Shown here: one piece after another, positions 1-64,000 of the stretch
How positions within the stretch are numbered: the first letter of the stretch is position 1
Layout of the letters: each line of letters begins with the position of its first letter
NCBI GenBank assembly: GCA_037481875.1
Contig: JBBFKY010000014.1
Location: 1 to 64,000 of the forward strand
DNA: 64,000 nt
Source: Desulfosoma sp.
GTDB lineage: Bacteria > Desulfobacterota > Syntrophobacteria > Syntrophobacterales > DSM-9756
Reading direction: 5' to 3'
The notes under the pieces: model-generated
Databases searched by the model: none
What the model saw: only the letters and a program-made list of their open reading frames with translations
What the model was told of the DNA's origin: nothing
Made by a program: the position numbers and the translations under genes

Positions 1-258
1 ATCCAGGTCCAAAGCCACATCCCCTGTGGAAAGAGCCGTTACGGGAACCTGGGTCCTCTCAAGCAGTTCAACGCTAGCGGCGCCGGCAAAACGTTCGAAA
101 ACGCTCGCGAGCTTACCCAAGCGCTGTCGCGAGCTTTCCTGCGAAGGGACCTTTTGGATGTCCAGAGCCTCTTTGAACCCGTCATCGCCCGCAACCCCTT
201 CGGCGGCTTCAAAGTCGCTCTTTCTCAGGGAGAAAAGCCCCACAGAGGTTTTGGCCAC
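1..258 (-). CDS. possible 5' part of an unrecognised gene running out of the window
   Basis: On the minus strand one frame is open from about position 330 down to base 1 and leaves the window. The first usable start in that frame is a GTG at 258. The peptide begins VAKTSVGLFSLRKSDF and has ordinary coding-like composition. Just upstream another minus frame (ATG at 409) reads MKRIENVQSSKAFSIG and would join this one only after a frame change near 290-300, so this could be the start of a single frameshifted gene. I recognise no family and see no clear ribosome binding site. Low confidence; bases 410-690 hold nothing I can support. Confidence 0.2.
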   Translation of the reverse strand, partial: MAKTSVGLFSLRKSDFEAAEGVAGDDGFKEALDIQKVPSQESSRQRLGKLASVFERFAGAASVELLERTQVPVTALSTGDVALDLD

Positions 259-693
259 CTCCGCATGAGAGTCTCGGTCGTCCCGGAACTTCCTTTTCCA
301 ACCGTTGGCAGAGGTCCGAAGTGCCGCTGATCAGATTGCCCACGAGAACCAGGTCGGAGTGCCCAATGGAGAAGGCTTTCGAAGATTGTACATTCTCGAT
401 TCTTTTCATGAGGGCGCATGTCGGGTAAAAATGTGACAGCGAAACCTATGGCACAAAAGCCAATGAAATTCAATATGAAACCTGCGGCAGTATACCTTTA
501 TGTATAGACGTAATCTCACGGATTAAGGTATATGTCACTCTGCGAGGCAATCACGGATGCGGGCGTATGATCCGACATCTTAAACCCTACCCTGCCTAAA
601 GAGACTCGGACGTGCCGTGGCTTGGCCAGGGGACGGAGCATTGGCAGCTTAAACGTCTAAAAGTATGGTCGAGAAAACCATCAGGAAGACTCC

Positions 694-1263
694 ATGGCAC
701 GAGATAAAGCAAGGGGGACCAAAGGCAGGATTGAATCCTACGAGCATCAAGACAAGGAGCGGCTAAATAACCCGCCTGCTCGCCTGGTAACGCCTCAGAC
801 CGACCCCGATGTCGGGCAGAAAAGGAGGCGCTATCAATACGACCCGCACCTCGATCCGCAGCTGGTCTGGGCAGGCAAGGCCGAGCACACCTCCTTCGAG
901 GTGCCCTCGGTGTCACTGCACGTCCGCGACCGCTTCGACACGCGCACCATCATTGAGCCAGTGCGTAAGCGCAACGGGAAAACTGGCCTGGTGCAACTCC
1001 CGGTGTTTGAGGTGGAACGCCAGGAGCCCTTGCCCAGAGCCACCCAGTTCCACCAGCACAAGCACGGCTGGTCGAATCGCCTGATTGCCACTGACAGCCT
1101 GCTGGTGATGAACTCACTCCTCGAAAAACAGGATATGCCCGGCAAAGTGCAGATGGTTTATATCGACCCTCCCAACGGCATCAAGTACGGCTCTACTTTC
1201 CCATTTGTCAGTAAGCGCAACACAAAGGACAGCAAGGACAAAGACCTTAGCGCAGGGGAATGA
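694..1263 (+). pseudogene. 5' remnant of an adenine-specific DNA methyltransferase (Mod-like)
   Basis: The 189-residue product matches what I know of the N-terminus of large (roughly 900 aa) type III-like site-specific adenine methyltransferases: MARDKARGTKGRIESYEHQD, later AEHTSFEVPSVSLHVRDR, RLIATDSLLVMNSLLEK and the catalytic motif region VYIDPPNGIKYGSTF. Reading stops about 30 residues after that motif, so the methylase core, target recognition and C-terminus are missing. The catalytic tetrapeptide normally reads DPPY and here is DPPN, a change expected to abolish or reduce base flipping and methylation. The start has GGAAG just upstream. The next methylase gene overlaps its stop (ATGA), suggesting that a later deletion or insertion joined the stump to the neighbouring system. 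The open frame may still be translated but should be inactive. Confidence 0.75.
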
Positions 1264-1925
1264 AACCCATGCAACAACACGTCAAGTCAAAATCGAGGGT
1301 TGTGAATCACGGCGAGGTTTTTACGCCTAGGTGGGTTGTCAACGCCATGCTGGACTTGGTCAAGCAAGAGACCGAGCGGATAGACTCTCGATTCCTCGAA
1401 CCGGCCTGTGGTACAGGAAACTTCCTCGAAGAAATTCTAGAACGTAAAATCCGCATCGTTCAAAAACGGTACGGCAAATTGCAGACGGACTACGAACGCT
1501 ACGCCATTCTTGCGGTATCCAGCATCTATGGCATTGATATTCTTGAAGATAACGTTCATGAATGTCGCCAACGTCTTTTTGAGATCGTTAATCGACGATA
1601 CACGGCAACATTCAAGAAGACTGCCAAAGAGCAATTTCGGAAGACGACGCGTTTTATTCTAAAGCGAAACATCGTGTGGGGCGATGCCCTGACCATGATG
1701 CACGTGGGTGAGACACCAAAGCATATCGTGTTTTCTGAGTGGTCTTTGGTAAACGGCGGTCTGATAAAAAGACGAGATTTTACATTTCACCAGCTTGTGC
1801 AACGTGGTAGCAACAAAGAACAAGCCTTAGTCTCTGATCTGGGTACTGGAGTCTTTATCCCAACTCCAATAAAAGAGTATCCACCGGTTCACTTTTTGGA
1901 GATTGCTGATGTTCAGGCAGAATAA
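1260..1925 (+). CDS. N6-adenine DNA methylase subunit, small (motif I subunit)
   Basis: This 221-residue protein begins with the GEVFTPRWVVNAMLDLV segment typical of HsdM/TaqI-like gamma-class methylases. It carries a good S-adenosylmethionine-binding motif I, FLEPACGTGNFLEEIL (about residues 46-61), and YGIDILEDN as motif II. It has no NPPY catalytic motif and ends soon after a conserved block (VFSEWSLVNGGLIKRRDFTFHQLV), so it looks like one half of a two-subunit methylase rather than a truncated one. The NPPY motif is in the next gene, whose start overlaps this stop. The ORF can start at 1260 (overlapping the upstream stop) or at ATG 1269, which is better spaced from AGGGG. Expected role: modification partner of the GIY-YIG/helicase nuclease encoded at 3458-5974. 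Confidence 0.75.
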   Translation: MKPMQQHVKSKSRVVNHGEVFTPRWVVNAMLDLVKQETERIDSRFLEPACGTGNFLEEILERKIRIVQKRYGKLQTDYERYAILAVSSIYGIDILEDNVHECRQRLFEIVNRRYTATFKKTAKEQFRKTTRFILKRNIVWGDALTMMHVGETPKHIVFSEWSLVNGGLIKRRDFTFHQLVQRGSNKEQALVSDLGTGVFIPTPIKEYPPVHFLEIADVQAE

Positions 1926-3408
1926 CTACAATCCGGACGTCCTTACTTGTTTGGCCAATCTGAGTAGCGACGAGGTTTTTACTCCGCCGCTCCTGGCTAA
2001 TGAGCTACTGGATCTTTTGCCGTCTGATTTGTGGCACAATCCTGAGGTTACTTTTCTGGACCCGTGCTGTAAGACGGGGGTCTTCCTCCGCGAGATCACG
2101 AAGAGACTGGATAAGGGCTTGGAAAGCTTAATTCACGACAGGCAGGAGCGGATCAACCATATTCTGAAAAACCAGATCTTTGGCATTGCTATTACAGAGT
2201 TGACTGGGCTGCTGTCGCGTCGTTCCCTCTATTGTTCTAAAACCGCTAACGGCAAGTATTCTGTATGCACGGCATTTACGGATGAGCAGGGGAACATCCG
2301 CTTTCGTCGGGTGGAGCATACGTGGGACGACGGTCGTTGTACATGGTGCGGAGCCAGCCAAGCACAGTACGACCGCGGGGCAGATCTGGAGACCCACGCT
2401 TACGAGTTTATTCACACTGAGACGCCGGGGGGGATATTTAACATGCAGTTTGATGTCATCATTGGTAATCCTCCGTATCAATTGAGTGATGCTGGCTATG
2501 GAAGAAGTGCCATCCCAATCTATCACAGGTTCGTGCAGCAGGCTAAGAAGCTAAGCCCTCGATATCTGATCATGATCATTCCTTCCCGGTGGTTCGCCGG
2601 GGGAAAAGGGTTGGATAAATTTCGCCAGGAAATGCTTACAGACGATCGAATCCGTAAGATCGTTGATTATGAAAATGCGACCGAAGTTTTCCCTGGTGTA
2701 GATATAGCTGGGGGTATTTGCTATTTTCTTTGGGAACGAGACTCACGTGGCCCATGCCAGATTACAAACGTAAATAACGGCGAAAAAACAATTTCGCTTC
2801 GGCGTCTTGATGAGTTCACGACGTTAATTCGCCACAGCAAAGCTGTTCCAATTATACGGAAGGTGTTAGCCACAGAGGAAAAGCGCATGAGCGAACAGGT
2901 TACGAGCAGGAAACCTTTTGGCCTTGCTACAAACGTTCGACCCATGGACCACGGGGACTTAGTATTACGCTGGCAGCATGGTGAGGGACCATTTGACAGC
3001 AAAGAAGTCACTGCTGGCCACGAAATGATTCCCCTTTGGAAGGTTATAACTTCCTATGTCGGATACGACCATGCAGGGAATCCCGGGAAAGATGGAAAAC
3101 GTCAAGTGTTTTCGAAGATTGATATTCTTCCTCCAGGCACCATATGCACCGAAACTTATCTCGTAGTTGGGGCTTATCAGGACAAGACTCAAGCTGAGAA
3201 TCTGGTCCGTTACATGAAGACGCGCTTTTTCAGGTTTCTCGTGGCGCAATTTATGTATTCCCATCACCTTACCAGGGAATCATACTCGTTTGTTCCCATA
3301 CTGGACATGAATAAACCTTGGAGCGACGAAGAGCTGTACAAGCGTTACGGTCTAACAGAGGAAGAAATCGCCTTCATCGAATCAAAAATTCGCCCGATGC
3401 AGGAATGA
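1909..3408 (+). CDS. Eco57I-type N6-adenine DNA methylase subunit (NPPY subunit)
   Basis: The 499-residue product has VFTPPLLANELLDLLP, a degenerate motif I (FLDPCCKTGVFLREI, where the usual form is DPACGSG) and the catalytic motif IV in DVIIGNPPYQLSD (about residue 185). Then comes the Eco57I-like continuation (PIYHRFVQQAKKLSPRYLIMIIPSRWF, residues about 203-230). A CxxC-like patch (CTWCGASQAQYDRG) lies before the NPPY motif. I place the start at ATG 1909, 7 bases after GGAG, rather than at TTG 1903. The gene overlaps the upstream methylase subunit by 17 bases, so the two are translationally coupled and probably act as one enzyme. It would transfer a methyl group to adenine N6 in the site attacked by the downstream helicase-nuclease. 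Confidence 0.8.
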   Translation: MFRQNNYNPDVLTCLANLSSDEVFTPPLLANELLDLLPSDLWHNPEVTFLDPCCKTGVFLREITKRLDKGLESLIHDRQERINHILKNQIFGIAITELTGLLSRRSLYCSKTANGKYSVCTAFTDEQGNIRFRRVEHTWDDGRCTWCGASQAQYDRGADLETHAYEFIHTETPGGIFNMQFDVIIGNPPYQLSDAGYGRSAIPIYHRFVQQAKKLSPRYLIMIIPSRWFAGGKGLDKFRQEMLTDDRIRKIVDYENATEVFPGVDIAGGICYFLWERDSRGPCQITNVNNGEKTISLRRLDEFTTLIRHSKAVPIIRKVLATEEKRMSEQVTSRKPFGLATNVRPMDHGDLVLRWQHGEGPFDSKEVTAGHEMIPLWKVITSYVGYDHAGNPGKDGKRQVFSKIDILPPGTICTETYLVVGAYQDKTQAENLVRYMKTRFFRFLVAQFMYSHHLTRESYSFVPILDMNKPWSDEELYKRYGLTEEEIAFIESKIRPMQE

Positions 3409-3457
3409 CGATAAAGAGGAAACTACGACCGACCAGGGGACGAACCCAGCGGAGAGG

Positions 3458-5974
3458 ATGACGATGAGTAACCACTTCTTTCCCCACCGCCCAGCGGTTT
3501 ACCCGAAAATCTACGCCTACGAGGATACTCATCCGCAGTATGACGGGCTGCTGAAGATCGGTTATACCACCAGAACGGCGAAAGATCGTCTGGATGAGAT
3601 TTACTCGGTCAAAACTCCCGGAAAACCACCCTACCGCATTGTTCTGGAAGAATCGGCCATGCGACGGGACGGTACCGTCTTCACTGACCACGATGTGCAT
3701 CGCATGCTGCGCACCCACGGCATTCAATGGGTGAAAGGCGAGTGGTTCCGCTGTACGGTAGAGCAAGTCAAAGCGGCCATCCTTGCTCTTCGAGAAGGAC
3801 ATGCCTTCGAAGAACAGCGTTACCTCACTTTCAATATGCGCCCGGAACAAAAAGCTGCAGTGAAAAAAACAGCTGAATATTTCCGGCGCTTCAAGCGCGA
3901 CAACAACAAGCCACCGCATTTTCTTTGGAACTGCAAGATGCGATTCGGCAAAACATTCGCCGCTTATCAGTTGGCCAAAGAGATGGGCTGGCGCAAAGTG
4001 CTGGTGCTTACGTTTAAGCCGGCTGTGCAAAGTGCATGGGAAGACGACCTGAAATGCCATGTGGATTTCCACGATTGGCAGTTCATCAAGCGAGACGGCC
4101 TTACCTACGAAAAGGCGGACAAGACCCGGCCCTTTGTCTGCTTCGGCTCGTTTCAGGATTATTTGGGCAGAAACCCCAGCACGGGCGGCATCAAGACCAA
4201 GAACGAATGGGTTCACGCCATCCACTGGGATTGTGTCATTTTTGATGAATATCACTACGGAGCGTGGCGAGAAAAGGCAAAGGACCTGTTTGAAGCCGAG
4301 GATGAAAAAGAGCGCAAATTTGCCGAAGGCGAGGGTATTACCTATTTTGAAGAAGACCTCCTGCCCATCACCGCCGACCACTTTTTGTATCTGTCCGGCA
4401 CGCCGTTTCGAGCCATCGCCTCTGGTGAATTTATCGAGGAGCAGATCTTCAACTGGACCTATTCCGACGAGCAACGAGCAAAGCGTGAATGGAACGGGCC
4501 AGACAATCCCTATGCGGCTCTCCCGCGAATGGTGCTCTTGACTTATCAGTTGCCGGATGCAATTCGAAATATCGCCTTACAAGGGGAATTCAATGAGTTC
4601 GACCTGAACGTGTTCTTCTCCCCTGAGGGACGTGGTGAGAAGGCAAAGTTTAAATACGAAGACGAGGTGCAGAAGTGGCTGGATTTGATCCGAGGAGCCT
4701 TTCTGCCCGCCAGCGTTGATGACTTGAAACTTGGCCGCGATCGGAGGCCACCCCTCCCTTTCTCCGATGTGCGGCTACTCAATGTGCTTTCGCATACGCT
4801 TTGGTTTCTCCCTAGTGTAGCCTCTTGCTATGCGATGCGAAACCTCTTGGCTCAAAAGCAAAACCGTTTTTACTACGATTACAAGGTGATCGTTGCTGCA
4901 GGACCCGATGCAGGGATCGGGGTCGCAGCCCTGCGTCCGGTGCTCGAAGCCATGGAGGACCCTCTAACAACCAAAACTATCACCTTAACATGCGGAAAAC
5001 TGACGACTGGTGTCACCGTCAGACCGTGGACGGGCATCTTCATGCTACGCAACTGCTCCAGCCCAGAAACCTATTTTCAGGCAGCTTTTCGGGTGCAGTC
5101 GCCGTGGACGATCAGAAACTCCGACGGGACGTCACCGAACGACGAGCAAATCCTCAAGCAAGAGTGTTACGTTTTTGACTTTGCGCCTGAACGGGCCTTA
5201 CGGCAGATCGCCGACTACAGTTGTCGCTTAAACGTCGACGAAACAAACCCGGAAAAGAAGGTCGAGGAATTCATTCGCTTCCTACCCGTGCTGGCCTATG
5301 ACGGCAGTTCGATGAAGCAGCTAGACGCAGCAGGGATTCTGGACATGGCCATGAGCGGCACCACTGCTACGCTTTTGGCGCGGCGTTGGGAAAGCGCGTT
5401 GCTGGTAAACGTTGACAACGATACGCTGCGCCGCCTGCTGAAAAACGAAAAGGCAATCCAAGCCTTGATGAGTATCGAAGGATTTCGTAATCTTAATCGG
5501 GATATTGAAACTATTATTAATAAGTCAGACGCTGTAACTCGGATAAAGAAAAACGCCAACGATAAAATACTATCCGCAGAGGAAAAAAAGGCACTGATTA
5601 AAGAGGAAAAAGAGTACAAGAGCTTGCGCAAGCAGATTCAGGAAAAACTCATCAAGTTTGCCACACGGATTCCCATCTTTATGTATCTTACCGACTACCG
5701 CGAACGCACCCTGCGGGATGTGATTACACAGTTGGAACCGGGGTTATTCAAGAAAGTCACCGGATTAACAGTGACGGATTTCGAGTTGCTCGTAAGTCTT
5801 GGCGTTTTCAATAGCGCCCTGATGAACGATGCAGTCTACAAGTTTAAGCGTTATGAGGACCCAAGTTTGAGATACACCGGCATTGACAGGCACGATGAGG
5901 ATGGTATCGGTCTGTATGATACGGTTTTGCGCCGAAATGAATACGAAACGAAATTCGTGAACGAGCCAGGCTGA
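3458..5974 (+). CDS. GIY-YIG (T5orf172) nuclease fused to SF2 helicase, restriction subunit
   Basis: 838 residues. The N-terminus (about 8-105) is a T5orf172/GIY-YIG-like nuclease domain: KIYAYEDTHPQYDGLLKIGYTT, a conserved arginine in TAKDRLDEIY, VFTDHDVHRML and WFRCT. A superfamily 2 motor follows, with a Walker A region KMRFGKTFAAYQLAKEM (about 162-178), a Walker B box IFDEYHYG (about 258) and motif III YLSGTPFRA (about 312). A C-terminal helical region of about 250 residues (650-800) is rich in Lys and Glu. The order methylase, methylase, helicase-nuclease suggests an ATP-dependent restriction system distinct from classical type I and III enzymes: the motor would translocate DNA and the GIY-YIG domain would cut. 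GGAGAGG precedes ATG 3458 and ATG 3464. The gene is intact, unlike the R-M genes on both sides. Confidence 0.8.
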   Translation: MTMSNHFFPHRPAVYPKIYAYEDTHPQYDGLLKIGYTTRTAKDRLDEIYSVKTPGKPPYRIVLEESAMRRDGTVFTDHDVHRMLRTHGIQWVKGEWFRCTVEQVKAAILALREGHAFEEQRYLTFNMRPEQKAAVKKTAEYFRRFKRDNNKPPHFLWNCKMRFGKTFAAYQLAKEMGWRKVLVLTFKPAVQSAWEDDLKCHVDFHDWQFIKRDGLTYEKADKTRPFVCFGSFQDYLGRNPSTGGIKTKNEWVHAIHWDCVIFDEYHYGAWREKAKDLFEAEDEKERKFAEGEGITYFEEDLLPITADHFLYLSGTPFRAIASGEFIEEQIFNWTYSDEQRAKREWNGPDNPYAALPRMVLLTYQLPDAIRNIALQGEFNEFDLNVFFSPEGRGEKAKFKYEDEVQKWLDLIRGAFLPASVDDLKLGRDRRPPLPFSDVRLLNVLSHTLWFLPSVASCYAMRNLLAQKQNRFYYDYKVIVAAGPDAGIGVAALRPVLEAMEDPLTTKTITLTCGKLTTGVTVRPWTGIFMLRNCSSPETYFQAAFRVQSPWTIRNSDGTSPNDEQILKQECYVFDFAPERALRQIADYSCRLNVDETNPEKKVEEFIRFLPVLAYDGSSMKQLDAAGILDMAMSGTTATLLARRWESALLVNVDNDTLRRLLKNEKAIQALMSIEGFRNLNRDIETIINKSDAVTRIKKNANDKILSAEEKKALIKEEKEYKSLRKQIQEKLIKFATRIPIFMYLTDYRERTLRDVITQLEPGLFKKVTGLTVTDFELLVSLGVFNSALMNDAVYKFKRYEDPSLRYTGIDRHDEDGIGLYDTVLRRNEYETKFVNEPG

Positions 5975-6095
5975 GTTACGTAATCCACAGCTGAGAAAAG
6001 AAGGGTCTGACAAAGCATACAGGAGACCGCTAAACCGTCTAGGCCACATCCGAAACACCTGACGGGAGACCGAACTTTATTACGTTTAGCACATC

Positions 6096-6693
6096 ATGAA
6101 GAAACTCAAACCACGGGACGGCGCACGCTGTGGGATTGTCGTTCCCGAAAGAACGCTATTTCGTAACGGCCCCTAGGCCACGGTGAAGCAGGACCTCGTG
6201 GAGCAGTTTAATCCGCATACCGTGGTAAGCCTCCCGCCCGGCACCTTCGCTCCATACTCAGACGTCAAGACCGCGCTTCTCTTTTTCGAGCGGCCCGGGC
6301 TGACCAAGGAGATCTGGCATGACGAACTACGGCCTCCAGGCTGGGTGAATTGCGAAGGGGAAAAAAGAAGGCATGTAGTTTACCCAAAACTACCCCATTC
6401 AGCACGAGCACCGTGAGGAAGCCCGGAAGCTGTGGCAATCATGGGATGCTTAGCGCAAGGCTCACGAGCCGCGCGAGGTTTGCCTTTCCGCGCGTTCCTT
6501 GATCGTTCCCGACGAGGAGCTCAAGGCACGTGGCTATCATCTTGCCGCCCGCAACCCCAACCGCAAAGATGCCGAGACGCTTCCATCGCCGGCAGAGATT
6601 GTGGCAGGCTTGCTTGAGCGCGAGCGGGAGATTTTGAGTTTCGTGGAGGAGCTGGATGAGCTTTTAGAGAACGGTAGCGAGCGGGTGGTCTGA
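6096..6693 (+). pseudogene. hsdM: decayed type I methylase gene (hsdM C-terminal half)
   Basis: Translation pieces match the C-terminal half of HsdM but in more than one frame. From 6096 the frame reads MKKLKPRDGARCGIVVPE and is broken by a TAG at 6174-6176. The same frame resumes as VKQDLVEQFNPHTVVSLPPG and TALLFFERPG up to a stop near 6416. A second frame then gives QHEHREEARKLWQSWDA, a TAG around 6451, and LKARGYHLAARNPNRKDAET and AEIVAGLLEREREILSFVEELDELL to the stop at 6693. The N-terminal half with the SAM-binding and NPPF motifs is missing. At least two stops and one frameshift make a functional protein very unlikely. The gene sits just before DUF3800 and hsdS, the usual position for hsdM in such loci. 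Confidence 0.85.
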
Positions 6694-6695
6694 GC

Positions 6696-7463
6696 ATGTA
6701 CGTGGTATTCGTGGACGAATGTGGGTATGAAAAAAACTGGAGCAGTAGCACGGCGATTCAGCGGCAACCTTTCTATGTGTTGGCCGGAGTGGCTGTGCCT
6801 TTTGACCGCATAGCAGACATTTATGTGAGTATTCGCGAGATTATTCGAGGCTTAAATCTTCCTAAAACAAACGCTAATATGCTGGGTAAGGGCGAGGAAA
6901 TCAAAGCCAGCTCAGTGGACAAAGGGGATCGCTTCTGGCAAAGCAACCCTGGATTTCGCGATGGGGTAAGGAAAGGGTATCTGGATCTACAGGAGGTCAC
7001 GTACTTCGTAGTGTGCATCAATAAGCAGCGCCACAAGGCTCAATACTCTTCACCATATGACCCGACACACCTTGCAGCGCAATTTCTTTTTGAGCGGTTC
7101 GAGCATTTTCTTAGCGGAAAGCAAACCTCCGCGTTCGTGCTAATAGATGCGATGAAACGTGAGGAACAAGAACAACGCAGGTGGCTAACCCGAATCTTAA
7201 TGAGCGGGTCGGGGGGTGTTGCTTTGAGCAAATTCTACGACGACTTCTACGTGTGGTCGCTTCAGTTCACACGCATTGTAGAAGTTAATATTGGGAATAG
7301 TAAATATTCTCTTGGACTTCAAATTGCCGATTTTGTCGCCCGCCTCGCGTATTCGTGGCGCAAGAGCGACAAGGATCACAGTTACCCTGGATGGGACCTG
7401 ATTGAGCCAAGGCTTTACCGGTATCCTAGTTATCAGGGTTGGGGCTACAAGGAGTTCCCATAA
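6696..7463 (+). CDS. DUF3800 domain protein
   Basis: The 255-residue protein opens with MYVVFVDECGYEK and later has LGLQIADFVARLAYSW. These are the two hallmarks of DUF3800: an N-terminal strand with an Asp-Glu pair and a C-terminal LQ-x-ADFVA block. The family is thought to have an RNase H-like fold, with the acidic residues (Asp8, Glu9, the Asp of VLIDAMK and the ADF aspartate) as candidate metal ligands. Biochemical function is not established. It starts 2 bases after the hsdM pseudogene and is followed by hsdS at short spacing, so it is embedded in a type I restriction locus, a context seen often for this family. The frame is intact. A role as an accessory nuclease in defence is an inference. 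Confidence 0.8.
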   Translation: MYVVFVDECGYEKNWSSSTAIQRQPFYVLAGVAVPFDRIADIYVSIREIIRGLNLPKTNANMLGKGEEIKASSVDKGDRFWQSNPGFRDGVRKGYLDLQEVTYFVVCINKQRHKAQYSSPYDPTHLAAQFLFERFEHFLSGKQTSAFVLIDAMKREEQEQRRWLTRILMSGSGGVALSKFYDDFYVWSLQFTRIVEVNIGNSKYSLGLQIADFVARLAYSWRKSDKDHSYPGWDLIEPRLYRYPSYQGWGYKEFP

Positions 7464-7477
7464 GGAGGCATGTGGAT

Positions 7478-8698
7478 ATGACGCAGCCACCTTGCAAACT
7501 GCCCGATGGCTGGCGCTGGGTGCGGTTGGGCGAGGTGTATCTACCTACAGAAAGGCGAGATCCGACCAAAGATCCTTCAACGGCTTTCATCTACGTCGAT
7601 ATCTCCCCTGTGGACAATGCTGAGGGAAAGATAGTCTCCCCAAGGGAGATTCTCGGGCAAGATGCTCCTAGCCGTGCGCGGAAGATAATACGTAGCGATG
7701 ACGTTATCTTAGCTACAACTCGCCCTTACCTTAAGAACGTAGCCATTGTCGGCCCCGAACTCGATGGACAAATCTGCTCAACAGGCTTCTTCGTGTTACG
7801 AGCTAACCGCCGTATCGTAGAGCCCTGCTTCTTGTTCTACTTATGCCGGTCGGATCTTGTGGTTGCGCAACTCTCAGACAAAAATACGAGAGGTGCAAGT
7901 TACCCTGCCGTCACAGATAGAGATGTGTATGAGTCCCTCATCCCCCTTCCGCCCCTCGCTGACCAACGCCGCATCGTGGCGCGGATTGAGGAGCTGCTAA
8001 GCCGGGTTCGCGAGGCCCGGCGCCTGCGGGAAGAAGCCCGCCAGGAAACCGAGCTTCTGTGCCAGTCCACCCTTGCAGAGACCTTTCCCCGCCCCGGCGC
8101 AGAACTTCCCCACGGTTGGCGCTGGGTGCGGTTGGGGGAGGTGTTCGAAGTTCAGCAAGGCGCTTCTATGTCGGCTCGAAGACGCCTCGGTCACAACCCG
8201 AAGCCTTTTTTACGGACCAGGAATTTTTTTTGGGGAGCGATCGACACGGCATTAGTAGACGAGATGGATTTCACGGACCAAGAAATAGAAAAGCTTCGCT
8301 TGCAACCGGGTGACCTTCTCGTATGTGAGGGGGGCGACGTCATCTGGGAAGGACAACTTCCAATGGCCTTGTACCAGAACCATGTACATCGTCTTCGTGC
8401 CAAAAATGATTCTATTGAACCGCGCTTCACGATGTACTGGATGCAGGCTGCATACCAAGTGTTCCTCGCGTACCAAGGCTCGGAAAGCAGGACGGCGATT
8501 CCTAACCTATCGGGATCGCGCCTAAAAGAGTTCCTCATCCCCCTCCCGCCCCTCGAGGAGCAGCGGCGGATTGTGGCGCATCTGGAGGCGGTGCAGGAGA
8601 AGATACGCGCGCTCAAAGCCTCCCAGTCAAAGACAGACGAGGACTTGAAACGCCTTGAGCAGGCGATTCTGGACAAGGCGTTTCGGGGGGAGTTGTGA
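7478..8698 (+). CDS. hsdS: type I restriction-modification specificity subunit HsdS
   Basis: 406 residues from ATG 7478, which lies well placed after TAAGGAGG (7461-7468). Two target recognition domains are visible. TRD1 begins LPDGWRWVRLGEVYLPTERR and ends PLPPLADQRRIVARIEELLSRVREARRLREEA (the first conserved helix). TRD2 begins LPHGWRWVRLGEVFEVQQGA and ends IPLPPLEEQRRIVAHLEAVQEKIRALKAS, followed by LKRLEQAILDKAFRGEL. HsdS sets the bipartite DNA target of a type I methylase/restriction complex by bridging two HsdM copies. Here hsdM is a pseudogene and no hsdR lies in the window, so this subunit is an orphan locally. It could work with HsdM/HsdR encoded elsewhere, or be a remnant. The downstream gene overlaps its stop (TGATG). 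Confidence 0.93.
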   Translation: MTQPPCKLPDGWRWVRLGEVYLPTERRDPTKDPSTAFIYVDISPVDNAEGKIVSPREILGQDAPSRARKIIRSDDVILATTRPYLKNVAIVGPELDGQICSTGFFVLRANRRIVEPCFLFYLCRSDLVVAQLSDKNTRGASYPAVTDRDVYESLIPLPPLADQRRIVARIEELLSRVREARRLREEARQETELLCQSTLAETFPRPGAELPHGWRWVRLGEVFEVQQGASMSARRRLGHNPKPFLRTRNFFWGAIDTALVDEMDFTDQEIEKLRLQPGDLLVCEGGDVIWEGQLPMALYQNHVHRLRAKNDSIEPRFTMYWMQAAYQVFLAYQGSESRTAIPNLSGSRLKEFLIPLPPLEEQRRIVAHLEAVQEKIRALKASQSKTDEDLKRLEQAILDKAFRGEL

Positions 8699-9831
8699 TG
8701 CAGAACCAAAGCTCTCACCCGATCCAATTCTGGTCTGCCGATTCCCGGCAGCGGAGGATTATTGAAGGTCTACAACTGGTGGGGCCGGGTCCGGCTGCGT
8801 TTTTTCGGGACGCTTGCAGCCTGATGGCTAATCCTCATCAGCTCGAGAACACAGTCCTTCTCGTGGGGCACCTCTTAAGAGAGCTCGAAAGCGCGCTTCG
8901 TCACATCTTTAGGCCCGTGACCACACGTGGTGCCGGTGGCACACGAGAGTCGGAATGCCAAGAACAACAAAAACAAAAAGAAGAAATACGTGCCATCCTT
9001 CGCTGTCTAGATATCTCTGAGCGTAGTCGTGAGGGGATCGCCTGGTTGAAGCTTGCCACGAATCTTCACAGGTTAGCCCATCGTAAAGGGCTCGACGCGC
9101 CGCGGTCTCTGGAGGATATAAGCGAGATCTGGGATCAGAGCCAGGCTTTGCTGGATGTCCTGATTCAATCCCTACGCACCCGCTTCCTGGACTGGATTCA
9201 CGTACTGGATGAGCTCTTGAAAAAACCGTCGCCAAACAACAACGATCTAAAGAGGATCGCTCAAGAGGTACCAAACAACACCGTCACGCGCCAATACTTC
9301 TTCGACCGCCTCGAAGACCCCAAATGGCTGAATCGGCTTCGGAAAAAAGGCTTCTTCAAACAGCCACCTCCTCCTGTGTTTAACGAAAAAGAAGGAACCA
9401 AGTGGTTTCCACCATGGGCTGAGGGGCGGTACCTGGCTCGCATGGCCCAGCACAAGCCTGAGCTCGTAGCCAAAATCATTCTGGAGATGGACGATACCGA
9501 CAACGCTGCCGTACAAGCGGATCTTTTGGATGCGATGCTCGCCATGCCACCCGAGATTTCGGTCAAGCTCATTGATAAAGCGAAGCGGTACGCGGAGCGT
9601 CCTTTTTTGCAGCTAGTGGACAAACTACCGCAGCTTATTGAGTGTTGGGGAAAGGGTGGTCAGACTGATGAAGCATTAAATCTGGCACGTGTCCTCCTCG
9701 ACGTCCATTCAGAGCGTACAAGCGTAGAAACCGAGGAAATGAGGAGTTCTGGGTCCCTCTGGAGCCGCAAGCGCGCTTCAGTACCGGAAGTTACGCGAGG
9801 ATCCTCAAGGATCACTACCCGGAACTGGTGA
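8698..9831 (+). CDS. unrecognised large helical protein, N-terminal part (frameshifted)
   Basis: This frame starts at ATG 8698 inside the hsdS stop, after GGGGGAG, and gives about 377 residues. The product is hydrophilic and largely alpha-helical in character (LENTVLLVGHLLRELESALRHIF, QALLDVLIQSLRTRFLDWIHVLDELLKK, KPELVAKIILEMDDTDN), and I recognise no family. The last 30 or so residues (from MRSSGSLW on) look like out-of-frame translation. The next frame, read upstream of its annotated start, continues smoothly as NEEFWVPLEPQARFSTGSYA. Insertion of one A in the run at 9736-9740 would restore a single ORF of about 1150 codons. So this is the first third of a disrupted (or mis-sequenced) gene that forms an operon with hsdS. 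Confidence 0.6.
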   Translation: MQNQSSHPIQFWSADSRQRRIIEGLQLVGPGPAAFFRDACSLMANPHQLENTVLLVGHLLRELESALRHIFRPVTTRGAGGTRESECQEQQKQKEEIRAILRCLDISERSREGIAWLKLATNLHRLAHRKGLDAPRSLEDISEIWDQSQALLDVLIQSLRTRFLDWIHVLDELLKKPSPNNNDLKRIAQEVPNNTVTRQYFFDRLEDPKWLNRLRKKGFFKQPPPPVFNEKEGTKWFPPWAEGRYLARMAQHKPELVAKIILEMDDTDNAAVQADLLDAMLAMPPEISVKLIDKAKRYAERPFLQLVDKLPQLIECWGKGGQTDEALNLARVLLDVHSERTSVETEEMRSSGSLWSRKRASVPEVTRGSSRITTRNW

Positions 9832-12146
9832 ACGCTGCCGGTCTTCCTGCGTTAGAGCTCCTCTGTGATCTATTGCAAAAGGCCATTGAGCTCTCCCCAC
9901 GCGGTGACAACAATCTGAAACTTGAAAATGAGTCTTTTAGGAGGCGACCCGACAATGAAGAACATTCGCTGAGTTACGCTGACAATGTGAAGGATGCGCT
10001 TGTTGATGCAGTCCTCGATGCTTTGGGACACATCGTGCCTTCCGGAAAGGCGACTTTAGAAGAGGTTGTCAACGCGCTTGAGCGCCGACACTGGAAAGTT
10101 TTCCAACGCATTGCGCTTTACATTCTGCGAGAGTTTCCTGACCAAGGGAAAGCGCTTGCAGCCGAGAGGCTGACCAATCGAGAGCTGTTCGAAGACATTG
10201 ACGTGCACCACGAATACGTGCTGCTGCTGCGGAAATTTTTCACGCGTCTAAAACCTGAGGACCGTGACACAATCCTTGGATGGATTGATGCCGGCCCAGA
10301 CTTGGAGGAGTCTAAGCAAAAACGAGAGGAGCAGACGGATTTACCCCTATTCGATGACGACATTGCCTACACCCGCGAAACCTGGAAGAGGGATCGGCTG
10401 GCATGGATCGGGCCCGAAAATCTCCCTAAAGAATGGCAGGAACGCTATCAAAGGCTTGTTGAAGAGCACGGAGAGCCGAGGCATGTCGAGTTCCTAATAG
10501 GTTGGAGAGGCCCATATATCGGAGTTCCCAGCCCCAAATCAGTTGAAGATCTCAAAAAGGAGTCAGTTTCAGAGATCGCGGAATTTCTCAGAACATGGAA
10601 TCCCCCGGACACTCGGTTGGGGGAGGCGTCCCGAATGAGCCTGGGCCGAGAGCTATTCTACGCGGTCACGGAAGATCCGGGACGTTTCGCGATTGAAGCG
10701 AACCTTTTCCGAGGCCTAGACTCCACCTATGTTCGATTTTTTTTGTCAGGCCTCGAGGAAGCCCTGAAACACAACAAGACCTTCGAGTGGGAACCGGTTT
10801 TAGATCTATGCACACGGGTGATATCACAGCCATGGGACGCCCCGTGCCGGCGGGCGGAACGAATGGACATCGCCCCCATTTGGGGCCGGACACGAAAGGC
10901 CATCGCGTACTTGCTCATGGAAGGCTTTGGCGATTGTCCGGGCAGTATTCCTATTCGCTTGCGCGAGAAGGTGTGGAACACTCTGAAATCATTGACTGAT
11001 AACCCCGATCCTACACAGAAGCGACAGAGGCGGTGTTGCATTGACTGCAACATGGACCTGGCCAGGCCAGCCATTGACACCACCTGGGGCGCGTTTATGC
11101 ATGCCGTAATGTGCTATGCTTTCTGGGTGCGGCGGCATAGGAGCAAAGAAGAGAACGTGGTGGATCAGGCTCGTGGGGGTTTGAATGAAATGCCTGAGGT
11201 CCGGGAAGTCCTGGATTTCTACCTTGACGCGGTGCACGAGTCGTTCCTGGCCGTGCACAAACTGTACGGCCAGCTGTTCCCCTACCTTGTTCTTTTGGAT
11301 TCCGAGTGGGCACGGGAAAGAGCCGCGAGAATCTTTCCGATCGGCGAAACTGAAGAGGCGTTGTTTAGCGCCGCATGGAACAGTTACTTAACTAAAACTA
11401 GCTGGGTGCCATGTGACGAAGTCCTTGACATTCTCCGAGAACAATACCGCCACGCAGTGCAAAAGATAGGCTACCACGAGGACGACACCCAGCGGCCTCC
11501 TGACCCGGATGAGAGGCTAGCGGAGCACCTCATGAAATTCTACCGGAGCGGCAAACTCTCACTAGAGGACCCGCTGTTTACGGGCTTTTGGGAAAAGGCG
11601 ACCGATAAGCTCAGGGGACATGCGATTGCTTTTATTGGCTCCGCACTGCGTCGAACCAAGGAAGAAATTCCTGAGGATATGCTCCACCGGCTAAAAAAGC
11701 TCTGGGAAATTCGCCTTGCCCAAGCCAAACAGTCCCAGTCCAGGGCCCACATCCTCAAGGAGATGGCTGCCTTTGGCCGGTGGTTTATCTCGGGCAAGTT
11801 CGACGACCACTGGGCTGTGACACAGCTTTTGGAGTCGCTAAAGCTCGGTGGCCGGACAGATTCCGTAGATGTGGTGCTGGTGCATCTTGCACGGACTGCG
11901 GAAAGCTACCCTTTGGAATCAGTGCTATGCCTGAAAATGATTGCTGAATGGGACCGAAACCGTAAGGTTGGAGGGGAGCTTCACGCAAGTCGCGATCGCA
12001 TCCGAAAAATTCTCGAAGTGGCATTGCGGCATCCCAACGTCACGAAAGAAGTAGAGCAGATCATTCAATATCTTTGTAGCTATGGGTTTCTGGAGCTTCG
12101 GGAGCTACTCCCCGTAAACGCCGTGGATATGAACGAAGCAAGTTAG
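9828..12146 (+). CDS. unrecognised large helical protein, C-terminal part (frameshifted)
   Basis: This part has 772 residues from GTG 9828, but coding-like sequence in the same frame extends back to about 9738, so the GTG is probably not a true start. The protein is rich in Trp, Glu and Arg, with repeated helical segments (TLEEVVNALERRHWKVFQRI, ELFEDIDVHHEYVLLLRKFF, YVRFFLSGLEEALKHNKTFE, EVREVLDFYLDAVHESFLAVH), like a helical-repeat scaffold. I see no Walker motif, nuclease motif or membrane segment. A CIDCNMDLARPAIDTT patch near residue 405 is the only cysteine cluster. Together with 8698-9831 it makes a protein of about 1150 residues attached to an hsdS gene. An accessory role in defence is inferred only from this location. 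Confidence 0.6.
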   Translation: MNAAGLPALELLCDLLQKAIELSPRGDNNLKLENESFRRRPDNEEHSLSYADNVKDALVDAVLDALGHIVPSGKATLEEVVNALERRHWKVFQRIALYILREFPDQGKALAAERLTNRELFEDIDVHHEYVLLLRKFFTRLKPEDRDTILGWIDAGPDLEESKQKREEQTDLPLFDDDIAYTRETWKRDRLAWIGPENLPKEWQERYQRLVEEHGEPRHVEFLIGWRGPYIGVPSPKSVEDLKKESVSEIAEFLRTWNPPDTRLGEASRMSLGRELFYAVTEDPGRFAIEANLFRGLDSTYVRFFLSGLEEALKHNKTFEWEPVLDLCTRVISQPWDAPCRRAERMDIAPIWGRTRKAIAYLLMEGFGDCPGSIPIRLREKVWNTLKSLTDNPDPTQKRQRRCCIDCNMDLARPAIDTTWGAFMHAVMCYAFWVRRHRSKEENVVDQARGGLNEMPEVREVLDFYLDAVHESFLAVHKLYGQLFPYLVLLDSEWARERAARIFPIGETEEALFSAAWNSYLTKTSWVPCDEVLDILREQYRHAVQKIGYHEDDTQRPPDPDERLAEHLMKFYRSGKLSLEDPLFTGFWEKATDKLRGHAIAFIGSALRRTKEEIPEDMLHRLKKLWEIRLAQAKQSQSRAHILKEMAAFGRWFISGKFDDHWAVTQLLESLKLGGRTDSVDVVLVHLARTAESYPLESVLCLKMIAEWDRNRKVGGELHASRDRIRKILEVALRHPNVTKEVEQIIQYLCSYGFLELRELLPVNAVDMNEAS

Positions 12147-13041
12147 GCTTTTAAGGTGGTCCTTCAGGAGATCGAGGGTGTTCCCCATGGATTGAACGAG
12201 GAAGATGGACAGGCTCTTCTTGCGTGTAATTCGAAAAAACCCGAATCGACTGACGAAAAGGCAAGGCGCTGGGGATGGTTTTGGAAACCATAGGTTTTGT
12301 AGCCCGATGGTTTTTGATGAGGGCTTCGGTCGATCCTACATCTTTTGGAAAGTCAAGGGCTTTGCCGTATTGGTTTCACGGGCAGGATCAGGCGCCTGAT
12401 GGTGTGCCACGCGATTCGCTCCGAGCACGGCAAGCATTCGAAAGTCGTGGCTCATCAAGCAGTCGGTGCCCTTTGAAGGGGCGAGCCTCCCCTCTGTGCC
12501 GGAATGTTCATCCGAGGTAATGGGCCTCATGCCCGCCTTTTCCCTTCCCGCTGCTTTTCCCTCCGCCGCCCGAGCAAATGGGAATCTCGATTTTTCCATT
12601 AAAGCTTTCGACGCTTTTTGCCGAACAAACAAGTGTGCTCAGTTTCCTCGTCGATGAAAACGAGGGCAGCGCCCTCGAGGTCGCTGAAACATGGACCGAG
12701 GGGCGTGGGGAGGGTTCCCGGTCGACTTAGCAAGGGCCTCAACCTCGTTGAGGAAAATCGAGGAGGGCTGAAGAGACATCGGCACGCAGTGCAACTCGCC
12801 TGGCGGAACGAACTCCCTCTATTTGGACCGCGAAGACGCCACCGTTGCCGACGGGTTGAGCGTCGCCGAAAAGAGACTGGGTCAGGTGCTGCTCGAGCAG
12901 GGACGATTCTTGTGCAGGGCTTAGGCAGAGCGGTGATCAAGATGACGACTGGATCCAAACGAGTTTGGAAAAGGTGATGTGGCTTGGACATCTGGAAACT
13001 CTTTGGTGTGAACCCTTTATTTTTCTCCTGGAGGTGTTTGC
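12147..13041 (+). other. gene-free stretch with decayed sequence
   Basis: No open frame here has a credible start, ribosome binding site and coding-like peptide. Short fragments look like decayed coding sequence. For example, around 12850-12925 a plus frame reads LSVAEKRLGQVLLEQGRFL, which resembles the start of type II secretion/type IV pilus ATPases, but it is closed by stops within a few codons. This is the boundary between the restriction island and the chemoreceptor gene. Confidence 0.5.
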
Positions 13042-15009
13042 ATGAAGGGAAGAGGACAATGGACGATCGGAAAGAGAATCGCTGCGGTGGCGCTGCTTCC
13101 TCTCTTGGTGGTGTTAGGCTTTGCGGGGATCCAAATGAAAGACAAATGGCGGGATGCGACCATTGAACGGCAAATGGACGCCAATGTCCGGCTCATGGCC
13201 GAAACATCCCGGACCCTCACGGTTCTTCAAAAGGAGCGGGGGTTGTCGGCTTTGATGCTTTCCGGAGGAGACGTCAAGGCACAGCTCCAAACCCAACGCG
13301 GAGAATCCGATCAGGCATTCGCCTCCCTATTGAAACTCCTGGATGAAGCCACCATCGCCGAGGGAGCCAAGCGTGCCCTTCGTGCGGCCCGGGAAGATCT
13401 TCGAAGGCTGAGAGATGAAGTGGACCGTGGGGTGGCCTCCGGTGAGAGCTTCAAGGCTTATTCCAAGATCGTGGAAACCATGCTCGATGTCGAAAAAGCG
13501 TGCTCCAATGCTAAAACAACCAAGGGCATCGGCAAGCGGCTGGTGACCGTTTCCCTTCTGGATTTCGCAAAGGAAAATGCAGGGAAGCTTCGGGGATTTG
13601 GATCCTCATTGTTGGCCCGCAACAAGCCTCTTAACGACGGCGAGTTCAAGGCGCTCGTAGAATACCGCGGTGCCTTTCGCGCCAGCCTCGCCAGCCCGGC
13701 CATGGTCCTGTCGAAAAAGGCAGAGGATCAGCTCGCCCGCGTTCAGGAACAGCCGCACTGGAACGAAAGCGAGCGCCTGTTTCTGCAGGTCCTTCATGGA
13801 TCGAGGGACGGAACGTTCGAGGTGGCTCCCAATGCCTTCTTTCAGGTTCTGTCACAGGTGATTCAGGATCTGGACGCGGTCATTGCCTCGGAACTAGCCG
13901 ATATCCTTCGGAGCGTTGAGAAGATTCGCGCGGAGTCGGTGCGGGCGCTGTGGATCTCAGGAGGAGTCCTTGCGGTGTTGTTTTTGGCTATGCTTGTGGT
14001 TTTCTTCATATCCAAAAGGAGCATCATCGGAGCCCTAACGCGTGCTACCACGCTGTTTGAACGTAGCGCCCGGGACCTTCAAGCCTCTGCCACGGAGATC
14101 GCCGTATCGGGGGCGAAACTTGCCGACGGTGCCACCCGCCAGGCCGCATCCCTGGAAGAGGTCGCTTCCGCCATGGAAGAGATGACCGCCACGGTCCGCC
14201 AAAACACGGAAACCGTGAAGAAGTTGGATGGTTTCGCCAAGCTGACGGCGGAGAGTATGAAAACGAGCCACAAGGCGCTGAAGCAGACCGCTCAAGCCAT
14301 GTCGGGGGTTTCAACGACCGGTGCCGAAGCGAGCAAGATCGCCAAGACCATCGATGAAATTGCCTTCCAGACCAATCTTTTGGCGTTGAACGCCGCCGTG
14401 GAGGCCGCTCGAGCTGGAGAAGCCGGAGCTGGGTTCGCTGTGGTCGCCGAAGAAGTCCGAAATCTGGCCATGCGCGCGTCCGAAGCGTCCAGGAGCACTC
14501 AGAAGTTCATCGGGGAAATGATCCAGCAGGTGGAAAACAGCGGGAAACTCATCGGTGAGGCTCTCACATCTTTCTACAAAATGGGTGAAGACGCCAAATC
14601 CGTAACGAATCTGGTGAAAGAAATCGCTGACGCCAGCGCCGAACAGCAAAGAGGGATCGAGCAGATCAATGCGGCCATCCAGGACTTGGACCGCGTCGTC
14701 CAACAGAATGCGGCTAATGCCGAAGAAACGGCGGCGGCTTCCGAGGAATTGAAAACCCTCTCGGGCCAGATTTTCGACCAGACCTTGGAGTTGAAAGCCC
14801 TGGTCGGGGGTTCGAAAGAGGGCGATGCCTCGGGTGGGGTTCCGGTCCCTTCAAAGCCTGAAAAAGGTACCGGGGCTTCGGGATCTCGGGCGAAAGCCGC
14901 CGATGGCCGAACGGCTTCCCGGTCGAACGGATCCTCGAGGTCGTCGAAGAAGGGGCCGCCTTTGAAGGAGGCACCAACGGGAGCGGCCTTGGATTTCGAT
15001 GATTTTTAA
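13042..15009 (+). CDS. methyl-accepting chemotaxis protein with NIT sensor domain
   Basis: 655 residues, starting at ATG 13042 after GGAGG. The first membrane segment (about 11-27, IAAVALLPLLVVLGFAGIQ) is followed by a periplasmic nitrate/nitrite-sensing NIT-type domain (about 45-285) containing RTLTVLQKERGLSALMLSG. The second membrane segment is about 306-325 (GGVLAVLFLAMLVVFFI). The cytoplasmic signalling domain has the conserved hairpin IDEIAFQTNLLALNAAVEAARAGEAGAGFAVVAEEVRNLA, here split as residues about 436-475. Only about 25 residues separate the second membrane segment from the coiled coil, so a normal HAMP domain appears to be missing. The C-terminus is a Ser/Lys-rich linker ending LDFDDF, without an NWETF-type CheR tether. 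It would signal through CheW/CheA to the flagellar motor or another Che-type pathway. No che genes lie nearby. Confidence 0.9.
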   Translation: MKGRGQWTIGKRIAAVALLPLLVVLGFAGIQMKDKWRDATIERQMDANVRLMAETSRTLTVLQKERGLSALMLSGGDVKAQLQTQRGESDQAFASLLKLLDEATIAEGAKRALRAAREDLRRLRDEVDRGVASGESFKAYSKIVETMLDVEKACSNAKTTKGIGKRLVTVSLLDFAKENAGKLRGFGSSLLARNKPLNDGEFKALVEYRGAFRASLASPAMVLSKKAEDQLARVQEQPHWNESERLFLQVLHGSRDGTFEVAPNAFFQVLSQVIQDLDAVIASELADILRSVEKIRAESVRALWISGGVLAVLFLAMLVVFFISKRSIIGALTRATTLFERSARDLQASATEIAVSGAKLADGATRQAASLEEVASAMEEMTATVRQNTETVKKLDGFAKLTAESMKTSHKALKQTAQAMSGVSTTGAEASKIAKTIDEIAFQTNLLALNAAVEAARAGEAGAGFAVVAEEVRNLAMRASEASRSTQKFIGEMIQQVENSGKLIGEALTSFYKMGEDAKSVTNLVKEIADASAEQQRGIEQINAAIQDLDRVVQQNAANAEETAAASEELKTLSGQIFDQTLELKALVGGSKEGDASGGVPVPSKPEKGTGASGSRAKAADGRTASRSNGSSRSSKKGPPLKEAPTGAALDFDDF

Positions 15010-15720
15010 TGAAGGATCCTGCCTGCCTTGATTCATTGCTTTAAGCATGCGATAGAGTGCGGATCAGTTGGTTTTGTATCTTCTCTACCCGCTCTAAAAA
15101 GCCGCCATCCCTTCGGCCCAGGGCGCCACGCAAGGGGTTGCAAAGACGGGAATCGGACGGATGCTCGGGCCGAAAGAGCCCGGTTTCGGCGATGAGGAAG
15201 AAGTATTCCAACTTCACCTTTGACGGGAATCATTGCACTTGGTTTAAGAGGTACGACTTCACGCAGGTGCCGCAACCCTGGCTTTGGGCTTGATCCAGCT
15301 CGGCGACGAGTGGGGCCGGCTTCACGCTTCCACGGGCTAGAAGCGTTGAAGCTTCGGCTGCGGCCAAAGCTCCGGCCGAGACTTCCTTCCGTATCCATGG
15401 TGCTTTGGCAGGTGCCCGCAGCAAACAACCCGGTTCATGAAGTCCAAGGATCTTGGGCTTCTGATCCGTAAGAATTTCCAACATTGTTCCCCCCATAAAT
15501 CTTTCCGATCATCGTCTTGGCTTCCAAAAGAGGATCATGGCAATCCCCGCCATGGGTTTTTACGATGGTGGCACACTTACAGTGCAAAAATCGATCTGTG
15601 CCAAGACCCGCTCTTTGTGATAACTATGTAACAGCTTCCTTGAATGCAGGAGTCTGTTACTTTGCGGTTGGTCGTCGACGCGGGGCCCTTTACAGAACAA
15701 GGCAATGAAGGGAGGAGGAC
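15010..15720 (-). other. intergenic stretch with one doubtful small minus-strand ORF
   Basis: The only candidate gene is a minus-strand frame from ATG 15484 to 15230, preceded by a purine-rich GGGGGGAA. It would give 84 residues starting MLEILTDQKPKILGLHEPG and ending with LVAELDQAQSQGCGTCVKSY, which holds a CxxC. I recognise no family, and the frame could be chance. The rest of the stretch shows no gene. The upstream region of the rhodanese operon lies at its right end. Confidence 0.25.
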
Positions 15721-16815
15721 ATGGCTTTTAGGGAGAGTCCCAGATGGTTGTTGGTTCCCGTTTTCATTATTGCGGGTCTGGTCTGGGCCATGGTTTCAGC
15801 ACCTTCTGCCAAGAATGCTAAAGAAGCCTATCCTTGTCAGGAGTGCCTGGCGACACCTCAGTGGCTTTTGGAACACTCGAAGGATCCCAATGTGGTCATT
15901 GTGGATGTTCGAGAAGATAAAGACCTGGATGGGCGGTTCATTCCTGGGGCTATTCGGCTTCCGTTTCGAAGCTTTCAACGCCATGACACGGTTCGAGGTG
16001 TGGGGGCGGTCTTTGTCGGGGCGATGGAAGCGCAGACGATTCTCGGTCGCGCGGGTATAGCCCGTACGGATACAGTTATCCTTTACGATTCCGTCGCTCA
16101 GGACGGCGGAGCCACGGCGTCCTATGTCTTTTGGGTGCTGGACTACCTGGGGCACCCGTCCAAGCGTATTCTGGAAAGGGGCATCGACGGCTGGGTGGAA
16201 GCCGGAGGAAAGACGGTGACGGAACCTGATCGTCGCGAACCCATTTTCTATCAGGCCCCATCCGAAGAAATTCAAAGGCTGCGCCTGGTGGACGGTCCTT
16301 TTGTTCAAAGCCGCCTAGGGGATTTTTACTACCAAATTCTGGATGTTCGTTCTTCGGAAGAATACCTGGGTGCCCGGCAAACTACGGCCCTTGATGGAAG
16401 TCCGTTGGCTCCGGGCCATATTCCTGGAGCCTTCAACGTGGATTATCGCACCAACTGGCAGGATCCTACTACCAAGGCTCTTCGCTCTTACCCCGAGTTA
16501 CAAAAACTATACGCGGGTTTGGATCCCAATCGTGCCGTCATCGTCTATTGCCATTCTGGACGACGCGCCTCTTTCACTTATTTCGTGCTGCGTCTCATGG
16601 GATTTCAAGACGTACGACTTTATGAAGCTTCATGGAACGAATGGGGAAACCCTCGATTGTATTACCCCGTGGAAACCACGCCTCACCGGCTGGAAGGGGC
16701 TCTTCCCCTGCCGACGGGCATGCCCGCCACGCCGGCAAAATCCCCTCGAGGTGCGAATGACAGCAAGAAAACACAGCCCGCCTCTTCAAGCGGTTACATT
16801 TCTTGCGGAGGATGA
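15721..16815 (+). CDS. exported tandem-domain rhodanese (thiosulfate sulfurtransferase family)
   Basis: 364 residues, starting at ATG 15721 after GGGAGGAGG. An N-terminal hydrophobic segment (about 9-27) looks like a signal peptide or anchor, so the enzyme should be in the periplasm. Two rhodanese domains follow. The first (about 45-165, VVIVDVREDKDLDGRFIPGA) has LYDSVAQDGGAT where a catalytic loop would be, so it lacks cysteine and is structural. The second (about 190-315, QILDVRSSEEYLG) has the active loop YCHSGRRASF with the sulfur-accepting Cys near residue 281. The family transfers sulfane sulfur from thiosulfate or persulfides to acceptors. The two downstream genes encode YeeE/YedE sulfur-compound transporter halves, so the cassette probably handles thiosulfate or sulfane sulfur at the membrane. 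Confidence 0.9.
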   Translation: MAFRESPRWLLVPVFIIAGLVWAMVSAPSAKNAKEAYPCQECLATPQWLLEHSKDPNVVIVDVREDKDLDGRFIPGAIRLPFRSFQRHDTVRGVGAVFVGAMEAQTILGRAGIARTDTVILYDSVAQDGGATASYVFWVLDYLGHPSKRILERGIDGWVEAGGKTVTEPDRREPIFYQAPSEEIQRLRLVDGPFVQSRLGDFYYQILDVRSSEEYLGARQTTALDGSPLAPGHIPGAFNVDYRTNWQDPTTKALRSYPELQKLYAGLDPNRAVIVYCHSGRRASFTYFVLRLMGFQDVRLYEASWNEWGNPRLYYPVETTPHRLEGALPLPTGMPATPAKSPRGANDSKKTQPASSSGYISCGG

Positions 16816-16822
16816 AAGTGCC

Positions 16823-17377
16823 ATGAAGAAAAAAAACCGTCCAAAAAACACAAAGCCTGAGGAAGTGGCGCGGTATTGGCCGGTGCTGCCGGCGGCTTTG
16901 GCCCTGACAGGCATCATTGTTTTCATTTTCGCCAGTTTTGGACCACCGGCGTCTTCCAGCGGGTTCGTGAGCCTTCTCAAAGGCTTTTTGAGTTTCATCG
17001 CTCCCGACTACATCGCTCATAAGGAACACTACAGAATTATTCCAGGGCCGGGTTCCTGGCTTTTTGCCTTTGTTCTCGGCATGGCGGCCGGAGGATACCT
17101 GGGCGGGGTCACGATGGGAAAACCGGTTCGCCATGTCCCGGCCATTTGGGAACGGCGTTTTGGAAATCGGCCGACGCTTCGTTATGCAGCTTCTTTTTTG
17201 GGAGGATTTCTCATCCTTTTTGCGGCTCGCCTGGCCGGCGGGTGCACTCTGGGACTTTTCATTGCCGGATCCACGCAGTTGGCCGTCAGCGGTCTTTATT
17301 TCGGAGTGATCATTTTTGCCGTGGCCATGCTCACCAGTCGCCTAGTGTACGGATCACACAAAGGAGGCAGCCGATGA
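16823..17377 (+). CDS. YeeE/YedE-type sulfur transporter, N-terminal-half subunit
   Basis: I use ATG 16823, 7 bases after the rhodanese stop, because the longer ORF upstream only overlaps the rhodanese in another frame. The 184-residue product has about four hydrophobic segments and the signature RLAGGCTLGLFIAG, in which the conserved Cys of YeeE/YedE (TsuA) transporters sits in a GGC-x-LG context. In well-studied members the two halves form one polypeptide of about 350 residues that passes thiosulfate through a cysteine relay. Here the second half is encoded by the next gene, overlapping by ATGA, so the two subunits should be made in equal amounts and assemble. Confidence 0.85.
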   Translation: MKKKNRPKNTKPEEVARYWPVLPAALALTGIIVFIFASFGPPASSSGFVSLLKGFLSFIAPDYIAHKEHYRIIPGPGSWLFAFVLGMAAGGYLGGVTMGKPVRHVPAIWERRFGNRPTLRYAASFLGGFLILFAARLAGGCTLGLFIAGSTQLAVSGLYFGVIIFAVAMLTSRLVYGSHKGGSR

Positions 17378-17916
17378 CGCAGGTTTTGCTCGGTCTTTTT
17401 TCTGGAATTGCTTTCGGCTTTGTGATTCAGCGGATCGGGGCTACGGATCCCGACGAGATGGCCCGAGCGCACCTCATGAGAGATGGTCGAATTCCTCAGT
17501 TTATGATGTTGGCTGTAGCCTTTTCAGCCCTTGGCCTGGCGGGGCTTCAGGCGGTGGGTGTGGGCCGTATGGTCATTTTACCGACTAGTGTGGTGGCCAC
17601 GGGAACCGCCGCTGTACTTTTCGGGATCGGTTGGGGATTGTGCGGCTATTGTCCAGGAACCTGCTGGGCCGCCGCAGGAGAAGGTCGCCTTGACGCCGTT
17701 TTTGCGCTTCTTGGAGGTCTCGCGGGAACCGCTGTTTTCGCCCATTTCCATGAATGGATCATCCCGGTGCTTTATATGCCCACCAATAAGGGACCACTGA
17801 GCCTGGAAGACTGGGTGGGAAACCGATACGTTGCCGCCTTTGGGCTTGCCTTGGTTTTTGCCGCCGCGGCCTGGGGCATCGGCAAGATCTGGAAGGACGG
17901 TATTAGGGATGCTTAA
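17374..17916 (+). CDS. YeeE/YedE-type sulfur transporter, C-terminal-half subunit
   Basis: 180 residues from ATG 17374, which overlaps the previous stop as ATGA and follows AAGGAGG. The conserved motif GIGWGLCGYCPGTCWAAAGEGRLDA (about residues 84-108) supplies three cysteines expected in the second half of YeeE/YedE transporters. About five membrane segments are visible, and the last one ends just before the C-terminus. With the preceding gene it completes a thiosulfate/sulfur-compound permease. The next gene starts inside its 3' end. Confidence 0.85.
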   Translation: MTQVLLGLFSGIAFGFVIQRIGATDPDEMARAHLMRDGRIPQFMMLAVAFSALGLAGLQAVGVGRMVILPTSVVATGTAAVLFGIGWGLCGYCPGTCWAAAGEGRLDAVFALLGGLAGTAVFAHFHEWIIPVLYMPTNKGPLSLEDWVGNRYVAAFGLALVFAAAAWGIGKIWKDGIRDA

Positions 17917-18535
17917 AGCGGGTTGGAAGATTCCATGGTTTTGGAGCCTGGTGGTGGGTCTTTTGTGGAACTGTTCCGGGGGGCAGGGGCCGGAAAAGAC
18001 GGCTGTCCCACACGTTCCCCGAGGCTATGCCCCTGTGCTGGAATTCGTTCATCATGGACGCCAATTGCGTTTCGGCCCTTTTGTGGGTTACTACTTTCGA
18101 CCTGAAGTTCCTGATAATATGAGCCGTATTCGTTTGGTGTGTTTCAACGAAGGAAAATTTTACTCGTCGGATGCTCCTGAAAACGCTTTACTTTATGAAG
18201 GCGACGGGATCCTGACTGATCTTCCTTTCGTCGAAAAAGCCGTCCCTCAAGGGGCAGAGAGAATTCAGCCGATCTTTTTTCCGGAAGCTCCTTCCGCCTG
18301 GCTGGAGACACGCCCGGAACCCCGCGATGCCTATGTCCATTTTCATTCGTGCCACGATGCCTCCGGAGCTGTGCTCACTGGCTTTTGGATTCGGCATGTG
18401 GCCGTTCGGGATTTCACCTACGACATGGGTGGGCGCGTAGGTCCCGATAGCCCTCTCTACCATCGAGTGTTTAAGGGGCAAGACACAGGATTTCCTCGAA
18501 TCATTGAGTTCGACCATGGAAAACCCAAGCTCTAG
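17909..18535 (+). CDS. secreted or membrane-anchored protein of unknown function
   Basis: ATG 17909 overlaps the transporter stop by 8 bases, so this is the last clear gene of the rhodanese-transporter cassette. The 208-residue product starts MLKAGWKIPWFWSLVVGLLWNCSGGQG, a signal sequence ending at a cysteine. It looks like a lipoprotein, although LWNC is a poor lipobox. The mature part is beta-rich with conserved-looking aromatic and His residues (LEFVHHGRQLRFGPFVGYYF, YVHFHSCHDASGAVLTGFWIRHV). I recognise no family. Context suggests an envelope role in sulfur-compound uptake or sensing. Confidence 0.7.
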   Translation: MLKAGWKIPWFWSLVVGLLWNCSGGQGPEKTAVPHVPRGYAPVLEFVHHGRQLRFGPFVGYYFRPEVPDNMSRIRLVCFNEGKFYSSDAPENALLYEGDGILTDLPFVEKAVPQGAERIQPIFFPEAPSAWLETRPEPRDAYVHFHSCHDASGAVLTGFWIRHVAVRDFTYDMGGRVGPDSPLYHRVFKGQDTGFPRIIEFDHGKPKL

Positions 18536-18540
18536 AAAAG

Positions 18541-18699
18541 ATGGCCTCCCCCTATGATGAAGGACGACGCCTGGCCATGGCTTTGAGCGAAGCAGGAAGG
18601 CGGTCGTCGAAGGATCTTATCCGCGGTCGTGTCATCAGCTTATTTGTAGAGTGCCGCAATCTGGGGTGTCGTTACGAGGTGACGGTTGGAGTTTGCTAA
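18541..18699 (+). CDS. possible small ORF after the sulfur cassette
   Basis: An ATG 5 bases after the preceding stop opens 52 codons to TAA at 18697-18699. The peptide begins MASPYDEGRRLAMALSEAGR and ends CRYEVTVGVC. Amino acid composition is reasonable for a protein, but there is no strong ribosome binding site and I know no homologue. It could be a small protein, the start of a decayed gene, or chance. Confidence 0.3.
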   Translation: MASPYDEGRRLAMALSEAGRRSSKDLIRGRVISLFVECRNLGCRYEVTVGVC

Positions 18700-18710
18700 G
18701 GGATGGTTAT

Positions 18711-18950
18711 GGGGCGGACACAAGGGTGAGGCCCTGCAGGGTGAGGCGCTTCTTGGTTCTTCGGATGAAATAGTTTCCTTGGGCGGACACATGGGTTCGG
18801 CCCTACGGGGCTCTCACAGAAGGGATGGGTCATGGGGCGGACACAAGGGTCCGCCCCACGGGTCGAGGCGATTTTTCTTGGTCTTTCGGGTGAAATGCTT
18901 TCCTGGGACGGACACATGGCTCCGGCCCTGTAGGGATTTATCGAGAGGGA
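18711..18950. repeat. intergenic repeat, copy A (two tandem 120-bp units)
   Basis: Two units begin at 18711 and 18831, exactly 120 bases apart. Each has a GGGGCGGACACAAGGGT start, a TTCTTGGT-TTCGG-TGAAAT middle and a second CGGACACATGG element. In the second unit the core is a perfect inverted repeat, GGGGCGGAC (18834-18842) and GTCCGCCCC (18849-18857), with a 6-base loop. Related copies lie at 31262-31490 and 34468-34545. Both strands lack credible genes here. Confidence 0.85.
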
Positions 18951-19201
18951 GAGGGTCTAAACCACGTCTCGAGGAGCATGTCTGACAACCAATTTCTTTC
19001 TGGCAGCACGGGCGCCCTGGTGGCACAAACGTCGGGGTAGAAGCCGCGCCTAGCCCTTACAACAGAAGACCTGAAATTGGTCCTTTGCCTCAAGGAAAGA
19101 GGATCTTTGGCGATCTTTCTTTGCCAGTAGGAGAACCCCACTTTCAAGTCAAGATTCGGTTTCGGGCGGCTATCAGGCGTGCTTATCAAAAGGGAGGAGT
19201 C

Positions 19202-19231
19202 TATGAAGTCGCCTCGCGAGGCTGTGGAATG
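19202..19231 (+). other. possible 9-codon leader peptide
   Basis: GGGAGGAG precedes ATG 19202 at good spacing. Nine codons (MKSPREAVE) end in TGA at 19229-19231, 11 bases before the terminator hairpin at 19243-19269. The layout of SD, tiny ORF and terminator resembles a leader or small-RNA gene, but no plus-strand gene follows, so its purpose is unclear. Confidence 0.25.
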
Positions 19232-19242
19232 AGGGCTTTTGT

Positions 19243-19279
19243 CCTCACCCACGGAAAATGTGGGTGAGGGCTTTCTTTT
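19243..19279 (+). terminator. rho-independent terminator
   Basis: Ten-base perfect stem CCTCACCCAC (19243-19252) and GTGGGTGAGG (19260-19269) with a 7-base loop, followed by a T-rich tract TTTCTTTT on the plus strand. On the minus strand it lies about 40 bases past the fdhA stop, but there it is followed by ACAAAAG, so it is a weaker terminator in that direction. Confidence 0.7.
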
Positions 19280-19308
19280 GATGATCCTGAAAATTGTCCT
19301 GAGGGGGT

Positions 19309-21360
19309 TTAGGATGCTGCTTTGGCTTTACGGATCGACACCGCTCCAACCTTGAACTCCGGGATTTTGGCTAATGGGTCGTAGTCCTTAGCGCTTGTGA
19401 GGATGTTGGCGGGGCTTTCCCCAAAATGGATGGTGGTAAAAAGTGTTCCAGGTGCGACACGGTCTGTGATCCTCACAGGGGCCAGCATTTCTCCTCGACG
19501 CGACTTCACCACTACCAACTCTCCAGAAGATACCCCGATCCTAGAGGCATCCTTTGGATGCATTTCCACATACCCTTCCCGTTGTTCTCGATCCAGCTGC
19601 GGTGAAATGCGTGTCATTGTTCCCGTATGATAATGAGCGAACATACGTCCCGTAGAAAGCACAAAAGGGTATTCCTCCGAAGGTTTCTCCGCAGGATCCT
19701 GGTGTTCCACCGCGTGGAATGTTCCGCGTCCTTTGGTGAAGCGATCCCGATGCAGATACCGGGTTCCGGGATGTTCGGCCGTCGGGCACGGCCAGAACAG
19801 CCCATCGATGCCGAGACGGCTGTAGCTCATCCCTCCGTAATGAGCAGGGCTCATTCGAGTGATTTCTTGAAATATCTCTTCGGGAGTTCGATAAGACATC
19901 GGATATCCCATGATGGTGGATAAACGACATAAGATTTCCCAATCTGGAAGTGACTGCCCTACGGGATCCACCGCTTTTCGAATCCTTTGGCAACGCCTTT
20001 CGGTATTTGTAAACGTTCCATCCTTTTCCGCCGCCGAAGTCGCGGGAAGGACCACATCCGCCACTTGCGCCGTTTCCGACAGGAAGATATCTTGGACGAC
20101 AAGAAAATCCAGCCGCCGCAGCGCTTGACTCAAGTGATGCCAGTCGGGGTCGCTGAGTTTCGGGTTTTCCCCAATAACATAAAGGGCTTTCAGCTTTCCC
20201 GCCATCATTGCAAAGGCCATCTCCGTGATGGTAAGACCCGGCTTCTCCGGTATGGGCCGTCCCCACGCTTTGGCAAAGCGTTCTCTTACCTCAGGATTCG
20301 TTACCGCCTGATAACCCGGAAGCAGTGTGGGCAGTCCTCCCATGTCGCAGGCCCCCTGAACATTGTTTTGTCCCCGCAAGGGATTCACGCCACCTCCGCG
20401 TACGCCGACGTTTCCACAGAGCATGGCCAGGTTACAGATTGCCTTGACGTTATCCACACCGGTGACATGTTGCGTGATGCCCATGGTGTAGAAAATGGAT
20501 GCGGGCTTATGAGTGGCGTAAATCTCCGCCAGTTTCTCCAGGTCCTTGGCGGGCACTCCTGTTATGGTTTCCGCACGCTTCGGATTGTAGGCGACAACAA
20601 CCTCTTTCATCTTGTCAAAGTTTTCCGTACGTTCCTCAATGTATGATTTGTCCTCCCAGCCGTTTTGCAGGATCACATGCATCACTCCGTTGAGGAGTGC
20701 CACATCCGTTCCGGGCTTGTGGTGCACGGCGAGATCCGCAAAGCGAGCCAGCTGAATCTTTCGTGGGTCCGCCACCAAAAGTTTGGCCCCTTTCTCCCGG
20801 GCCCGCAGCATGCGACGCGCCACAAGGGGATGGCATTCCGTGGTGTTCGATCCGATCACGAAAACACAGGCTGACTCCTCGATTTCCTCGATGGAATTGG
20901 TCATGGCCCCACTCCCGAACGCGGCGGTAAGACCTACCACCGTTGAGGAGTGTCACAAACGAGCACAGTGATCGATATTGTTGGTTCCTAAAACCGCGCG
21001 AGCGAATTTTTGCGCCAGATAATTTTCCTCATTGGTTATCTTGGCCGAAACCAAAACCCCTATACTCTCAGGGCCGTAGGTGTCCCGAATCTTTTCGAGC
21101 TTTTCAGCGGTGATCGCCAAAGCTTGGTCCCAGCTCACTTTGCGGAACCGTCCGCTGATTTTCACAAGAGGCGCCTTGAGGCGCAAAGGATGCGTGACGG
21201 CTTCATGGAGGTTCCAGCCCTTGATACAAAGCTTTCCTTGATTTACCGGGTGCGTTTTCAAAGGCATTGTGCCGATGAACCGGCCGTTGAGCACCTTCAA
21301 CAGCACACCGCATCCCGTTCCGCAATACCAGCACACGGAAGGTACGAGCTTGTAGTCCAT
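19309..21360 (-). CDS. fdhA: formate dehydrogenase catalytic subunit, selenocysteine-containing
   Basis: One 683-residue selenoprotein, read through an in-frame UGA at 20955-20953. The N-terminus has the [4Fe-4S] cysteines of molybdopterin oxidoreductases (CWYCGTGC and GKLCIKG). The flanks of the UGA read NNIDHCARL-U-HSSTVVGL, the well-known ARLUHS site of Sec formate dehydrogenases, giving Sec136 (Sec140 in E. coli FdhF). Bis-MGD-binding segments follow (YTMGITQHVTGVDNV, NPLRGQNNVQGACDMG, YVIGENPKLSDPD, ending in a dinucleotide-binding C-terminal domain). There is no Tat signal, so it should be cytoplasmic. It oxidises formate or reduces CO2. It is the last gene of the minus-strand operon with hdrA, mvhD and an Fe-S subunit, its likely electron partners. 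ATG 21360 is the first in-frame start before the cysteine cluster. Confidence 0.96.
20923..20955 (-). promoter_or_regulatory. bacterial SECIS element and Sec UGA of fdhA
   Basis: The UGA (20955-20953) is followed after 11 bases by a 7-bp stem, GGTGGTA (20941-20935) with TACCGCC (20929-20923), containing one G-U pair. The apical loop is GGTCT. The distance from UGA to GGTCT is 18 bases, the same as in E. coli fdhF, whose loop also carries GGUCU and binds SelB. Confidence 0.9.
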
Positions 21361-21419
21361 GGCTTTTCTCCCCTACGAGACTTTCTTAGGTGAGATCTTT
21401 GCCCTTTACGCCTCAAAGG

Positions 21420-22235
21420 TTATTCCGCCAAGCCAATTCCGCCGGCTGCAAACCGCCTTTTTTCTTCCTCATCCATCGGCCCAAGGGACAAGGGTTCTGT
21501 GGCAAGTCCCGGGACATAGTCAAAAAGGTCTTTCACGACAGCGGCCACTTTCCGGTACAGGAGGCGAAGCGGGATATCCACAGGGCAGGCTTCTTCGCAC
21601 AAACCACAATCGACACACCGTCCCGCCATGTGTACGGCCCGCACCATATGGAACAGAGGGACTTCCACGGGAAGCCACCCTTTTTCCACCAGATTTTCAT
21701 CGGCCAGGCTACAATCCTTGCAGACGCACACAGGGCAAATATCCCGACAGCCATAGCATTTGATGCATTTGTCAAATTCGTACGCCCAACGTGCGAAGCG
21801 TTCCTCGGGCTCCATTTCTTCTACAGCTTCTAAAGACGTTCCTTGATATATTCCCCACCGACTTTTTCCCGGCAGTTGCGGCGGTGCCTGAAGCGAAGAG
21901 CATTGCGGGCTTTGATGCAAAGGTGAAGGGCAACACTCCACCGTAATCATTCGCAGCCGTTCCGGTTCCAACTGCCGAAGCACGCCCAGCACGTTCACGG
22001 CTCTTTGTGTGCACCCACGCGCCAAAAGCCCGATCCGGACTTCCGGGTTCTGCGCTTGGATCTCCATCGCCATCTTTTCCAGAGGATATCGGGCGGAGCC
22101 CTCCACAAGTTCCTCCAGCTCCTCTAACCGCTCCCGATGAAATGCGTACGGAACAGGATGTCCCTCCACCAGGCGATATCCAAGGAAGACCTCAATTTCT
22201 CCACTTTCCAACCATGATCGAACGGTCTCCTTCAT
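21420..22235 (-). CDS. iron-sulfur electron-transfer subunit of the formate dehydrogenase/Hdr complex
   Basis: I place the start at ATG 22235 (MKETVRSWLES), which follows AAGGAG; the longer ORF upstream overlaps mvhD in another frame. The 271-residue product has an N-terminal segment with GLLARGCTQRAVNVL, resembling FrhB/FdhB-type flavoprotein beta subunits. Two cysteine clusters suited to [4Fe-4S] centres follow: CIKCYGCRDICPVCVCKDC and CVDCGLCEEACPVDIPL. It sits between mvhD and fdhA with short gaps, so it probably carries electrons from FdhA towards MvhD/HdrA. It could equally be called FdhB-like or HdrC-like. No membrane segment is present. Confidence 0.8.
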   Translation of the reverse strand: MKETVRSWLESGEIEVFLGYRLVEGHPVPYAFHRERLEELEELVEGSARYPLEKMAMEIQAQNPEVRIGLLARGCTQRAVNVLGVLRQLEPERLRMITVECCPSPLHQSPQCSSLQAPPQLPGKSRWGIYQGTSLEAVEEMEPEERFARWAYEFDKCIKCYGCRDICPVCVCKDCSLADENLVEKGWLPVEVPLFHMVRAVHMAGRCVDCGLCEEACPVDIPLRLLYRKVAAVVKDLFDYVPGLATEPLSLGPMDEEEKRRFAAGGIGLAE

Positions 22236-22251
22236 GGCTTGCTCCTTCGGC

Positions 22252-22758
22252 TCAGACGGCCTGGGCCAACGTTTCAATCCATCTTGCAGGCTCTTGGGTT
22301 TCCATCGGCCCATCCCTTCTCCAGCTCGGTTCTTCTGATTCCATCCTTTGACGGATCGGACTGGGGCCAAGAGCCCGAATGTGCTCCGTAAACTCTGTGA
22401 TGACCCGAGCAAACTTTTGCCCCTCAGCCGAAGAAATCCACTCCAAACGAAGGCGTTCCTCCAGCCCAATGAAGCCGAGCAAGGCATTCAGAAACAGGAA
22501 ACGTTTGAGCGTGGCATGATTTCCGTAAAGGTAGTGGCAGTCTCCCAAGTGACAGCCCCCTACCAAAACGCCGTCGGCACCGCTTTGAAACGCTCGAAGA
22601 ATATAGTGAGGGGACACTCCGGCCGAACACATCACCCGAACGGGTCTGAGGGTCGCCGGGTAGCGAAATCGACTGACTCCCGCCAGGTCTGCGGCGCCAT
22701 ACGCACACCATGTGCACAAAAAGGCGACTATCTTCGGCTCAAAACGAGACTCTTTCAT
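22252..22758 (-). CDS. mvhD: MvhD-type hydrogenase/Hdr [2Fe-2S] delta subunit
   Basis: 168 residues, ATG 22758 after GGGGAGGGG. The family signature cysteines are present: AFLCTWCAYGAADLAG, VRVMCSAGVSPHYIL and GVLVGGCHLGDCHYLYGN. They match MvhD, which in methanogens and many anaerobes links a hydrogenase or formate dehydrogenase to HdrA. The gene lies 53 bases after hdrA and 16 bases before the Fe-S subunit gene in the same operon, as expected for an FdhA-FdhB-MvhD-HdrA complex. Cytoplasmic. Confidence 0.93.
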   Translation of the reverse strand: MKESRFEPKIVAFLCTWCAYGAADLAGVSRFRYPATLRPVRVMCSAGVSPHYILRAFQSGADGVLVGGCHLGDCHYLYGNHATLKRFLFLNALLGFIGLEERLRLEWISSAEGQKFARVITEFTEHIRALGPSPIRQRMESEEPSWRRDGPMETQEPARWIETLAQAV

Positions 22759-22811
22759 GGATTTTCCCCTCCCCTGCCAACACGTGGCCTTCCTTGGCGC
22801 ACATCATTTCT

Positions 22812-25800
22812 TCACGCCGCCAAAGCCTGACGAATCTGGGCGTAAATCTGAGCGTGCGTAAAACCTTGAAGCGTCGCCGCCTCCGCCGGGCATGCCGCGG
22901 CACAGGCACCGCACCCCTTGCACAGGGCCGGAACCACTTCAGCAACCCTTTTCTCCGGGTGCACCTCAATAGCCCCAAAGGGGCAGACCCTGGGACAAAT
23001 ACCGCACCCTATGCATTTGTCAGGATCAATCCAGCTGACAACACCAGAAAGAACGATGCTGTCTCGGCTCAAAACCCTTAACGCCCGTGCCGCTGCCGCC
23101 TGTGCCTGCGCAACGGATTCTTCCACGGGTTTTGGATAATGAGCCATGCCGCACAGAAAGACTCCGTCCACGGCGAAATCTATGGGGCGAAGTTTTTGAT
23201 GCGCTTCCAGAAACCATCCATCCCCGTCCATAGGAACCTTGAAAAGCTTGGCCAGTTCCGTGTCCCTATACGATTCGATTCCAGTGGCAAGGCACAGCAC
23301 ATCCACTTCAACCTCAATCGGTCGGCCTAAAATCGTATCCAGGACCTCAAGGCGGACACGGTCACCCACAGGAGCGACCTTCGGCTTTCCTGTCAATTGG
23401 TACCGGATAAAGAGCACGCCTTCTTGACGGGCTTTTTGATAGAGTTCCTCTCGGCGCCCGTAAGTCCTCATGTCTCGATAAAAGACGTAGATCTCCATAT
23501 CCGGATTGAGCCGCTTCAAAGACAAGGCACTGCGCACGGTGTGAGTGCAGCAGACTTTGGAGCAATAAGGGCGGTCCGGTGTGCGCGAACCGACACATTG
23601 GATGAAGCCGACAGCTCGCGCATTCCTGAGGCGTGTCGAAGAATCTTTCAACAGAGCGTCCAATCCTAAGGAAGTGACCACTGCCGGATGCTCTCCGTAC
23701 AGGTACTCCCGAGTAGAGGCTTCTCGAGCTCCGCTGGCGATCACCGCCACTCCGTGCTCCACATGGACATCCCGGCCGTTTTCTTGAATATGGCTTTTGA
23801 ACTGCCCCACAAATCCTTCCACGTTCACCAAGGAAGCTTTTTTATGAATGACGATATTGGGATGGTTTTCTACGGAACGGATCAGGGATTCCACTAGAGG
23901 CGCCATGGGTTCTCCATTCCAGCCTTCATTGACTTTCAAAGCCCAACCGCCAAGTCGATCGGTTTTTTCCACCAGATGGACGGGAAACCCATGGTTCGCC
24001 AGCGTCAGAGCCGCCGTCATTCCTGCGATGCCTCCGCCGACAACCAGAGAGGATTTCGACACCGAAATATGCATTTCTTGAAGCGGCGAAAGCAGTCGAG
24101 CCTTGGCCACGGCCATGCGCACCATATCCTTGGCTTTGAGCGTAGCCGTGACCGGATCGTCGCTGTGGACCCAGGAATCCAGATTTCGAATATTGGCCAT
24201 CTCCAGTAAAAACTTATTCAGCCCTGCTTGGATCAAGGTTTCTTGGAATAGACATTCATGAGTGCGTGGGGAACACGCCGCCACCACCACGCGATTGAGA
24301 TTGCGTTCTCGAATCACTTCGGCCATGCGTTGTTGGCTGTCTTGGGAACATGTGAACAAGTTTTCTTCAGCATACACCACGCCCTCGAGCCCAGCTGCGT
24401 AACGGACGACTTCCGGAACGTCCACCACTCCTCCGATGTTGATGCCGCAACGACACACAAAGACACCGATACGAGGCCGCTCAAGCCTTACGTCCCGTTC
24501 CTTCGGTGGTTCTACGACACGGGTCATGGTATGGCGCACGGATGCCAAAGGAATCGTTGCTGCGGCCGCGGCGGCACTGGCTTCCATCACGGAAAGGGGA
24601 ATATCCTTTGGTCCGTTAAACGCTCCGCAGACATAGATTCCCGGACGTGATGACGCCACCGGCATTCCCAGACTTGTTCTTGCAAAGCCGTTCCGGTCCA
24701 GGTCGATTCCCAGGCGCTGAGCCGTTTTGACGGCCTCTTCGCCTATTTTCAGCCCTACAGAAAGAACGATCAGATCGAACGTTTCCCGAATCACTTCTCC
24801 CTGTTCTGTAACGTAGTAAATCTCGAGATCTCCTCCGCTGCCGGGGACTTGTTCCACACTATGCACACGGCTGCGAATCAAACGCACACCATATTGTTCT
24901 TGGGCTCTCTGGGCATACCGATCAAAGTCCTTTCCTGGGGTGCGCATATCCATGAAGAAAATGGCCGTATCCAGGTCTTTTCCGATGTGTTCCTTGGCGA
25001 TGACCGCTTCCTTGACGGCATACATGCAACAGACGGCCGAACAGTAAGCATGGTCGCAGTGATGAATGTCTCGAGAACCCACACACTGAAGCCACGCGAT
25101 CTTTTTGGGTTCCTTGTGGTCCGAAGGCCGCACCACATGGCCCATGGTCGGCCCCGACGCCGAAAGCAGCCGCTCGAATTCCATGGCCGTCATGACGTTG
25201 GGCAATCGTTTGTAACCGTACGTGTCGTAAATGCTGGGATCAAAAGGTTCAAAACCGGGAGCCACAATCACGGCCCCAACCTGAAGTTCCTGAACATGTT
25301 CTTGATCCTCATGGACCACAGCGTCGGCCAAACAGGCATCCACACAGCGGTAACATTCCGAACATACGCCGCAGTCCAAGCATCTTTGAGCTTCCCGGCG
25401 TACCTGCTCTTCCGTGAATCCCAACTGCACTTCGTTAAAGTTTCCAAGGCGCTCCTTGGGGCTCAAGCGAGGCATGCGCTCTCGAGGTATCCGATCATAG
25501 CCTTCCGTCGGCACATTCTGGACCGCTTCCCAGCGCTTTTCTCGCCCTTGACGTAAATCTTCGCCGCGCAAAAACCGATCCATGGACACGGCGGCTTCCT
25601 TGCCGGCCGCAATGGCTTCAATGACCGTCCGTGGTCCCGTAACCGCATCACCTCCGGCAAAAATATCCGGATCGTCCGACTGCAAGGTCAGGGGATCCAC
25701 CTTGATGGTTCGCCAATCACTCAAAGAGCAGGCACATTCCGGCGTGAGACACGACCAATCCGTCTCCTGCCCGATGGCGGCGATGACCGCGTCCACTTCC

Positions 25801-27257
25801 AGAATAAAATTGGACCCCTTCACTTCTACAGGCCGACGACGACCGCTCGCATCCGGTTCCCCAAGAGCCATCTTCACGCATTCGATGGCCTTGACCTTCC
25901 CGTTTTCCCCAATGATACGAACGGGATTGGTCAGGGTGAGAATCTCGATGCCTTCCTCATGGCATTCTTCAATCTCTTCCTCATTGGCAGGCATTTCCGC
26001 CAAACTGCGCCGATACACGATAAAAGGTTTCTTGGATCCCGTGCGCAGCGCCGTGCGGACACAGTCCATGGCCACATTGCCGCCGCCCACCACCGCCACG
26101 CGATCCCCAAGAAAGATTCGATTCCCCAGGTTCACTTCCCGCAAGAACTGAACCCCGGAATACACCCCTTCCAGATCTTCGCCTTCAATGCCCAGCTTCT
26201 TGCACTCATGGGCTCCGATGCCGATGAAAAACGCCTTGTAACCCTGCTCGCGCAACTGCCCGATGGTGAAGTCCTTCCCGATTTCCACTCCGGTTTTGAA
26301 CTCCACCCCCATGTCACGAATCACCTGAATCTCCGCCTCGATGATATCCCGAGGCAGCCTATAGGCGGGAATACCTACCGTGAGCATCCCTCCCAGAACC
26401 GGAAGCTTCTCAAAGACCGTGACCCGGTAACCTTCCTGCGCCAAGTAATAGGCGCAGGTTAAACCCGCGGGGCCGGACCCGATAATGGCCACCTTTTCTT
26501 CCCGCTTTTGCTTGATTTCAGGAACAAACCGAGTTTCCGCCTTGAGATCCAAATCGGCGATGTAGCGCTTGATAAAGTCAATAGCCACCGGCTCATCCAC
26601 TTTGCCCCGCATACAGGCGGTCTCACAGGGATGATGGCACACACGCCCGCAGATAGCCGGCAAAGGATTATCCTTCTTGATCAGCTCCAAGGCTTCCCGG
26701 TACCGCCCCTGGGCCGCCAAGGCCACATAACCTTGAACCGAAATATGGGCGGGACAGGTGGCCTTGCACGGAGAAGTCCCACGCTTTTCAATGGCAAAGG
26801 CTCCCGGAACCGCTTGAGGGTAAAGGCGATAGGCCGCCCGCCGCTCGCTTAAACCCATGTCGAATTCGTTTTTCAGGGTCACGGGACACACACGGGCACA
26901 TTCTCCACAGCCCGTGCATTTTTCCAGGTCGATGAAACGAGGTTTTCGGCGAACCTTGACCCGAAAATTTCCAGGCTCCCCGCTCAGTTCTTCCACTTCA
27001 CTCAGGGTCAAAACCTCAATGTTTAAATGCCGGCCGACCTCGACCAGTTTGGGAGAGATAATTCACATGGCACAGTCATTGGTAGGAAACGTCTTGTCCA
27101 ACTGGGCCATCGCACCCCCGATGGACGACGCTTTTTCCAGCAGGTAGACGTAAAAACCCGTGTCAGCGATGTCGAGGGCGGCTTGCATGCCTGCAACGCC
27201 GCCGCCGATCACCAACACGGCACCTCGAACTTTTCCGTCTTCACCCTCGTGCCTCAT
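22812..27257 (-). CDS. hdrA: HdrA-type flavoprotein fused to a GltD-like domain, selenocysteine-containing
   Basis: A selenoprotein of about 1481 residues. The start ATG 27257 is 7 bases after GGAGG; ATG 27263 and 27272 are alternatives. Domains in order: HdrA FAD-binding start ([15 protein letters not shown]), then [18 protein letters not shown] with Sec65 where most HdrA proteins have Cys; a [4Fe-4S] motif ([13 protein letters not shown]); an inserted GltD-like NAD(P)H:acceptor module (about 158-560, with [29 protein letters not shown] and [11 protein letters not shown]); the rest of HdrA ([19 protein letters not shown]); a second HdrA-like unit (about 925-1390, [33 protein letters not shown]); and a C-terminal 2x[4Fe-4S] ferredoxin ([24 protein letters not shown]). 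HdrA performs flavin-based electron bifurcation. The GltD-like insert suggests NAD(P)H as a third partner. Operon with mvhD and fdhA. Confidence 0.93.
27030..27065 (-). promoter_or_regulatory. bacterial SECIS element and Sec UGA of hdrA
   Basis: The UGA is at 27065-27063. A 6-bp stem with G-U pairs, CTGGTC (27047-27042) with GGCCGG (27035-27030), closes the loop GAGGTC, which contains the AGGUC core typical of SelB-binding bacterial SECIS loops. The loop begins 21 bases after the UGA. The stem is weaker than that of fdhA. Confidence 0.75.
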
Positions 27258-27286
27258 CTTCATTCCTCCCATATCTGGGGGAGAAG

Positions 27287-27976
27287 CTACCAGATCTCCA
27301 TTTCCAGTCGCTTGAGGAGGAAGAGCAGTTCTTTCTGGGTCAGTTCACCGATATGCTCGTGAATCCACCGAATGTCGCCCGACAAAATGGCGGCTTTAGC
27401 CTCCGCCGAAAGTGTGTAATCCTGCAGAGCCTGAGATCCATGTTCCACAAGGGCTTTCCAGAACGCATCATCATCGGCCGCTCTGTTCAGAACCCGCATG
27501 ACCTCGCGTCGCTCGATAAGTCTGTCCACATGCTCGGTGACCTTTTCAACGGGAGCACGCAGCAGTGCATCCAGCTTTTCCTTTAAAGCTTCATAAACAG
27601 CTTGTTTGAATTCATCCTCCGTGAAAGGCTTCGGTAAATACTCCCGAACCCCGATTTTCATGGCCTCGACCGCAGATTCTACGGAAGCATAACCTGTGAT
27701 GACGATCACCTCCGTTTGAGGTTTGATCGACTTGACATGGCGGATTACATCCATGCCGTTCATGTCAGGGAGTTTCAGGTCGGCCACCAAAAGGTCAAAG
27801 GCTTTATCGTAGCATTTCTCCAAGGCAGTCTGACCCGTCATGGCCCAATCCACGTCGTAGCCTTCCTCCTCCAAAACCATGCGCAATCCCTTCGCCACAT
27901 AAACCTCATCCTCCATCAGAAGGATATGCGGCGAAACCCTCGTGTCTTCCCGGACCAATTCTTCAACGGCGATCAT
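27287..27976 (-). CDS. response regulator, first gene of the hdrA-fdhA operon
   Basis: 229 residues from ATG 27976, which follows AAGGAGG; the ORF extends further upstream but without a signal. Residues about 15-130 form a receiver domain: LLMEDE acidic pocket, phospho-acceptor Asp in [13 protein letters not shown], conserved Thr in [14 protein letters not shown] and Lys in EYLPKPF. The C-terminal 100 residues (about 130-229) are helical ([41 protein letters not shown]) and contain no DNA-binding or enzyme domain I recognise. It is transcribed with hdrA 29 bases downstream, so it may act on the complex itself or on the nearby kinase. Confidence 0.88.
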
Positions 27977-28048
27977 GATCCTTCCTCCTTTCCCCTTGAA
28001 TCCTTTCTTTGACTTCATTCCCCGTGTCCTTATCCGACCGACATGGGG

Positions 28049-28063
28049 GCAAGATTCATGCCC
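28049..28063 (-). promoter_or_regulatory. sigma-54 promoter of the response regulator-hdrA-mvhD-fdhA operon
   Basis: On the minus strand the sequence reads GGGCATGAATCTTGC. It matches the sigma-54 consensus TGGCACG-N4-TTGC with GG and GC exactly 10 bases apart. The -12 GC lies about 73 bases before ATG 27976. The gene just upstream on the same strand encodes an NtrC-type activator, which such promoters require. An imperfect inverted repeat at 28163-28173/28182-28191 (CTTCGGTGTAT and ATACGCGAAG) is a candidate activator site. Confidence 0.75.
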
Positions 28064-28233
28064 GAGGGAAGAAAGAAGAAAGGTCCCCTCAAATCCTTCT
28101 TAAAACGAGAAAATGCGTGCCGCTGCGCTTTTTGTTGCATCCCCGTTGTCCTTTGAAGGGCGCTTCGGTGTATGAGCCGTGATACGCGAAGAGGGGGTCC
28201 GCGCGGGAAAGTGCTTGATCTCTGCTGCTGAAA

Positions 28234-29679
28234 TCAGCGTATATCGAAAGATACAGTGGATAGTTCCGAGGATCGATTCGTGTGCGCTTGAAGTCGAATC
28301 TTGTGTTTCTTCAGAAGCACCGAAAGATTGGATCGTTTCATGCCGATCTTTTGAGCCGCTTTACTGATGTTTCCTCCGGATTCCTCCAGAACTTTTTTCA
28401 AAAAGGCTTTTTCGATGCGTGCATAGGTTTCTTCCAGAAGCCGCTTTTTCATTTTTTTCAGATCATCCATGGTTTGAGGCAAACTTTCAACACCCCAACG
28501 TCCCGCCCCATGAATGTGATCCATCAGGTCCCACACATGAACAATCGGTTGATCCGCCATGATGACCAGACGTTCAACCACGTTTTTCAATTGCCGCACA
28601 TTTCCCGGCCAAGGATGTTCCTTCAAAGCTTCCAGAGCATCTTCGGTAAATCCGTCGATTTTTTTTCCTGTTTTTCGGCAAAAGAGACGCAAGAAGTGAT
28701 AAGCCAATCGAGGAATATCGTCTTTTCGTTCCCGCAGGGGCGGTAGCACAATGGGAAAAACGTTAAGCCTGTAGAAAAGGTCTTCGCGGAAGGTTCCTTC
28801 TTGGGTCATGGCTTTGAGGTCCCGGTTGGTGGCACAAATCACCCTGGTGTCCGTTGTCTTGAAGACGGTCGCCCCAACCGGCTTGTACTCCCGAACCTCC
28901 AGAACCCTTAAAAGCTTCCCCTGCGTTTCCAAGCTCAAGTTGGCGATATCGTCCAGAAACAGGGTGCCTCCATGAGCGGCTTCAAAAATACCCTTTTTGT
29001 CCTGAATAGCCCCTGTAAACGCCCCTTTCACGTGCCCAAAAAGTTCACTTTCCAGGAGCGTGGAAGACAAGGTGCTACAATCGACGGCAATAAACGGGCG
29101 GGTCGCTCTAGGGCTGTGGGCATGGATGGCACGGGCGAAGAGTTCTTTGCCCGTGCCGTGTTCCCCGCAAATGAGCACGGTGGTGTCCGTGGGAGCCACC
29201 CGCGCAACCTGATCGAAAACTTTAAGCATGGCAGGATCTTCACCGATAATATTGGCAAAACTGAAGCGATCCGCTATTTCTTTGCGCAGCCTTGCATTCT
29301 CTTCCACGAGTTTTCTTTTCTCGATGGCCCTTTCCACGCTCAGCACCAATTGATCTTCAAGAAAAGGTTTGCATAGGTAATCAAAAGCTCCAAGTTTCAT
29401 GGCTTTGACGGCATTTTCCACCGTGGCATAGCCGGTCATGACGATGAAACATTCTCTTCGATTGTGCTTCTTCGCTTGTTGGAGAATCTCCATTCCTTCC
29501 CCATCGGGCAAACGAAGATCGAGGAGCACCACATCAAAGCTTTCCGCCGCAAGGGTTTCCTGGCCGCACCTTGCCGTGGAGCACACACGCACCTCATAGC
29601 CTCGTTCGCTCAGAACCATGCGACACCCTTCGCCAAGTCGCATCTCATCTTCGATAATCAGAATACGGCCCTTTTCCAT
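28234..29679 (-). CDS. NtrC-family sigma-54 activator response regulator
   Basis: 481 residues in the classic three-domain layout. The receiver domain (1-120) has the phospho-acceptor Asp in VVLLDLRLPDGEG. The AAA+ sigma-54 interaction domain (about 145-375) has GEHGTGKELFARAIH as Walker A, the sigma-54 contact loop ESELFGHVKGAFTGA, GGTLFLDDI as Walker B, and the arginine-rich FREDLFYRLNVFPI block. The C-terminal Fis-type helix-turn-helix lies at about 415-460 (LEESGGNISKAAQKIGMKRSNLSVLLKKH). The partner kinase is encoded 21 bases upstream. A sigma-54 promoter downstream drives the hdrA-fdhA operon, so that operon is the likely target. Confidence 0.95.
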   Translation of the reverse strand: MEKGRILIIEDEMRLGEGCRMVLSERGYEVRVCSTARCGQETLAAESFDVVLLDLRLPDGEGMEILQQAKKHNRRECFIVMTGYATVENAVKAMKLGAFDYLCKPFLEDQLVLSVERAIEKRKLVEENARLRKEIADRFSFANIIGEDPAMLKVFDQVARVAPTDTTVLICGEHGTGKELFARAIHAHSPRATRPFIAVDCSTLSSTLLESELFGHVKGAFTGAIQDKKGIFEAAHGGTLFLDDIANLSLETQGKLLRVLEVREYKPVGATVFKTTDTRVICATNRDLKAMTQEGTFREDLFYRLNVFPIVLPPLRERKDDIPRLAYHFLRLFCRKTGKKIDGFTEDALEALKEHPWPGNVRQLKNVVERLVIMADQPIVHVWDLMDHIHGAGRWGVESLPQTMDDLKKMKKRLLEETYARIEKAFLKKVLEESGGNISKAAQKIGMKRSNLSVLLKKHKIRLQAHTNRSSELSTVSFDIR

Positions 29680-29700
29680 AAACGGCTCCGTGCGCGCCTT

Positions 29701-30924
29701 CTACGAGCCATCGCTTCTGTGGAACGGAAGTTCGACGATGAAGCGGCTGCCTTGGCCGGGCTGGCTTTCCACCTTTATGATTCCTCCATGGTTGGAGACA
29801 ATTCCATAAGAGACGGCCAATCCCAAGCCCGTGCCCTTCGGTTTCGTGGAAAAGAAAGGTTCAAAGATTTTCTCTCGAAGCTCCGGTGCCATTCCACACC
29901 CGGTATCCTCCACCGCAAGAAACTGAGCTTGCCCGTCTTCACACCATCCCGTGGTGACCGAAATTTTTCCCCCGCTTCCGATGGCTTCGACGGCATTCAG
30001 CAAAAGGTTGACGACCACCTGCTGTATTTGATTCACATCAAGCATCAGTTCCGGAAGGTTGGTATTCAATTTTTTTTCCACATGGATTTGATGCAATCGG
30101 CATTCATTTTCCAAAAGAGACAAAGCTCTTTCCACCAAGACGTTGAGCTTTGCTCTAACCTTGCTAGGCGCTCTGTCCCTGGCAAACTCGAGAAGATCCT
30201 GAATGATGCTTCGACACCGAATGGTCTCACTGATAATGATTTCCAAAGCCTCCTTGACAGGCTTAAGGTCACCGACCCTTTTCATGGCGTTGCTGCTGTA
30301 GAGCAGTATACTGGACAACGGATTGTTAATCTCATGGGCAATGCCGGCGGCCATGCGTCCTAACGCAGAGAGTTTTTCCGTCTGGAGAGCCAGACGTTCA
30401 TATCGGCTTTCTTGCTCTTCAAAAAGTCGTGCTTTATCGATGGCACAGGCGCAAAGCTGCGCCACGGAGACGAGAAAATCCAACTCCTTTTCCGAAAATG
30501 TTCGCTTTTCTGAAAAAAGAACTCGAAGCACTCCCACCACATCTTCCCGAAGGATCAATGGTGCATCCAGCATCATAACGATGCCTTCATCGATAGCTTC
30601 TTGAGGATACTGAACCCGAGGATCGTTGAGAATATCATCAATAATAATGACCTTCTTTTTTCTACATAGTTCAGTAATCATTTTTCGGCTGGAAACATGC
30701 CCTTTAGTCAGGTATTTTTCACTCAGGCCGTACGCCGCATAGAGGTCCATTTGTTCGGTTTGAAGGTTCACGATTCGAAGAATGGCCCCTTTGGCTTTAA
30801 AGATGTCTGCAATCCGTTCTACTGCAAAGGCCATGACATCATTGACATTTGTCGCGGCGTGGACCACCGCCGCGAGATCACGAAAGGATTCGAAAAATGT
30901 TTCCGACGTAAGCGTTACTCCCAT
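29701..30924 (-). CDS. GAF-domain sensor histidine kinase
   Basis: 407 residues without a membrane segment, so probably a soluble cytoplasmic sensor. The N-terminal GAF domain spans about 15-170 (VNDVMAFAVERIADIFKAKG, LDAPLILREDVVGVLRVLF). The HisKA phospho-acceptor helix is LGRMAAGIAHEINNPLSSILL, with the His in AHEINNP (about residue 204). The ATPase domain has N box VVNLLLNAVEAIG, G1 VEDTGCGM and G2 KGTGLGLAVSYGIV. It is transcribed with the NtrC-type regulator 21 bases downstream. The signal bound by the GAF domain cannot be told from sequence; formate, redox state or a metal are possible given the target operon. Confidence 0.93.
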   Translation of the reverse strand: MGVTLTSETFFESFRDLAAVVHAATNVNDVMAFAVERIADIFKAKGAILRIVNLQTEQMDLYAAYGLSEKYLTKGHVSSRKMITELCRKKKVIIIDDILNDPRVQYPQEAIDEGIVMMLDAPLILREDVVGVLRVLFSEKRTFSEKELDFLVSVAQLCACAIDKARLFEEQESRYERLALQTEKLSALGRMAAGIAHEINNPLSSILLYSSNAMKRVGDLKPVKEALEIIISETIRCRSIIQDLLEFARDRAPSKVRAKLNVLVERALSLLENECRLHQIHVEKKLNTNLPELMLDVNQIQQVVVNLLLNAVEAIGSGGKISVTTGWCEDGQAQFLAVEDTGCGMAPELREKIFEPFFSTKPKGTGLGLAVSYGIVSNHGGIIKVESQPGQGSRFIVELPFHRSDGS

Positions 30925-31598
30925 GTTCGAGGCTCCATTTTATGGGCCATAAAAGGCTTCAGCTTTTCGACCCGTTCAAGTTCACAGATCTCGTGGATTG
31001 TTGTGCCCGCAAAAACAGAGCTGATAGAGCAGGAGAACACCGGTCGAAGCGCACGTGGAATGGTCGGTGTTATGAGACTCCGGCGCCCAAACATTCAACT
31101 GTTCAACACGCTTTTGTGTTAAAGGATTTTAAACATCAGAAAAACCTAAGGTCAACATGCAGGCTTTAAGTTGATCCAACATTTGAAGTGGCATGTGTGC
31201 GATCACTCGAAGTGTTATGGGTTTTGCTAAGCGGGCGTCCATTTTTCTGGTTTAGAGTTCCCTGGGGCGGACAGAGGAGTCCGCCCCTACGGGTTACGGC
31301 AATTTTTCTTGGTCTTTCGGATGAAAGACTTTCCTGGAGCAGAGACGTGAATCCGCCCTTTAGGGGAGTTTTTCCTATGGGGGATGAATTAAGGGGCAGG
31401 CCCATGGGTCCGGCCCTGGCGGGTGAGGCGACTTTTCTTGGTCCTTTGGGTGAGATACTACCCTCGCGCGGACACATGCGTGTGTTCCCACGGGGGTTGA
31501 TCTCACCGTGGGCGTCACATCGAAATCCGCTAAATCAGCGAATTTTCACTTTTCGAATGGGCATGGAAACGTCGGTTGATCCCGTTTTCAAGGGGCTT
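30925..31598. other. intergenic region holding repeat copy B
   Basis: No credible gene on either strand. The right half is made of the repeat family described separately (31262-31490). The left part should hold the promoter of the kinase-regulator operon, but I see no convincing -10/-35 pair or -24/-12 element there. Confidence 0.6.
31262..31490. repeat. intergenic repeat, copy B
   Basis: A unit begins with the perfect inverted repeat GGGGCGGAC (31264-31272) and GTCCGCCCC (31279-31287), 6-base loop, then TTTTTCTTGGTCTTTCGG identical to copy A. A second, more diverged unit begins at about 31393 (GGGGCAGGCCCATGGGTCCGGCCCT, followed by ACTTTTCTTGGTC). Spacing between units is about 130 bases, against 120 in copy A. 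Confidence 0.85.
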
Positions 31599-32468
31599 TT
31601 AAGGTGTCTGAAGAAAGCCCTTTAGAAAACGGGCGACCTCTTCCTTTGAGGGAAATTCCATGTGAACGAGAGCCTTTCCTTCCAGGGCGGCACGAAACCG
31701 TTCGCCGAAAAGCTGGCGTCTTGGGCCGCGAAAGATCACCCCGGTAACAAAGCGACCGTCCGCTTCGCAAAGCAGTCTAAGGGCCGCTGCCTTATCTGTC
31801 GGGTCATGGTCTGGAGCCACAGGGCGTAGCCTCTCCCTGTACCAACTGACCGGATAACGTCCCCATGTGATGCATGGCTGAATCACTTCCACCACGGAAA
31901 GACCCGGACACCGAATGGCTTTCACCAGCAAGTCCTTGAGTTGATCCGGATCCGCCGCAAACCCTCTGGCCACAAAAGCGGCGTCGTGCAACACGGCCAC
32001 TGCCGGCATGTTCAGCGGCCAAGCTTCCACGCCGTGCACCTGAAGGCTTCGCACCTCGCCCGGAGGTGTGGTGGGTGAAGCTTGCCCCTTGGTCAGCGCA
32101 TAGATCTCGTTGTTATGCACCACGACCGTGATATTGGGATTGCGTCGCAAGGCATGAAGGAAATGATTGCCACCCTCCCCGTAGCAGTCTCCTTCACCGG
32201 TGGTCACTACCGTGATCAGTTCCGGGTTTGCGGCATGGATTCCCAAAGCCACCGGGATGGCTCGACCATGAAGCCCGTTAAAGAAATGGCATTGGACATA
32301 ATGGGGAAGCTTGGCCGCCTGCCCGATGCCTGAAACGAGGCATACCTGGTGAGGTTCCAGCTGCAAGTCCAAGAAAGCCTTTTTGACGGCGGTCAGAATA
32401 CCGAAATTGGGGCATCCTGGACACCATTGAATTTCCACGTCGTCCTTAAAGGGATCAAACCTGTTCAT
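31599..32468 (-). CDS. korB: 2-oxoacid:ferredoxin oxidoreductase, beta (TPP) subunit
   Basis: 289 residues from ATG 32468 (MNRFDPFKDD), which overlaps the end of korA by 14 bases. The thiamine-pyrophosphate features are clear: IQWCPGCPNFGILTAV at the N-terminus, GIGQAAKLPHYV with the NGLHGRAIPVALGIHAANP block, and the Mg/TPP motif GEGDCYGEGGNHFLHALRRN ending NNEIYALTKGQ. Homologues form the beta subunit of 2-oxoglutarate (or related 2-oxoacid) ferredoxin oxidoreductase, which makes acyl-CoA, CO2 and reduced ferredoxin. Ferredoxin produced here could feed the HdrA complex or complex I. The exact substrate is inferred from similarity to KorB and is not certain. Confidence 0.9.
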   Translation of the reverse strand: MNRFDPFKDDVEIQWCPGCPNFGILTAVKKAFLDLQLEPHQVCLVSGIGQAAKLPHYVQCHFFNGLHGRAIPVALGIHAANPELITVVTTGEGDCYGEGGNHFLHALRRNPNITVVVHNNEIYALTKGQASPTTPPGEVRSLQVHGVEAWPLNMPAVAVLHDAAFVARGFAADPDQLKDLLVKAIRCPGLSVVEVIQPCITWGRYPVSWYRERLRPVAPDHDPTDKAAALRLLCEADGRFVTGVIFRGPRRQLFGERFRAALEGKALVHMEFPSKEEVARFLKGFLQTP

Positions 32469-34131
32469 GGTAGGCCCTTTCAATATATTGCGCGGTGAGA
32501 GGCAATCCGTCGCTTCGAAGAATGTGACCGGAAAAGCTGATACCGAAACCCTGTCTTAACAGGGAAGCCAGTTGAGCCGTGGCGTTGTTTTCCACCGTCC
32601 AAAGCCGGACTCCTTGGGGGAAAGACACGGGCGCCAAGGGCCATAGTTCGGTCCAGTGAAGCATCCCCACCGAAATACCTTCCTTTCGAAGCGTGTCTAC
32701 GGCTTCCACAACCGCGCCTCGCGCGGATCCCCAGGAACAGAAAATTTCTTGAGCGTCTTCCACGCGATAGGCTTCAGAAGGTTCCATGACTCGACGCAAG
32801 TGCTCCATTTTTCGGAGTCTTTTCCCGACCATCATGGGAACTGTTTGGGCGAGATCTTCGGTAATATGCCCCCATTCGTCATGTTCGTCGCTGTCCGCCG
32901 AGACCAAATGGGGGCCGAACCCTGGAACGAGTCGAGGGGAAATACCGTCCTCTGTGACGGCGTAGCGTTGATAGCTTGTTAGGGTTTTCGGGTTGGCAAG
33001 AAAAGATTCCGGCTTACTTCGATCAATTTCAAAGTCCGTTATGGAAAAGCGCGAATCGGCCAGAAATTGATCGCTCATGACGATCACCGGAATCTGAAAC
33101 CTATCGGCCAGGTTAAAAGCTCTTACCATTTTATGAAAGGCGTCCTTAGGATCCGCCGGGGCCAACACCGCCTTGGCAAATTCTCCATGACCGGCATGAA
33201 CGGCAAATAACAGATCCCCTTGAGCGGTTCGAGTGGGAAGTCCCGTGGCTGGCCCCGGTCTTTGCGCCAAAACAATCACCACCGGCACTTCCACCATGCC
33301 GGAAAGACTGATGCCTTCCACCATTAGAGCGAATCCTCCCCCGGATGTGGCTGTCATGGCCCGCACGCCGGCAAAACTGGCTCCAAGCGCCATGTTGATG
33401 GCCGCGATTTCATCTTCGGCCTGTTCGCAAAAAATGCCCAGCTCTAGAGATCGTTTGGCCAGAAAGGTGATCACACCGGTAGCCGGCGTCATGGGATATC
33501 CGGCGATGAAACGACATCCCGCCCTCACCGCTCCCATGGGAAGAGCTTCATTGCCCGTCACCAGATAAAAAGAGGCATCTCTTTTGGGAAAGGACCAGGG
33601 GCAGACATTTAGGCAGGCGCTCTGAGCCGTAGCATAACCCAACCGGGCCGCCTTTTGGTTGGCTTCCACCACTTCCGAACCCTTGGCGCCGAACTCCCGA
33701 GACAGAACCCCTTCCAGCGCCTCCTCTTCCATGCCCAAGACTCCCGCCAAGGCTCCCACAGCGATGGTGTTGGCATAGATGGTCCGCCCCAGTTGTTCCT
33801 TGGCCATGGTTTTCCAAGGCATGACCATGGCATTGTCTTCGTAAGCTTCTTCCGCCAGTAAAATACCGCCTTTTTTCAGTCGTCCCGCGTTTTTTTCATA
33901 GGCCCCTTTGTTAAGGCACAGGAGAATGTCCGCTTCCATCGTCGGGGCGTTGCACGGGGTTTCTCGAACCCGTAAGGAATACGTGTTTTGTCCGCCTCGA
34001 ATCCGGGATTCATACTCCTGCCAGGCAAAGACGGCATAACCATGAGCGGAGACCGCCTGGGCCAGCACGTCCCCGATGGTTTGAACCCCTTCCCCGGCGC
34101 TACCAGCCACCACAATGGTGCAATCGTTCAT
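32455..34131 (-). CDS. korA: 2-oxoacid:ferredoxin oxidoreductase, fused gamma-alpha subunit
   Basis: 558 residues. The N-terminal third (about 1-180) is the gamma domain: VVAGSAGEGVQTIGDVLAQA, FAWQEYESRIRGGQNTYSLRV, IYANTIAVGALAGVLG. The remainder is the alpha (pyrimidine/transketolase-like) domain: YLVTGNEALPMGAVRAGCRFIAGYPMTPAT, EQAEDEIAAINMALGASFAGVRAMTATSGGGFALM, and DSDEHDEWGHITED. The fusion of gamma to alpha is common in Kor enzymes of Desulfobacterota and archaea. No ferredoxin-like delta subunit gene is adjacent. The start is ATG 34131. The gene overlaps korB, so a two-gene operon forms an alpha-gamma/beta enzyme. Confidence 0.92.
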   Translation of the reverse strand: MNDCTIVVAGSAGEGVQTIGDVLAQAVSAHGYAVFAWQEYESRIRGGQNTYSLRVRETPCNAPTMEADILLCLNKGAYEKNAGRLKKGGILLAEEAYEDNAMVMPWKTMAKEQLGRTIYANTIAVGALAGVLGMEEEALEGVLSREFGAKGSEVVEANQKAARLGYATAQSACLNVCPWSFPKRDASFYLVTGNEALPMGAVRAGCRFIAGYPMTPATGVITFLAKRSLELGIFCEQAEDEIAAINMALGASFAGVRAMTATSGGGFALMVEGISLSGMVEVPVVIVLAQRPGPATGLPTRTAQGDLLFAVHAGHGEFAKAVLAPADPKDAFHKMVRAFNLADRFQIPVIVMSDQFLADSRFSITDFEIDRSKPESFLANPKTLTSYQRYAVTEDGISPRLVPGFGPHLVSADSDEHDEWGHITEDLAQTVPMMVGKRLRKMEHLRRVMEPSEAYRVEDAQEIFCSWGSARGAVVEAVDTLRKEGISVGMLHWTELWPLAPVSFPQGVRLWTVENNATAQLASLLRQGFGISFSGHILRSDGLPLTAQYIERAYHEQV

Positions 34132-34978
34132 GATTCACTCCTGAGGTATCGAAAAGGTCGATTTTCGGCTTGACCAGACTTTCTTTTTTTTCACTCTTCA
34201 CGTCAAGGCTCATCGTACCAGGATGTGCCGGAAAAGCTTTGGTCTCAACCACTCTTTGAAATCCACTTTGGTACACGGACGGGAAGGCAAGACAAATCCG
34301 GTCTATAGGGTTGCCGCCGCAGAGAGTGTCCAAAAGTCGCTGTTTTCCGGGAGCGTGGGCGTCCCGCATGCATGAGGAGCCTGGTGGGAATCGATCGTTC
34401 GAGGAAGCCATGGTCTTTTTTCTCTACCGGCCAAGCCTGAAGGTTTCTTTTGACACCCCATCTGTTTGGGCGGACCTGTGTGTCCGCCCCAAAGGGTTCG
34501 GCGTGTCTAAACGGCCTGGGGGCGGACACATGGGGCCGCTTCTACGAGAGTGACCGACAATTTATCTTTGGAAACGGGGAAGTTCCGCGTACATAAACGC
34601 CCGGTCAGAGGCTCGAGCTTCCAGGAAAACAAACGTCTTGCGGCGTAAGGGCGAGGCGGCGCCTGCCCCTGCCTTCAAAAGCCATCAAGAGACGTAGGTA
34701 TCTCAAACTCTCGAGAAGGCTTCCAGAAACAGACCCAGTTTCACACATGTAAGGGCGAGGCAATGGCTCACTTTTACCGTGTGGCATCCGATGCATCACA
34801 TTTCCGCGTTTTTCGATGAGCTCTTAGCCGACTCTTTTGAGGAATCGTCAAAAGATGCTAAAGGTTTCCCTGGAGGTTGAGGGGGCGAGTCGGCATGTAA
34901 AACCGGCACGTGATTGTAAGGGCTTTCTTACTTCAATCTAAGCGAACTGAACATTTGAGGGTTCATGGGAGGCGCGGC
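34132..34978. other. intergenic region holding repeat copy C
   Basis: 847 bases between the divergent korA and rmuC starts. A repeat copy lies at 34468-34545; otherwise I see no gene on either strand. Promoters for both flanking genes must lie here but none is clear enough to call. Confidence 0.6.
34468..34545. repeat. intergenic repeat, copy C (short)
   Basis: Perfect 8-bp inverted repeat GGGCGGAC (34468-34475) and GTCCGCCC (34482-34489) with a 6-base loop, then AAAGGGTTCGGCG and a second GGGGGCGGACACATGGGG element ending near 34545. The TTCTTGGTCTTTCGG block seen in copies A and B is missing, so this is a shorter or older copy. Confidence 0.75.
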
Positions 34979-36394
34979 ATGGATGTTTATCACGGTGCCT
35001 TTTTCGGGGTCGGATTTCTGCTGGGTGGATTGATCTTCTGGTTTGTAGGGACGGCTCAGACACGAAAGTCTTTCAAGGTGTCCTTGGAAGCGCTGGAACA
35101 AAGGGCCCAGCAAGCGGAAAATCGAGTTGCCTTGCTGGAAGGCTCCGCAGTGGAACTTCGCGCTCAGGGCCAAAAGCTTCAAGAGGAGGCAACGGTGCTT
35201 CAAAAGGAACTAACGGCTGAACGTACGGCACGGGTTCAAGCAGAAACCCAGCTGGCCGAAACCCAGCGACGTCTGGAGGAAGAAAAAGCTCTTCTTGCCG
35301 AAGCCAAAATGCAGCTTACAGACACCTTCAAATCCCTGGCAGGGGATACGCTGCAGCACAGTTCTCGAGCTTTTCTGCAGCTGGCTAAAGAGACTTTGGA
35401 AAAGGTTTTGGCTGAGGCACGGGGAGATTTCGGGCAACGTCAAGAGGCCATTCAGGGTTTGGTAAAGCCGCTTGGAGATGTGCTGGTGAAATTTGAAGAA
35501 CAGCTTCGATCCATTGAAAAAGATCGCCTGGAGGCATATTCGGGTCTTTTAAAACATCTCAAGCTCCTGTCCGAAGGGCATCAGAGCTTGCAAAAGGAGA
35601 CTGCCAACCTTGTCAACGCCTTACGTAAGCCTCATGTGGTGGGTCGATGGGGGGAAGTGACTCTACGTCGTGCGGTGGAATTGGCCGGTCTTACCAAAGA
35701 GTGCGATTTTTCAGAGCAAGTGAGTGCCGGCGGTGAAGAGGGGCGCCTGAGGCCGGATCTCATAGTCCATTTGCCCTCAGGTCGAGACATCATCGTGGAT
35801 GCCAAAGTCTCTCTGGAAGCTTACCTGGATGCCGTAGCTGCCGACAATCCTGACAAACAGCAGGAGGCCCTCAAGAGGCACGCCGCTCAGATACGGAGTC
35901 ACATAAACACTTTAGCCGACAAGCGCTATTGGAAACAGTTTGATCAAGCTCCGGAATTTGTCGTCATGTTCATTTCGGGAGAGGCGTTTTTCAGTGCTGC
36001 GGTAAGTGTTGATGGAAACCTTATGGAGGAAGCTTTGACCAAAAAGGTGATTCCAGCCACACCGACCACACTCATCGCTTTACTGAGATCCGTCGCTTAT
36101 GGATGGCGCCAGGAAAAAATGGCTAGAAACGCTCAAGCAATCTGTGAACTTGGCAAGCAGCTCTACGAACGCATCAAGACTTTCGCGGACCGTCTGGACG
36201 ATGTGGGCCGTAACCTAGAAAGAGCAAACAAAGCCTACAACGCCGCCGTCGGATCCTATGAAAGCCGTGTCCTGCCTACAGCGCGAAGGTTACAGGAATT
36301 GGGCGCAGCGGCAGAAGCGCCGCTGCCCGACCTTCGTCATGTTCAAGAGGTTCCTCGATCCCTCATAGCTTCCTGGGAAATCGACGAAACATAA
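34979..36394 (+). CDS. rmuC: RmuC family DNA recombination protein
   Basis: 471 residues from ATG 34979, which follows GGGAGG; the longer frame upstream lacks a signal. An N-terminal membrane segment (about 8-24, GVGFLLGGLIFWFVG) is followed by a long coiled coil (about 30-150, rich in Gln, Glu and Ala). The RmuC domain spans about 175-430: VGRWGEVTLRRAVELAGL, RPDLIVHLPSGRDIIVDAKVSLEAYLDAV, HINTLADKRYWKQF and EFVVMFISGEAFFSAAV. The D-x-K pattern in VDAKVS resembles PD-(D/E)xK nucleases. RmuC limits DNA inversions and rearrangements in E. coli. It seems to be transcribed alone. Confidence 0.92.
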   Translation: MDVYHGAFFGVGFLLGGLIFWFVGTAQTRKSFKVSLEALEQRAQQAENRVALLEGSAVELRAQGQKLQEEATVLQKELTAERTARVQAETQLAETQRRLEEEKALLAEAKMQLTDTFKSLAGDTLQHSSRAFLQLAKETLEKVLAEARGDFGQRQEAIQGLVKPLGDVLVKFEEQLRSIEKDRLEAYSGLLKHLKLLSEGHQSLQKETANLVNALRKPHVVGRWGEVTLRRAVELAGLTKECDFSEQVSAGGEEGRLRPDLIVHLPSGRDIIVDAKVSLEAYLDAVAADNPDKQQEALKRHAAQIRSHINTLADKRYWKQFDQAPEFVVMFISGEAFFSAAVSVDGNLMEEALTKKVIPATPTTLIALLRSVAYGWRQEKMARNAQAICELGKQLYERIKTFADRLDDVGRNLERANKAYNAAVGSYESRVLPTARRLQELGAAAEAPLPDLRHVQEVPRSLIASWEIDET

Positions 36395-36440
36395 GGCAGT
36401 AGACGGGTGCGCCACCATGCCTAACTTTTTTGGACGTATC

Positions 36441-36574
36441 CGGCGGCAAAAGCTGCCGCGATACCCAAGGAGATTTCTATGAGTGCGAAGGAAAGCCGAA
36501 GAAGGTGCCCGATCACAGCGGGAATGACCGGCAACCCAAGCCGGATGGTGGAGGGGTGCACGCATGCTCCATAA
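36441..36574 (+). other. hairpin, strong SD and 31-codon ORF of unknown nature
   Basis: A 7-bp stem, CGGCGGC and GCTGCCG with an AAAA loop (about 36441-36458), precedes AAGGAG (36468-36473) and ATG 36479. The ORF encodes 31 residues starting MSAKESRRRCPITAGMTGNP and is closed by TAA. The SD is among the best in this part of the window. It lies in the 385-base gap between rmuC and the SOD gene. A minus-strand frame across the same bases encodes a hydrophobic peptide (IPAVIGHLLRLSFALIEISL), so coding strand is not certain. Confidence 0.3.
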
Positions 36575-36779
36575 GAGGACCTTGGTTTCGAAGTGACTTT
36601 CAATGCCCGGTTTCGATAGGGCTCACGGGGTCTCACAAGGGTAAAACCACAATTTGCAACGCCAGAGGGGGTCGTCTTCCAGAAAAGCGTGCGTTATGAT
36701 CCATGGTAAATTTCGGCTTGAAACGGTGAAAGGACAGCCTTGGTCAGCACCACGAAAGAGACGCCGATGGAGGTGAACC

Positions 36780-37505
36780 ATGATGATTCAGATCCGAGAG
36801 GGAATGAGTCGCCGCACGTTTGTTCAGGGTGTCACGCTGGGAGCCGCCCTGCTGGCTATGCCGGGTGCGATCAGGCCCGTTATGGCCCAGGCGGGCGGTA
36901 AGGGTTCGGCTTGGGACGTGCCTCCTTTGCCGTATGAGGAATGCGCCCTGGAACCCTATCTTTCCGCCAAAACCCTGTCTTTTCATTTCGGGAAACATCA
37001 TCAAGGCTATGCCTCGAAGCTCAAGGAATTGGTGCAAGGAACCCCTTTTGCGGCCATGAGCCTGGAAGACATCATAAAAACCACGGCGGGCCAAGCGAAT
37101 CATCAGGCCATCTTTAACAATGCGGCCCAAGTCTGGAACCATACCTTTTACTGGCGAAGCATGAAGCCTAAGGGTGGGGGAGAACCCGAAGTGGCTTTGA
37201 TGCAAAGGTTTATTAAGGATTTCGGAAGTTTTCAGGCATTTAAAGAACAGCTTCGCACCGCCGCTTTGGGGGTGTTCGGCAGCGGCTGGGCATGGCTTGT
37301 GGAGGATGGCGGCGTTCTGAAGATTGTCCAAACTTCCAACGCGGACACCCCCATCGCTCACGGGCAAAAGCCCTTGCTCACCATCGATGTTTGGGAACAT
37401 GCCTATTACCTGGATTACCAAAACCGTCGAACGGACTATGTTCAGGCCTTTCTGGAACACTTGGTGGACTGGTCCTTTGTGGAAAAAAACCTCACTTCCG
37501 CTTGA
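36780..37505 (+). CDS. sodB: exported iron/manganese superoxide dismutase
   Basis: 241 residues from ATG 36780 after GGAGG. The N-terminus [21 protein letters not shown] (starting at the third Met of the ORF) is a twin-arginine signal (SRRTFVQ), so the enzyme should be exported folded to the periplasm. The mature part has the metal ligands of Fe/Mn SODs: His in [12 protein letters not shown], His in [11 protein letters not shown], Asp and His in [24 protein letters not shown] is also typical. It converts superoxide to peroxide and oxygen, which fits an anaerobe exposed to occasional oxygen. It stands alone; a perfect 9-bp hairpin lies about 105 bases after the stop. Confidence 0.93.
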
Positions 37506-37610
37506 TGGACTTTAGACCCGAACCTTTGGGATCCCAAAAAAGAGCCGCTGCGGCACGGTCGATTCCGCCAACACAAAGAGAACTCGAAACGAAGAAGCCT
37601 ACGTGGACAA

Positions 37611-37636
37611 GGCTTGGGTATTGGAACACCCAAGCC
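37611..37636 (+). terminator. hairpin after sod, terminator-like
   Basis: Perfect 9-bp stem GGCTTGGGT (37611-37619) and ACCCAAGCC (37628-37636) with an 8-base loop. It is followed only by TTGAG, so it lacks a proper U-tract. It could end the sod transcript or just stabilise its 3' end. The rest of 37506-37855 shows no gene. Confidence 0.45.
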
Positions 37637-37855
37637 TTGAGTAGGGATAGGTTGAGGTTCATGGTTTAACGGCTATGCCTGACCGCCAGACTCCATGCGT
37701 CGGCTTGACATCAATCGATCGGGACTTCATAGTGGTTGCCATCGAGCACGAAAGGGCCTCGAGGCCTTGGTTGAGGAAAGTGACGATCTTTTTGAGGCCA
37801 ACGTGGACACATCAAGCCGAAGAAATTCGTGGGGGACTTTGAGGAGGGATGATAC

Positions 37856-38635
37856 ATGCTGAAGGCGGCCTTTGTGGTGGCACGGGATATTCCCGATTTG
37901 TGGTATCAGCTTGTGCGCAAGGCTGTGGAAGAAGGCCGCGAGTACAAGGTCGAAAGGGGAAGTACACCCACGAAGCGTTGGGAACTGGATTTCGTTTCCG
38001 CTCAGATCACGCACCCGGGGACACGCCCTCTGGAACCCGATATTCCACCCGGGCTGGGAATTCCCAACCCTGTGGAACCGGGCTATGCGGAGAAGTATCT
38101 TCCTTACTACATGACGGATGTGGCCCAGCCCGGAGAACATTACACGTACGGGCAGGATTTGGCGTGGCAGATCGAATGGGTTATCGATTACTACCGTAAA
38201 AACGGGCCGGGCACCAAGCACTGTTACATGACCGTGGGACGTCCCGAAAGCCTGTTCTTTTATGACGAATCCGTGGACTACGAAGAAGTGATACGCGTGG
38301 CCGACCGAGCTACGGGAAAGGTCCTGAGCACGCGTAGAATTTCCAACGAATTCAACAGAAAGGAACCTGGAACAACCCAATGCCTACGAGGTGTGGACAC
38401 GGCCATAAAATACGGCAAGCTGCATTTCAGCCTTCATTTTCGCAGCTGGAACCTGTGGAACGGACTTCCGGCCAATCTAGCCTGCCTGCAGTTGGTCAAA
38501 GAATACATGGCCCAGCAAATCGGCGTCGAAGACGGTGAGATGTTCGTCACGTGCCTGAAACTGGGCCTGGCGGAAGCCTACTTTGACCTGGCGCGGCTGC
38601 GCCTTTACCTCAACACGCCTCGAGAAACGTCTTAA
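37856..38635 (+). CDS. thymidylate synthase, archaeal-type ThyA homologue
   Basis: 259 residues, starting at ATG 37856 after GAGGAGGG. The C-terminal half contains [21 protein letters not shown] followed by [26 protein letters not shown]. This matches the archaeal branch of thymidylate synthase, with the Cys of QCLR as the probable dUMP nucleophile and [13 protein letters not shown] as the phosphate and uracil-binding stretch (QRSCD..G.PFNIA in bacterial ThyA). It would methylate dUMP to dTMP with a folate. In archaea the folate may be a tetrahydromethanopterin-type cofactor; the cofactor here is not known. The gene ends 4 bases inside the convergent ybjQ gene. A family relative with another role cannot be excluded. 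Confidence 0.75.
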
Positions 38636-38952
38636 CCCAGCCGCACCGCCGTGCCGCTGACACTCACCATGAGCATGCCGTTTTTTTCGCCAAGCACCTC
38701 ATAATCGATGTCGACCCCGACAACCGCGTCCGCCCCTAAACTCAGAGCGGATGCCTTCAACTCTTCAAAGGCCGTCTCACGCGCCTTGCGCAATTCTTTT
38801 TCGTAAGCCGCCGACCGTCCACCTACGATGTCGCGAATACCGGCGAAAAAATCCCGAAAAACGTTGGCCCCCATGATGGCTTCGCCCGTAACGATGCCTA
38901 GATAGGCCGTGATCTTGCGCCCTTCCACATTGGGAGTCGTGGTGAGAATCAT
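38632..38952 (-). CDS. YbjQ/UPF0145 family protein
   Basis: 106 residues with the full family pattern: [64 protein letters not shown] and [13 protein letters not shown]. The family (heavy-metal-binding domain, DUF74) forms small homo-oligomers, and its function is not firmly known. The gene converges with the thymidylate synthase gene and overlaps its end by 4 bases. Upstream it faces the divergent Tim44-like gene. Confidence 0.9.
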
Positions 38953-39092
38953 GGGAAAAACCTCCGTTCGATTGGGGTTGCTCTGCCTGTCTTTCTTGGT
39001 TATTTTGCTTCGTAGAAAATCGAGTTGAGGAAGACAAGAGGTTTTCGATTTCTGAACAAAGATTCTTGGGGTGAGAGGGAAAAAGTAGAAAC

Positions 39093-39992
39093 ATGAATCG
39101 GAAGGGCATACTTATTCTGTGCGTTTTGTTTGTCTTGGGTTTTTTCCTATGGAACCTTTGGGCTGATGTGGCGGAAGCGGCACGGTTCGGGGGAGGAAAA
39201 TCTTTCGGAAGCCGTCCCAGTTATCAGCGGAGTGCTCCAGCGCCTTCCACGCCTTACGGCACCCCCAAAAGGGATAGCGGATTAACCAGCCGTGAAACCG
39301 TGCCTGGATCGCCTCTAGGATCGGCGGGCCGTTCCTGGGGAGGGATGCTGGGAGGCCTCCTTTTGGGAGGGCTTATTGGATCCCTTCTCTTCGGTGGAGC
39401 TCATGCCTGGGGTGGGCCTAGTCTTTTGGATCTTCTTGTGATCGGCGGCGGGCTGTTTCTTCTGTTTCGGTTTTTGAAAGCGAGGCGCCTGGCGACGTCA
39501 TCGGCTACAGGTTTTAACCTATCCGGCTCACCCACATGGCCCGGCGCCGGAACGACTTCAGAAGCCGAGGAAAACGAAGACTTTATGCGCAAGACGGAAC
39601 CGAGCCCGGCAGGGCGGGCGTTTCCCGAAGATTTTGATACTCAGGGGTTTATAGAAAAAGCCAAAAACCTTTATGTGCAGCTGCAGGAAGCCTGGGATCG
39701 GAGGGACCTCAAGACCATTCGGTCTTTGGTTTCGCCCGAAGTTTTTGAAGAAATTCAGCGTCAAGCCCAGGAGGACCCTCAGCCGAGCCACACACACCTT
39801 TTGTGGATTCAACCTGAGCTCTTGGAGGTTCGGGATATGGACGGCCATACGGTGGCTTCGGTGCTCTTTGACGTGATGATGAGGGAAACGGACGAGGAAA
39901 TGGCCAAACAGGTTCGTGAGTTGTGGCACTTTCGGCGCCAGGGGACTCCGGATGCCTGGATTGTGGAAGGATTGCAGCAGGTGGCCGGGTAG
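39093..39992 (+). CDS. Tim44-like domain membrane protein
   Basis: 299 residues. A signal/anchor segment (about 5-22, [25 protein letters not shown]) is followed by a Gly/Ser/Pro-rich stretch ([21 protein letters not shown]) and two Gly-rich hydrophobic segments (about 88-130). A C-terminal Tim44-like domain spans about 185-298 ([39 protein letters not shown], ending [21 protein letters not shown]). Bacterial members are inner-membrane proteins of unclear role; some appear to bind membranes. A strong terminator follows. Confidence 0.85.
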
Positions 39993-40037
39993 TTCTCCGT
40001 TTGTCGTTCGATTTCGATTCTCAGTAAGCCTAAAAAG

Positions 40038-40070
40038 GCCCTCGGCATGGCTCGGTGCCGAGGGCTTTTT
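40038..40070 (+). terminator. rho-independent terminator after the Tim44-like gene
   Basis: Perfect 10-bp stem GCCCTCGGCA (40038-40047) and TGCCGAGGGC (40056-40065), 8-base loop, followed by TTTTT. AAAAA precedes the stem, so it may work in both directions. Confidence 0.92.
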
Positions 40071-40226
40071 GCGTGATGAAAAATTTGTTTTCCTTCCCGT
40101 TGTCCTCGCACTAGGCAGGACATGACCCTCTCTGCTATAGTCTCCCGCCGAACTTCGGGCCTTCGGCCTGTTTCTTCAGTATTGCTTACATATCTTTCAA
40201 CCCAGGATCGGAAAGGAGGTTTTCCC

Positions 40227-43200
40227 ATGCCCAGAAGACAGGACATTCACAAGGTGTTGATTATCGGGTCGGGACCCATTGTCATCGGTCAAGCGTGCGA
40301 ATTTGACTATTCGGGAACCCAGGCCTGTAAAGCCTTACGGAAGCTTGGTTACGAGATCGTGTTAGTGAATTCCAATCCCGCCACCATCATGACGGACCCA
40401 GGTATGGCTGATGTGACCTACCTGGAACCGCTTACGGTGGAATATCTGGAAAAGATTATTGCCAAGGAACGACCCGATGCGGTTCTGCCCAACCTAGGCG
40501 GTCAGACGGGTTTGAACCTCACGGCTCAGCTTCATCGACAGGGTATTCTGGATCGTTACGGAGTGCGCATCATCGGTGTGCAGGCTGATGCCATTGAACG
40601 TGGAGAAGACCGAATCGCCTTTAAGGAAACCATGAATCGTTTGGGGATTGAAATGCCTCGAAGCCGACCGGCGTTCAGTGTGCAGGAGGCGGAAGAGATC
40701 GCATCTGAATTAGGCTATCCGGTGGTCATTCGACCGGCCTACACCTTGGGCGGCACTGGAGGCGGCTTGGTCTACAATGTGGAAGAATTGCGTACCGTGG
40801 CCGGCCGTGGACTCGCCGCCAGTATGGTCGGGCAGATTCTTGTGGAAGAATCGGTGTTGGGCTGGGAGGAACTGGAGCTGGAAGTGGTCCGTGACAGCAA
40901 GGGTCAGTGCATCACCGTGTGTTTTATTGAAAATGTGGACGCCATGGGCGTGCATACGGGCGATTCCTTTTGCACGGCCCCCATGCTGACCATTGACCCG
41001 GCCCTGCAGAGACGCTTGCAGGAGGCAAGCTATGCCATTGTGCAAGCCATCGAAGTGATCGGTGGCACCAATATTCAATTTGCGCACGACCCTAAGACGG
41101 GCCGCGTGGTGGTCATCGAAATCAACCCGAGAACATCCAGATCATCGGCACTGGCGTCCAAAGCCACCGGATTTCCTATCGCCCTGATTTCGGCCATGTT
41201 GGCCGCCGGGGTCACTTTGGACGAAATTCCCTACTGGAAGGAAGGCACTCTGGAAAAATACGCCCCCTGGGGGGATTACGTCGTGGTCAAGTTTGCTCGA
41301 TGGGCCTTTGAAAAGTTCCCTGGATCCTTGGACAAACTGGGGACTCAGATGCGGGCCGTGGGCGAAGTGATGAGTATCGGCAAGAATTTCAAGGAAGCTT
41401 TTCAGAAAGCGGTGCGATCTCTGGAAATCGGCCGTTATGGTCTGGGATTTGCTCGAGACTTTCATACCAAGACCCTGGAAGAACTCCTGGCCATGCTAGG
41501 GGAACCCAGCAGCGAAAGATATTTCCTTATCTACGAAGCTTTGCGCCGAGGGGCGGACATTCAAACCCTTTATGAAAAGACCCATGTCAAACCCTATTTT
41601 CTGGAACAGATTCGGGAATTGGTGCTTTTGGAAGAAGAGATCCTTTCCTATCGAGGAAAGGACCTTCCGGCAGAGCTGCTACGCCGCGCCAAACAGGACG
41701 GCTTCAGTGATCGTTACCTGGCAAAGCTCTTGAACATTCCCGAAACGACTATTCGAGCACGACGCAAAGAATTGGGGATCGTTCAGGGTTGGCAGATTCT
41801 TCCCGTAAGCGGCGTGGAAAACGCCGCATATTACTATTCCACGTACAACGCGCCCGATCAGGTCCAAACCAGTGACCGGCCTAAGGTCATGGTGCTTGGA
41901 GGAGGCCCCAACCGCATCGGCCAGGGTATTGAGTTCGACTACTGTTGTGTCCATGCGGCCTTTGCTCTGCGGGATTTGGGTTATGAAACCATCATGGTCA
42001 ACTGCAATCCCGAAACGGTCTCCACGGATTATGACACCTCGGACAAGTTGTACTTTGAACCTGTCACCGTTGAAGACGTGCTGGCCATTTATGAAAAGGA
42101 AAAACCCATCGGGGTTGTGGTTCAGTTTGGTGGACAAACACCGCTCAATATCGCTCGAGAGCTGGCCGAAGCGGGCGTGAACATTTTGGGGACGTCTCCC
42201 GAGGCCATCGACTTGGCGGAAGATCGAGACCGTTTTCGAAAGCGTATGGAAACCCTAGGTATTCCCATGCCGGAGTCGGGCATGGCCGCCACCTTGGAAG
42301 AAGCCTTGGAAGTCGCCAAACGTATCGGATACCCTCTGATGGTTCGGCCGTCCTATGTGTTGGGAGGGCGAGGTATGGAAGTGGTCTACGATGAGGAGAT
42401 GCTTCGCGAATACGTGTTGGCGGCCGTGGGGGTAACACCGGATCGCCCCATCCTCATCGATCGTTTTTTGGAAGACGCCATCGAGGCGGAAGCCGACGCC
42501 CTTGCCGATGGAAAAGACGCCTTTGTGCCGGCGGTTATGGAACATATTGAAAGGGCCGGCATTCATTCCGGAGATTCCGCGTGCGTCATTCCTCCTATCA
42601 GCATTCCCACTCGTCATGTGGAAACCATTCGAGAATACACCCGACGCATCGCCATTGAGCTCAATGTCGTCGGGCTTATGAACATTCAGTACGCCATCGC
42701 CAAAGACAAGGTTTACGTGTTGGAAGCCAACCCTCGTGCCTCCCGAACGGTGCCTTTGGTGTCCAAGGTGTGTAACGTTCCCATGGCCCGCCTGGCGACA
42801 CAGATTATGCTGGGCAAATCCTTGGCGGAATTGGGCCTTTCTTCGACGCGCATCCTGACCCATTTCGGGGTTAAAGAATCCGTCTTTCCTTTCAACATGT
42901 TTCCGGAAGTGGATCCAGTGCTGGGCCCCGAAATGCGCTCGACGGGCGAAGTGTTGGGTTTGGCGGAATCCTTTGGGCTGGCCTTTTTTAAAGCGGAGGA
43001 TGCGGCGATGCAACGCTTGCCTGAAGACGGCTGTGTGCTCTTTACCGTCACCGATAAAGACAAGCCGGCCGCCTTGGAAGTGGCCAAGAGATTTCATCAG
43101 ATGGGGTTCCGTATTCGCGCCACACGCGGCACTTATCGCTTCTTTAAGGAAAACGGGCTCCCCTGCGAACCAATCGACAAAATGCACGAAGGACGTCCTA

Positions 43201-43430
43201 ACATCGTGGATGCCGTGAAAAACGGTGAAATTCAGCTGGTTGTCAACACACCCAGCGGACGACGCAGTGAACATGACGATTCTTACATTCGCAAGGCCGC
43301 CGTGAAATTCAAGGTGCCGTATATCACGACCATTGCGGCGGCCGAAGCGGCGGCACGAGGAATCGAGGCGTGGCGCCGTGGACACGGTGAGGTGAAATCG
43401 CTTCAGGAATACCATGCGGCCATTCGATGA
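40227..43430 (+). CDS. carB: carbamoyl-phosphate synthase large subunit
   Basis: 1067 residues from ATG 40227, which follows AAAGGAGG; the open frame extends 35 codons upstream without a signal. Two homologous halves are complete. The first ATP-grasp half starts MPRRQDIHKVLIIGSGPIVIGQACEFDYSG and has RPAYTLGGTGGG. The second begins KVMVLGGGPNRIGQGIEFDYCC and has RPSYVLGGRGMEVVYD. The C-terminal allosteric MGS-like domain (about 940-1067) has KRFHQMGFRIRATRGTYRF and VVNTPSGRRSEHDDSYIRKAA. It makes carbamoyl phosphate from bicarbonate, glutamine-derived ammonia and two ATP for arginine and pyrimidine synthesis. carA is not adjacent. Length is normal for the family. Confidence 0.98.
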   Translation: MPRRQDIHKVLIIGSGPIVIGQACEFDYSGTQACKALRKLGYEIVLVNSNPATIMTDPGMADVTYLEPLTVEYLEKIIAKERPDAVLPNLGGQTGLNLTAQLHRQGILDRYGVRIIGVQADAIERGEDRIAFKETMNRLGIEMPRSRPAFSVQEAEEIASELGYPVVIRPAYTLGGTGGGLVYNVEELRTVAGRGLAASMVGQILVEESVLGWEELELEVVRDSKGQCITVCFIENVDAMGVHTGDSFCTAPMLTIDPALQRRLQEASYAIVQAIEVIGGTNIQFAHDPKTGRVVVIEINPRTSRSSALASKATGFPIALISAMLAAGVTLDEIPYWKEGTLEKYAPWGDYVVVKFARWAFEKFPGSLDKLGTQMRAVGEVMSIGKNFKEAFQKAVRSLEIGRYGLGFARDFHTKTLEELLAMLGEPSSERYFLIYEALRRGADIQTLYEKTHVKPYFLEQIRELVLLEEEILSYRGKDLPAELLRRAKQDGFSDRYLAKLLNIPETTIRARRKELGIVQGWQILPVSGVENAAYYYSTYNAPDQVQTSDRPKVMVLGGGPNRIGQGIEFDYCCVHAAFALRDLGYETIMVNCNPETVSTDYDTSDKLYFEPVTVEDVLAIYEKEKPIGVVVQFGGQTPLNIARELAEAGVNILGTSPEAIDLAEDRDRFRKRMETLGIPMPESGMAATLEEALEVAKRIGYPLMVRPSYVLGGRGMEVVYDEEMLREYVLAAVGVTPDRPILIDRFLEDAIEAEADALADGKDAFVPAVMEHIERAGIHSGDSACVIPPISIPTRHVETIREYTRRIAIELNVVGLMNIQYAIAKDKVYVLEANPRASRTVPLVSKVCNVPMARLATQIMLGKSLAELGLSSTRILTHFGVKESVFPFNMFPEVDPVLGPEMRSTGEVLGLAESFGLAFFKAEDAAMQRLPEDGCVLFTVTDKDKPAALEVAKRFHQMGFRIRATRGTYRFFKENGLPCEPIDKMHEGRPNIVDAVKNGEIQLVVNTPSGRRSEHDDSYIRKAAVKFKVPYITTIAAAEAAARGIEAWRRGHGEVKSLQEYHAAIR

Positions 43431-43472
43431 TCCTTGAGCCGGTCTTAGGCTGAACACGCACGGAGACGGGAC

Positions 43473-44798
43473 ATGGAAGGTGTTTTTCGAGTGGGGCTTA
43501 AGAGGTACGAGGAGCCCTGTCGTTCGGTGGTCGAGGTGGTGGAAGCAGCCGGAGGTTTTGGTTCCGTAGGGGCGGCGACCCGTGCTTTTGTGAAACCGAA
43601 CGTGGTTTGTTGGACTTCGGCAACGCCCTTTCCCAAATGGGGTGTGATCACCACGAGTCGGGTTGTGGAAGACGTGGTGCGCTGCCTCAAGGACGCGGGT
43701 GTCGGTACCATCGTCCTGGGGGAAGGACTCGTGAATTTAAACCCCAAAGACAAAGGCTTGGCGGAAAGAGCCTTCCGTGCTTTGGGCTATGAGACGCTGG
43801 CGCGGCGTTACGGAATCCAGGTGGTGGATGTGTTTCAAAGACCGTTTCGTAAGGTGTCTGTCGGCGACGGTGTGGAACTGGCCTTCAATGTGGACGCTTT
43901 GGAAAGCGATCTCATTGTGAACCTTCCCGTGCTCAAAACCCATGCCCAGACCGTGGTAAGTCTGGGGATCAAGAACCTGAAAGGGCTCATCGATTTGGCC
44001 TCGCGCAAGCGCTGCCACAGCCCGAATCCCGAGTGGAACCTTCATCGCATGGTCGCCGCTTTGCCCAAAGGCCTTCCTCCCGTTTTTACCGTCATCGACG
44101 GTATCTACAGCAACGAACGAGGGCCGGGCTTTGATGGCACGGCCCATCGCATGAATGTTCTCGTGGCTTCTCGGGATTTGCTTTCGGCGGACCTGGTGGG
44201 GGCGGCTCTGTTGGGATATGAGGCTCACCAGGTTCCGCACCTGGAGTGGGCGACGAAAGAGGCCGGCCGACCGGGGGATCTTTCCGACGTTATGGTGTGC
44301 GGAGAATCCCTGGAATCTTTACGACACCCTCACGCCTACGCCTTTGAATATACTCCGGACGGATCCCTGCCCAAGGTCATGGCCGGTTTCGGGATTCAAG
44401 GCATAACCTATCGCAAATACGATGAGACCTTGTGTACCTATTGTTCGTTTCTGAACGGACTGATACTCACGGCGGTGGCTCGAGCCTGGCAAGGGACCCC
44501 TTGGGACGATGTGGAGGTGCTCACCGGCAAAGCCATGGATCCCACACCGGGGAAAAAGCATACCATTTTGCTTGGTCGATGCATGACGAAACGGCATCGG
44601 AACAACCGGGCCATGGTCCATGCCCTGCCCGTACCGGGATGTCCTCCGGAACCTGCGGCGATCGCCCACGCCTTCCATGAAGCCGGTATTCTTCTGGACC
44701 CGGCCGTCCTGGAAAGTTATGCCGTGTACCCAGGAAGGTTTCTCAAAAGATACGCCGAAATGCCGGAATTCGAGGAAGCCTTTTACCAGGTAACGTAA
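43473..44798 (+). CDS. DUF362 domain protein
   Basis: 441 residues starting MEGVFRVGLKRYEEPCRSVV. The DUF362 core is visible as AFVKPNVVCWTSATPFPKWGVITTSRVVEDVVRCLKDAGV, then LIVNLPVLKTHAQTVVSLGIKNLKGLID, and VIDGIYSNERGPGFDG. The C-terminal third (LCTYCSFLNGLILTAV, GKAMDPTPGKKHTILLGRCM) has a few cysteines but no complete ferredoxin motif, unlike many DUF362 proteins. The biochemical role is unknown; members occur often in anaerobes. It lies 42 bases after carB and may be read from the same transcript. Confidence 0.85.
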   Translation: MEGVFRVGLKRYEEPCRSVVEVVEAAGGFGSVGAATRAFVKPNVVCWTSATPFPKWGVITTSRVVEDVVRCLKDAGVGTIVLGEGLVNLNPKDKGLAERAFRALGYETLARRYGIQVVDVFQRPFRKVSVGDGVELAFNVDALESDLIVNLPVLKTHAQTVVSLGIKNLKGLIDLASRKRCHSPNPEWNLHRMVAALPKGLPPVFTVIDGIYSNERGPGFDGTAHRMNVLVASRDLLSADLVGAALLGYEAHQVPHLEWATKEAGRPGDLSDVMVCGESLESLRHPHAYAFEYTPDGSLPKVMAGFGIQGITYRKYDETLCTYCSFLNGLILTAVARAWQGTPWDDVEVLTGKAMDPTPGKKHTILLGRCMTKRHRNNRAMVHALPVPGCPPEPAAIAHAFHEAGILLDPAVLESYAVYPGRFLKRYAEMPEFEEAFYQVT

Positions 44799-44892
44799 AG
44801 TTTGAATGCCTTCCTAAGAATCAGACGCTGTGGAGGGAAAGCATGGGTCCTTACAGCCTGAAAAATCTTGACAGGGTCTCCAAGGTGAGGTG

Positions 44893-45282
44893 ATGGCTTC
44901 CAAGAAAATTCGGCTGAGCCGAAGAGAATTTGAAGAAGTCGTCGAAAGGGCTGTGTCGCGCATTCCTTGGGAAATTCGCCGGCACCTGGACAACGTGGTG
45001 ATTACGGTGGAACACCGGCCAAGTCCTGAGCTCCTTGAAGAGATGGGGCTTCCTTCCGGGGAGACCCTCTTGGGTCTTTATGACGGCGTGCCGCTTCCGG
45101 AACGCAGCCTTACCGAGCCTCCTCTGTACCCCGATACCATCTACATCTTTCAAGACCCTTTAGAAAGACTGTGCAGCACTCGGGAGGAACTCATCGAGGA
45201 AATCGAGCTCACCGTGGTTCATGAAATCGCCCATGCCTTTGGGATTAGTGACGAACACCTCGAAGAACTGGGTTACGGCTGA
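44893..45282 (+). CDS. small zincin-like metallopeptidase family protein
   Basis: 129 residues from ATG 44893 (GTG 44890 is possible) after AAGGTGAGG. The sequence carries the zincin motif HEIAHAFG, with ISDEHLEELGYG at the C-terminus giving a likely third ligand, and LLGLYDGVPLPERSL upstream. This is the short PF06262-type metallopeptidase family found in many bacteria; no substrate is established. The protein begins MASKKIRLSRREFEEVVERA and is soluble. Confidence 0.85.
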   Translation: MASKKIRLSRREFEEVVERAVSRIPWEIRRHLDNVVITVEHRPSPELLEEMGLPSGETLLGLYDGVPLPERSLTEPPLYPDTIYIFQDPLERLCSTREELIEEIELTVVHEIAHAFGISDEHLEELGYG

Positions 45283-45289
45283 AAAAAGA

Positions 45290-45319
45290 ACGACGCCCAT
45301 AAATCCTGGAGGGCGTCGT
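45290..45319 (-). terminator. rho-independent terminator between convergent genes
   Basis: Perfect 9-bp stem ACGACGCCC (45290-45298) and GGGCGTCGT (45311-45319), 12-base loop. On the minus strand it is followed by TCTTTTTT, so it mainly ends the minus-strand rhodanese transcript that stops at 45374. It may also end the plus-strand metallopeptidase transcript. Confidence 0.85.
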
Positions 45320-45373
45320 GACTAAAGCTCTGGACACACGCTCAGAGGGTGGGGGGAGCCAGTGTGGCCACGG

Positions 45374-45949
45374 TTACGGTTTGGGCATGAAAACCAGTTG
45401 AGGGTCCAAGTTATAGGTCCATGGAGCTCCCGAATTTTTCCAGCCGTTTTTCATGCGTTTACCATGGAAATAACTTTCCGTATCATTGATTTTGTCACCT
45501 TCAAAACCGTCCACGATGTTATAAACATTCGTAAAGCCGGCCGCCGCCATGCGTTCGATAGCCTTGGCACTACGATGGCCGGAACGGCACATGACCAGGA
45601 GAACGTCGTCAGACTGAAACCGCGCTTTGACTTGGGCTTCGAAGTTGGGATTGGGAACTAAAGGAAAATCCTTCTTCTCTTCGTTCCACTGACCGGCCCA
45701 AATTTCGGAAGGAATGTTCACGGCCATGGGCGGATGCCCGACAAAGACGTATTCTTCGGGCGTGCGCACATCGAGGATTTTTACCTTTTGAGGGTCGGCC
45801 TTCCACATTTCGTAGGCTTCCAGGGCAGTGACGTACTTGTTGAAACTGGTTCTTTTCTTTTCGTCGGAAGGCACATCGGCTGCGATGGCGCTCACGGTAA
45901 AGACCGTAATGACGAACACACAAACCCAAATCCAGACACGTTGTTTCAT
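45374..45949 (-). CDS. periplasmic single-domain rhodanese
   Basis: 191 residues from the ATG that reads MKQRVWIWVCVFVITVFTVS, placed after AGGAG. The signal peptide ends near AIAAD, so the protein is exported. One rhodanese domain (about 40-150) has KILDVRTPEEYVFVGHPPMAVNIP, the catalytic loop MCRSGHRSAKAI (active Cys about residue 121) and a C-terminal tail rich in Trp, Asn and Lys. The loop differs from that of the tandem rhodanese at 15721. Likely role: sulfane-sulfur transfer or storage in the periplasm. A TATAAT element lies upstream on the minus strand (about 45994-45989). Confidence 0.9.
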   Translation of the reverse strand: MKQRVWIWVCVFVITVFTVSAIAADVPSDEKKRTSFNKYVTALEAYEMWKADPQKVKILDVRTPEEYVFVGHPPMAVNIPSEIWAGQWNEEKKDFPLVPNPNFEAQVKARFQSDDVLLVMCRSGHRSAKAIERMAAAGFTNVYNIVDGFEGDKINDTESYFHGKRMKNGWKNSGAPWTYNLDPQLVFMPKP

Positions 45950-45988
45950 TTTTCCCACTCCTGTCTTTAAGTCCCCCCACACTTTTAC

Positions 45989-45994
45989 ATTATA
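45989..45994 (-). promoter_or_regulatory. candidate -10 element of the rhodanese promoter
   Basis: The minus strand reads TATAAT at 45994-45989, about 40 bases before the rhodanese ATG. A TTGAC half-element lies upstream, but at 20 rather than 17 bases. TTGAC and GTCAA (45996-46000 and 46016-46020) form an inverted repeat that could be an operator between the two divergent genes. Confidence 0.4.
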
Positions 45995-46091
45995 TTTGAC
46001 ACGATCTGTTGGCTAGTCAACAATCAAAGTTATAGAAGACTCAGTGGACATGGCACGATTCAAGACGGACTTATCGGTCGGGAGGTGTCTT

Positions 46092-46691
46092 ATGTCCGGC
46101 GGAAGGAAGCTGATAACCTTGGCGGCTGTGGGTTTTATGGTTTTCGTGTGTGTTGGGGCTGGAGCAAGCCCTTCTGAGGAAGAGCGGGCTCGGCAGCTAG
46201 GGTCTAATGCTGCAACTGAGCTTCAGAGGGTGTTGAAATCGGAGCTGATGTCGGCCATCCAGGAGGGCGGACCAGGGCAAGCCATTCGCGTGTGTTCCCA
46301 AAAGGCTCTGCTCTTGACACAAAGCATTCCGCGTCTCATGGATGTTCCGTCCATGACGGTTAAACGAACCAGTTTGCGGTGTCGCAATGAGATGAATCGC
46401 CCCGATCATCTGGAGACCAAGATTCTGAAAGAAATGGAAGCCCGCCTTCAGGCACAAGAAGCTGTCGAACCGGTTCTTCGGCTGGAAAACAAAGTCTATC
46501 ATTACTTTGAACCGATTCGAACAGCCGGCGTATGCCTGACCTGCCACGGGCAAGAAGAAAAAATGCCCGAAAATATAAAGCAAACCTTGAACACTCTTTA
46601 CCCTCAGGATCAGGCTCGAGGTTACAGCGCCGGAGAATTTCGCGGCGTGATTCATGTGACGATTCCTCAAGAGGTGGTGGCGGAACCGTGA
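46092..46691 (+). CDS. periplasmic haem protein with DUF3365 (Tll0287-like) domain
   Basis: 199 residues from ATG 46092 after GGGAGG. The N-terminal signal peptide is about residues 1-28 (LITLAAVGFMVFVCVGAGASP). The DUF3365 fold follows (ELQRVLKSELMSAIQEGGPGQAIRVCSQKA, then SLRCRNEMNRPDHLE). A single c-type haem motif, VCLTCHGQEEKMP, lies near residue 145. It should be a monohaem cytochrome in the periplasm, either a redox carrier or a sensor. It is divergent from the rhodanese gene. Confidence 0.85.
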   Translation: MSGGRKLITLAAVGFMVFVCVGAGASPSEEERARQLGSNAATELQRVLKSELMSAIQEGGPGQAIRVCSQKALLLTQSIPRLMDVPSMTVKRTSLRCRNEMNRPDHLETKILKEMEARLQAQEAVEPVLRLENKVYHYFEPIRTAGVCLTCHGQEEKMPENIKQTLNTLYPQDQARGYSAGEFRGVIHVTIPQEVVAEP

Positions 46692-46709
46692 AGGTCAACC
46701 TTCTTGAGT

Positions 46710-47804
46710 TCAATGCGAGATTTCCTGTGTTTCCTTGATATGGGAGGTACCGGGGATAAGGGTTTTGGTGGCCAGCACGCCTGGAAGTTTTCGAATGTTT
46801 TCGTGAACGAACTGAGAAATGGTTTCGGCGTCGGAACTGAGAAGATCCCGGTGCAGCTGAATCTTGACCAAAAGATCCACATCTCCAAAGACGCTGTGCA
46901 CCTCCTGGACTTCCTTGAGATCCAGGAGTTTTTCCGTGATTTTTTCTTCCTTTTTGGCCTGCACGTTCATGAGGACAAAGGCTGTGATGGTTCGCCGCAT
47001 TTCAGGGTAGTGCTGTCCATTGACGTCTTTCATTTTTTCTCGAAAAGCCTCCATGTCGTCGGGAAGAATGTCGTTGAGGCCGATGCCGTATTGGCGTCGT
47101 TCCCCTTTTTCCCAGAGCCTTACCGAAATATAGGCGTACAGGTCGGCTGTGGTGCGTCCGGGAAAACCGTCAACCAGGCGGGCTTTGGAAAGAAGTGTGG
47201 TGAGAGGACGGTAAATGTGGTTGTACCAATCCCTGGCGGCTTCCTGCAGCGTGATATCGGTTCTTTCCCGGCTTCGCAAGTATTCGAGATGACGTTGAAT
47301 CTGGGCCAACAGACGATCATATTGGCCGGGTTCGGTGAGAGTGATGTCCGCGTGAAGGCCGGTGACATCAAGGAAATGAGCTCGTTGCCTGTAGACGGCG
47401 TCCTGTAAGTTGTCGCCGGATGGTATGAATTCCACGATATGCGCCAGAATTTCATCATGCCCTAGAGCCTTGGCGGCGGCGACGCGGTGATTGCCGTCCT
47501 CCACAAAGTAGACATCTCGAATCTGCCACAATTTCACAGGAGGCATCACCACACCCTGTCGCATGGCGTTCTTGATCTGTTCAAGTCGTTCCGAAGGCGC
47601 TCGGCTTTTCAGGTGAAACCGTTCGTCGAAATCCTGGTAGCGGCCGACGCTGCCCACAATTTTGGGCAGGGGCACCGTGCGCAGACCTCGATCCCGGCAT
47701 TCATAAGCGCCGTCGTGGCGCTGAAGGTCATGCAGAGTCTCGGGTCCAGGGGTTTTGGAAGGTTCGGGTTTTCGAAGCCCTAATCGTTCAAGCCATCGTT
47801 TCAT
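46710..47804 (-). CDS. ParB-like nuclease-fold protein with C-terminal Lrp/AsnC-type ligand domain
   Basis: 364 residues from ATG 47804 (MKRWLERLGLRK). Residues about 45-135 form a ParB/Srx-like domain: VPLPKIVGSVGRYQDFDERF and the motif FVEDGNHRVAAAKALGHDEI. A middle helical region (TLQEAARDWYNHIYRPL) follows. The last 85 residues read TAFVLMNVQAKKEEKITEKLLD and VHSVFGDVDLLVKIQLHRD, an Lrp/AsnC ligand-binding (RAM-like) domain without a helix-turn-helix. The combination suggests a regulator or nucleotide-using switch protein rather than a plasmid partition factor. The start overlaps the end of the metallophosphoesterase gene, so the two are translationally coupled. Confidence 0.8.
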   Translation of the reverse strand: MKRWLERLGLRKPEPSKTPGPETLHDLQRHDGAYECRDRGLRTVPLPKIVGSVGRYQDFDERFHLKSRAPSERLEQIKNAMRQGVVMPPVKLWQIRDVYFVEDGNHRVAAAKALGHDEILAHIVEFIPSGDNLQDAVYRQRAHFLDVTGLHADITLTEPGQYDRLLAQIQRHLEYLRSRERTDITLQEAARDWYNHIYRPLTTLLSKARLVDGFPGRTTADLYAYISVRLWEKGERRQYGIGLNDILPDDMEAFREKMKDVNGQHYPEMRRTITAFVLMNVQAKKEEKITEKLLDLKEVQEVHSVFGDVDLLVKIQLHRDLLSSDAETISQFVHENIRKLPGVLATKTLIPGTSHIKETQEISH

Positions 47805-48396
47805 GGTCTGTATCCACAACGGACCAGCCGACGGTGTTCACAATGGTGGTTTCGCCGAGCTGAAGAAGCCTTTGGGAAGGCTCATGAAAGGGACGATGCA
47901 CATGCCCGTGAATGAACCAACGGGGCTTCTGGGAACGAATAAACCGGACGAAACACTGAAATCCCCTGTGGCAGAGATCCTGCCCATCGCCGAAACCTCG
48001 GGGCGGTGCGTGAGCCAAAACCATATCCACACGGCCGCGCCATAAGAGTTTCAGGCGTGTTTTCCACACGATCCAACTCATTTGGGTTTCCGTGTACTGC
48101 ACAGGCCCGCCATTGTACCACATGGACCCCTCAAAACCCACGATCCGTAAACCCTTGAAAGAAATAAGGCGACCATGCACATTGACGGCTCCTTGAGGAG
48201 GCCGACTGACATAGCGAATGTCGTGATTGCCCCGCACATAGTAGACGGGCACACGAAAAACATGTCCCAAGTACGTGAGGTATTCCGGCGGCACATCCCC
48301 GCAGGAAAGCACGGCATCCAGGGGTTGAAAGGCCCTTGGATCGGTGACGGGAAAGAGTTCCGGACTCACCGTATCGGAAACAGTCAAAAAACGCAT
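47788..48396 (-). CDS. metallophosphoesterase
   Basis: 202 residues from ATG 48396 (MRFLTVSDTVSPELF). Calcineurin-like motifs: VSDTV replaces the usual D-x-H first motif; VLSCGDVPPEYL gives GD; YVRGNHDIRY gives GNHD; LAHAPPRG and WFIHGHVHRPF supply the His ligands. The changed first motif recurs in a sub-group of this superfamily and may alter metal use. The substrate is unknown. The stop lies inside the following ParB-like gene start. Confidence 0.88.
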   Translation of the reverse strand: MRFLTVSDTVSPELFPVTDPRAFQPLDAVLSCGDVPPEYLTYLGHVFRVPVYYVRGNHDIRYVSRPPQGAVNVHGRLISFKGLRIVGFEGSMWYNGGPVQYTETQMSWIVWKTRLKLLWRGRVDMVLAHAPPRGFGDGQDLCHRGFQCFVRFIRSQKPRWFIHGHVHRPFHEPSQRLLQLGETTIVNTVGWSVVDTDHETMA

Positions 48397-48601
48397 GGGA
48401 CAAAATCCGCTGGCAAGAAGACCTGCCGAGCTTGAATGGGATGAAGCGCTCGGGTGCCGGGTCCGACAATGCCTTGAGGTCACAGCGCGATCAATCACGC
48501 GCAGGAATGGATCGTTGCGTCCGCCCCTCAGCAAAAACCCGTCCCATTTGAAAAAGGACCGGCCCGGCGACCTGCGCTTCCAGGAAAATCATCACCTCCG
48601 C

Positions 48602-49123
48602 TTATTTCTCGACGGCGTTGAAAGCGATCGGGAAAAGCCGATCGCCCAGTCTCAGGGCGAACCGATCTTCGTCCAGAGGCTCAATCCATTGAGCCACCTG
48701 ATAATAGGCGGGTCTTGAGAAGCGAGCCGGAAAGCGTCCTTGCCGAATGCGGCAATAGAGCACGTTCTCCGCTCCGACCCACAAACTGCGGGGATCCAGG
48801 ATTTCGGTTTCCGCAAGATGCTTGAAGGTCAACTGCAGGTGGATTTCATTGGAGCCGTTGGTGACGCGATCGACGCGGGTGACGACAAAAGGCGTATCCG
48901 CCACGACGATGGGATACACTCGGCCTTGCCATTCAAGGACATAACGGCCGTCGTCGCAGAGACGCAGGCACTGATAAAAGGTTTCAAGAATTTCCCGGCG
49001 AAAAATGGGTCGATCTCCGTAAAACCAATCCCCTTCTCGATCCACAAGAATCAGTATATCTTCTCCGTTAGACGTCGTGGTCTCCGTTCGAATTTGGCTG
49101 GATTGAAGTGTGTCGTCGCTCAT
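48602..49123 (-). CDS. DUF1285-like protein
   Basis: 173 residues from ATG 49123 (MSDDTLQSSQ) after GGAG. The core reads LVDREGDWFYGDRPIFRREILETFYQCLRL, then DGRYVLEWQGRVYPIVVADTPFVV, a pattern I associate with DUF1285 (paired beta-rich halves). The C-terminal half carries YCRIRQGRFPARFSRPAYYQVAQWIE. Function unknown, cytoplasmic. It lies 37 bases after dtd in the same direction. Confidence 0.7.
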   Translation of the reverse strand: MSDDTLQSSQIRTETTTSNGEDILILVDREGDWFYGDRPIFRREILETFYQCLRLCDDGRYVLEWQGRVYPIVVADTPFVVTRVDRVTNGSNEIHLQLTFKHLAETEILDPRSLWVGAENVLYCRIRQGRFPARFSRPAYYQVAQWIEPLDEDRFALRLGDRLFPIAFNAVEK

Positions 49124-49160
49124 GATAGCTCCTTCGATGGCGTGCATGGGCTCTTGAGGA

Positions 49161-49610
49161 TCAAAAGTTTTTGCGGCTGTCCAAAAGCAGTGTGACCGGA
49201 CCGTCGTTGGTCAAATGAACGGCCATGGTTTCTTGAAAGATTCCGGTGGCAACAGGAACGCCCAAAGCCTCAACTTCCTGAATGAAGGTTTCGTAAAGAC
49301 GTCGAGCGGGCTCCAAGGGGGCTGCGTCCACAAAGGAGGGGCGGCGCCCTTTGCGGCAATCACCCCAGAGGGTGAACTGGGAGACGGCCAGGACGGCCCC
49401 GCCCGTTTCCAACACCGAACGGTTCAGTTTACCTTGCTCGTCCGCAAAGATTCGCATATGGACGATCTTTTCCGCAAGGTATCGGGCATCGTGGTCGGTG
49501 TCTTCGCGACCGACGCCGAGAAGCACGAGAAGACCTTTGCCGATGGCCCCCACGATCTTTCCTTGCACTTCTACGGACGCTCGAGAAACCCTCTGCACGA
49601 CGGCTCGCAT
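49161..49610 (-). CDS. dtd: D-aminoacyl-tRNA deacylase
   Basis: 149 residues from ATG 49610 ([19 protein letters not shown]), after AGGGAAGG. Conserved family blocks are all present: [62 protein letters not shown] (the SQFTL substrate motif) and the C-terminal [15 protein letters not shown] (NxGPVT motif). The enzyme removes D-amino acids and glycine mischarged on tRNA. Normal length. It is divergent from the radical SAM gene. Confidence 0.97.
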
Positions 49611-49699
49611 GAAACCTTCCCTCAGCTTTTTTGACCTTTTCAACCGACGCAGGATATAAAAGGAACCCGGCCCATGGCAAACGGTTTTGAGAAACAGGA

Positions 49700-51085
49700 A
49701 TGAAGCCCATGCCCCATTCCCCTACGGTCCTTCTGGTAAACCCCTGGATCACGGATTTTGCCGCCTACGATTTGTGGGCGAAACCCTTGGGACTTTTGCT
49801 TCTTGGCGCCTTGCTGCGCGATGAAGGCTGGCGTGTCGTTTTCATCGATTGTCTGGAGCGGCACGACCCGGATACGGAAGGGCGTACCGACGTCCTTTCG
49901 GGAAGAGACGATGCCTTCGGGACGGGAAAATATTTTAAGACGCCCATACCCGTTCCTGAAATTTTGGCCGATTTGGGCCGTCCCTTTTTCCGCTACGGAA
50001 TTCATCCGGACAGCTTTCGAAAAAAGCTGACCGAAATTCCCAGGCCTAACCTGGTATGTGTGACCAGCCATATGACATACTGGTATCCTGGGGTTCAGGA
50101 AACCATTGGTGTGATTCGGGAGGTTCTGCCGGAGGTGCCGGTGTGGTTAGGAGGCGTCTATGCACGGTTGTGTTCCAAGCATGCTCGGGAAAAAAGCGGG
50201 GCTGACCGTGTCTTCAGCAGTGGGTCTTTGAAAGACGTAGCTTTGGCGTTGGAAGCATTTCTGGGGTATCCGCTGAAAAATGTCGAGGCCTGGGCAAATG
50301 TGACACGATCGTGCGTTCCGGCCCTGGATCTGCTGGTGCAGCCTACCTACGGTCCTCTTCTCTTAAGCCTTGGCTGCCCCTATCGGTGTCCGTACTGTGC
50401 TTCGTCGGTGCTGCAAAAGGAGAGACTCACCTTTTCGATCGATAAGCTGTGGGCCCAAGTGCTGTCTTTTCAAGAAAAAACCGGTGTTCGTGATTACGCC
50501 TTTTACGATGATGCTCTTCTGTTGACCGGCAAATCGGTTCTGGAAAGTCTTTTGAAAAAAGTGATGCAGGCCGGTCTTTCGCTAAGGTTTCATACGCCCA
50601 ACGCCCTTCATGTGCGGGGTCTGACCGATCCGGCATGGTGTCGACTTCTTTTTGAAGCAGGTTTTGTCACTCTACGGTTGGGTTTGGAAACTACGCGAGG
50701 AGAGCGACAGAGACAATGGGGCGGCAAAACCGATCTCAAAATGTTTTATCAGGCCATGGAAAATCTTTTTCGAGCGGGCTTTTCTTCCAAAAATATCGGG
50801 GTCTACCTCTTGGCGGGCGTTCCGGAACAAACCCCGGAAGAAGTGGCGGAAGCCATCGAAGTGGTCCGCGACGCCGAAGCCCAACCTTTTGTGGCGGAAT
50901 TTTCGCCGATTCCTGGAACCGCGCTGTGGAATAGAGCCGTAAAGATCAGCGCCTTTCCTTTGCTAGACGAACCTTTGACTCATAACAATTCTTTATTTGC
51001 GTGCCGGCGTTCCGATTTTACCCTGGAAGACCTCTCGGCTTTAAAGAAGCTCGCGCGGGACGCACGACGTAGGCTCGCATCCTAG
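49700..51085 (+). CDS. B12-binding-domain radical SAM protein
   Basis: 461 residues. The N-terminal cobalamin-binding-like fold (about 8-160, [41 protein letters not shown], later [15 protein letters not shown]) precedes a radical SAM domain whose [4Fe-4S] motif is [16 protein letters not shown] (about residue 225). The core continues with [40 protein letters not shown] and [20 protein letters not shown]. Proteins of this layout perform methyl transfers or ring rearrangements, but this sub-group has no assigned reaction. The start is ATG 49700 (ATG 49709 possible). Transcribed alone, ending 200 bases before nuoA. Confidence 0.88.
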
Positions 51086-51109
51086 ACCCCTTCCTTCGTG
51101 AAATATTTC

Positions 51110-51138
51110 TTGACCGCCTTTGGCAACGGCGGTATACA
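51110..51138 (+). promoter_or_regulatory. sigma-70 promoter of the nuo operon
   Basis: TTGACC (51110-51115) and TATACA (51133-51138) are separated by exactly 17 bases, near-consensus -35 and -10 elements. The predicted start near 51145 leaves an untranslated leader of about 140 bases before nuoA. Confidence 0.75.
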
Positions 51139-51285
51139 CTCCTTCCCATATCGGGATCCTGCCGAACCATGCCGTATTTGAGGAAGGGGGGATCCCTAAA
51201 AATATGGAACGGTGTGTGACAAGGATCACAATTCCCAAGAAGGGGTTGTGGAAACCATGGGTATTGTCGGTATGGGATCGCGCGC

Positions 51286-51639
51286 ATGAATCCTTATGTT
51301 CCCGTTCTCATTATGTTCTTTGTGGCGGCGGCCACGGCGGCCGGCATGATCGCGGCTACCACCTACATCGGCCCAAAGAAAAAGTTTGCCGAAAAAATGG
51401 AGGTGTTCGAATGTGGCGAAAGCCCCATTGTGAACCCCAAGCAGAGATTCTCGGTGAAGTTTTATCTCGTGGCTTTATTTTTTGTGATCTTCGACATTGA
51501 AACTGTCTTTTTGTACCCTTGGGCGGTTTTGTTCAACGACCTTGGGTGGTTTGGTTTTGTGGAAATGATGTTGTTTGTGTTCATTTTGGCCGTGGGCCTT
51601 GTTTACATATGGAGAAGGGGAGCTTTGGAATGGGATTGA
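51286..51639 (+). CDS. nuoA: NADH-quinone oxidoreductase subunit A
   Basis: 117 residues with three membrane segments and the family stretch KMEVFECGESPIVNPKQRFSVKFYLVALFFVIFDIETVFLYPWAV, which includes the conserved ECG and FDIE motifs of the loop and second helix. NuoA is part of the membrane arm at the quinone-site junction of complex I. First gene of the operon; it overlaps the start of nuoB by 10 bases. Confidence 0.97.
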   Translation: MNPYVPVLIMFFVAAATAAGMIAATTYIGPKKKFAEKMEVFECGESPIVNPKQRFSVKFYLVALFFVIFDIETVFLYPWAVLFNDLGWFGFVEMMLFVFILAVGLVYIWRRGALEWD

Positions 51640-52199
51640 AGCTTTCGCGCTGGCAAGTCACGCGCGATCTTGTGGCGAGACAGAAGGAAAGCACGGGGCC
51701 TGAGCGCCTTTTGGATGGCAGCGTGATTTTGACCCGGCTGGAAGCGGCGGTCAACTGGGCCCGCAAGTATTCCTTTTTCCTTTATCCTTTTGTGACGGCC
51801 TGTTGCGGCATGGAATTCATGTCGGTGGCCGGGCCTCGTTACGACCTGGACCGATTTGGGGCCGCTCTGCCTCGTTTTTCTCCACGTCAGGCTGACCTTC
51901 TCATGGTGGTCGGCACCATCAGCCACAAGCAGGCCCCCATTCTTGTCAAAGTCTACAACCAGATGGCGGAACCCAAATGGGTTTTCGCCTTTGGTGTGTG
52001 TGCGGTTTCAGGCGGGTTTTACGACAACTACTCCGTGGTTCAGGGCATTGACACTCTAATTCCTGTGGACATTTATGTTCCGGGATGCCCGCCGCGCCCG
52101 GAGATGGTTTTAGATGGTTTGTTGCAGCTGCAGCAGAAGGTCAAGGAGGAGCGGTGGTCGGATTGGCCGCGGGGTGAAGCGCCGGTGAGCCGCTGTTAG
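51630..52199 (+). CDS. nuoB: NADH-quinone oxidoreductase subunit B
   Basis: 189 residues from ATG 51630, inside the end of nuoA. It carries the four cysteines of cluster N2: TACCGMEFMSVAGPRYD, FAFGVCAVSGGFYDNY and VPGCPPRPEMVLDGLLQLQ. Cluster N2 hands electrons to quinone (or another acceptor) at the junction of the hydrophilic and membrane arms. The third site reads GVCAVSGG where many homologues have GACASSGG; the ligand is kept. Soluble, on the cytoplasmic side. Confidence 0.97.
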   Translation: MGLKLSRWQVTRDLVARQKESTGPERLLDGSVILTRLEAAVNWARKYSFFLYPFVTACCGMEFMSVAGPRYDLDRFGAALPRFSPRQADLLMVVGTISHKQAPILVKVYNQMAEPKWVFAFGVCAVSGGFYDNYSVVQGIDTLIPVDIYVPGCPPRPEMVLDGLLQLQQKVKEERWSDWPRGEAPVSRC

Positions 52200-52219
52200 G
52201 GCCGGTAGCGAACAAGGAT

Positions 52220-52711
52220 ATGGGGCTCATGGACGAAAGCGTCACGCTCAAAAAGCTGGCTCAGAAGTTTCCGGACGCCGTGGTCGGCACGCACCGATTT
52301 CGAGGCGACGACACGGTCATCGTCACCAAGGATAAGATTCGCGACATTTGTTTCTTTCTCCGGGACGACCCGGATCTGCTCTATAACTTCATGATGGACC
52401 TGACGGTGGTGGATTATCTGGGGCGGGAACCTCGCTTTGAAGTGGTCTATCACCTTTATTCCCTGGCTCACAATCAAAGGGTTCGCCTCAAAGCTCTAGT
52501 GCCCGAATCCGACCTCACCATTGATTCGGTGGTGCCGGTATGGATCGCCGCCGACTGGTTTGAGCGGGAGGCGTACGATATGTACGGGGTGGTCTTCCAG
52601 GGCCATCCCAATTTGCGTCGTATTCTCCTTTACGAGGGCTTTGAAGGGCATCCCTTGCGCAAGGACTATCCGCTGAAGAAAAGGCAGCCCCTGATCGGCC
52701 CTGTCAACTAA
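52220..52711 (+). CDS. nuoC: NADH-quinone oxidoreductase subunit C
   Basis: 163 residues. The family signature is EVVYHLYSLAHNQRVRLKALV, then WIAADWFEREAYDMYGVVFQGHPNLRRILLYEGFEGHPLRKDYPL (the ERE-YDM-GHP-LRRIL-PLRKDYP pattern). It forms part of the hydrophilic connecting module with NuoB and NuoD. The start is ATG 52220; ATG 52229 is equally possible. nuoC and nuoD are separate genes here, not fused. Confidence 0.96.
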   Translation: MGLMDESVTLKKLAQKFPDAVVGTHRFRGDDTVIVTKDKIRDICFFLRDDPDLLYNFMMDLTVVDYLGREPRFEVVYHLYSLAHNQRVRLKALVPESDLTIDSVVPVWIAADWFEREAYDMYGVVFQGHPNLRRILLYEGFEGHPLRKDYPLKKRQPLIGPVN

Positions 52712-52731
52712 CACTCCAATGGATAGGCGCC

Positions 52732-53922
52732 ATGTCTGAAATTTCAAGAGACCTTCATACCGAACTCATGGTCATCAACATGGGTCCATCGCACCCGGTG
52801 ACCCATGGCACGGTGAAGTTCCTAGCCACCCTGGAAGGAGAAACCATCGTGGACCTCGATGTGGAGATCGGCTACCTCCACCGAGGTTTTGAAAAGATGT
52901 GCGAAAACAGCACATGGCAACAGGTGATCCCCTATACGGATCGTCTCAACTACGTCTCTCCCCTGATCAACAACACGGGCTATGCCCTGGCTGTGGAAAA
53001 GCTTTTGGGAATCGATGTGCCCGAGCGGTGCAAGTATTTGAGGGTCATCGCCTGCGAACTGTCGCGCCTTGCGGACCATTTGACCAACGTGGCGGCTGCC
53101 GGCTTGGAATTGGGTGCCTTTACGGCCTTTCTCTATTTTGTGGAAGCTCGCGAACTGGTCTGGGATCTCATAGAAGCTCTGTGCGGCGCTCGAGTGACCG
53201 TCAATTATGTGCGCATCGGCGGCCTCAAAAACGATCTGCCGGAGCGCTTTGACGAAAAAGTCAAGCATGTCTTCAAAGAAGTGCGGCGTCTGTGGAAGGA
53301 TGTGGACAAGCTCCTGACCAAGAACCGCATATTCATCGACCGTGTGCGGGGTGTAGGCGCCATCAGCGGGGAAGAGGCCATCGCTTACGGATTTACGGGG
53401 CCGTGCCTCAGAGCCTGCGGTGTGCCGTACGATGTGCGCAAAGCCCAGCCCTATCTGGTGTATGACCGCATGGATTTTGAGGTCCCTATTGGGGAAACGG
53501 GCGATAATTACGACAAGTACTTGGTGCGCATGGAAGAAATGCAGCAGAGCATGCGCATCGTGGAACAGGCCTTGGCGCAGATGCCTGACGGTCCCATCAA
53601 TGTGCGACTGCCTCACGTGCGCATGGAACCAAAGGAAAAAATTTACACCCGCATCGACTCTCTCATTTACCACTTCAAGACGGTCATCGAAGGCATCAAG
53701 CCGCCTCCAGGTGAAGTGTACCAGGCTGTGGAAGGCGGAAACGGTGAGTTGGGGTTTTATCTGGTGAGCGACGGCAGCGGCAAACCGGTCAAGTGCCGAG
53801 TGAGACCGCCCTGCTTTGCTTTGACCGCCGCCATGCCGAGGCTGGTCAAAGGCCGGTTGCTTGCGGATATCGTCCCCACATTTGACATGATCAACATGAT
53901 CGGCGGAGAATGCGATAGATAG
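52732..53922 (+). CDS. nuoD: NADH-quinone oxidoreductase subunit D
   Basis: 396 residues, complete for the 49-kDa family: MGPSHPVTHGTVKFLATLEGE with the quinone-site HPxxHG loop, EIGYLHRGFEKMCEN, DRLNYVSPLINNTGYALAVEKLLG, the DVRKAQPYLVYDRMDFEVP block and the C-terminal DIVPTFDMINMIGGECDR. The cysteine ligands of the related [NiFe] hydrogenases are absent, so this is complex I rather than a hydrogenase. It lines the quinone pocket with NuoB. Confidence 0.98.
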   Translation: MSEISRDLHTELMVINMGPSHPVTHGTVKFLATLEGETIVDLDVEIGYLHRGFEKMCENSTWQQVIPYTDRLNYVSPLINNTGYALAVEKLLGIDVPERCKYLRVIACELSRLADHLTNVAAAGLELGAFTAFLYFVEARELVWDLIEALCGARVTVNYVRIGGLKNDLPERFDEKVKHVFKEVRRLWKDVDKLLTKNRIFIDRVRGVGAISGEEAIAYGFTGPCLRACGVPYDVRKAQPYLVYDRMDFEVPIGETGDNYDKYLVRMEEMQQSMRIVEQALAQMPDGPINVRLPHVRMEPKEKIYTRIDSLIYHFKTVIEGIKPPPGEVYQAVEGGNGELGFYLVSDGSGKPVKCRVRPPCFALTAAMPRLVKGRLLADIVPTFDMINMIGGECDR

Positions 53923-53924
53923 CC

Positions 53925-54998
53925 ATGGCTGCAGATCTTATCGAATCCGTTGCCAAGATCCTCTTCATCTTCGCGGTCAACGTGGGCGTTTTCGCGCCCA
54001 TTTTGGGGTGGGTGGAGAGAAAGCAGAGCGCCGTGATGCAGGATCGTATCGGCGCCAACCGAGCTGACATTTTGGGTTTTACGGCCATCGGATTGTTCCA
54101 TTCCCTCGCCGATGCCATCAAGCTGCTCACCAAGGAAGATTTCGTTCCCGCCAACGCCAACAAGTTCTTTCACACTCTGGCGCCTTTTATTTCTCTGGTT
54201 CCCGCCATCGCCGCGTTCGCCATTGTGCCTTTCGGCGGTCGTTACGAACTGTTCGGCCACGAGGTACATTTGGTCATTGCGGACCTGGATGTCGGCATTC
54301 TTTACGTGTTCGCTTTAGCCGGTTTGGCTACCTACGGGACGGTGCTGGCGGGATGGTCTTCTCGAAGCAACTGGTCTCTTTTGGGTGGTCTTCGGGCCTC
54401 GGCCCAGATGCTTTCCTATGAAGTGGCCATGGGGCTGAGCATCATCGGTCTCATTATGGTCTATGGAACCCTTAAACTTACGGAAATCGGCGCTATTCAA
54501 GAGGACTTCTTCCGCTGGGGAATCTTTCTGCAACCCCTAGGGTTCATCATTTTCATGACTTGCGCTATTGCGGAAAACAAGCGCATTCCCTTTGACATTC
54601 CGGAAGCGGAATCGGAGCTGGTGGCTGGGTATTTCACGGAATACAGCGGCATGAAGTTCGTCATGTTTTGGATGGCTGAGTTTTTGGAGATGGTAACCAT
54701 CAGTGCCGTGGTGACCACACTCTTTTTCGGCGCTTGGCACATCCCCTTTGTGACGGACGCCATGCTGCTGAGTTGGTTTCAGTTTGCGGGGCCCAACGGC
54801 GCCGCCGCCTTGGCCATGTTGGTCAACATTGCGGTCTTTTTTACGAAGGTGTCTTTCTTCATCTGGCTGCAAATGACCATCCGGTGGACGCTTCCGCGCT
54901 TCCGATATGACCAGGTCATGAGAATGTGCTGGAAGATGTTGCTGCCGCTTTCCCTCATCAACCTCTCAATTACCGGGCTGGTGGTTTTGCTGCTATGA
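53925..54998 (+). CDS. nuoH: NADH-quinone oxidoreductase subunit H
   Basis: 357 residues with about eight membrane helices. Conserved cytoplasmic loops are present: WVERKQSAVMQDRIGANRA, ADAIKLLTKEDFVPANANK, and NKRIPFDIPEAESELVAGYFTEYSGMKF with the acidic residues that form the quinone channel entrance. This is the link between the quinone site and the proton pumps. The stop overlaps the nuoI start as ATGA. Confidence 0.97.
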   Translation: MAADLIESVAKILFIFAVNVGVFAPILGWVERKQSAVMQDRIGANRADILGFTAIGLFHSLADAIKLLTKEDFVPANANKFFHTLAPFISLVPAIAAFAIVPFGGRYELFGHEVHLVIADLDVGILYVFALAGLATYGTVLAGWSSRSNWSLLGGLRASAQMLSYEVAMGLSIIGLIMVYGTLKLTEIGAIQEDFFRWGIFLQPLGFIIFMTCAIAENKRIPFDIPEAESELVAGYFTEYSGMKFVMFWMAEFLEMVTISAVVTTLFFGAWHIPFVTDAMLLSWFQFAGPNGAAALAMLVNIAVFFTKVSFFIWLQMTIRWTLPRFRYDQVMRMCWKMLLPLSLINLSITGLVVLLL

Positions 54999-55618
54999 GG
55001 ACAACGACAGGTTTGGAGCACACCGTGACTTCCGTGCAGGTGGGCATTCCCGCGGCGGTCTTGAAGCCCAAAAAGGTGCGGCGTCGCCTGGACATGACCT
55101 TGTGGGAAAAGCTCTATGTGGCCGAAATCGTGCGCGGGCTGGTGGTGACCAGCAAGCATTTCTTCATCAACATGATCGGCTTCATCTTTCCTCCGGCCGG
55201 AAAGAAGCGCAAAATCTTTACGGTCTATTACCCGGAAGAGAAACTCACACTGCCTCCAGCCTATCGTGGCCGGCCCGTGTTGGTGGCCGATGCCCAGGGC
55301 AAGGAGAAGTGCGTGGCCTGCGGATTGTGCGAGAAGATGTGCCCGGCCCATGCCATCTCGATCGTGGCGGCCGAAAAGGCTCCGGGAGAGAGGTATCCGG
55401 AGCGGTACACTTTGGATTTAGGTCGTTGCGTGTATTGTGGGTATTGTGAAGAGGTATGCCCTAAGGAAGCCATTGTGATGAGCGATGAATACCAGGGGCT
55501 CGCGCAGAGGGAACGCAGCCGGCTGGTCTTCCAAAAGGAGCAGTTGTTGAGGCCGGAGTCGAAGGTCAAGGCGCGTCTTTCTTATGTGAGAAGGATATAC
55601 TCCAAATGGAACTACTGA
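54995..55618 (+). CDS. nuoI: NADH-quinone oxidoreductase subunit I
   Basis: 207 residues from ATG 54995 within the nuoH stop. Two [4Fe-4S] motifs (clusters N6a/N6b) are seen: CVACGLCEKMCPAHAI and CVYCGYCEEVCPKEAI, about 40 residues apart. The N-terminal amphipathic part (VRGLVVTSKHFFINMIGFIFPP) should lie on the membrane surface. It carries electrons from the upper arm to N2. The end overlaps nuoJ by 13 bases. Confidence 0.96.
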   Translation: MRTTTGLEHTVTSVQVGIPAAVLKPKKVRRRLDMTLWEKLYVAEIVRGLVVTSKHFFINMIGFIFPPAGKKRKIFTVYYPEEKLTLPPAYRGRPVLVADAQGKEKCVACGLCEKMCPAHAISIVAAEKAPGERYPERYTLDLGRCVYCGYCEEVCPKEAIVMSDEYQGLAQRERSRLVFQKEQLLRPESKVKARLSYVRRIYSKWNY

Positions 55619-56121
55619 TCTTCTATGCCTTTTGCGTGGGGGCGGTGGTTTCGGCCCTGCTGATGGTGACCACCAAGCGGCCGGTGCGTGCGGCCATGAG
55701 CCTAGTGGCGACCATGTCCTTTTTGGCGGGCCTTTATGCTCTGCTAAACGCCCACCTGATCGCGGTGCTGCAGCTGATCGTTTATGCCGGCGCCATCATG
55801 GTGTTGTTCTTGTTTGTGATCATGCTTTTGAACATAGAAGAAAAAGAGGGAAAGCTCGCCAAGAATGTCTTTTTCATTCAGTTGGCGGGAACCGTTGTGG
55901 TGGGCGTTCTCCTGGTCGCCATGGTCGTGGTCATGAATCGACTGGGACCTTCGGTGACGGCGGTGGAAGTGGATCCCAGCTTCGGGACCACCAAAGCGGT
56001 GGGCTGGATGCTTTTCACCAAGTACCTGCTGCCCTTTGAAATAGCGTCCGTGTTGTTGCTTGCGGCCATCGTGGGAGCGGTGATTCTAGCCAAGAGGAGG
56101 ATAGGTAATTCGGGGGCCTAG
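55606..56121 (+). CDS. nuoJ: NADH-quinone oxidoreductase subunit J
   Basis: 171 residues with five hydrophobic helices. The conserved third helix reads [20 protein letters not shown], with the pi-bulge region (VYAGAI) that takes part in coupling. [31 protein letters not shown] is also typical. It starts 13 bases before the end of nuoI. Confidence 0.96.
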
Positions 56122-56152
56122 GGTGGGGCCGCTGAATTATCGGGTGGAGCCT

Positions 56153-56455
56153 ATGGTTTCGTTAAACGCATACCTGGTGCTGGGCGCTGTGTTGTTTTCC
56201 ATCGGTGCGGTGGGCGTTCTGGCGCATCGCAATGCGCTGATCATCTACATGTGCATTGAACTGATGCTCAACGCCGTGAACCTCACTATTGTGGCTTATT
56301 CACGGTTTCTTAACAGTCTGGACGGTCACGTCTATGTCTTCATGATCATGACCGTGGCTGCGGCTGAGGCTGCTGTGGGGTTGGCAATCCTCATCGCCCT
56401 TTTCCGCAACAAGCCGACCGTCGATGTGGACGAAATCAATCTAAGCAAAGGTTAG
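56153..56455 (+). CDS. nuoK: NADH-quinone oxidoreductase subunit K
   Basis: 100 residues from ATG 56153; a GTG at 56123 would add 10 residues but the family is about 100 long. Three membrane helices, with the two conserved membrane glutamates in [13 protein letters not shown] and [17 protein letters not shown]. It forms the link in the proton path next to the antiporter-like subunits. Confidence 0.95.
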
Positions 56456-56462
56456 GAAGGAC

Positions 56463-57974
56463 GTGGAAACTATTTACTCGATCAAACCCTTGCTGGCCGT
56501 GCTGGTGTCTCTTCTGGCGGTGCCTCTGATCGTCAAAACCGGGGAGAAGAATCCAAATCTTAGGGAATTCTGGTCGGTTTTGGCCGGGGTTCTGAAGTTT
56601 TCCATCGTCGTGTCCATGGTGCCGACGATCTTGTCCGGGCACACCATCGAGTGCATCTTAGTGGAAGGCTTTTACAAGGGAATCGATCTAAAGTTCCGAG
56701 TGGATGCCTTCGGCCTGCTTTTCGCGACCGTCTCTTCCTTTCTATGGATTTTGACGACCTTCTATTCCGTTGGGTACATGAGAGCGGGGAAGGAACATTC
56801 CCAAACCCGGTATTTCAGCTGTTTCGCCATCAGTTTGTCGGCAACCATGGGTGTTGCCTTTTCCGCCAATCTTGTCACCTTGTTCTTGTTTTATGAAATC
56901 TTGAGCCTGGCGACGGTGCCTCTGGTCGGGCACAAGGAAACCGGCGAGGCTGTGGAAGGCGCTACCAAGTATTTCCTTTACCTGTTGGGTCTGTCGAAAA
57001 CACTTCTTCTGGCAGGAGTCATCATCGTCTACATGACGGCAGGAACGACGGACTTTCAGCCGGGAGGGCTTCTGCGACCCCAGACCGGATCGACCTTGCT
57101 TTTCGCCTCCTTCTTCCTGTTTCTTTTCGGGTTCGCCAAGGGCGCTGTGATGCCCTTCCATAACTGGCTTCCTTCGGCCATGGTGGCGCCCACTCCGGTC
57201 AGTGCTTTGCTCCATGCGGTGGCCGTCGTGAAAGTCGGTGTGTTCTCGATCCTCAGGGTGGTGTTTCACATCTACGGTGTGGACCTAATGACCCGCATGA
57301 ATTTGGGCATCACGGCCGCTTACGTGGTTTCCTTTACCATCATCATGGCTTCCGTCATCGCCTTGACGAAAGACAATTTGAAGGCACGGCTGGCCTATTC
57401 CACGGTGAGTCAGCTTTCCTACGTCATCTTGGGTGCTGTGCTTCTGACCCCGAGCAGCATGGTAGGGGGTATCATGCACATCGCCAACCACGCGTTTTCA
57501 AAGATCACCTTGTTCTTCTGCGCAGGCTCCCTGTACGTCTCGGCGCACAAGACGGAAATCAGTCAGTTGTCCGGTATCGGCAAAAAAATGCCGTGGACCA
57601 TGGCGGCCTTTTTCATCGGATCTTTAAGTATGATCGGTGTGCCGCCGGCGGCCGGATTTACCAGCAAATGGTTTTTAGCTTTAGGGTCTATCGAAGCCCA
57701 TGCTGTGCCGATTTTGATGGTGCTGGTCATGAGCACCCTGTTGAATGCGGCTTATTTTCTGCCCATCACCTACAAGGCGTTCTTTGAAAAGGAAAACGGT
57801 GCCCACGGTGCTGAAGGCCATGGCCATGGCCATGGCCATGGAGACGGGCACCATGAGGAGGTTCGGGAGCTGAAATTCGTCGTCGTTCCCTTGGTGCTTA
57901 CGGCGATCATCTCGCTGCTCATCGGTCTATTTCCCGACTTCTTCCTCACTTTGGCCAAGGAGGTGATCCGATGA
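56463..57974 (+). CDS. antiporter-like (MrpD/NuoM/NuoL-type) membrane subunit
   Basis: 503 residues from GTG 56463 (AGGAAGG upstream), about 14 membrane helices. The proton-translocating core is clear: LFLFYEILSLATVPLVGHKE with the key Glu of helix 5, FFLFLFGFAKGAVMPFHNWLPSAMVAPTPVSALLHAVAVVKVG with its Lys, and ARLAYSTVSQLSYVILGAV. It is closest in feel to Mrp/Mnh subunit D. Between the last two helices is a His-Gly-rich loop (GAEGHGHGHGHGDGHHEE) encoded by a GGCCAT hexamer repeated four times (57817-57840); it might bind metal. Ends 4 bases inside the next gene. Confidence 0.92.
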   Translation: METIYSIKPLLAVLVSLLAVPLIVKTGEKNPNLREFWSVLAGVLKFSIVVSMVPTILSGHTIECILVEGFYKGIDLKFRVDAFGLLFATVSSFLWILTTFYSVGYMRAGKEHSQTRYFSCFAISLSATMGVAFSANLVTLFLFYEILSLATVPLVGHKETGEAVEGATKYFLYLLGLSKTLLLAGVIIVYMTAGTTDFQPGGLLRPQTGSTLLFASFFLFLFGFAKGAVMPFHNWLPSAMVAPTPVSALLHAVAVVKVGVFSILRVVFHIYGVDLMTRMNLGITAAYVVSFTIIMASVIALTKDNLKARLAYSTVSQLSYVILGAVLLTPSSMVGGIMHIANHAFSKITLFFCAGSLYVSAHKTEISQLSGIGKKMPWTMAAFFIGSLSMIGVPPAAGFTSKWFLALGSIEAHAVPILMVLVMSTLLNAAYFLPITYKAFFEKENGAHGAEGHGHGHGHGDGHHEEVRELKFVVVPLVLTAIISLLIGLFPDFFLTLAKEVIR

Positions 57975-58228
57975 TTCGGAAACTTGTTCTTTTTATCGGG
58001 GACCCGGCAAATTCCAAGAAGGTCAAGAAGATCGGGATCGCCATGCTGATTGTGACGTTCATTTCCGACTTCTTCGTCCATAGGGAACATGTGCATTACA
58101 TTTGGGACCGAATTCCTGGATGGGGCGCTCTGTACGGGTTTGTATCTTGTGTGATCATTATTTTGGCATCCAAGTTCTATGGACATAAGTGCGGCATCAT
58201 GAGGGACGAGGATTACTACAATGACTGA
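57971..58228 (+). CDS. small two-helix membrane protein of the nuo operon
   Basis: 85 residues, ATG 57971 overlapping the previous stop. Two hydrophobic segments are visible (about 21-37, IGIAMLIVTFISDFFV, and 53-67, LYGFVSCVIIILASKF), with charged ends and KCGIMRDEDYYND at the C-terminus. I know no assigned function. It sits between two antiporter-like subunits and overlaps both neighbours by a few bases, so it is likely an accessory subunit made in equal amounts. Confidence 0.8.
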   Translation: MIRKLVLFIGDPANSKKVKKIGIAMLIVTFISDFFVHREHVHYIWDRIPGWGALYGFVSCVIIILASKFYGHKCGIMRDEDYYND

Positions 58229-60002
58229 GTGGATTCACCCGTCCGTCTTCTACATTCCCGGTGCGTTTCTCCTTCCGTTCCTTCGGGGACGGTTGCTGAA
58301 GGCTGGAATGCTGCTGATTCCTCTTCTGGGCACGGCAGCCATGTACCTCATGATGCACCTTCCCCATGGGACTTATTGGACGTGGAATTTCCTAGGCCAG
58401 CCCATGTGCTTTGGATCCGTGGACAAACTGAGCATCGTCTTCGGCTGGGTGTTCACGATCATGTCGTTCATCGGGATGGTGTATGCCCTGCATGTGGACG
58501 ATGTGGGGCAGCATGTGGCGGCGATGCTTTACGTCGGCGGTTCCCTGGGAGTCACCTTTGCAGGCGATTATTTGACACTCTTTATCTTTTGGGAACTGAT
58601 GGCCTTCTCGTCGGTTTACCTGGTTTTTGCTCAAAGAGAACCGGAGGCTATTGGTGCAGGATTCCGCTACATACTGGTCCATGCGTTCGGCGGCGTGTGC
58701 CTGCTGGGTGGTGTGGTGCTGCACTATCTGCATGGTGGGTCCATGCTGGTGGGTCCGCTGGAACAGGATGGAAGCCTGGCTTTTTATTTGATGCTGATCG
58801 GCGTGATCATCAACGCCGCTGTGCCTCCCCTTCATGCCTGGCTGACGGATGCCTACCCTGAAGGAACGGTTACCGGATCCGTTTTTATGTCCGCCTTTAC
58901 GACCAAAACGGCGGTTTATGTGCTGGTGCGAGTTTTTCCGGGCACAGAGCTTCTTGTTTACCTAGGCACCATCATGGCCCTCTACGGGGTCGTGTACGCC
59001 GTGCTGGAAAACGATGCTCGGCGCCTTTTGGCTTACCACATCGTAAGTCAGGTGGGTTACATGGTCACGGGCGTCGGAATCGGGACGGAAATGTCCTTGA
59101 ACGGGTCGGTTTCCCACGCCTTTGCGCATATCCTTTACAAAGGACTGCTTTTCATGGGGGCCGGGGCCGTCATTCACATGACGGGCCGCAGGAAGCTGAC
59201 GGAACTTGGCGGCCTGTATCGCACCATGCCTATCACCCTGGTGTTGTACATGATCGGAGGGTTCGCCATTTCGGCCTTTCCACTCTTCAGTGGCTTTGTC
59301 ACCAAATCCATGGTGGTGGCTGCGGCCAGCTCCGACCATCGTCCTTTGGTCGCCCTGCTGCTGACCATGGCCTCTTCGGGAACCTTTCTCCATACAGGGC
59401 TCAAGCTTCCCTACTATATGTTCTTCGGGAAGGATTCAGGCCTTGAAGCGAAGGAACCACCTTCCAACATGATCTGGGCCATGGTGATTGCATCGTTTCT
59501 GTGTATCGGGATCGGATGTTTCCCTAAACCCTTGTATGATCTGCTGCCGTTCCCTGTGCACTTTGATCCTTACACCGGCGATCACGTGACAAGCGCCCTG
59601 GGTCTGCTGCTCTTTACAGGCTTAGGCTTCTTCATGCTGCTGAAGAAGCTGGATCCGGAACCGACCATCAGCATCGACACCGATTGGTTTTATCGTAAGG
59701 GAAGTCGGGTGTTCATGTGGTTGGCCCGCAAACCTGTGGCCACCACGGATGATTACGTAGGCAATATTTACCGAACATGGTTTGGACGGTTCACCCTGTT
59801 CTTCTCGGACATTCTGGCTCGTATCATGGATGTTCGAGGTATCGACGGCGCGGTGAACGGTATCGCTAATTTCTTTCTTGCGGCTTCACGAATGGTGCGC
59901 ACCACGACAACAGGGTTTGTGCGGCATTATGCGGCGACGATGCTCATCGCGGGCATTGTCATTCTAGGCTATTACCTCTTTTCCACTTTGATGAGTCTAT
60001 GA
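58221..60002 (+). CDS. antiporter-like membrane subunit, NuoL-like with C-terminal extension
   Basis: 593 residues. The N-terminal core has the proton path features: LTLFIFWELMAFSSVYLVFAQRE (Glu of helix 5), YLMLIGVIINAAVPPLHAWLTDAYPEGTVTGSVFMSAFTTKTAVYVL and ARRLLAYHIVSQVGYMVTGVG. The last 140 residues include a hydrophilic stretch (DTDWFYRKGSRVFMW), then RGIDGAVNGIANFFLAASRMV and TGFVRHYAATMLIAGIVIL, resembling the C-terminal end of NuoL proteins. It may stand for NuoL in this complex. Overlaps the 85-residue gene by 8 bases and nuoM by 4. Confidence 0.9.
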   Translation: MTEWIHPSVFYIPGAFLLPFLRGRLLKAGMLLIPLLGTAAMYLMMHLPHGTYWTWNFLGQPMCFGSVDKLSIVFGWVFTIMSFIGMVYALHVDDVGQHVAAMLYVGGSLGVTFAGDYLTLFIFWELMAFSSVYLVFAQREPEAIGAGFRYILVHAFGGVCLLGGVVLHYLHGGSMLVGPLEQDGSLAFYLMLIGVIINAAVPPLHAWLTDAYPEGTVTGSVFMSAFTTKTAVYVLVRVFPGTELLVYLGTIMALYGVVYAVLENDARRLLAYHIVSQVGYMVTGVGIGTEMSLNGSVSHAFAHILYKGLLFMGAGAVIHMTGRRKLTELGGLYRTMPITLVLYMIGGFAISAFPLFSGFVTKSMVVAAASSDHRPLVALLLTMASSGTFLHTGLKLPYYMFFGKDSGLEAKEPPSNMIWAMVIASFLCIGIGCFPKPLYDLLPFPVHFDPYTGDHVTSALGLLLFTGLGFFMLLKKLDPEPTISIDTDWFYRKGSRVFMWLARKPVATTDDYVGNIYRTWFGRFTLFFSDILARIMDVRGIDGAVNGIANFFLAASRMVRTTTTGFVRHYAATMLIAGIVILGYYLFSTLMSL

Positions 60003-61588
60003 TGAATGCTGCGAATTATCCCATCCTGTCGGTGACCACGTTTCTCCCCCTTTTGGGCGTGGTCTTGGTCTGCCTGATTCCAAGCCGGCATCGAAAGGCC
60101 ATTCAATGGACGGCCTTTCTGGTGACCGTGGCCACGTTTCTCGTGTCCTTGGAACTTTATTTCAAGTTCGACACAACCACGTGGCAGATGCAGTTTGTGG
60201 AAGATGCTCCCTGGATTCCGCAATTCGCCATTCGGTACCAGATGGGTATCGACGGCATCAGTCTGCTTCTGGTGCTCTTGACCACTTTTCTCTCCGCCGT
60301 TTCCGTCTTGTCCACATGGACGGCGGTGACGGAAAGGGTCAAGGGCTATATGGCCTCTCTGCTTCTGCTCGAAACAGGAATGATCGGGGTCTTTTGCGCG
60401 CTGGATTTCATTCTGTTTTACGTCTTCTGGGAAGTGATGCTCATTCCCATGTACTTCATCATCGGGATTTGGGGAGGCCCTCGACGCATCTACGCTGCCG
60501 TCAAGTTCTTTATATACACCATGTCCGGTAGCGTCCTGATGCTTGTGGCCATACTGGTCTTGTACTTCATGCACTATGAGGCCACTGGAACCTACAGCTT
60601 CTACATTCTCGATTACCACAAGCTGGGACTCCCCGCGAACCTTCAGATCCTTCTGTTTCTTGCGTTCGCCGTGGCTTTTGCCATCAAGGTTCCCATGTTT
60701 CCGTTCCATACATGGCTTCCCGATGCCCATGTGGAAGCTCCTACGGCGGGCAGTGTTATTCTGGCCGGTGTTTTGCTCAAGATGGGCACCTATGGGTTCC
60801 TGCGTTTTTGTCTGCCCATTTTCCCTCAAGCTACGGTGTACTTTGTCCCCTTGATCCTGGCCTTGTCTCTTGTCGGAATTATCTATGGCGCCTTGGTGTC
60901 CCTGGCGCAAGACGACGTGAAAAAGCTGGTCGCTTACTCCAGCGTCAGCCACCTTGGCTACTGTATGTTGGGCATGTTTGCACTGAATGTGGACGGCATC
61001 AAGGGAAGCCTGATTCAGATGATCAACCATGGGCTGAGCACAGGGGCTTTGTTTTTGATCGTCGGTATCCTGTATGAAAGAAGGCATACAAGGCTCATTT
61101 CCGAATACGGCGGTATCATGAAAGTGATGCCCATATTCGCCTTCATTTTCCTGCTGGTGGCGTTCTCGTCCATGGGCGTTCCGGGAACGAACGGGTTTGT
61201 GGGTGAACTTTTGATACTTATCGGTGCTTTTCAGGCTTCGTTGAAGTTTGGGCTTCCTGCGACCATCGGGCTGATTCTTGGAGCCGTCTACCTTCTATGG
61301 ACGGTCAAGAGAGTCGCCTATGGGCCCATTACCAAGGAAGAGAACCGCGTTTTGAAGGACATGTCGGCACGGGAATACGCCTACATGTTACCGGTTTTGC
61401 TTTTCATTTTCTGGATCGGGCTTTACCCCAAACCCTTCCTTAGAACCATGGATGCGTCGGTGACCCATCTTCTGGAATCCGTCCAGACACAGAAAACGGC
61501 GCATGCTTTCCAACACGGACCGGTGTGGCTGCAAAGTCTTTTTGCCAAAGTCGATCTTGAACAGCTGACAAAGGGCCAAGGGCGGTAA
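59999..61588 (+). CDS. nuoM: NADH-quinone oxidoreductase subunit M
   Basis: 529 residues, ATG 59999 overlapping the previous stop. Family features: YQMGIDGISLLLVLLTTFLSAVSVLS, DFILFYVFWEVMLIPMYFIIGIWGGPRRIYAAVKFFIYTMSGSVLM, FAIKVPMFPFHTWLPDAHVEAPTAGSVILAGVLLKMGTYGFLRF and DDVKKLVAYSSVSHLGYCMLG. All coupling Glu/Lys/His residues expected of NuoM appear to be in place. Confidence 0.97.
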   Translation: MMNAANYPILSVTTFLPLLGVVLVCLIPSRHRKAIQWTAFLVTVATFLVSLELYFKFDTTTWQMQFVEDAPWIPQFAIRYQMGIDGISLLLVLLTTFLSAVSVLSTWTAVTERVKGYMASLLLLETGMIGVFCALDFILFYVFWEVMLIPMYFIIGIWGGPRRIYAAVKFFIYTMSGSVLMLVAILVLYFMHYEATGTYSFYILDYHKLGLPANLQILLFLAFAVAFAIKVPMFPFHTWLPDAHVEAPTAGSVILAGVLLKMGTYGFLRFCLPIFPQATVYFVPLILALSLVGIIYGALVSLAQDDVKKLVAYSSVSHLGYCMLGMFALNVDGIKGSLIQMINHGLSTGALFLIVGILYERRHTRLISEYGGIMKVMPIFAFIFLLVAFSSMGVPGTNGFVGELLILIGAFQASLKFGLPATIGLILGAVYLLWTVKRVAYGPITKEENRVLKDMSAREYAYMLPVLLFIFWIGLYPKPFLRTMDASVTHLLESVQTQKTAHAFQHGPVWLQSLFAKVDLEQLTKGQGR

Positions 61589-61591
61589 CTT

Positions 61592-63067
61592 ATGGAACAG
61601 GTGATGAGCACCATCAGTCTGAGCGCGATTGCTCCGGAGTTGGTTCTGGTCGCTTGCGGGTTGATCGTGTTAATGATTCAAGCTGTCGTTGGAAGAAGAT
61701 ATCCCGATTCGTTTGCGTATGTGTCCCTGCTTGGGGTGGCGGCCGCCCTCGTGTTGGTCTGGAAACAACCCGAACCCTTTGAGGCTCGAAGTGTCGCCTA
61801 CTTTTTCTGCGATATGTGGGTGGTGGATAATTTTTCCAGGTTTTTTAAGATTATTTTCCTTTTGGGCACCGGTCTGACCGTCCTGATTTCCATCAAATAC
61901 CTTCACAACGAAGCCATGCAGCATAGTGAATACTATGCTCTGATACTCATGTGTACCGTGGGCATGATGGTCATGGCGAGTGCGGTGGAACTTATCACCA
62001 TCTTTCTGGGTGTGGAACTCATGTCCCTTTCGCTGTATGCGCTTGCCGGATACACACGCACGCGCATGCTGTCCAATGAGGCGGCCATCAAGTACTTTAT
62101 TTTAGGATCCTTCGCCTCTGGATTTCTGATTTACGGGATCGCTTTGATTTACGGCACCACCGGCACCTCTTTGGTTCCTGAAGTCGCCAAATACATCACT
62201 CAAGCCGGCGGAGCTGCGGCGATACTTGTGATGGGCATGGCGTTGCTGATTATCGGTTTTGGTTTCAAAACGGCTTCGGTGCCGTTTCATATGTGGGCCC
62301 CGGACGTGTACGAAGGAGCGCCGGCTCCCGTGACCGGATTCATGTCAGCCGGGCCTAAGGCGGCGGCTTTTGCAGCTTTTGTGCGGATCTTTATGGAGGG
62401 TCTTCCGCAACTGGAAACCGACTGGGTCATGGTTATTTGGATTTTAGCGGCTTTAACCATGACGGCCGGTAACATCATCGCCTTGGTGCAGGAAAACATA
62501 AAGAGAATGCTGGCCTATTCGAGTATCGCTCATGCCGGCTATGTGCTTGTGGCTTTTCTGGCCGCAGGGGAACTGGGGCTGACGAGCATTCTCTATTACA
62601 TGCTGGTCTACACCTTCATGAATCTCGGGGCGTTCGCTGTGATTACCATGCTGGCTGGCACAGGAGAATCGCGGGTAAAGGTGGAAGATTATCGTGGTGT
62701 GGGCTATGAACATCCCATGGCGGCGTTGGCCATGAGCCTTTTTCTGTTTTCTCTTGCCGGTATTCCGCCCACCGGTGGATTTATGGGAAAATTCTACATA
62801 TTTTCCGCCGCCGTGAAGCAGGGATTTATCTGGCTGGCCATTATCGGTGTTTTGAACAGTGTGGTGTCCGTCTACTACTATCTCAGGGTGACGGTGGCCA
62901 TGTATATGAAGCCGCCGGAGCGCCCGGAGGATGTACCGACTGCGACGGCTTTGTCGCCAGGACTCGTGCTGGCTGTCGTGATTTCCGCTTACGGGGTCTT
63001 GACGCTGGGCCTGTTTCCCGCAACATATGTGGCGATGGTGAAAGCATCCTTCCTGTCCTTTCTCTAA
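61592..63067 (+). CDS. nuoN: NADH-quinone oxidoreductase subunit N
   Basis: 491 residues. The first part has ELITIFLGVELMSLSLYALAGYTRTRMLSNEAAIKYFILGSFASGF; later FGFKTASVPFHMWAPDVYEGAPAPVTGFMSAGPKAAAF, the classic NuoN stretch, and NIKRMLAYSSIAHAGYVLVAFLA. It is the third core antiporter-like subunit of complex I. The start is ATG 61592 (ATG 61604 possible). The next gene follows after about 100 bases. Confidence 0.97.
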   Translation: MEQVMSTISLSAIAPELVLVACGLIVLMIQAVVGRRYPDSFAYVSLLGVAAALVLVWKQPEPFEARSVAYFFCDMWVVDNFSRFFKIIFLLGTGLTVLISIKYLHNEAMQHSEYYALILMCTVGMMVMASAVELITIFLGVELMSLSLYALAGYTRTRMLSNEAAIKYFILGSFASGFLIYGIALIYGTTGTSLVPEVAKYITQAGGAAAILVMGMALLIIGFGFKTASVPFHMWAPDVYEGAPAPVTGFMSAGPKAAAFAAFVRIFMEGLPQLETDWVMVIWILAALTMTAGNIIALVQENIKRMLAYSSIAHAGYVLVAFLAAGELGLTSILYYMLVYTFMNLGAFAVITMLAGTGESRVKVEDYRGVGYEHPMAALAMSLFLFSLAGIPPTGGFMGKFYIFSAAVKQGFIWLAIIGVLNSVVSVYYYLRVTVAMYMKPPERPEDVPTATALSPGLVLAVVISAYGVLTLGLFPATYVAMVKASFLSFL

Positions 63068-63164
63068 ACCTTGACCTAAGGGTTTTCCCGGGGGCTGTGT
63101 CGGGATACACTTGCGCGCAGGGCTATGAGTGAAGGGAATGACGGACTGAGAAGAGAGAGAAAAA

Positions 63165-64000
63165 ATGAGTTCGGTGAAGCTGACGATTGACGGGCGGGAG
63201 GTGGCGATCGCCGCTGGAAAAACGATTCTGGACGCAGCAAAGGCAGCCGGAATCACGATTCCGACCCTATGCCACCACGAGCGATTAAACCCCATTGGAT
63301 CGTGCAATCTCTGTGTCGTTGAAGTGCAAGGGAAAAGCACGCCCGTGCAGGCGTGTATGACGCCCGCGGAAGAAGGCATGACGGTGATCACGGACTCCGA
63401 CATGCTTCGAAGCATGCGGCAAAAGGCCATGCAACGGCTTCTGGTTCGGCACCCTTTGGACTGTCCCATCTGCGACAAAGCAGGGGACTGCAGGCTGCAG
63501 GATCTGGTTTTCGAATTGGGTGTGACGGCAGAACAGTATGAAGAGCCGAAGGAGCGAACGGAAGCGGTCTATGCCACGCCGCTCATCAAGTACTGGCGCG
63601 ACCGTTGTGTGCTGTGCCAACGATGCGCGGCCGCCTGCCGTGAAATCAAGGGGCAAGGGGCGATTGATTTTGTCGAGGTGAACGGCTCCGTAGAGATGCG
63701 GGTGACCCCCGAAAAGTGCGTCTCGTGCGGTGAATGCCTCCAGGTATGCCCCACCGGGGCTCTGACGGAAAATCTGAGCCCTGTAAAGGCGCGGCTGTTC
63801 ACCACAAAGAAAGTTGCGACCACATGCACTTACTGCGGCTGCGGGTGCCAGGTGGAACTCAGCGTTTTGGACAACCGTGTGGTCGCCGTAGACGGCAGAG
63901 ATGATCCGACGATTAATGAAGGAAGCCTGTGCGTCAAGGGACGGTTTGGATACGAATTCATTAGCAGTGAGGAACGGCTGAAAAAACCGTTGATTCGACG
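63165..64000 (+). CDS. NuoG/FdhA-like molybdopterin oxidoreductase, 5' part (cut by window end)
   Basis: The frame from ATG 63165 runs 278 codons to the end of the window without a stop. It opens with a [2Fe-2S] ferredoxin domain (TLCHHERLNPIGSCNLCVVEV). Next comes the His/Cys cluster region (VRHPLDCPICDKAGDCRLQDL), then two [4Fe-4S] motifs (CVLCQRCAAACREI and CVSCGECLQVCPTGAL). The last visible part (TCTYCGCGCQVELSV, then GSLCVKGRFGYEFI) starts a formate-dehydrogenase-type molybdopterin domain with its own [4Fe-4S] cluster. Many NuoG proteins lack MGD, but a true FdhA-like enzyme would keep Cys or Sec further on, outside the window. nuoE and nuoF are not upstream of it. Confidence 0.9.
   Translation, partial: MSSVKLTIDGREVAIAAGKTILDAAKAAGITIPTLCHHERLNPIGSCNLCVVEVQGKSTPVQACMTPAEEGMTVITDSDMLRSMRQKAMQRLLVRHPLDCPICDKAGDCRLQDLVFELGVTAEQYEEPKERTEAVYATPLIKYWRDRCVLCQRCAAACREIKGQGAIDFVEVNGSVEMRVTPEKCVSCGECLQVCPTGALTENLSPVKARLFTTKKVATTCTYCGCGCQVELSVLDNRVVAVDGRDDPTINEGSLCVKGRFGYEFISSEERLKKPLIR

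Follow-up and report, generated by a model that had tools for sequence, protein, structure and literature searches.

The window analysed here, a stretch of 64,000 nucleotides (positions 1-64,000 of contig JBBFKY010000014.1) from the Desulfosoma sp. assembly GCA_037481875.1 (genome G000), carries on its minus strand an operon with the order hdrL-mvhD-fdhB-fdhA(Sec). The first gene, hdrL (22812..27257), encodes a 1481-residue HdrA-GltD-HdrA fusion selenoprotein, as delineated by translation with TGA read as U, by Pfam and NCBIfam matches and by full-length relatives; its likely start is the ATG at 27257, upstream of which lies a Shine-Dalgarno-like GGGAGG. Directly downstream, as in most relatives, is the Cys form of mvhD (22252..22758; FlpD family, Pfam PF02662, 2.3e-48). 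It is followed by a gene for an FdhB-like small Fe-S protein of 272 aa (21420..22238), for which Fer4 was the only Pfam match and the domain search found no F420/FrhB flavin domain, and by fdhA (19309..21360), which encodes a formate dehydrogenase alpha subunit of 683 aa with selenocysteine 136 (TGA 20955-20953). Indeed, FdhA scored 849 bits against TIGR01591, above the Fdh-alpha cut-off of 666, and contains the active-site features U136-H and RGQNNVQG. Upstream of hdrL, also on the minus strand, the domain search identified a receiver protein, a sigma-54 response regulator and a GAF histidine kinase (27287..30924), and the same two regulators occur upstream of the Fdh-linked hdrL in the same-genus genome G300 (locus L164). 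A search for sigma-54 promoters gave no excess of matches (21 found versus 34 expected). Elsewhere in the window, positions 15721-17916 encode a rhodanese-like protein and then two YeeE/YedE-like membrane proteins, possibly for sulfur transport, and positions 1260-8698 appear to hold a restriction-modification island with methylase-, helicase- and specificity-subunit-like genes.

The full 1481-residue frame of hdrL requires selenocysteine, since residue 65 is encoded by an in-frame TGA (27063..27065 on the minus strand, read 27065-27063; motif DCAM-U-IISP), which was missed in a preliminary description. With the standard code the open frame begins at a TTG at 27011 and is just 1399 aa long; a start at this codon would remove the FAD fold of HdrA unit 1. 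The TGA sits at the CxxC/CxxU position of HdrA, and of 69 full-length relatives, 14 have TGA and 55 have TGC or TGT at the corresponding codon. On its 3′ side lies a SECIS-like hairpin (27030..27047, minus strand; CTGGTCGAGGTCGGCCGG, stem-loop CTGGTCGAGGTCGGCCGGC) that folds with 7 bp and an AGGU loop. This hairpin is invariant at 19/19 bases in all 14 Sec relatives and identical to that of the window; in the 55 Cys relatives, which show 49 different sequences here, just 8-16 of the 19 bases agree with it. Because Rfam at gathering thresholds returned no match within the window, the SECIS call for hdrL rests on comparison together with the fold. The genome encodes selB and a tRNA-Sec with a UCA anticodon. 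A nonsense mutation was ruled out by the TGA at the aligned codon in 14 relatives and by the invariant hairpin, and the evidence supports reading the window HdrL as a bacterial selenoprotein of the HdrA CxxU type, selenocysteine in HdrL proteins being already on record (PMC2702500). The fdhA TGA is also accompanied by a SECIS-like hairpin, as judged by folding. On another contig of this genome (C2, near 315650; L114:3151-3242) we observed a tRNA of tRNA-Sec shape with a GCA (Cys) anticodon; after it come an mvhD gene and then a second selB (4349-6349). This tRNA and the second selB fit the known selC*/selB* pair of Syntrophobacterales (reviewed in PMC7609411), and the position of mvhD between them hints at a target.

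The preliminary description had placed at this locus one polypeptide of about 1480 residues with an HdrA start, a GltD-like module, the rest of HdrA, a duplicated HdrA-like unit and a C-terminal double ferredoxin, and both its coordinates and its domain order were borne out by domain search and AlphaFold comparison. The first part of HdrA unit 1 (26784..27230; all domains on the minus strand), HdrA-type over residues ~12-158, holds the FAD fold GGGVAG and the first cluster of the inserted ferredoxin (C114, 117, 120, 124). Next comes an inserted GltD and 4Fe-4S module of the StnC/NfnABC type (residues 159-641, 25335..26783), with the motifs GSGPAG (FAD) and GGGNVAMD plus YRR (NADP) and residues K230 and R300; the domain search placed GltD/Fer4_20 at 161-566, with a 4Fe-4S tail at 626-642. 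The second part of HdrA unit 1 (24540..25334, to residue ~906) holds E695 and K749, equivalent to E356/K409 of HdrA. HdrA unit 2 lies at residues 925-1400 (23058..24485), where GGGIAG is kept and the E356/K409 positions are D1200/R1242. The C-terminal ferredoxin (residues 1409-1459, 22881..23033) has two 4Fe-4S motifs with 8 Cys invariant in 70 sequences, and all presumed Fe-S cluster cysteines of the protein are likewise invariant in this set. Spanning the insert, the AlphaFold model of residues 12-912 (pLDDT 88) could be aligned to HdrA (8rvu_a, Z 50, 419 residues over model 1-896), and its residues 148-630 align to StnC/NfnABC (Z ~50, rmsd 1.6, 472-473 residues). As modelled, the insert is a GltD and 4Fe-4S module as in the StnC/NfnABC large subunit, not a bare GltD, and the alignment suggests that it takes the place of the second cluster motif in the ferredoxin inserted in HdrA.

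Residue conservation suggests how these flavin sites may divide their work. E695 and K749 of HdrA unit 1 are kept in 70/70 sequences; at the corresponding positions of unit 2, relatives of the window protein carry mixed residues beside its own D1200 and R1242, so that the bifurcation residues were not found in this unit. These residues suggest that HdrA unit 1, not unit 2, is the bifurcation site, and the duplicated unit seems more likely to serve for docking and relay than as another site of bifurcation. In the GltD domain we looked for loss of key FAD or NAD(P) residues and found them retained. R300, the equivalent of NfnB R201 and StnC R239, is present in 70/70, and K230, at the StnC K170 position of the FAD-proximal cluster, is Lys in 59 and His in 11 of the 70 and never Glu. 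In NfnB, which bifurcates, this cluster has a Glu ligand, and the flavin of StnC does not bifurcate (PMC10482914). Lys or His in 70/70 suggests that this is a StnC-like, non-bifurcating NADP(H) site through which electrons pass, and that bifurcation takes place at HdrA unit 1. The shared fold and the kept Arg at the NfnB R201 position speak for another reading, in which the GltD flavin itself bifurcates as in NfnB and HdrA unit 1 is a mere relay; we nevertheless think this quite unlikely, given that the cluster-ligand Glu of NfnB is replaced throughout, as in StnC, where bifurcation was lost, and that the HdrA bifurcation residues are invariant. The second Rossmann motif of the window GltD domain, GGGNVAMD followed by YRR, is one that we take to mark a preference for NADP(H), and these motifs suggest NADP(H) rather than NAD(H) at this site. 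RR occurs in 47/70 sequences; in 23/70 relatives Glu replaces the second Arg, mostly as LE, which suggests that the Glu-bearing relatives use NAD(H). A candidate rule by which NAD-type ([CMS]LE) and NADP-type (YRR) motifs track the partner type was not strictly followed.

HdrL is not confined to this genome. By architecture and gene context the window protein is a member of the HdrL family known from sulfate-reducing bacteria, for which matches at E <= 1e-300, nearly all full length, were found in 129/297 sampled genomes of the Desulfobacterota, and the GltD insertion is therefore not uncommon, as it had been called. Named genomes with HdrL include Syntrophobacteraceae, Desulfobacteraceae, Desulfarculus relatives, one Pelotomaculum and one Spirochaetes MAG. 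The full-length copies in the window genome are Fdh-linked (window), Flx-linked (contig C13, hdrL-mvhD-flxCBA-hdrC and then a CCG domain) and HdrCB-linked (contig C6, hdrCB-hdrL-hdrA-mvhD). A GltD fusion in another order, suspected from frame length on contig C9 (L023, G000:C9:118000-137900), was rejected; the genes there are separate and form one operon, fdhA-nfnA-nfnB-hdrA-mvhD-fdhB, with a NuoG-type fdhA and a type II, Sec-containing hdrA. This locus hints at cooperation between HdrA and an NADP-linked GltD protein also where the two are not fused. Other arrangements were also seen. For example, contig C12 (L026:11158-14511) encodes a 1118-aa HdrA-like/GltD fusion beside 2-oxoacid:ferredoxin oxidoreductase genes, a KOR-linked variant; in genome G299 (L167), homologues of nfnA and nfnB (82% and 87%) lie directly 5′ of an HdrL-MvhD-FdhB cluster; and the HdrL proteins of Desulfamplus (L067, L070, L071) are ~60-100 residues longer.

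The Fdh-linked and Flx-linked copies share more than architecture. A block of 2164 bp in the window hdrL (24938..27101, minus strand; codons 52-773) has exactly the same DNA sequence as its counterpart in the Flx-linked hdrL of contig C13 (locus L021); beyond it DNA identity drops to about 60%, and the C-terminal halves of the two proteins are 58% identical. Such a mosaic was found in 6/7 genomes of the window's family with paired HdrL copies. In the other five the pair reaches 99% over residues ~1-900 (G300, same genus), 99-100% from residue ~9 to 900 (Desulfacinum infernum, G162, with the assembly broken between 205 and 362), 96-100% from residue 371 to about 900 (G298), 89-100% from residue 469 to about 800 (G187) and 97-98% over about 300-600 (G299, a single-contig genome). 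No homogenised block was found in the G297 pair or in the other 19 paralogue pairs examined, which lie outside the family or involve other partner pairs. In trees the HdrL N-halves pair by genome and the C-halves by partner; for the N-half, AU tests rejected an Fdh clade (p 0.0012), and for the C-half they rejected the two same-genome pairings (p 3e-6 and 6e-5). Identical repeats are hard to assemble, and contigs of D. infernum and MAG-79 break there, yet an assembly artefact is a most improbable source of the 2.16-kb identity, because the near-identical pairs of G300 (99%) and G298 (96-100%) contain real differences and a converted block lies within one single-contig genome, G299. We read these patterns, which are as expected of such a process, as probable repeated gene conversion of the hdrL front half, stopping before HdrA unit 2. 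MvhD matches the C-terminal extension of an HdrA2 model, and this match, together with the partner-wise grouping of the C-halves, points to the C-half as a putative docking adaptor. We consider it probable that HdrL represents "one engine, many adaptors", in which conversion homogenises HdrA unit 1 and the GltD half among formate-, Flx/NADH- and FdhB-linked copies and the C-half, before which the tracts end, evolves separately as a partner-docking adaptor. Between the window's genome and the same-genus G300 (locus L164), FdhB (54%) and the Fdh-type HdrL C-half (59%) are far more diverged than FdhA and MvhD (both 71%) and the Flx-type C-half (89%). Among papers readable without subscription, our literature search found no report of HdrL gene conversion.

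Taken together, we propose, with a probability of roughly 0.55, that HdrL is the central component of a soluble and reversible formate:NADP+:ferredoxin electron-bifurcating oxidoreductase, with a StnC-like GltD domain, a shared, converted N-half and a partner-fixing C-half. Formate would be oxidised at the Se-Mo/W site of FdhA, and FdhB and MvhD would hand the electrons on to the C-half of HdrL, a partner-specific docking and relay region made up of unit 2 and the two-cluster ferredoxin, from which they would reach the FAD of HdrA unit 1, the predicted bifurcating flavin (E695/K749). In one branch, electrons would travel along the Fe-S clusters of the inserted ferredoxin to the FAD of the GltD domain, which would be a non-bifurcating NADP(H) site as in StnC, and reduce NADP+; the other would reduce ferredoxin. 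In reverse, NADPH and reduced ferredoxin would yield formate. The N-terminal engine would be common to the Flx-linked HdrL and kept alike by gene conversion, with the C-half fixing the partner. A link between formate, ferredoxin and NAD(P)H had been suggested before; it fits the operon and the kept FAD and NADP residues, and its bifurcating activity is a prediction from sequence. A plain NADP- or NAD-dependent formate dehydrogenase, whose flavins pass electrons without bifurcation, is conceivable in that NAD(P)+ can be reduced by formate in an uncoupled reaction; the invariance of the bifurcation residues in HdrA and the preserved two-cluster ferredoxin make it unlikely here.

The higher-potential acceptor in the proposed scheme would be NADP+ in place of a heterodisulfide, so that no HdrBC would be needed in the operon. 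The window had been described as having no separate HdrB/HdrC, and we found no HdrB-type CCG domain on the window's contig, with 17 CCG matches elsewhere in the genome. Against the model, HdrL paralogues adjoin HdrBC (contig C6) and HdrC with a CCG domain (contig C13), so HdrBC could join in trans, and a 2025 study of archaea holds that GltD, by possibly obstructing access to the site for ferredoxin, may act as a donor site instead (PMC12054007). The main rival builds on these points: Fdh-MvhD-HdrL would dock HdrBC encoded elsewhere, with a disulfide (DsrC or an unknown thiol) as acceptor and NAD(P)H at GltD as second donor. The identity of the C13 and window N-halves, the type III HdrA proposal in that study and the position of D. 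autotrophicum HdrL1 next to dsrABC (PMC2702500) lend it weight, whereas no HdrB was found in the window or in the Fdh-linked operons of G300, G162 and G298, and a complete NADP(H) module is already present in the N-half alone; we regard this rival as possible, if rather doubtful. For the bifurcating formate:NADP+:ferredoxin reading, the residues give a definite, testable electron route, with NADP(H) at a StnC-type site, bifurcation at unit 1 and docking at the C-half. Furthermore, the natural mosaics are ready-made chimeras, with identical engines on different C-halves in one cell, and a C-half swap should therefore swap formate for NADH input. Anaerobes may thus re-plug one bifurcating module into several donors.

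HdrL was described in 2009 from Desulfobacterium autotrophicum HRM2 as an Hdr/glutamate synthase fusion and called unique to that strain (PMC2702500). The HRM2 proteins resemble the window in this fusion, in selenocysteine (HdrL1 and HdrL3), in an adjoining mvhD and in fdhB or fdhBA at some Hdr loci; in contrast, HdrL is phylum-wide in our analysis, which adds the NADP-type signature and the concerted N-half. A fdhAB-hdrL-mvhD cluster of Desulfurivibrio dismutans, published in 2025 (PMC12142623), likewise encodes HdrL, MvhD and FdhAB together, a likeness of gene content; unlike the window cluster it is located among Wood-Ljungdahl genes, and its proposed role is to supply CO2 reduction from DsrC/DsrAB. 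In methane archaea, type III HdrA also has GltD inserted in the HdrA ferredoxin domain; it comprises 9 sequences of 1,152, read as NAD-type (PMC12054007), whereas the window HdrL combines GGGNVA and YRR (NADP-type) with a second HdrA unit and with an Fdh partner. StnC of the Stn transhydrogenase and the NfnABC large subunit (8oh5, 9bov, 9n5u) share with the window protein the GltD and Fe-S module (Z ~46-51, rmsd 1.6-2.2), and StnC shares the Lys at the FAD-proximal cluster, a StnC-like feature for which the non-subscription papers searched held no report in HdrL; StnC carries a fused NuoG/FdhF-like domain and has a HydBC-type bifurcating module as its partner, while the window module is set inside HdrA. 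The HdrABC-MvhAGD and Fdh-Hdr-Fmd complexes (5odc, 7bkb) have the same HdrA fold, bifurcation residues and MvhD and formate dehydrogenase partners, but a heterodisulfide acceptor via HdrBC, one HdrA unit and no NADP site; no isolated HdrL complex was described in the literature searched. The HdrL fusion, its selenocysteine, the mvhD neighbour, the fdhAB-hdrL-mvhD cluster and the inserted-GltD type in archaea are therefore already published, and what is new here is the mosaic, an N-half identical to that of the Flx-linked HdrL joined to a C-half that differs.
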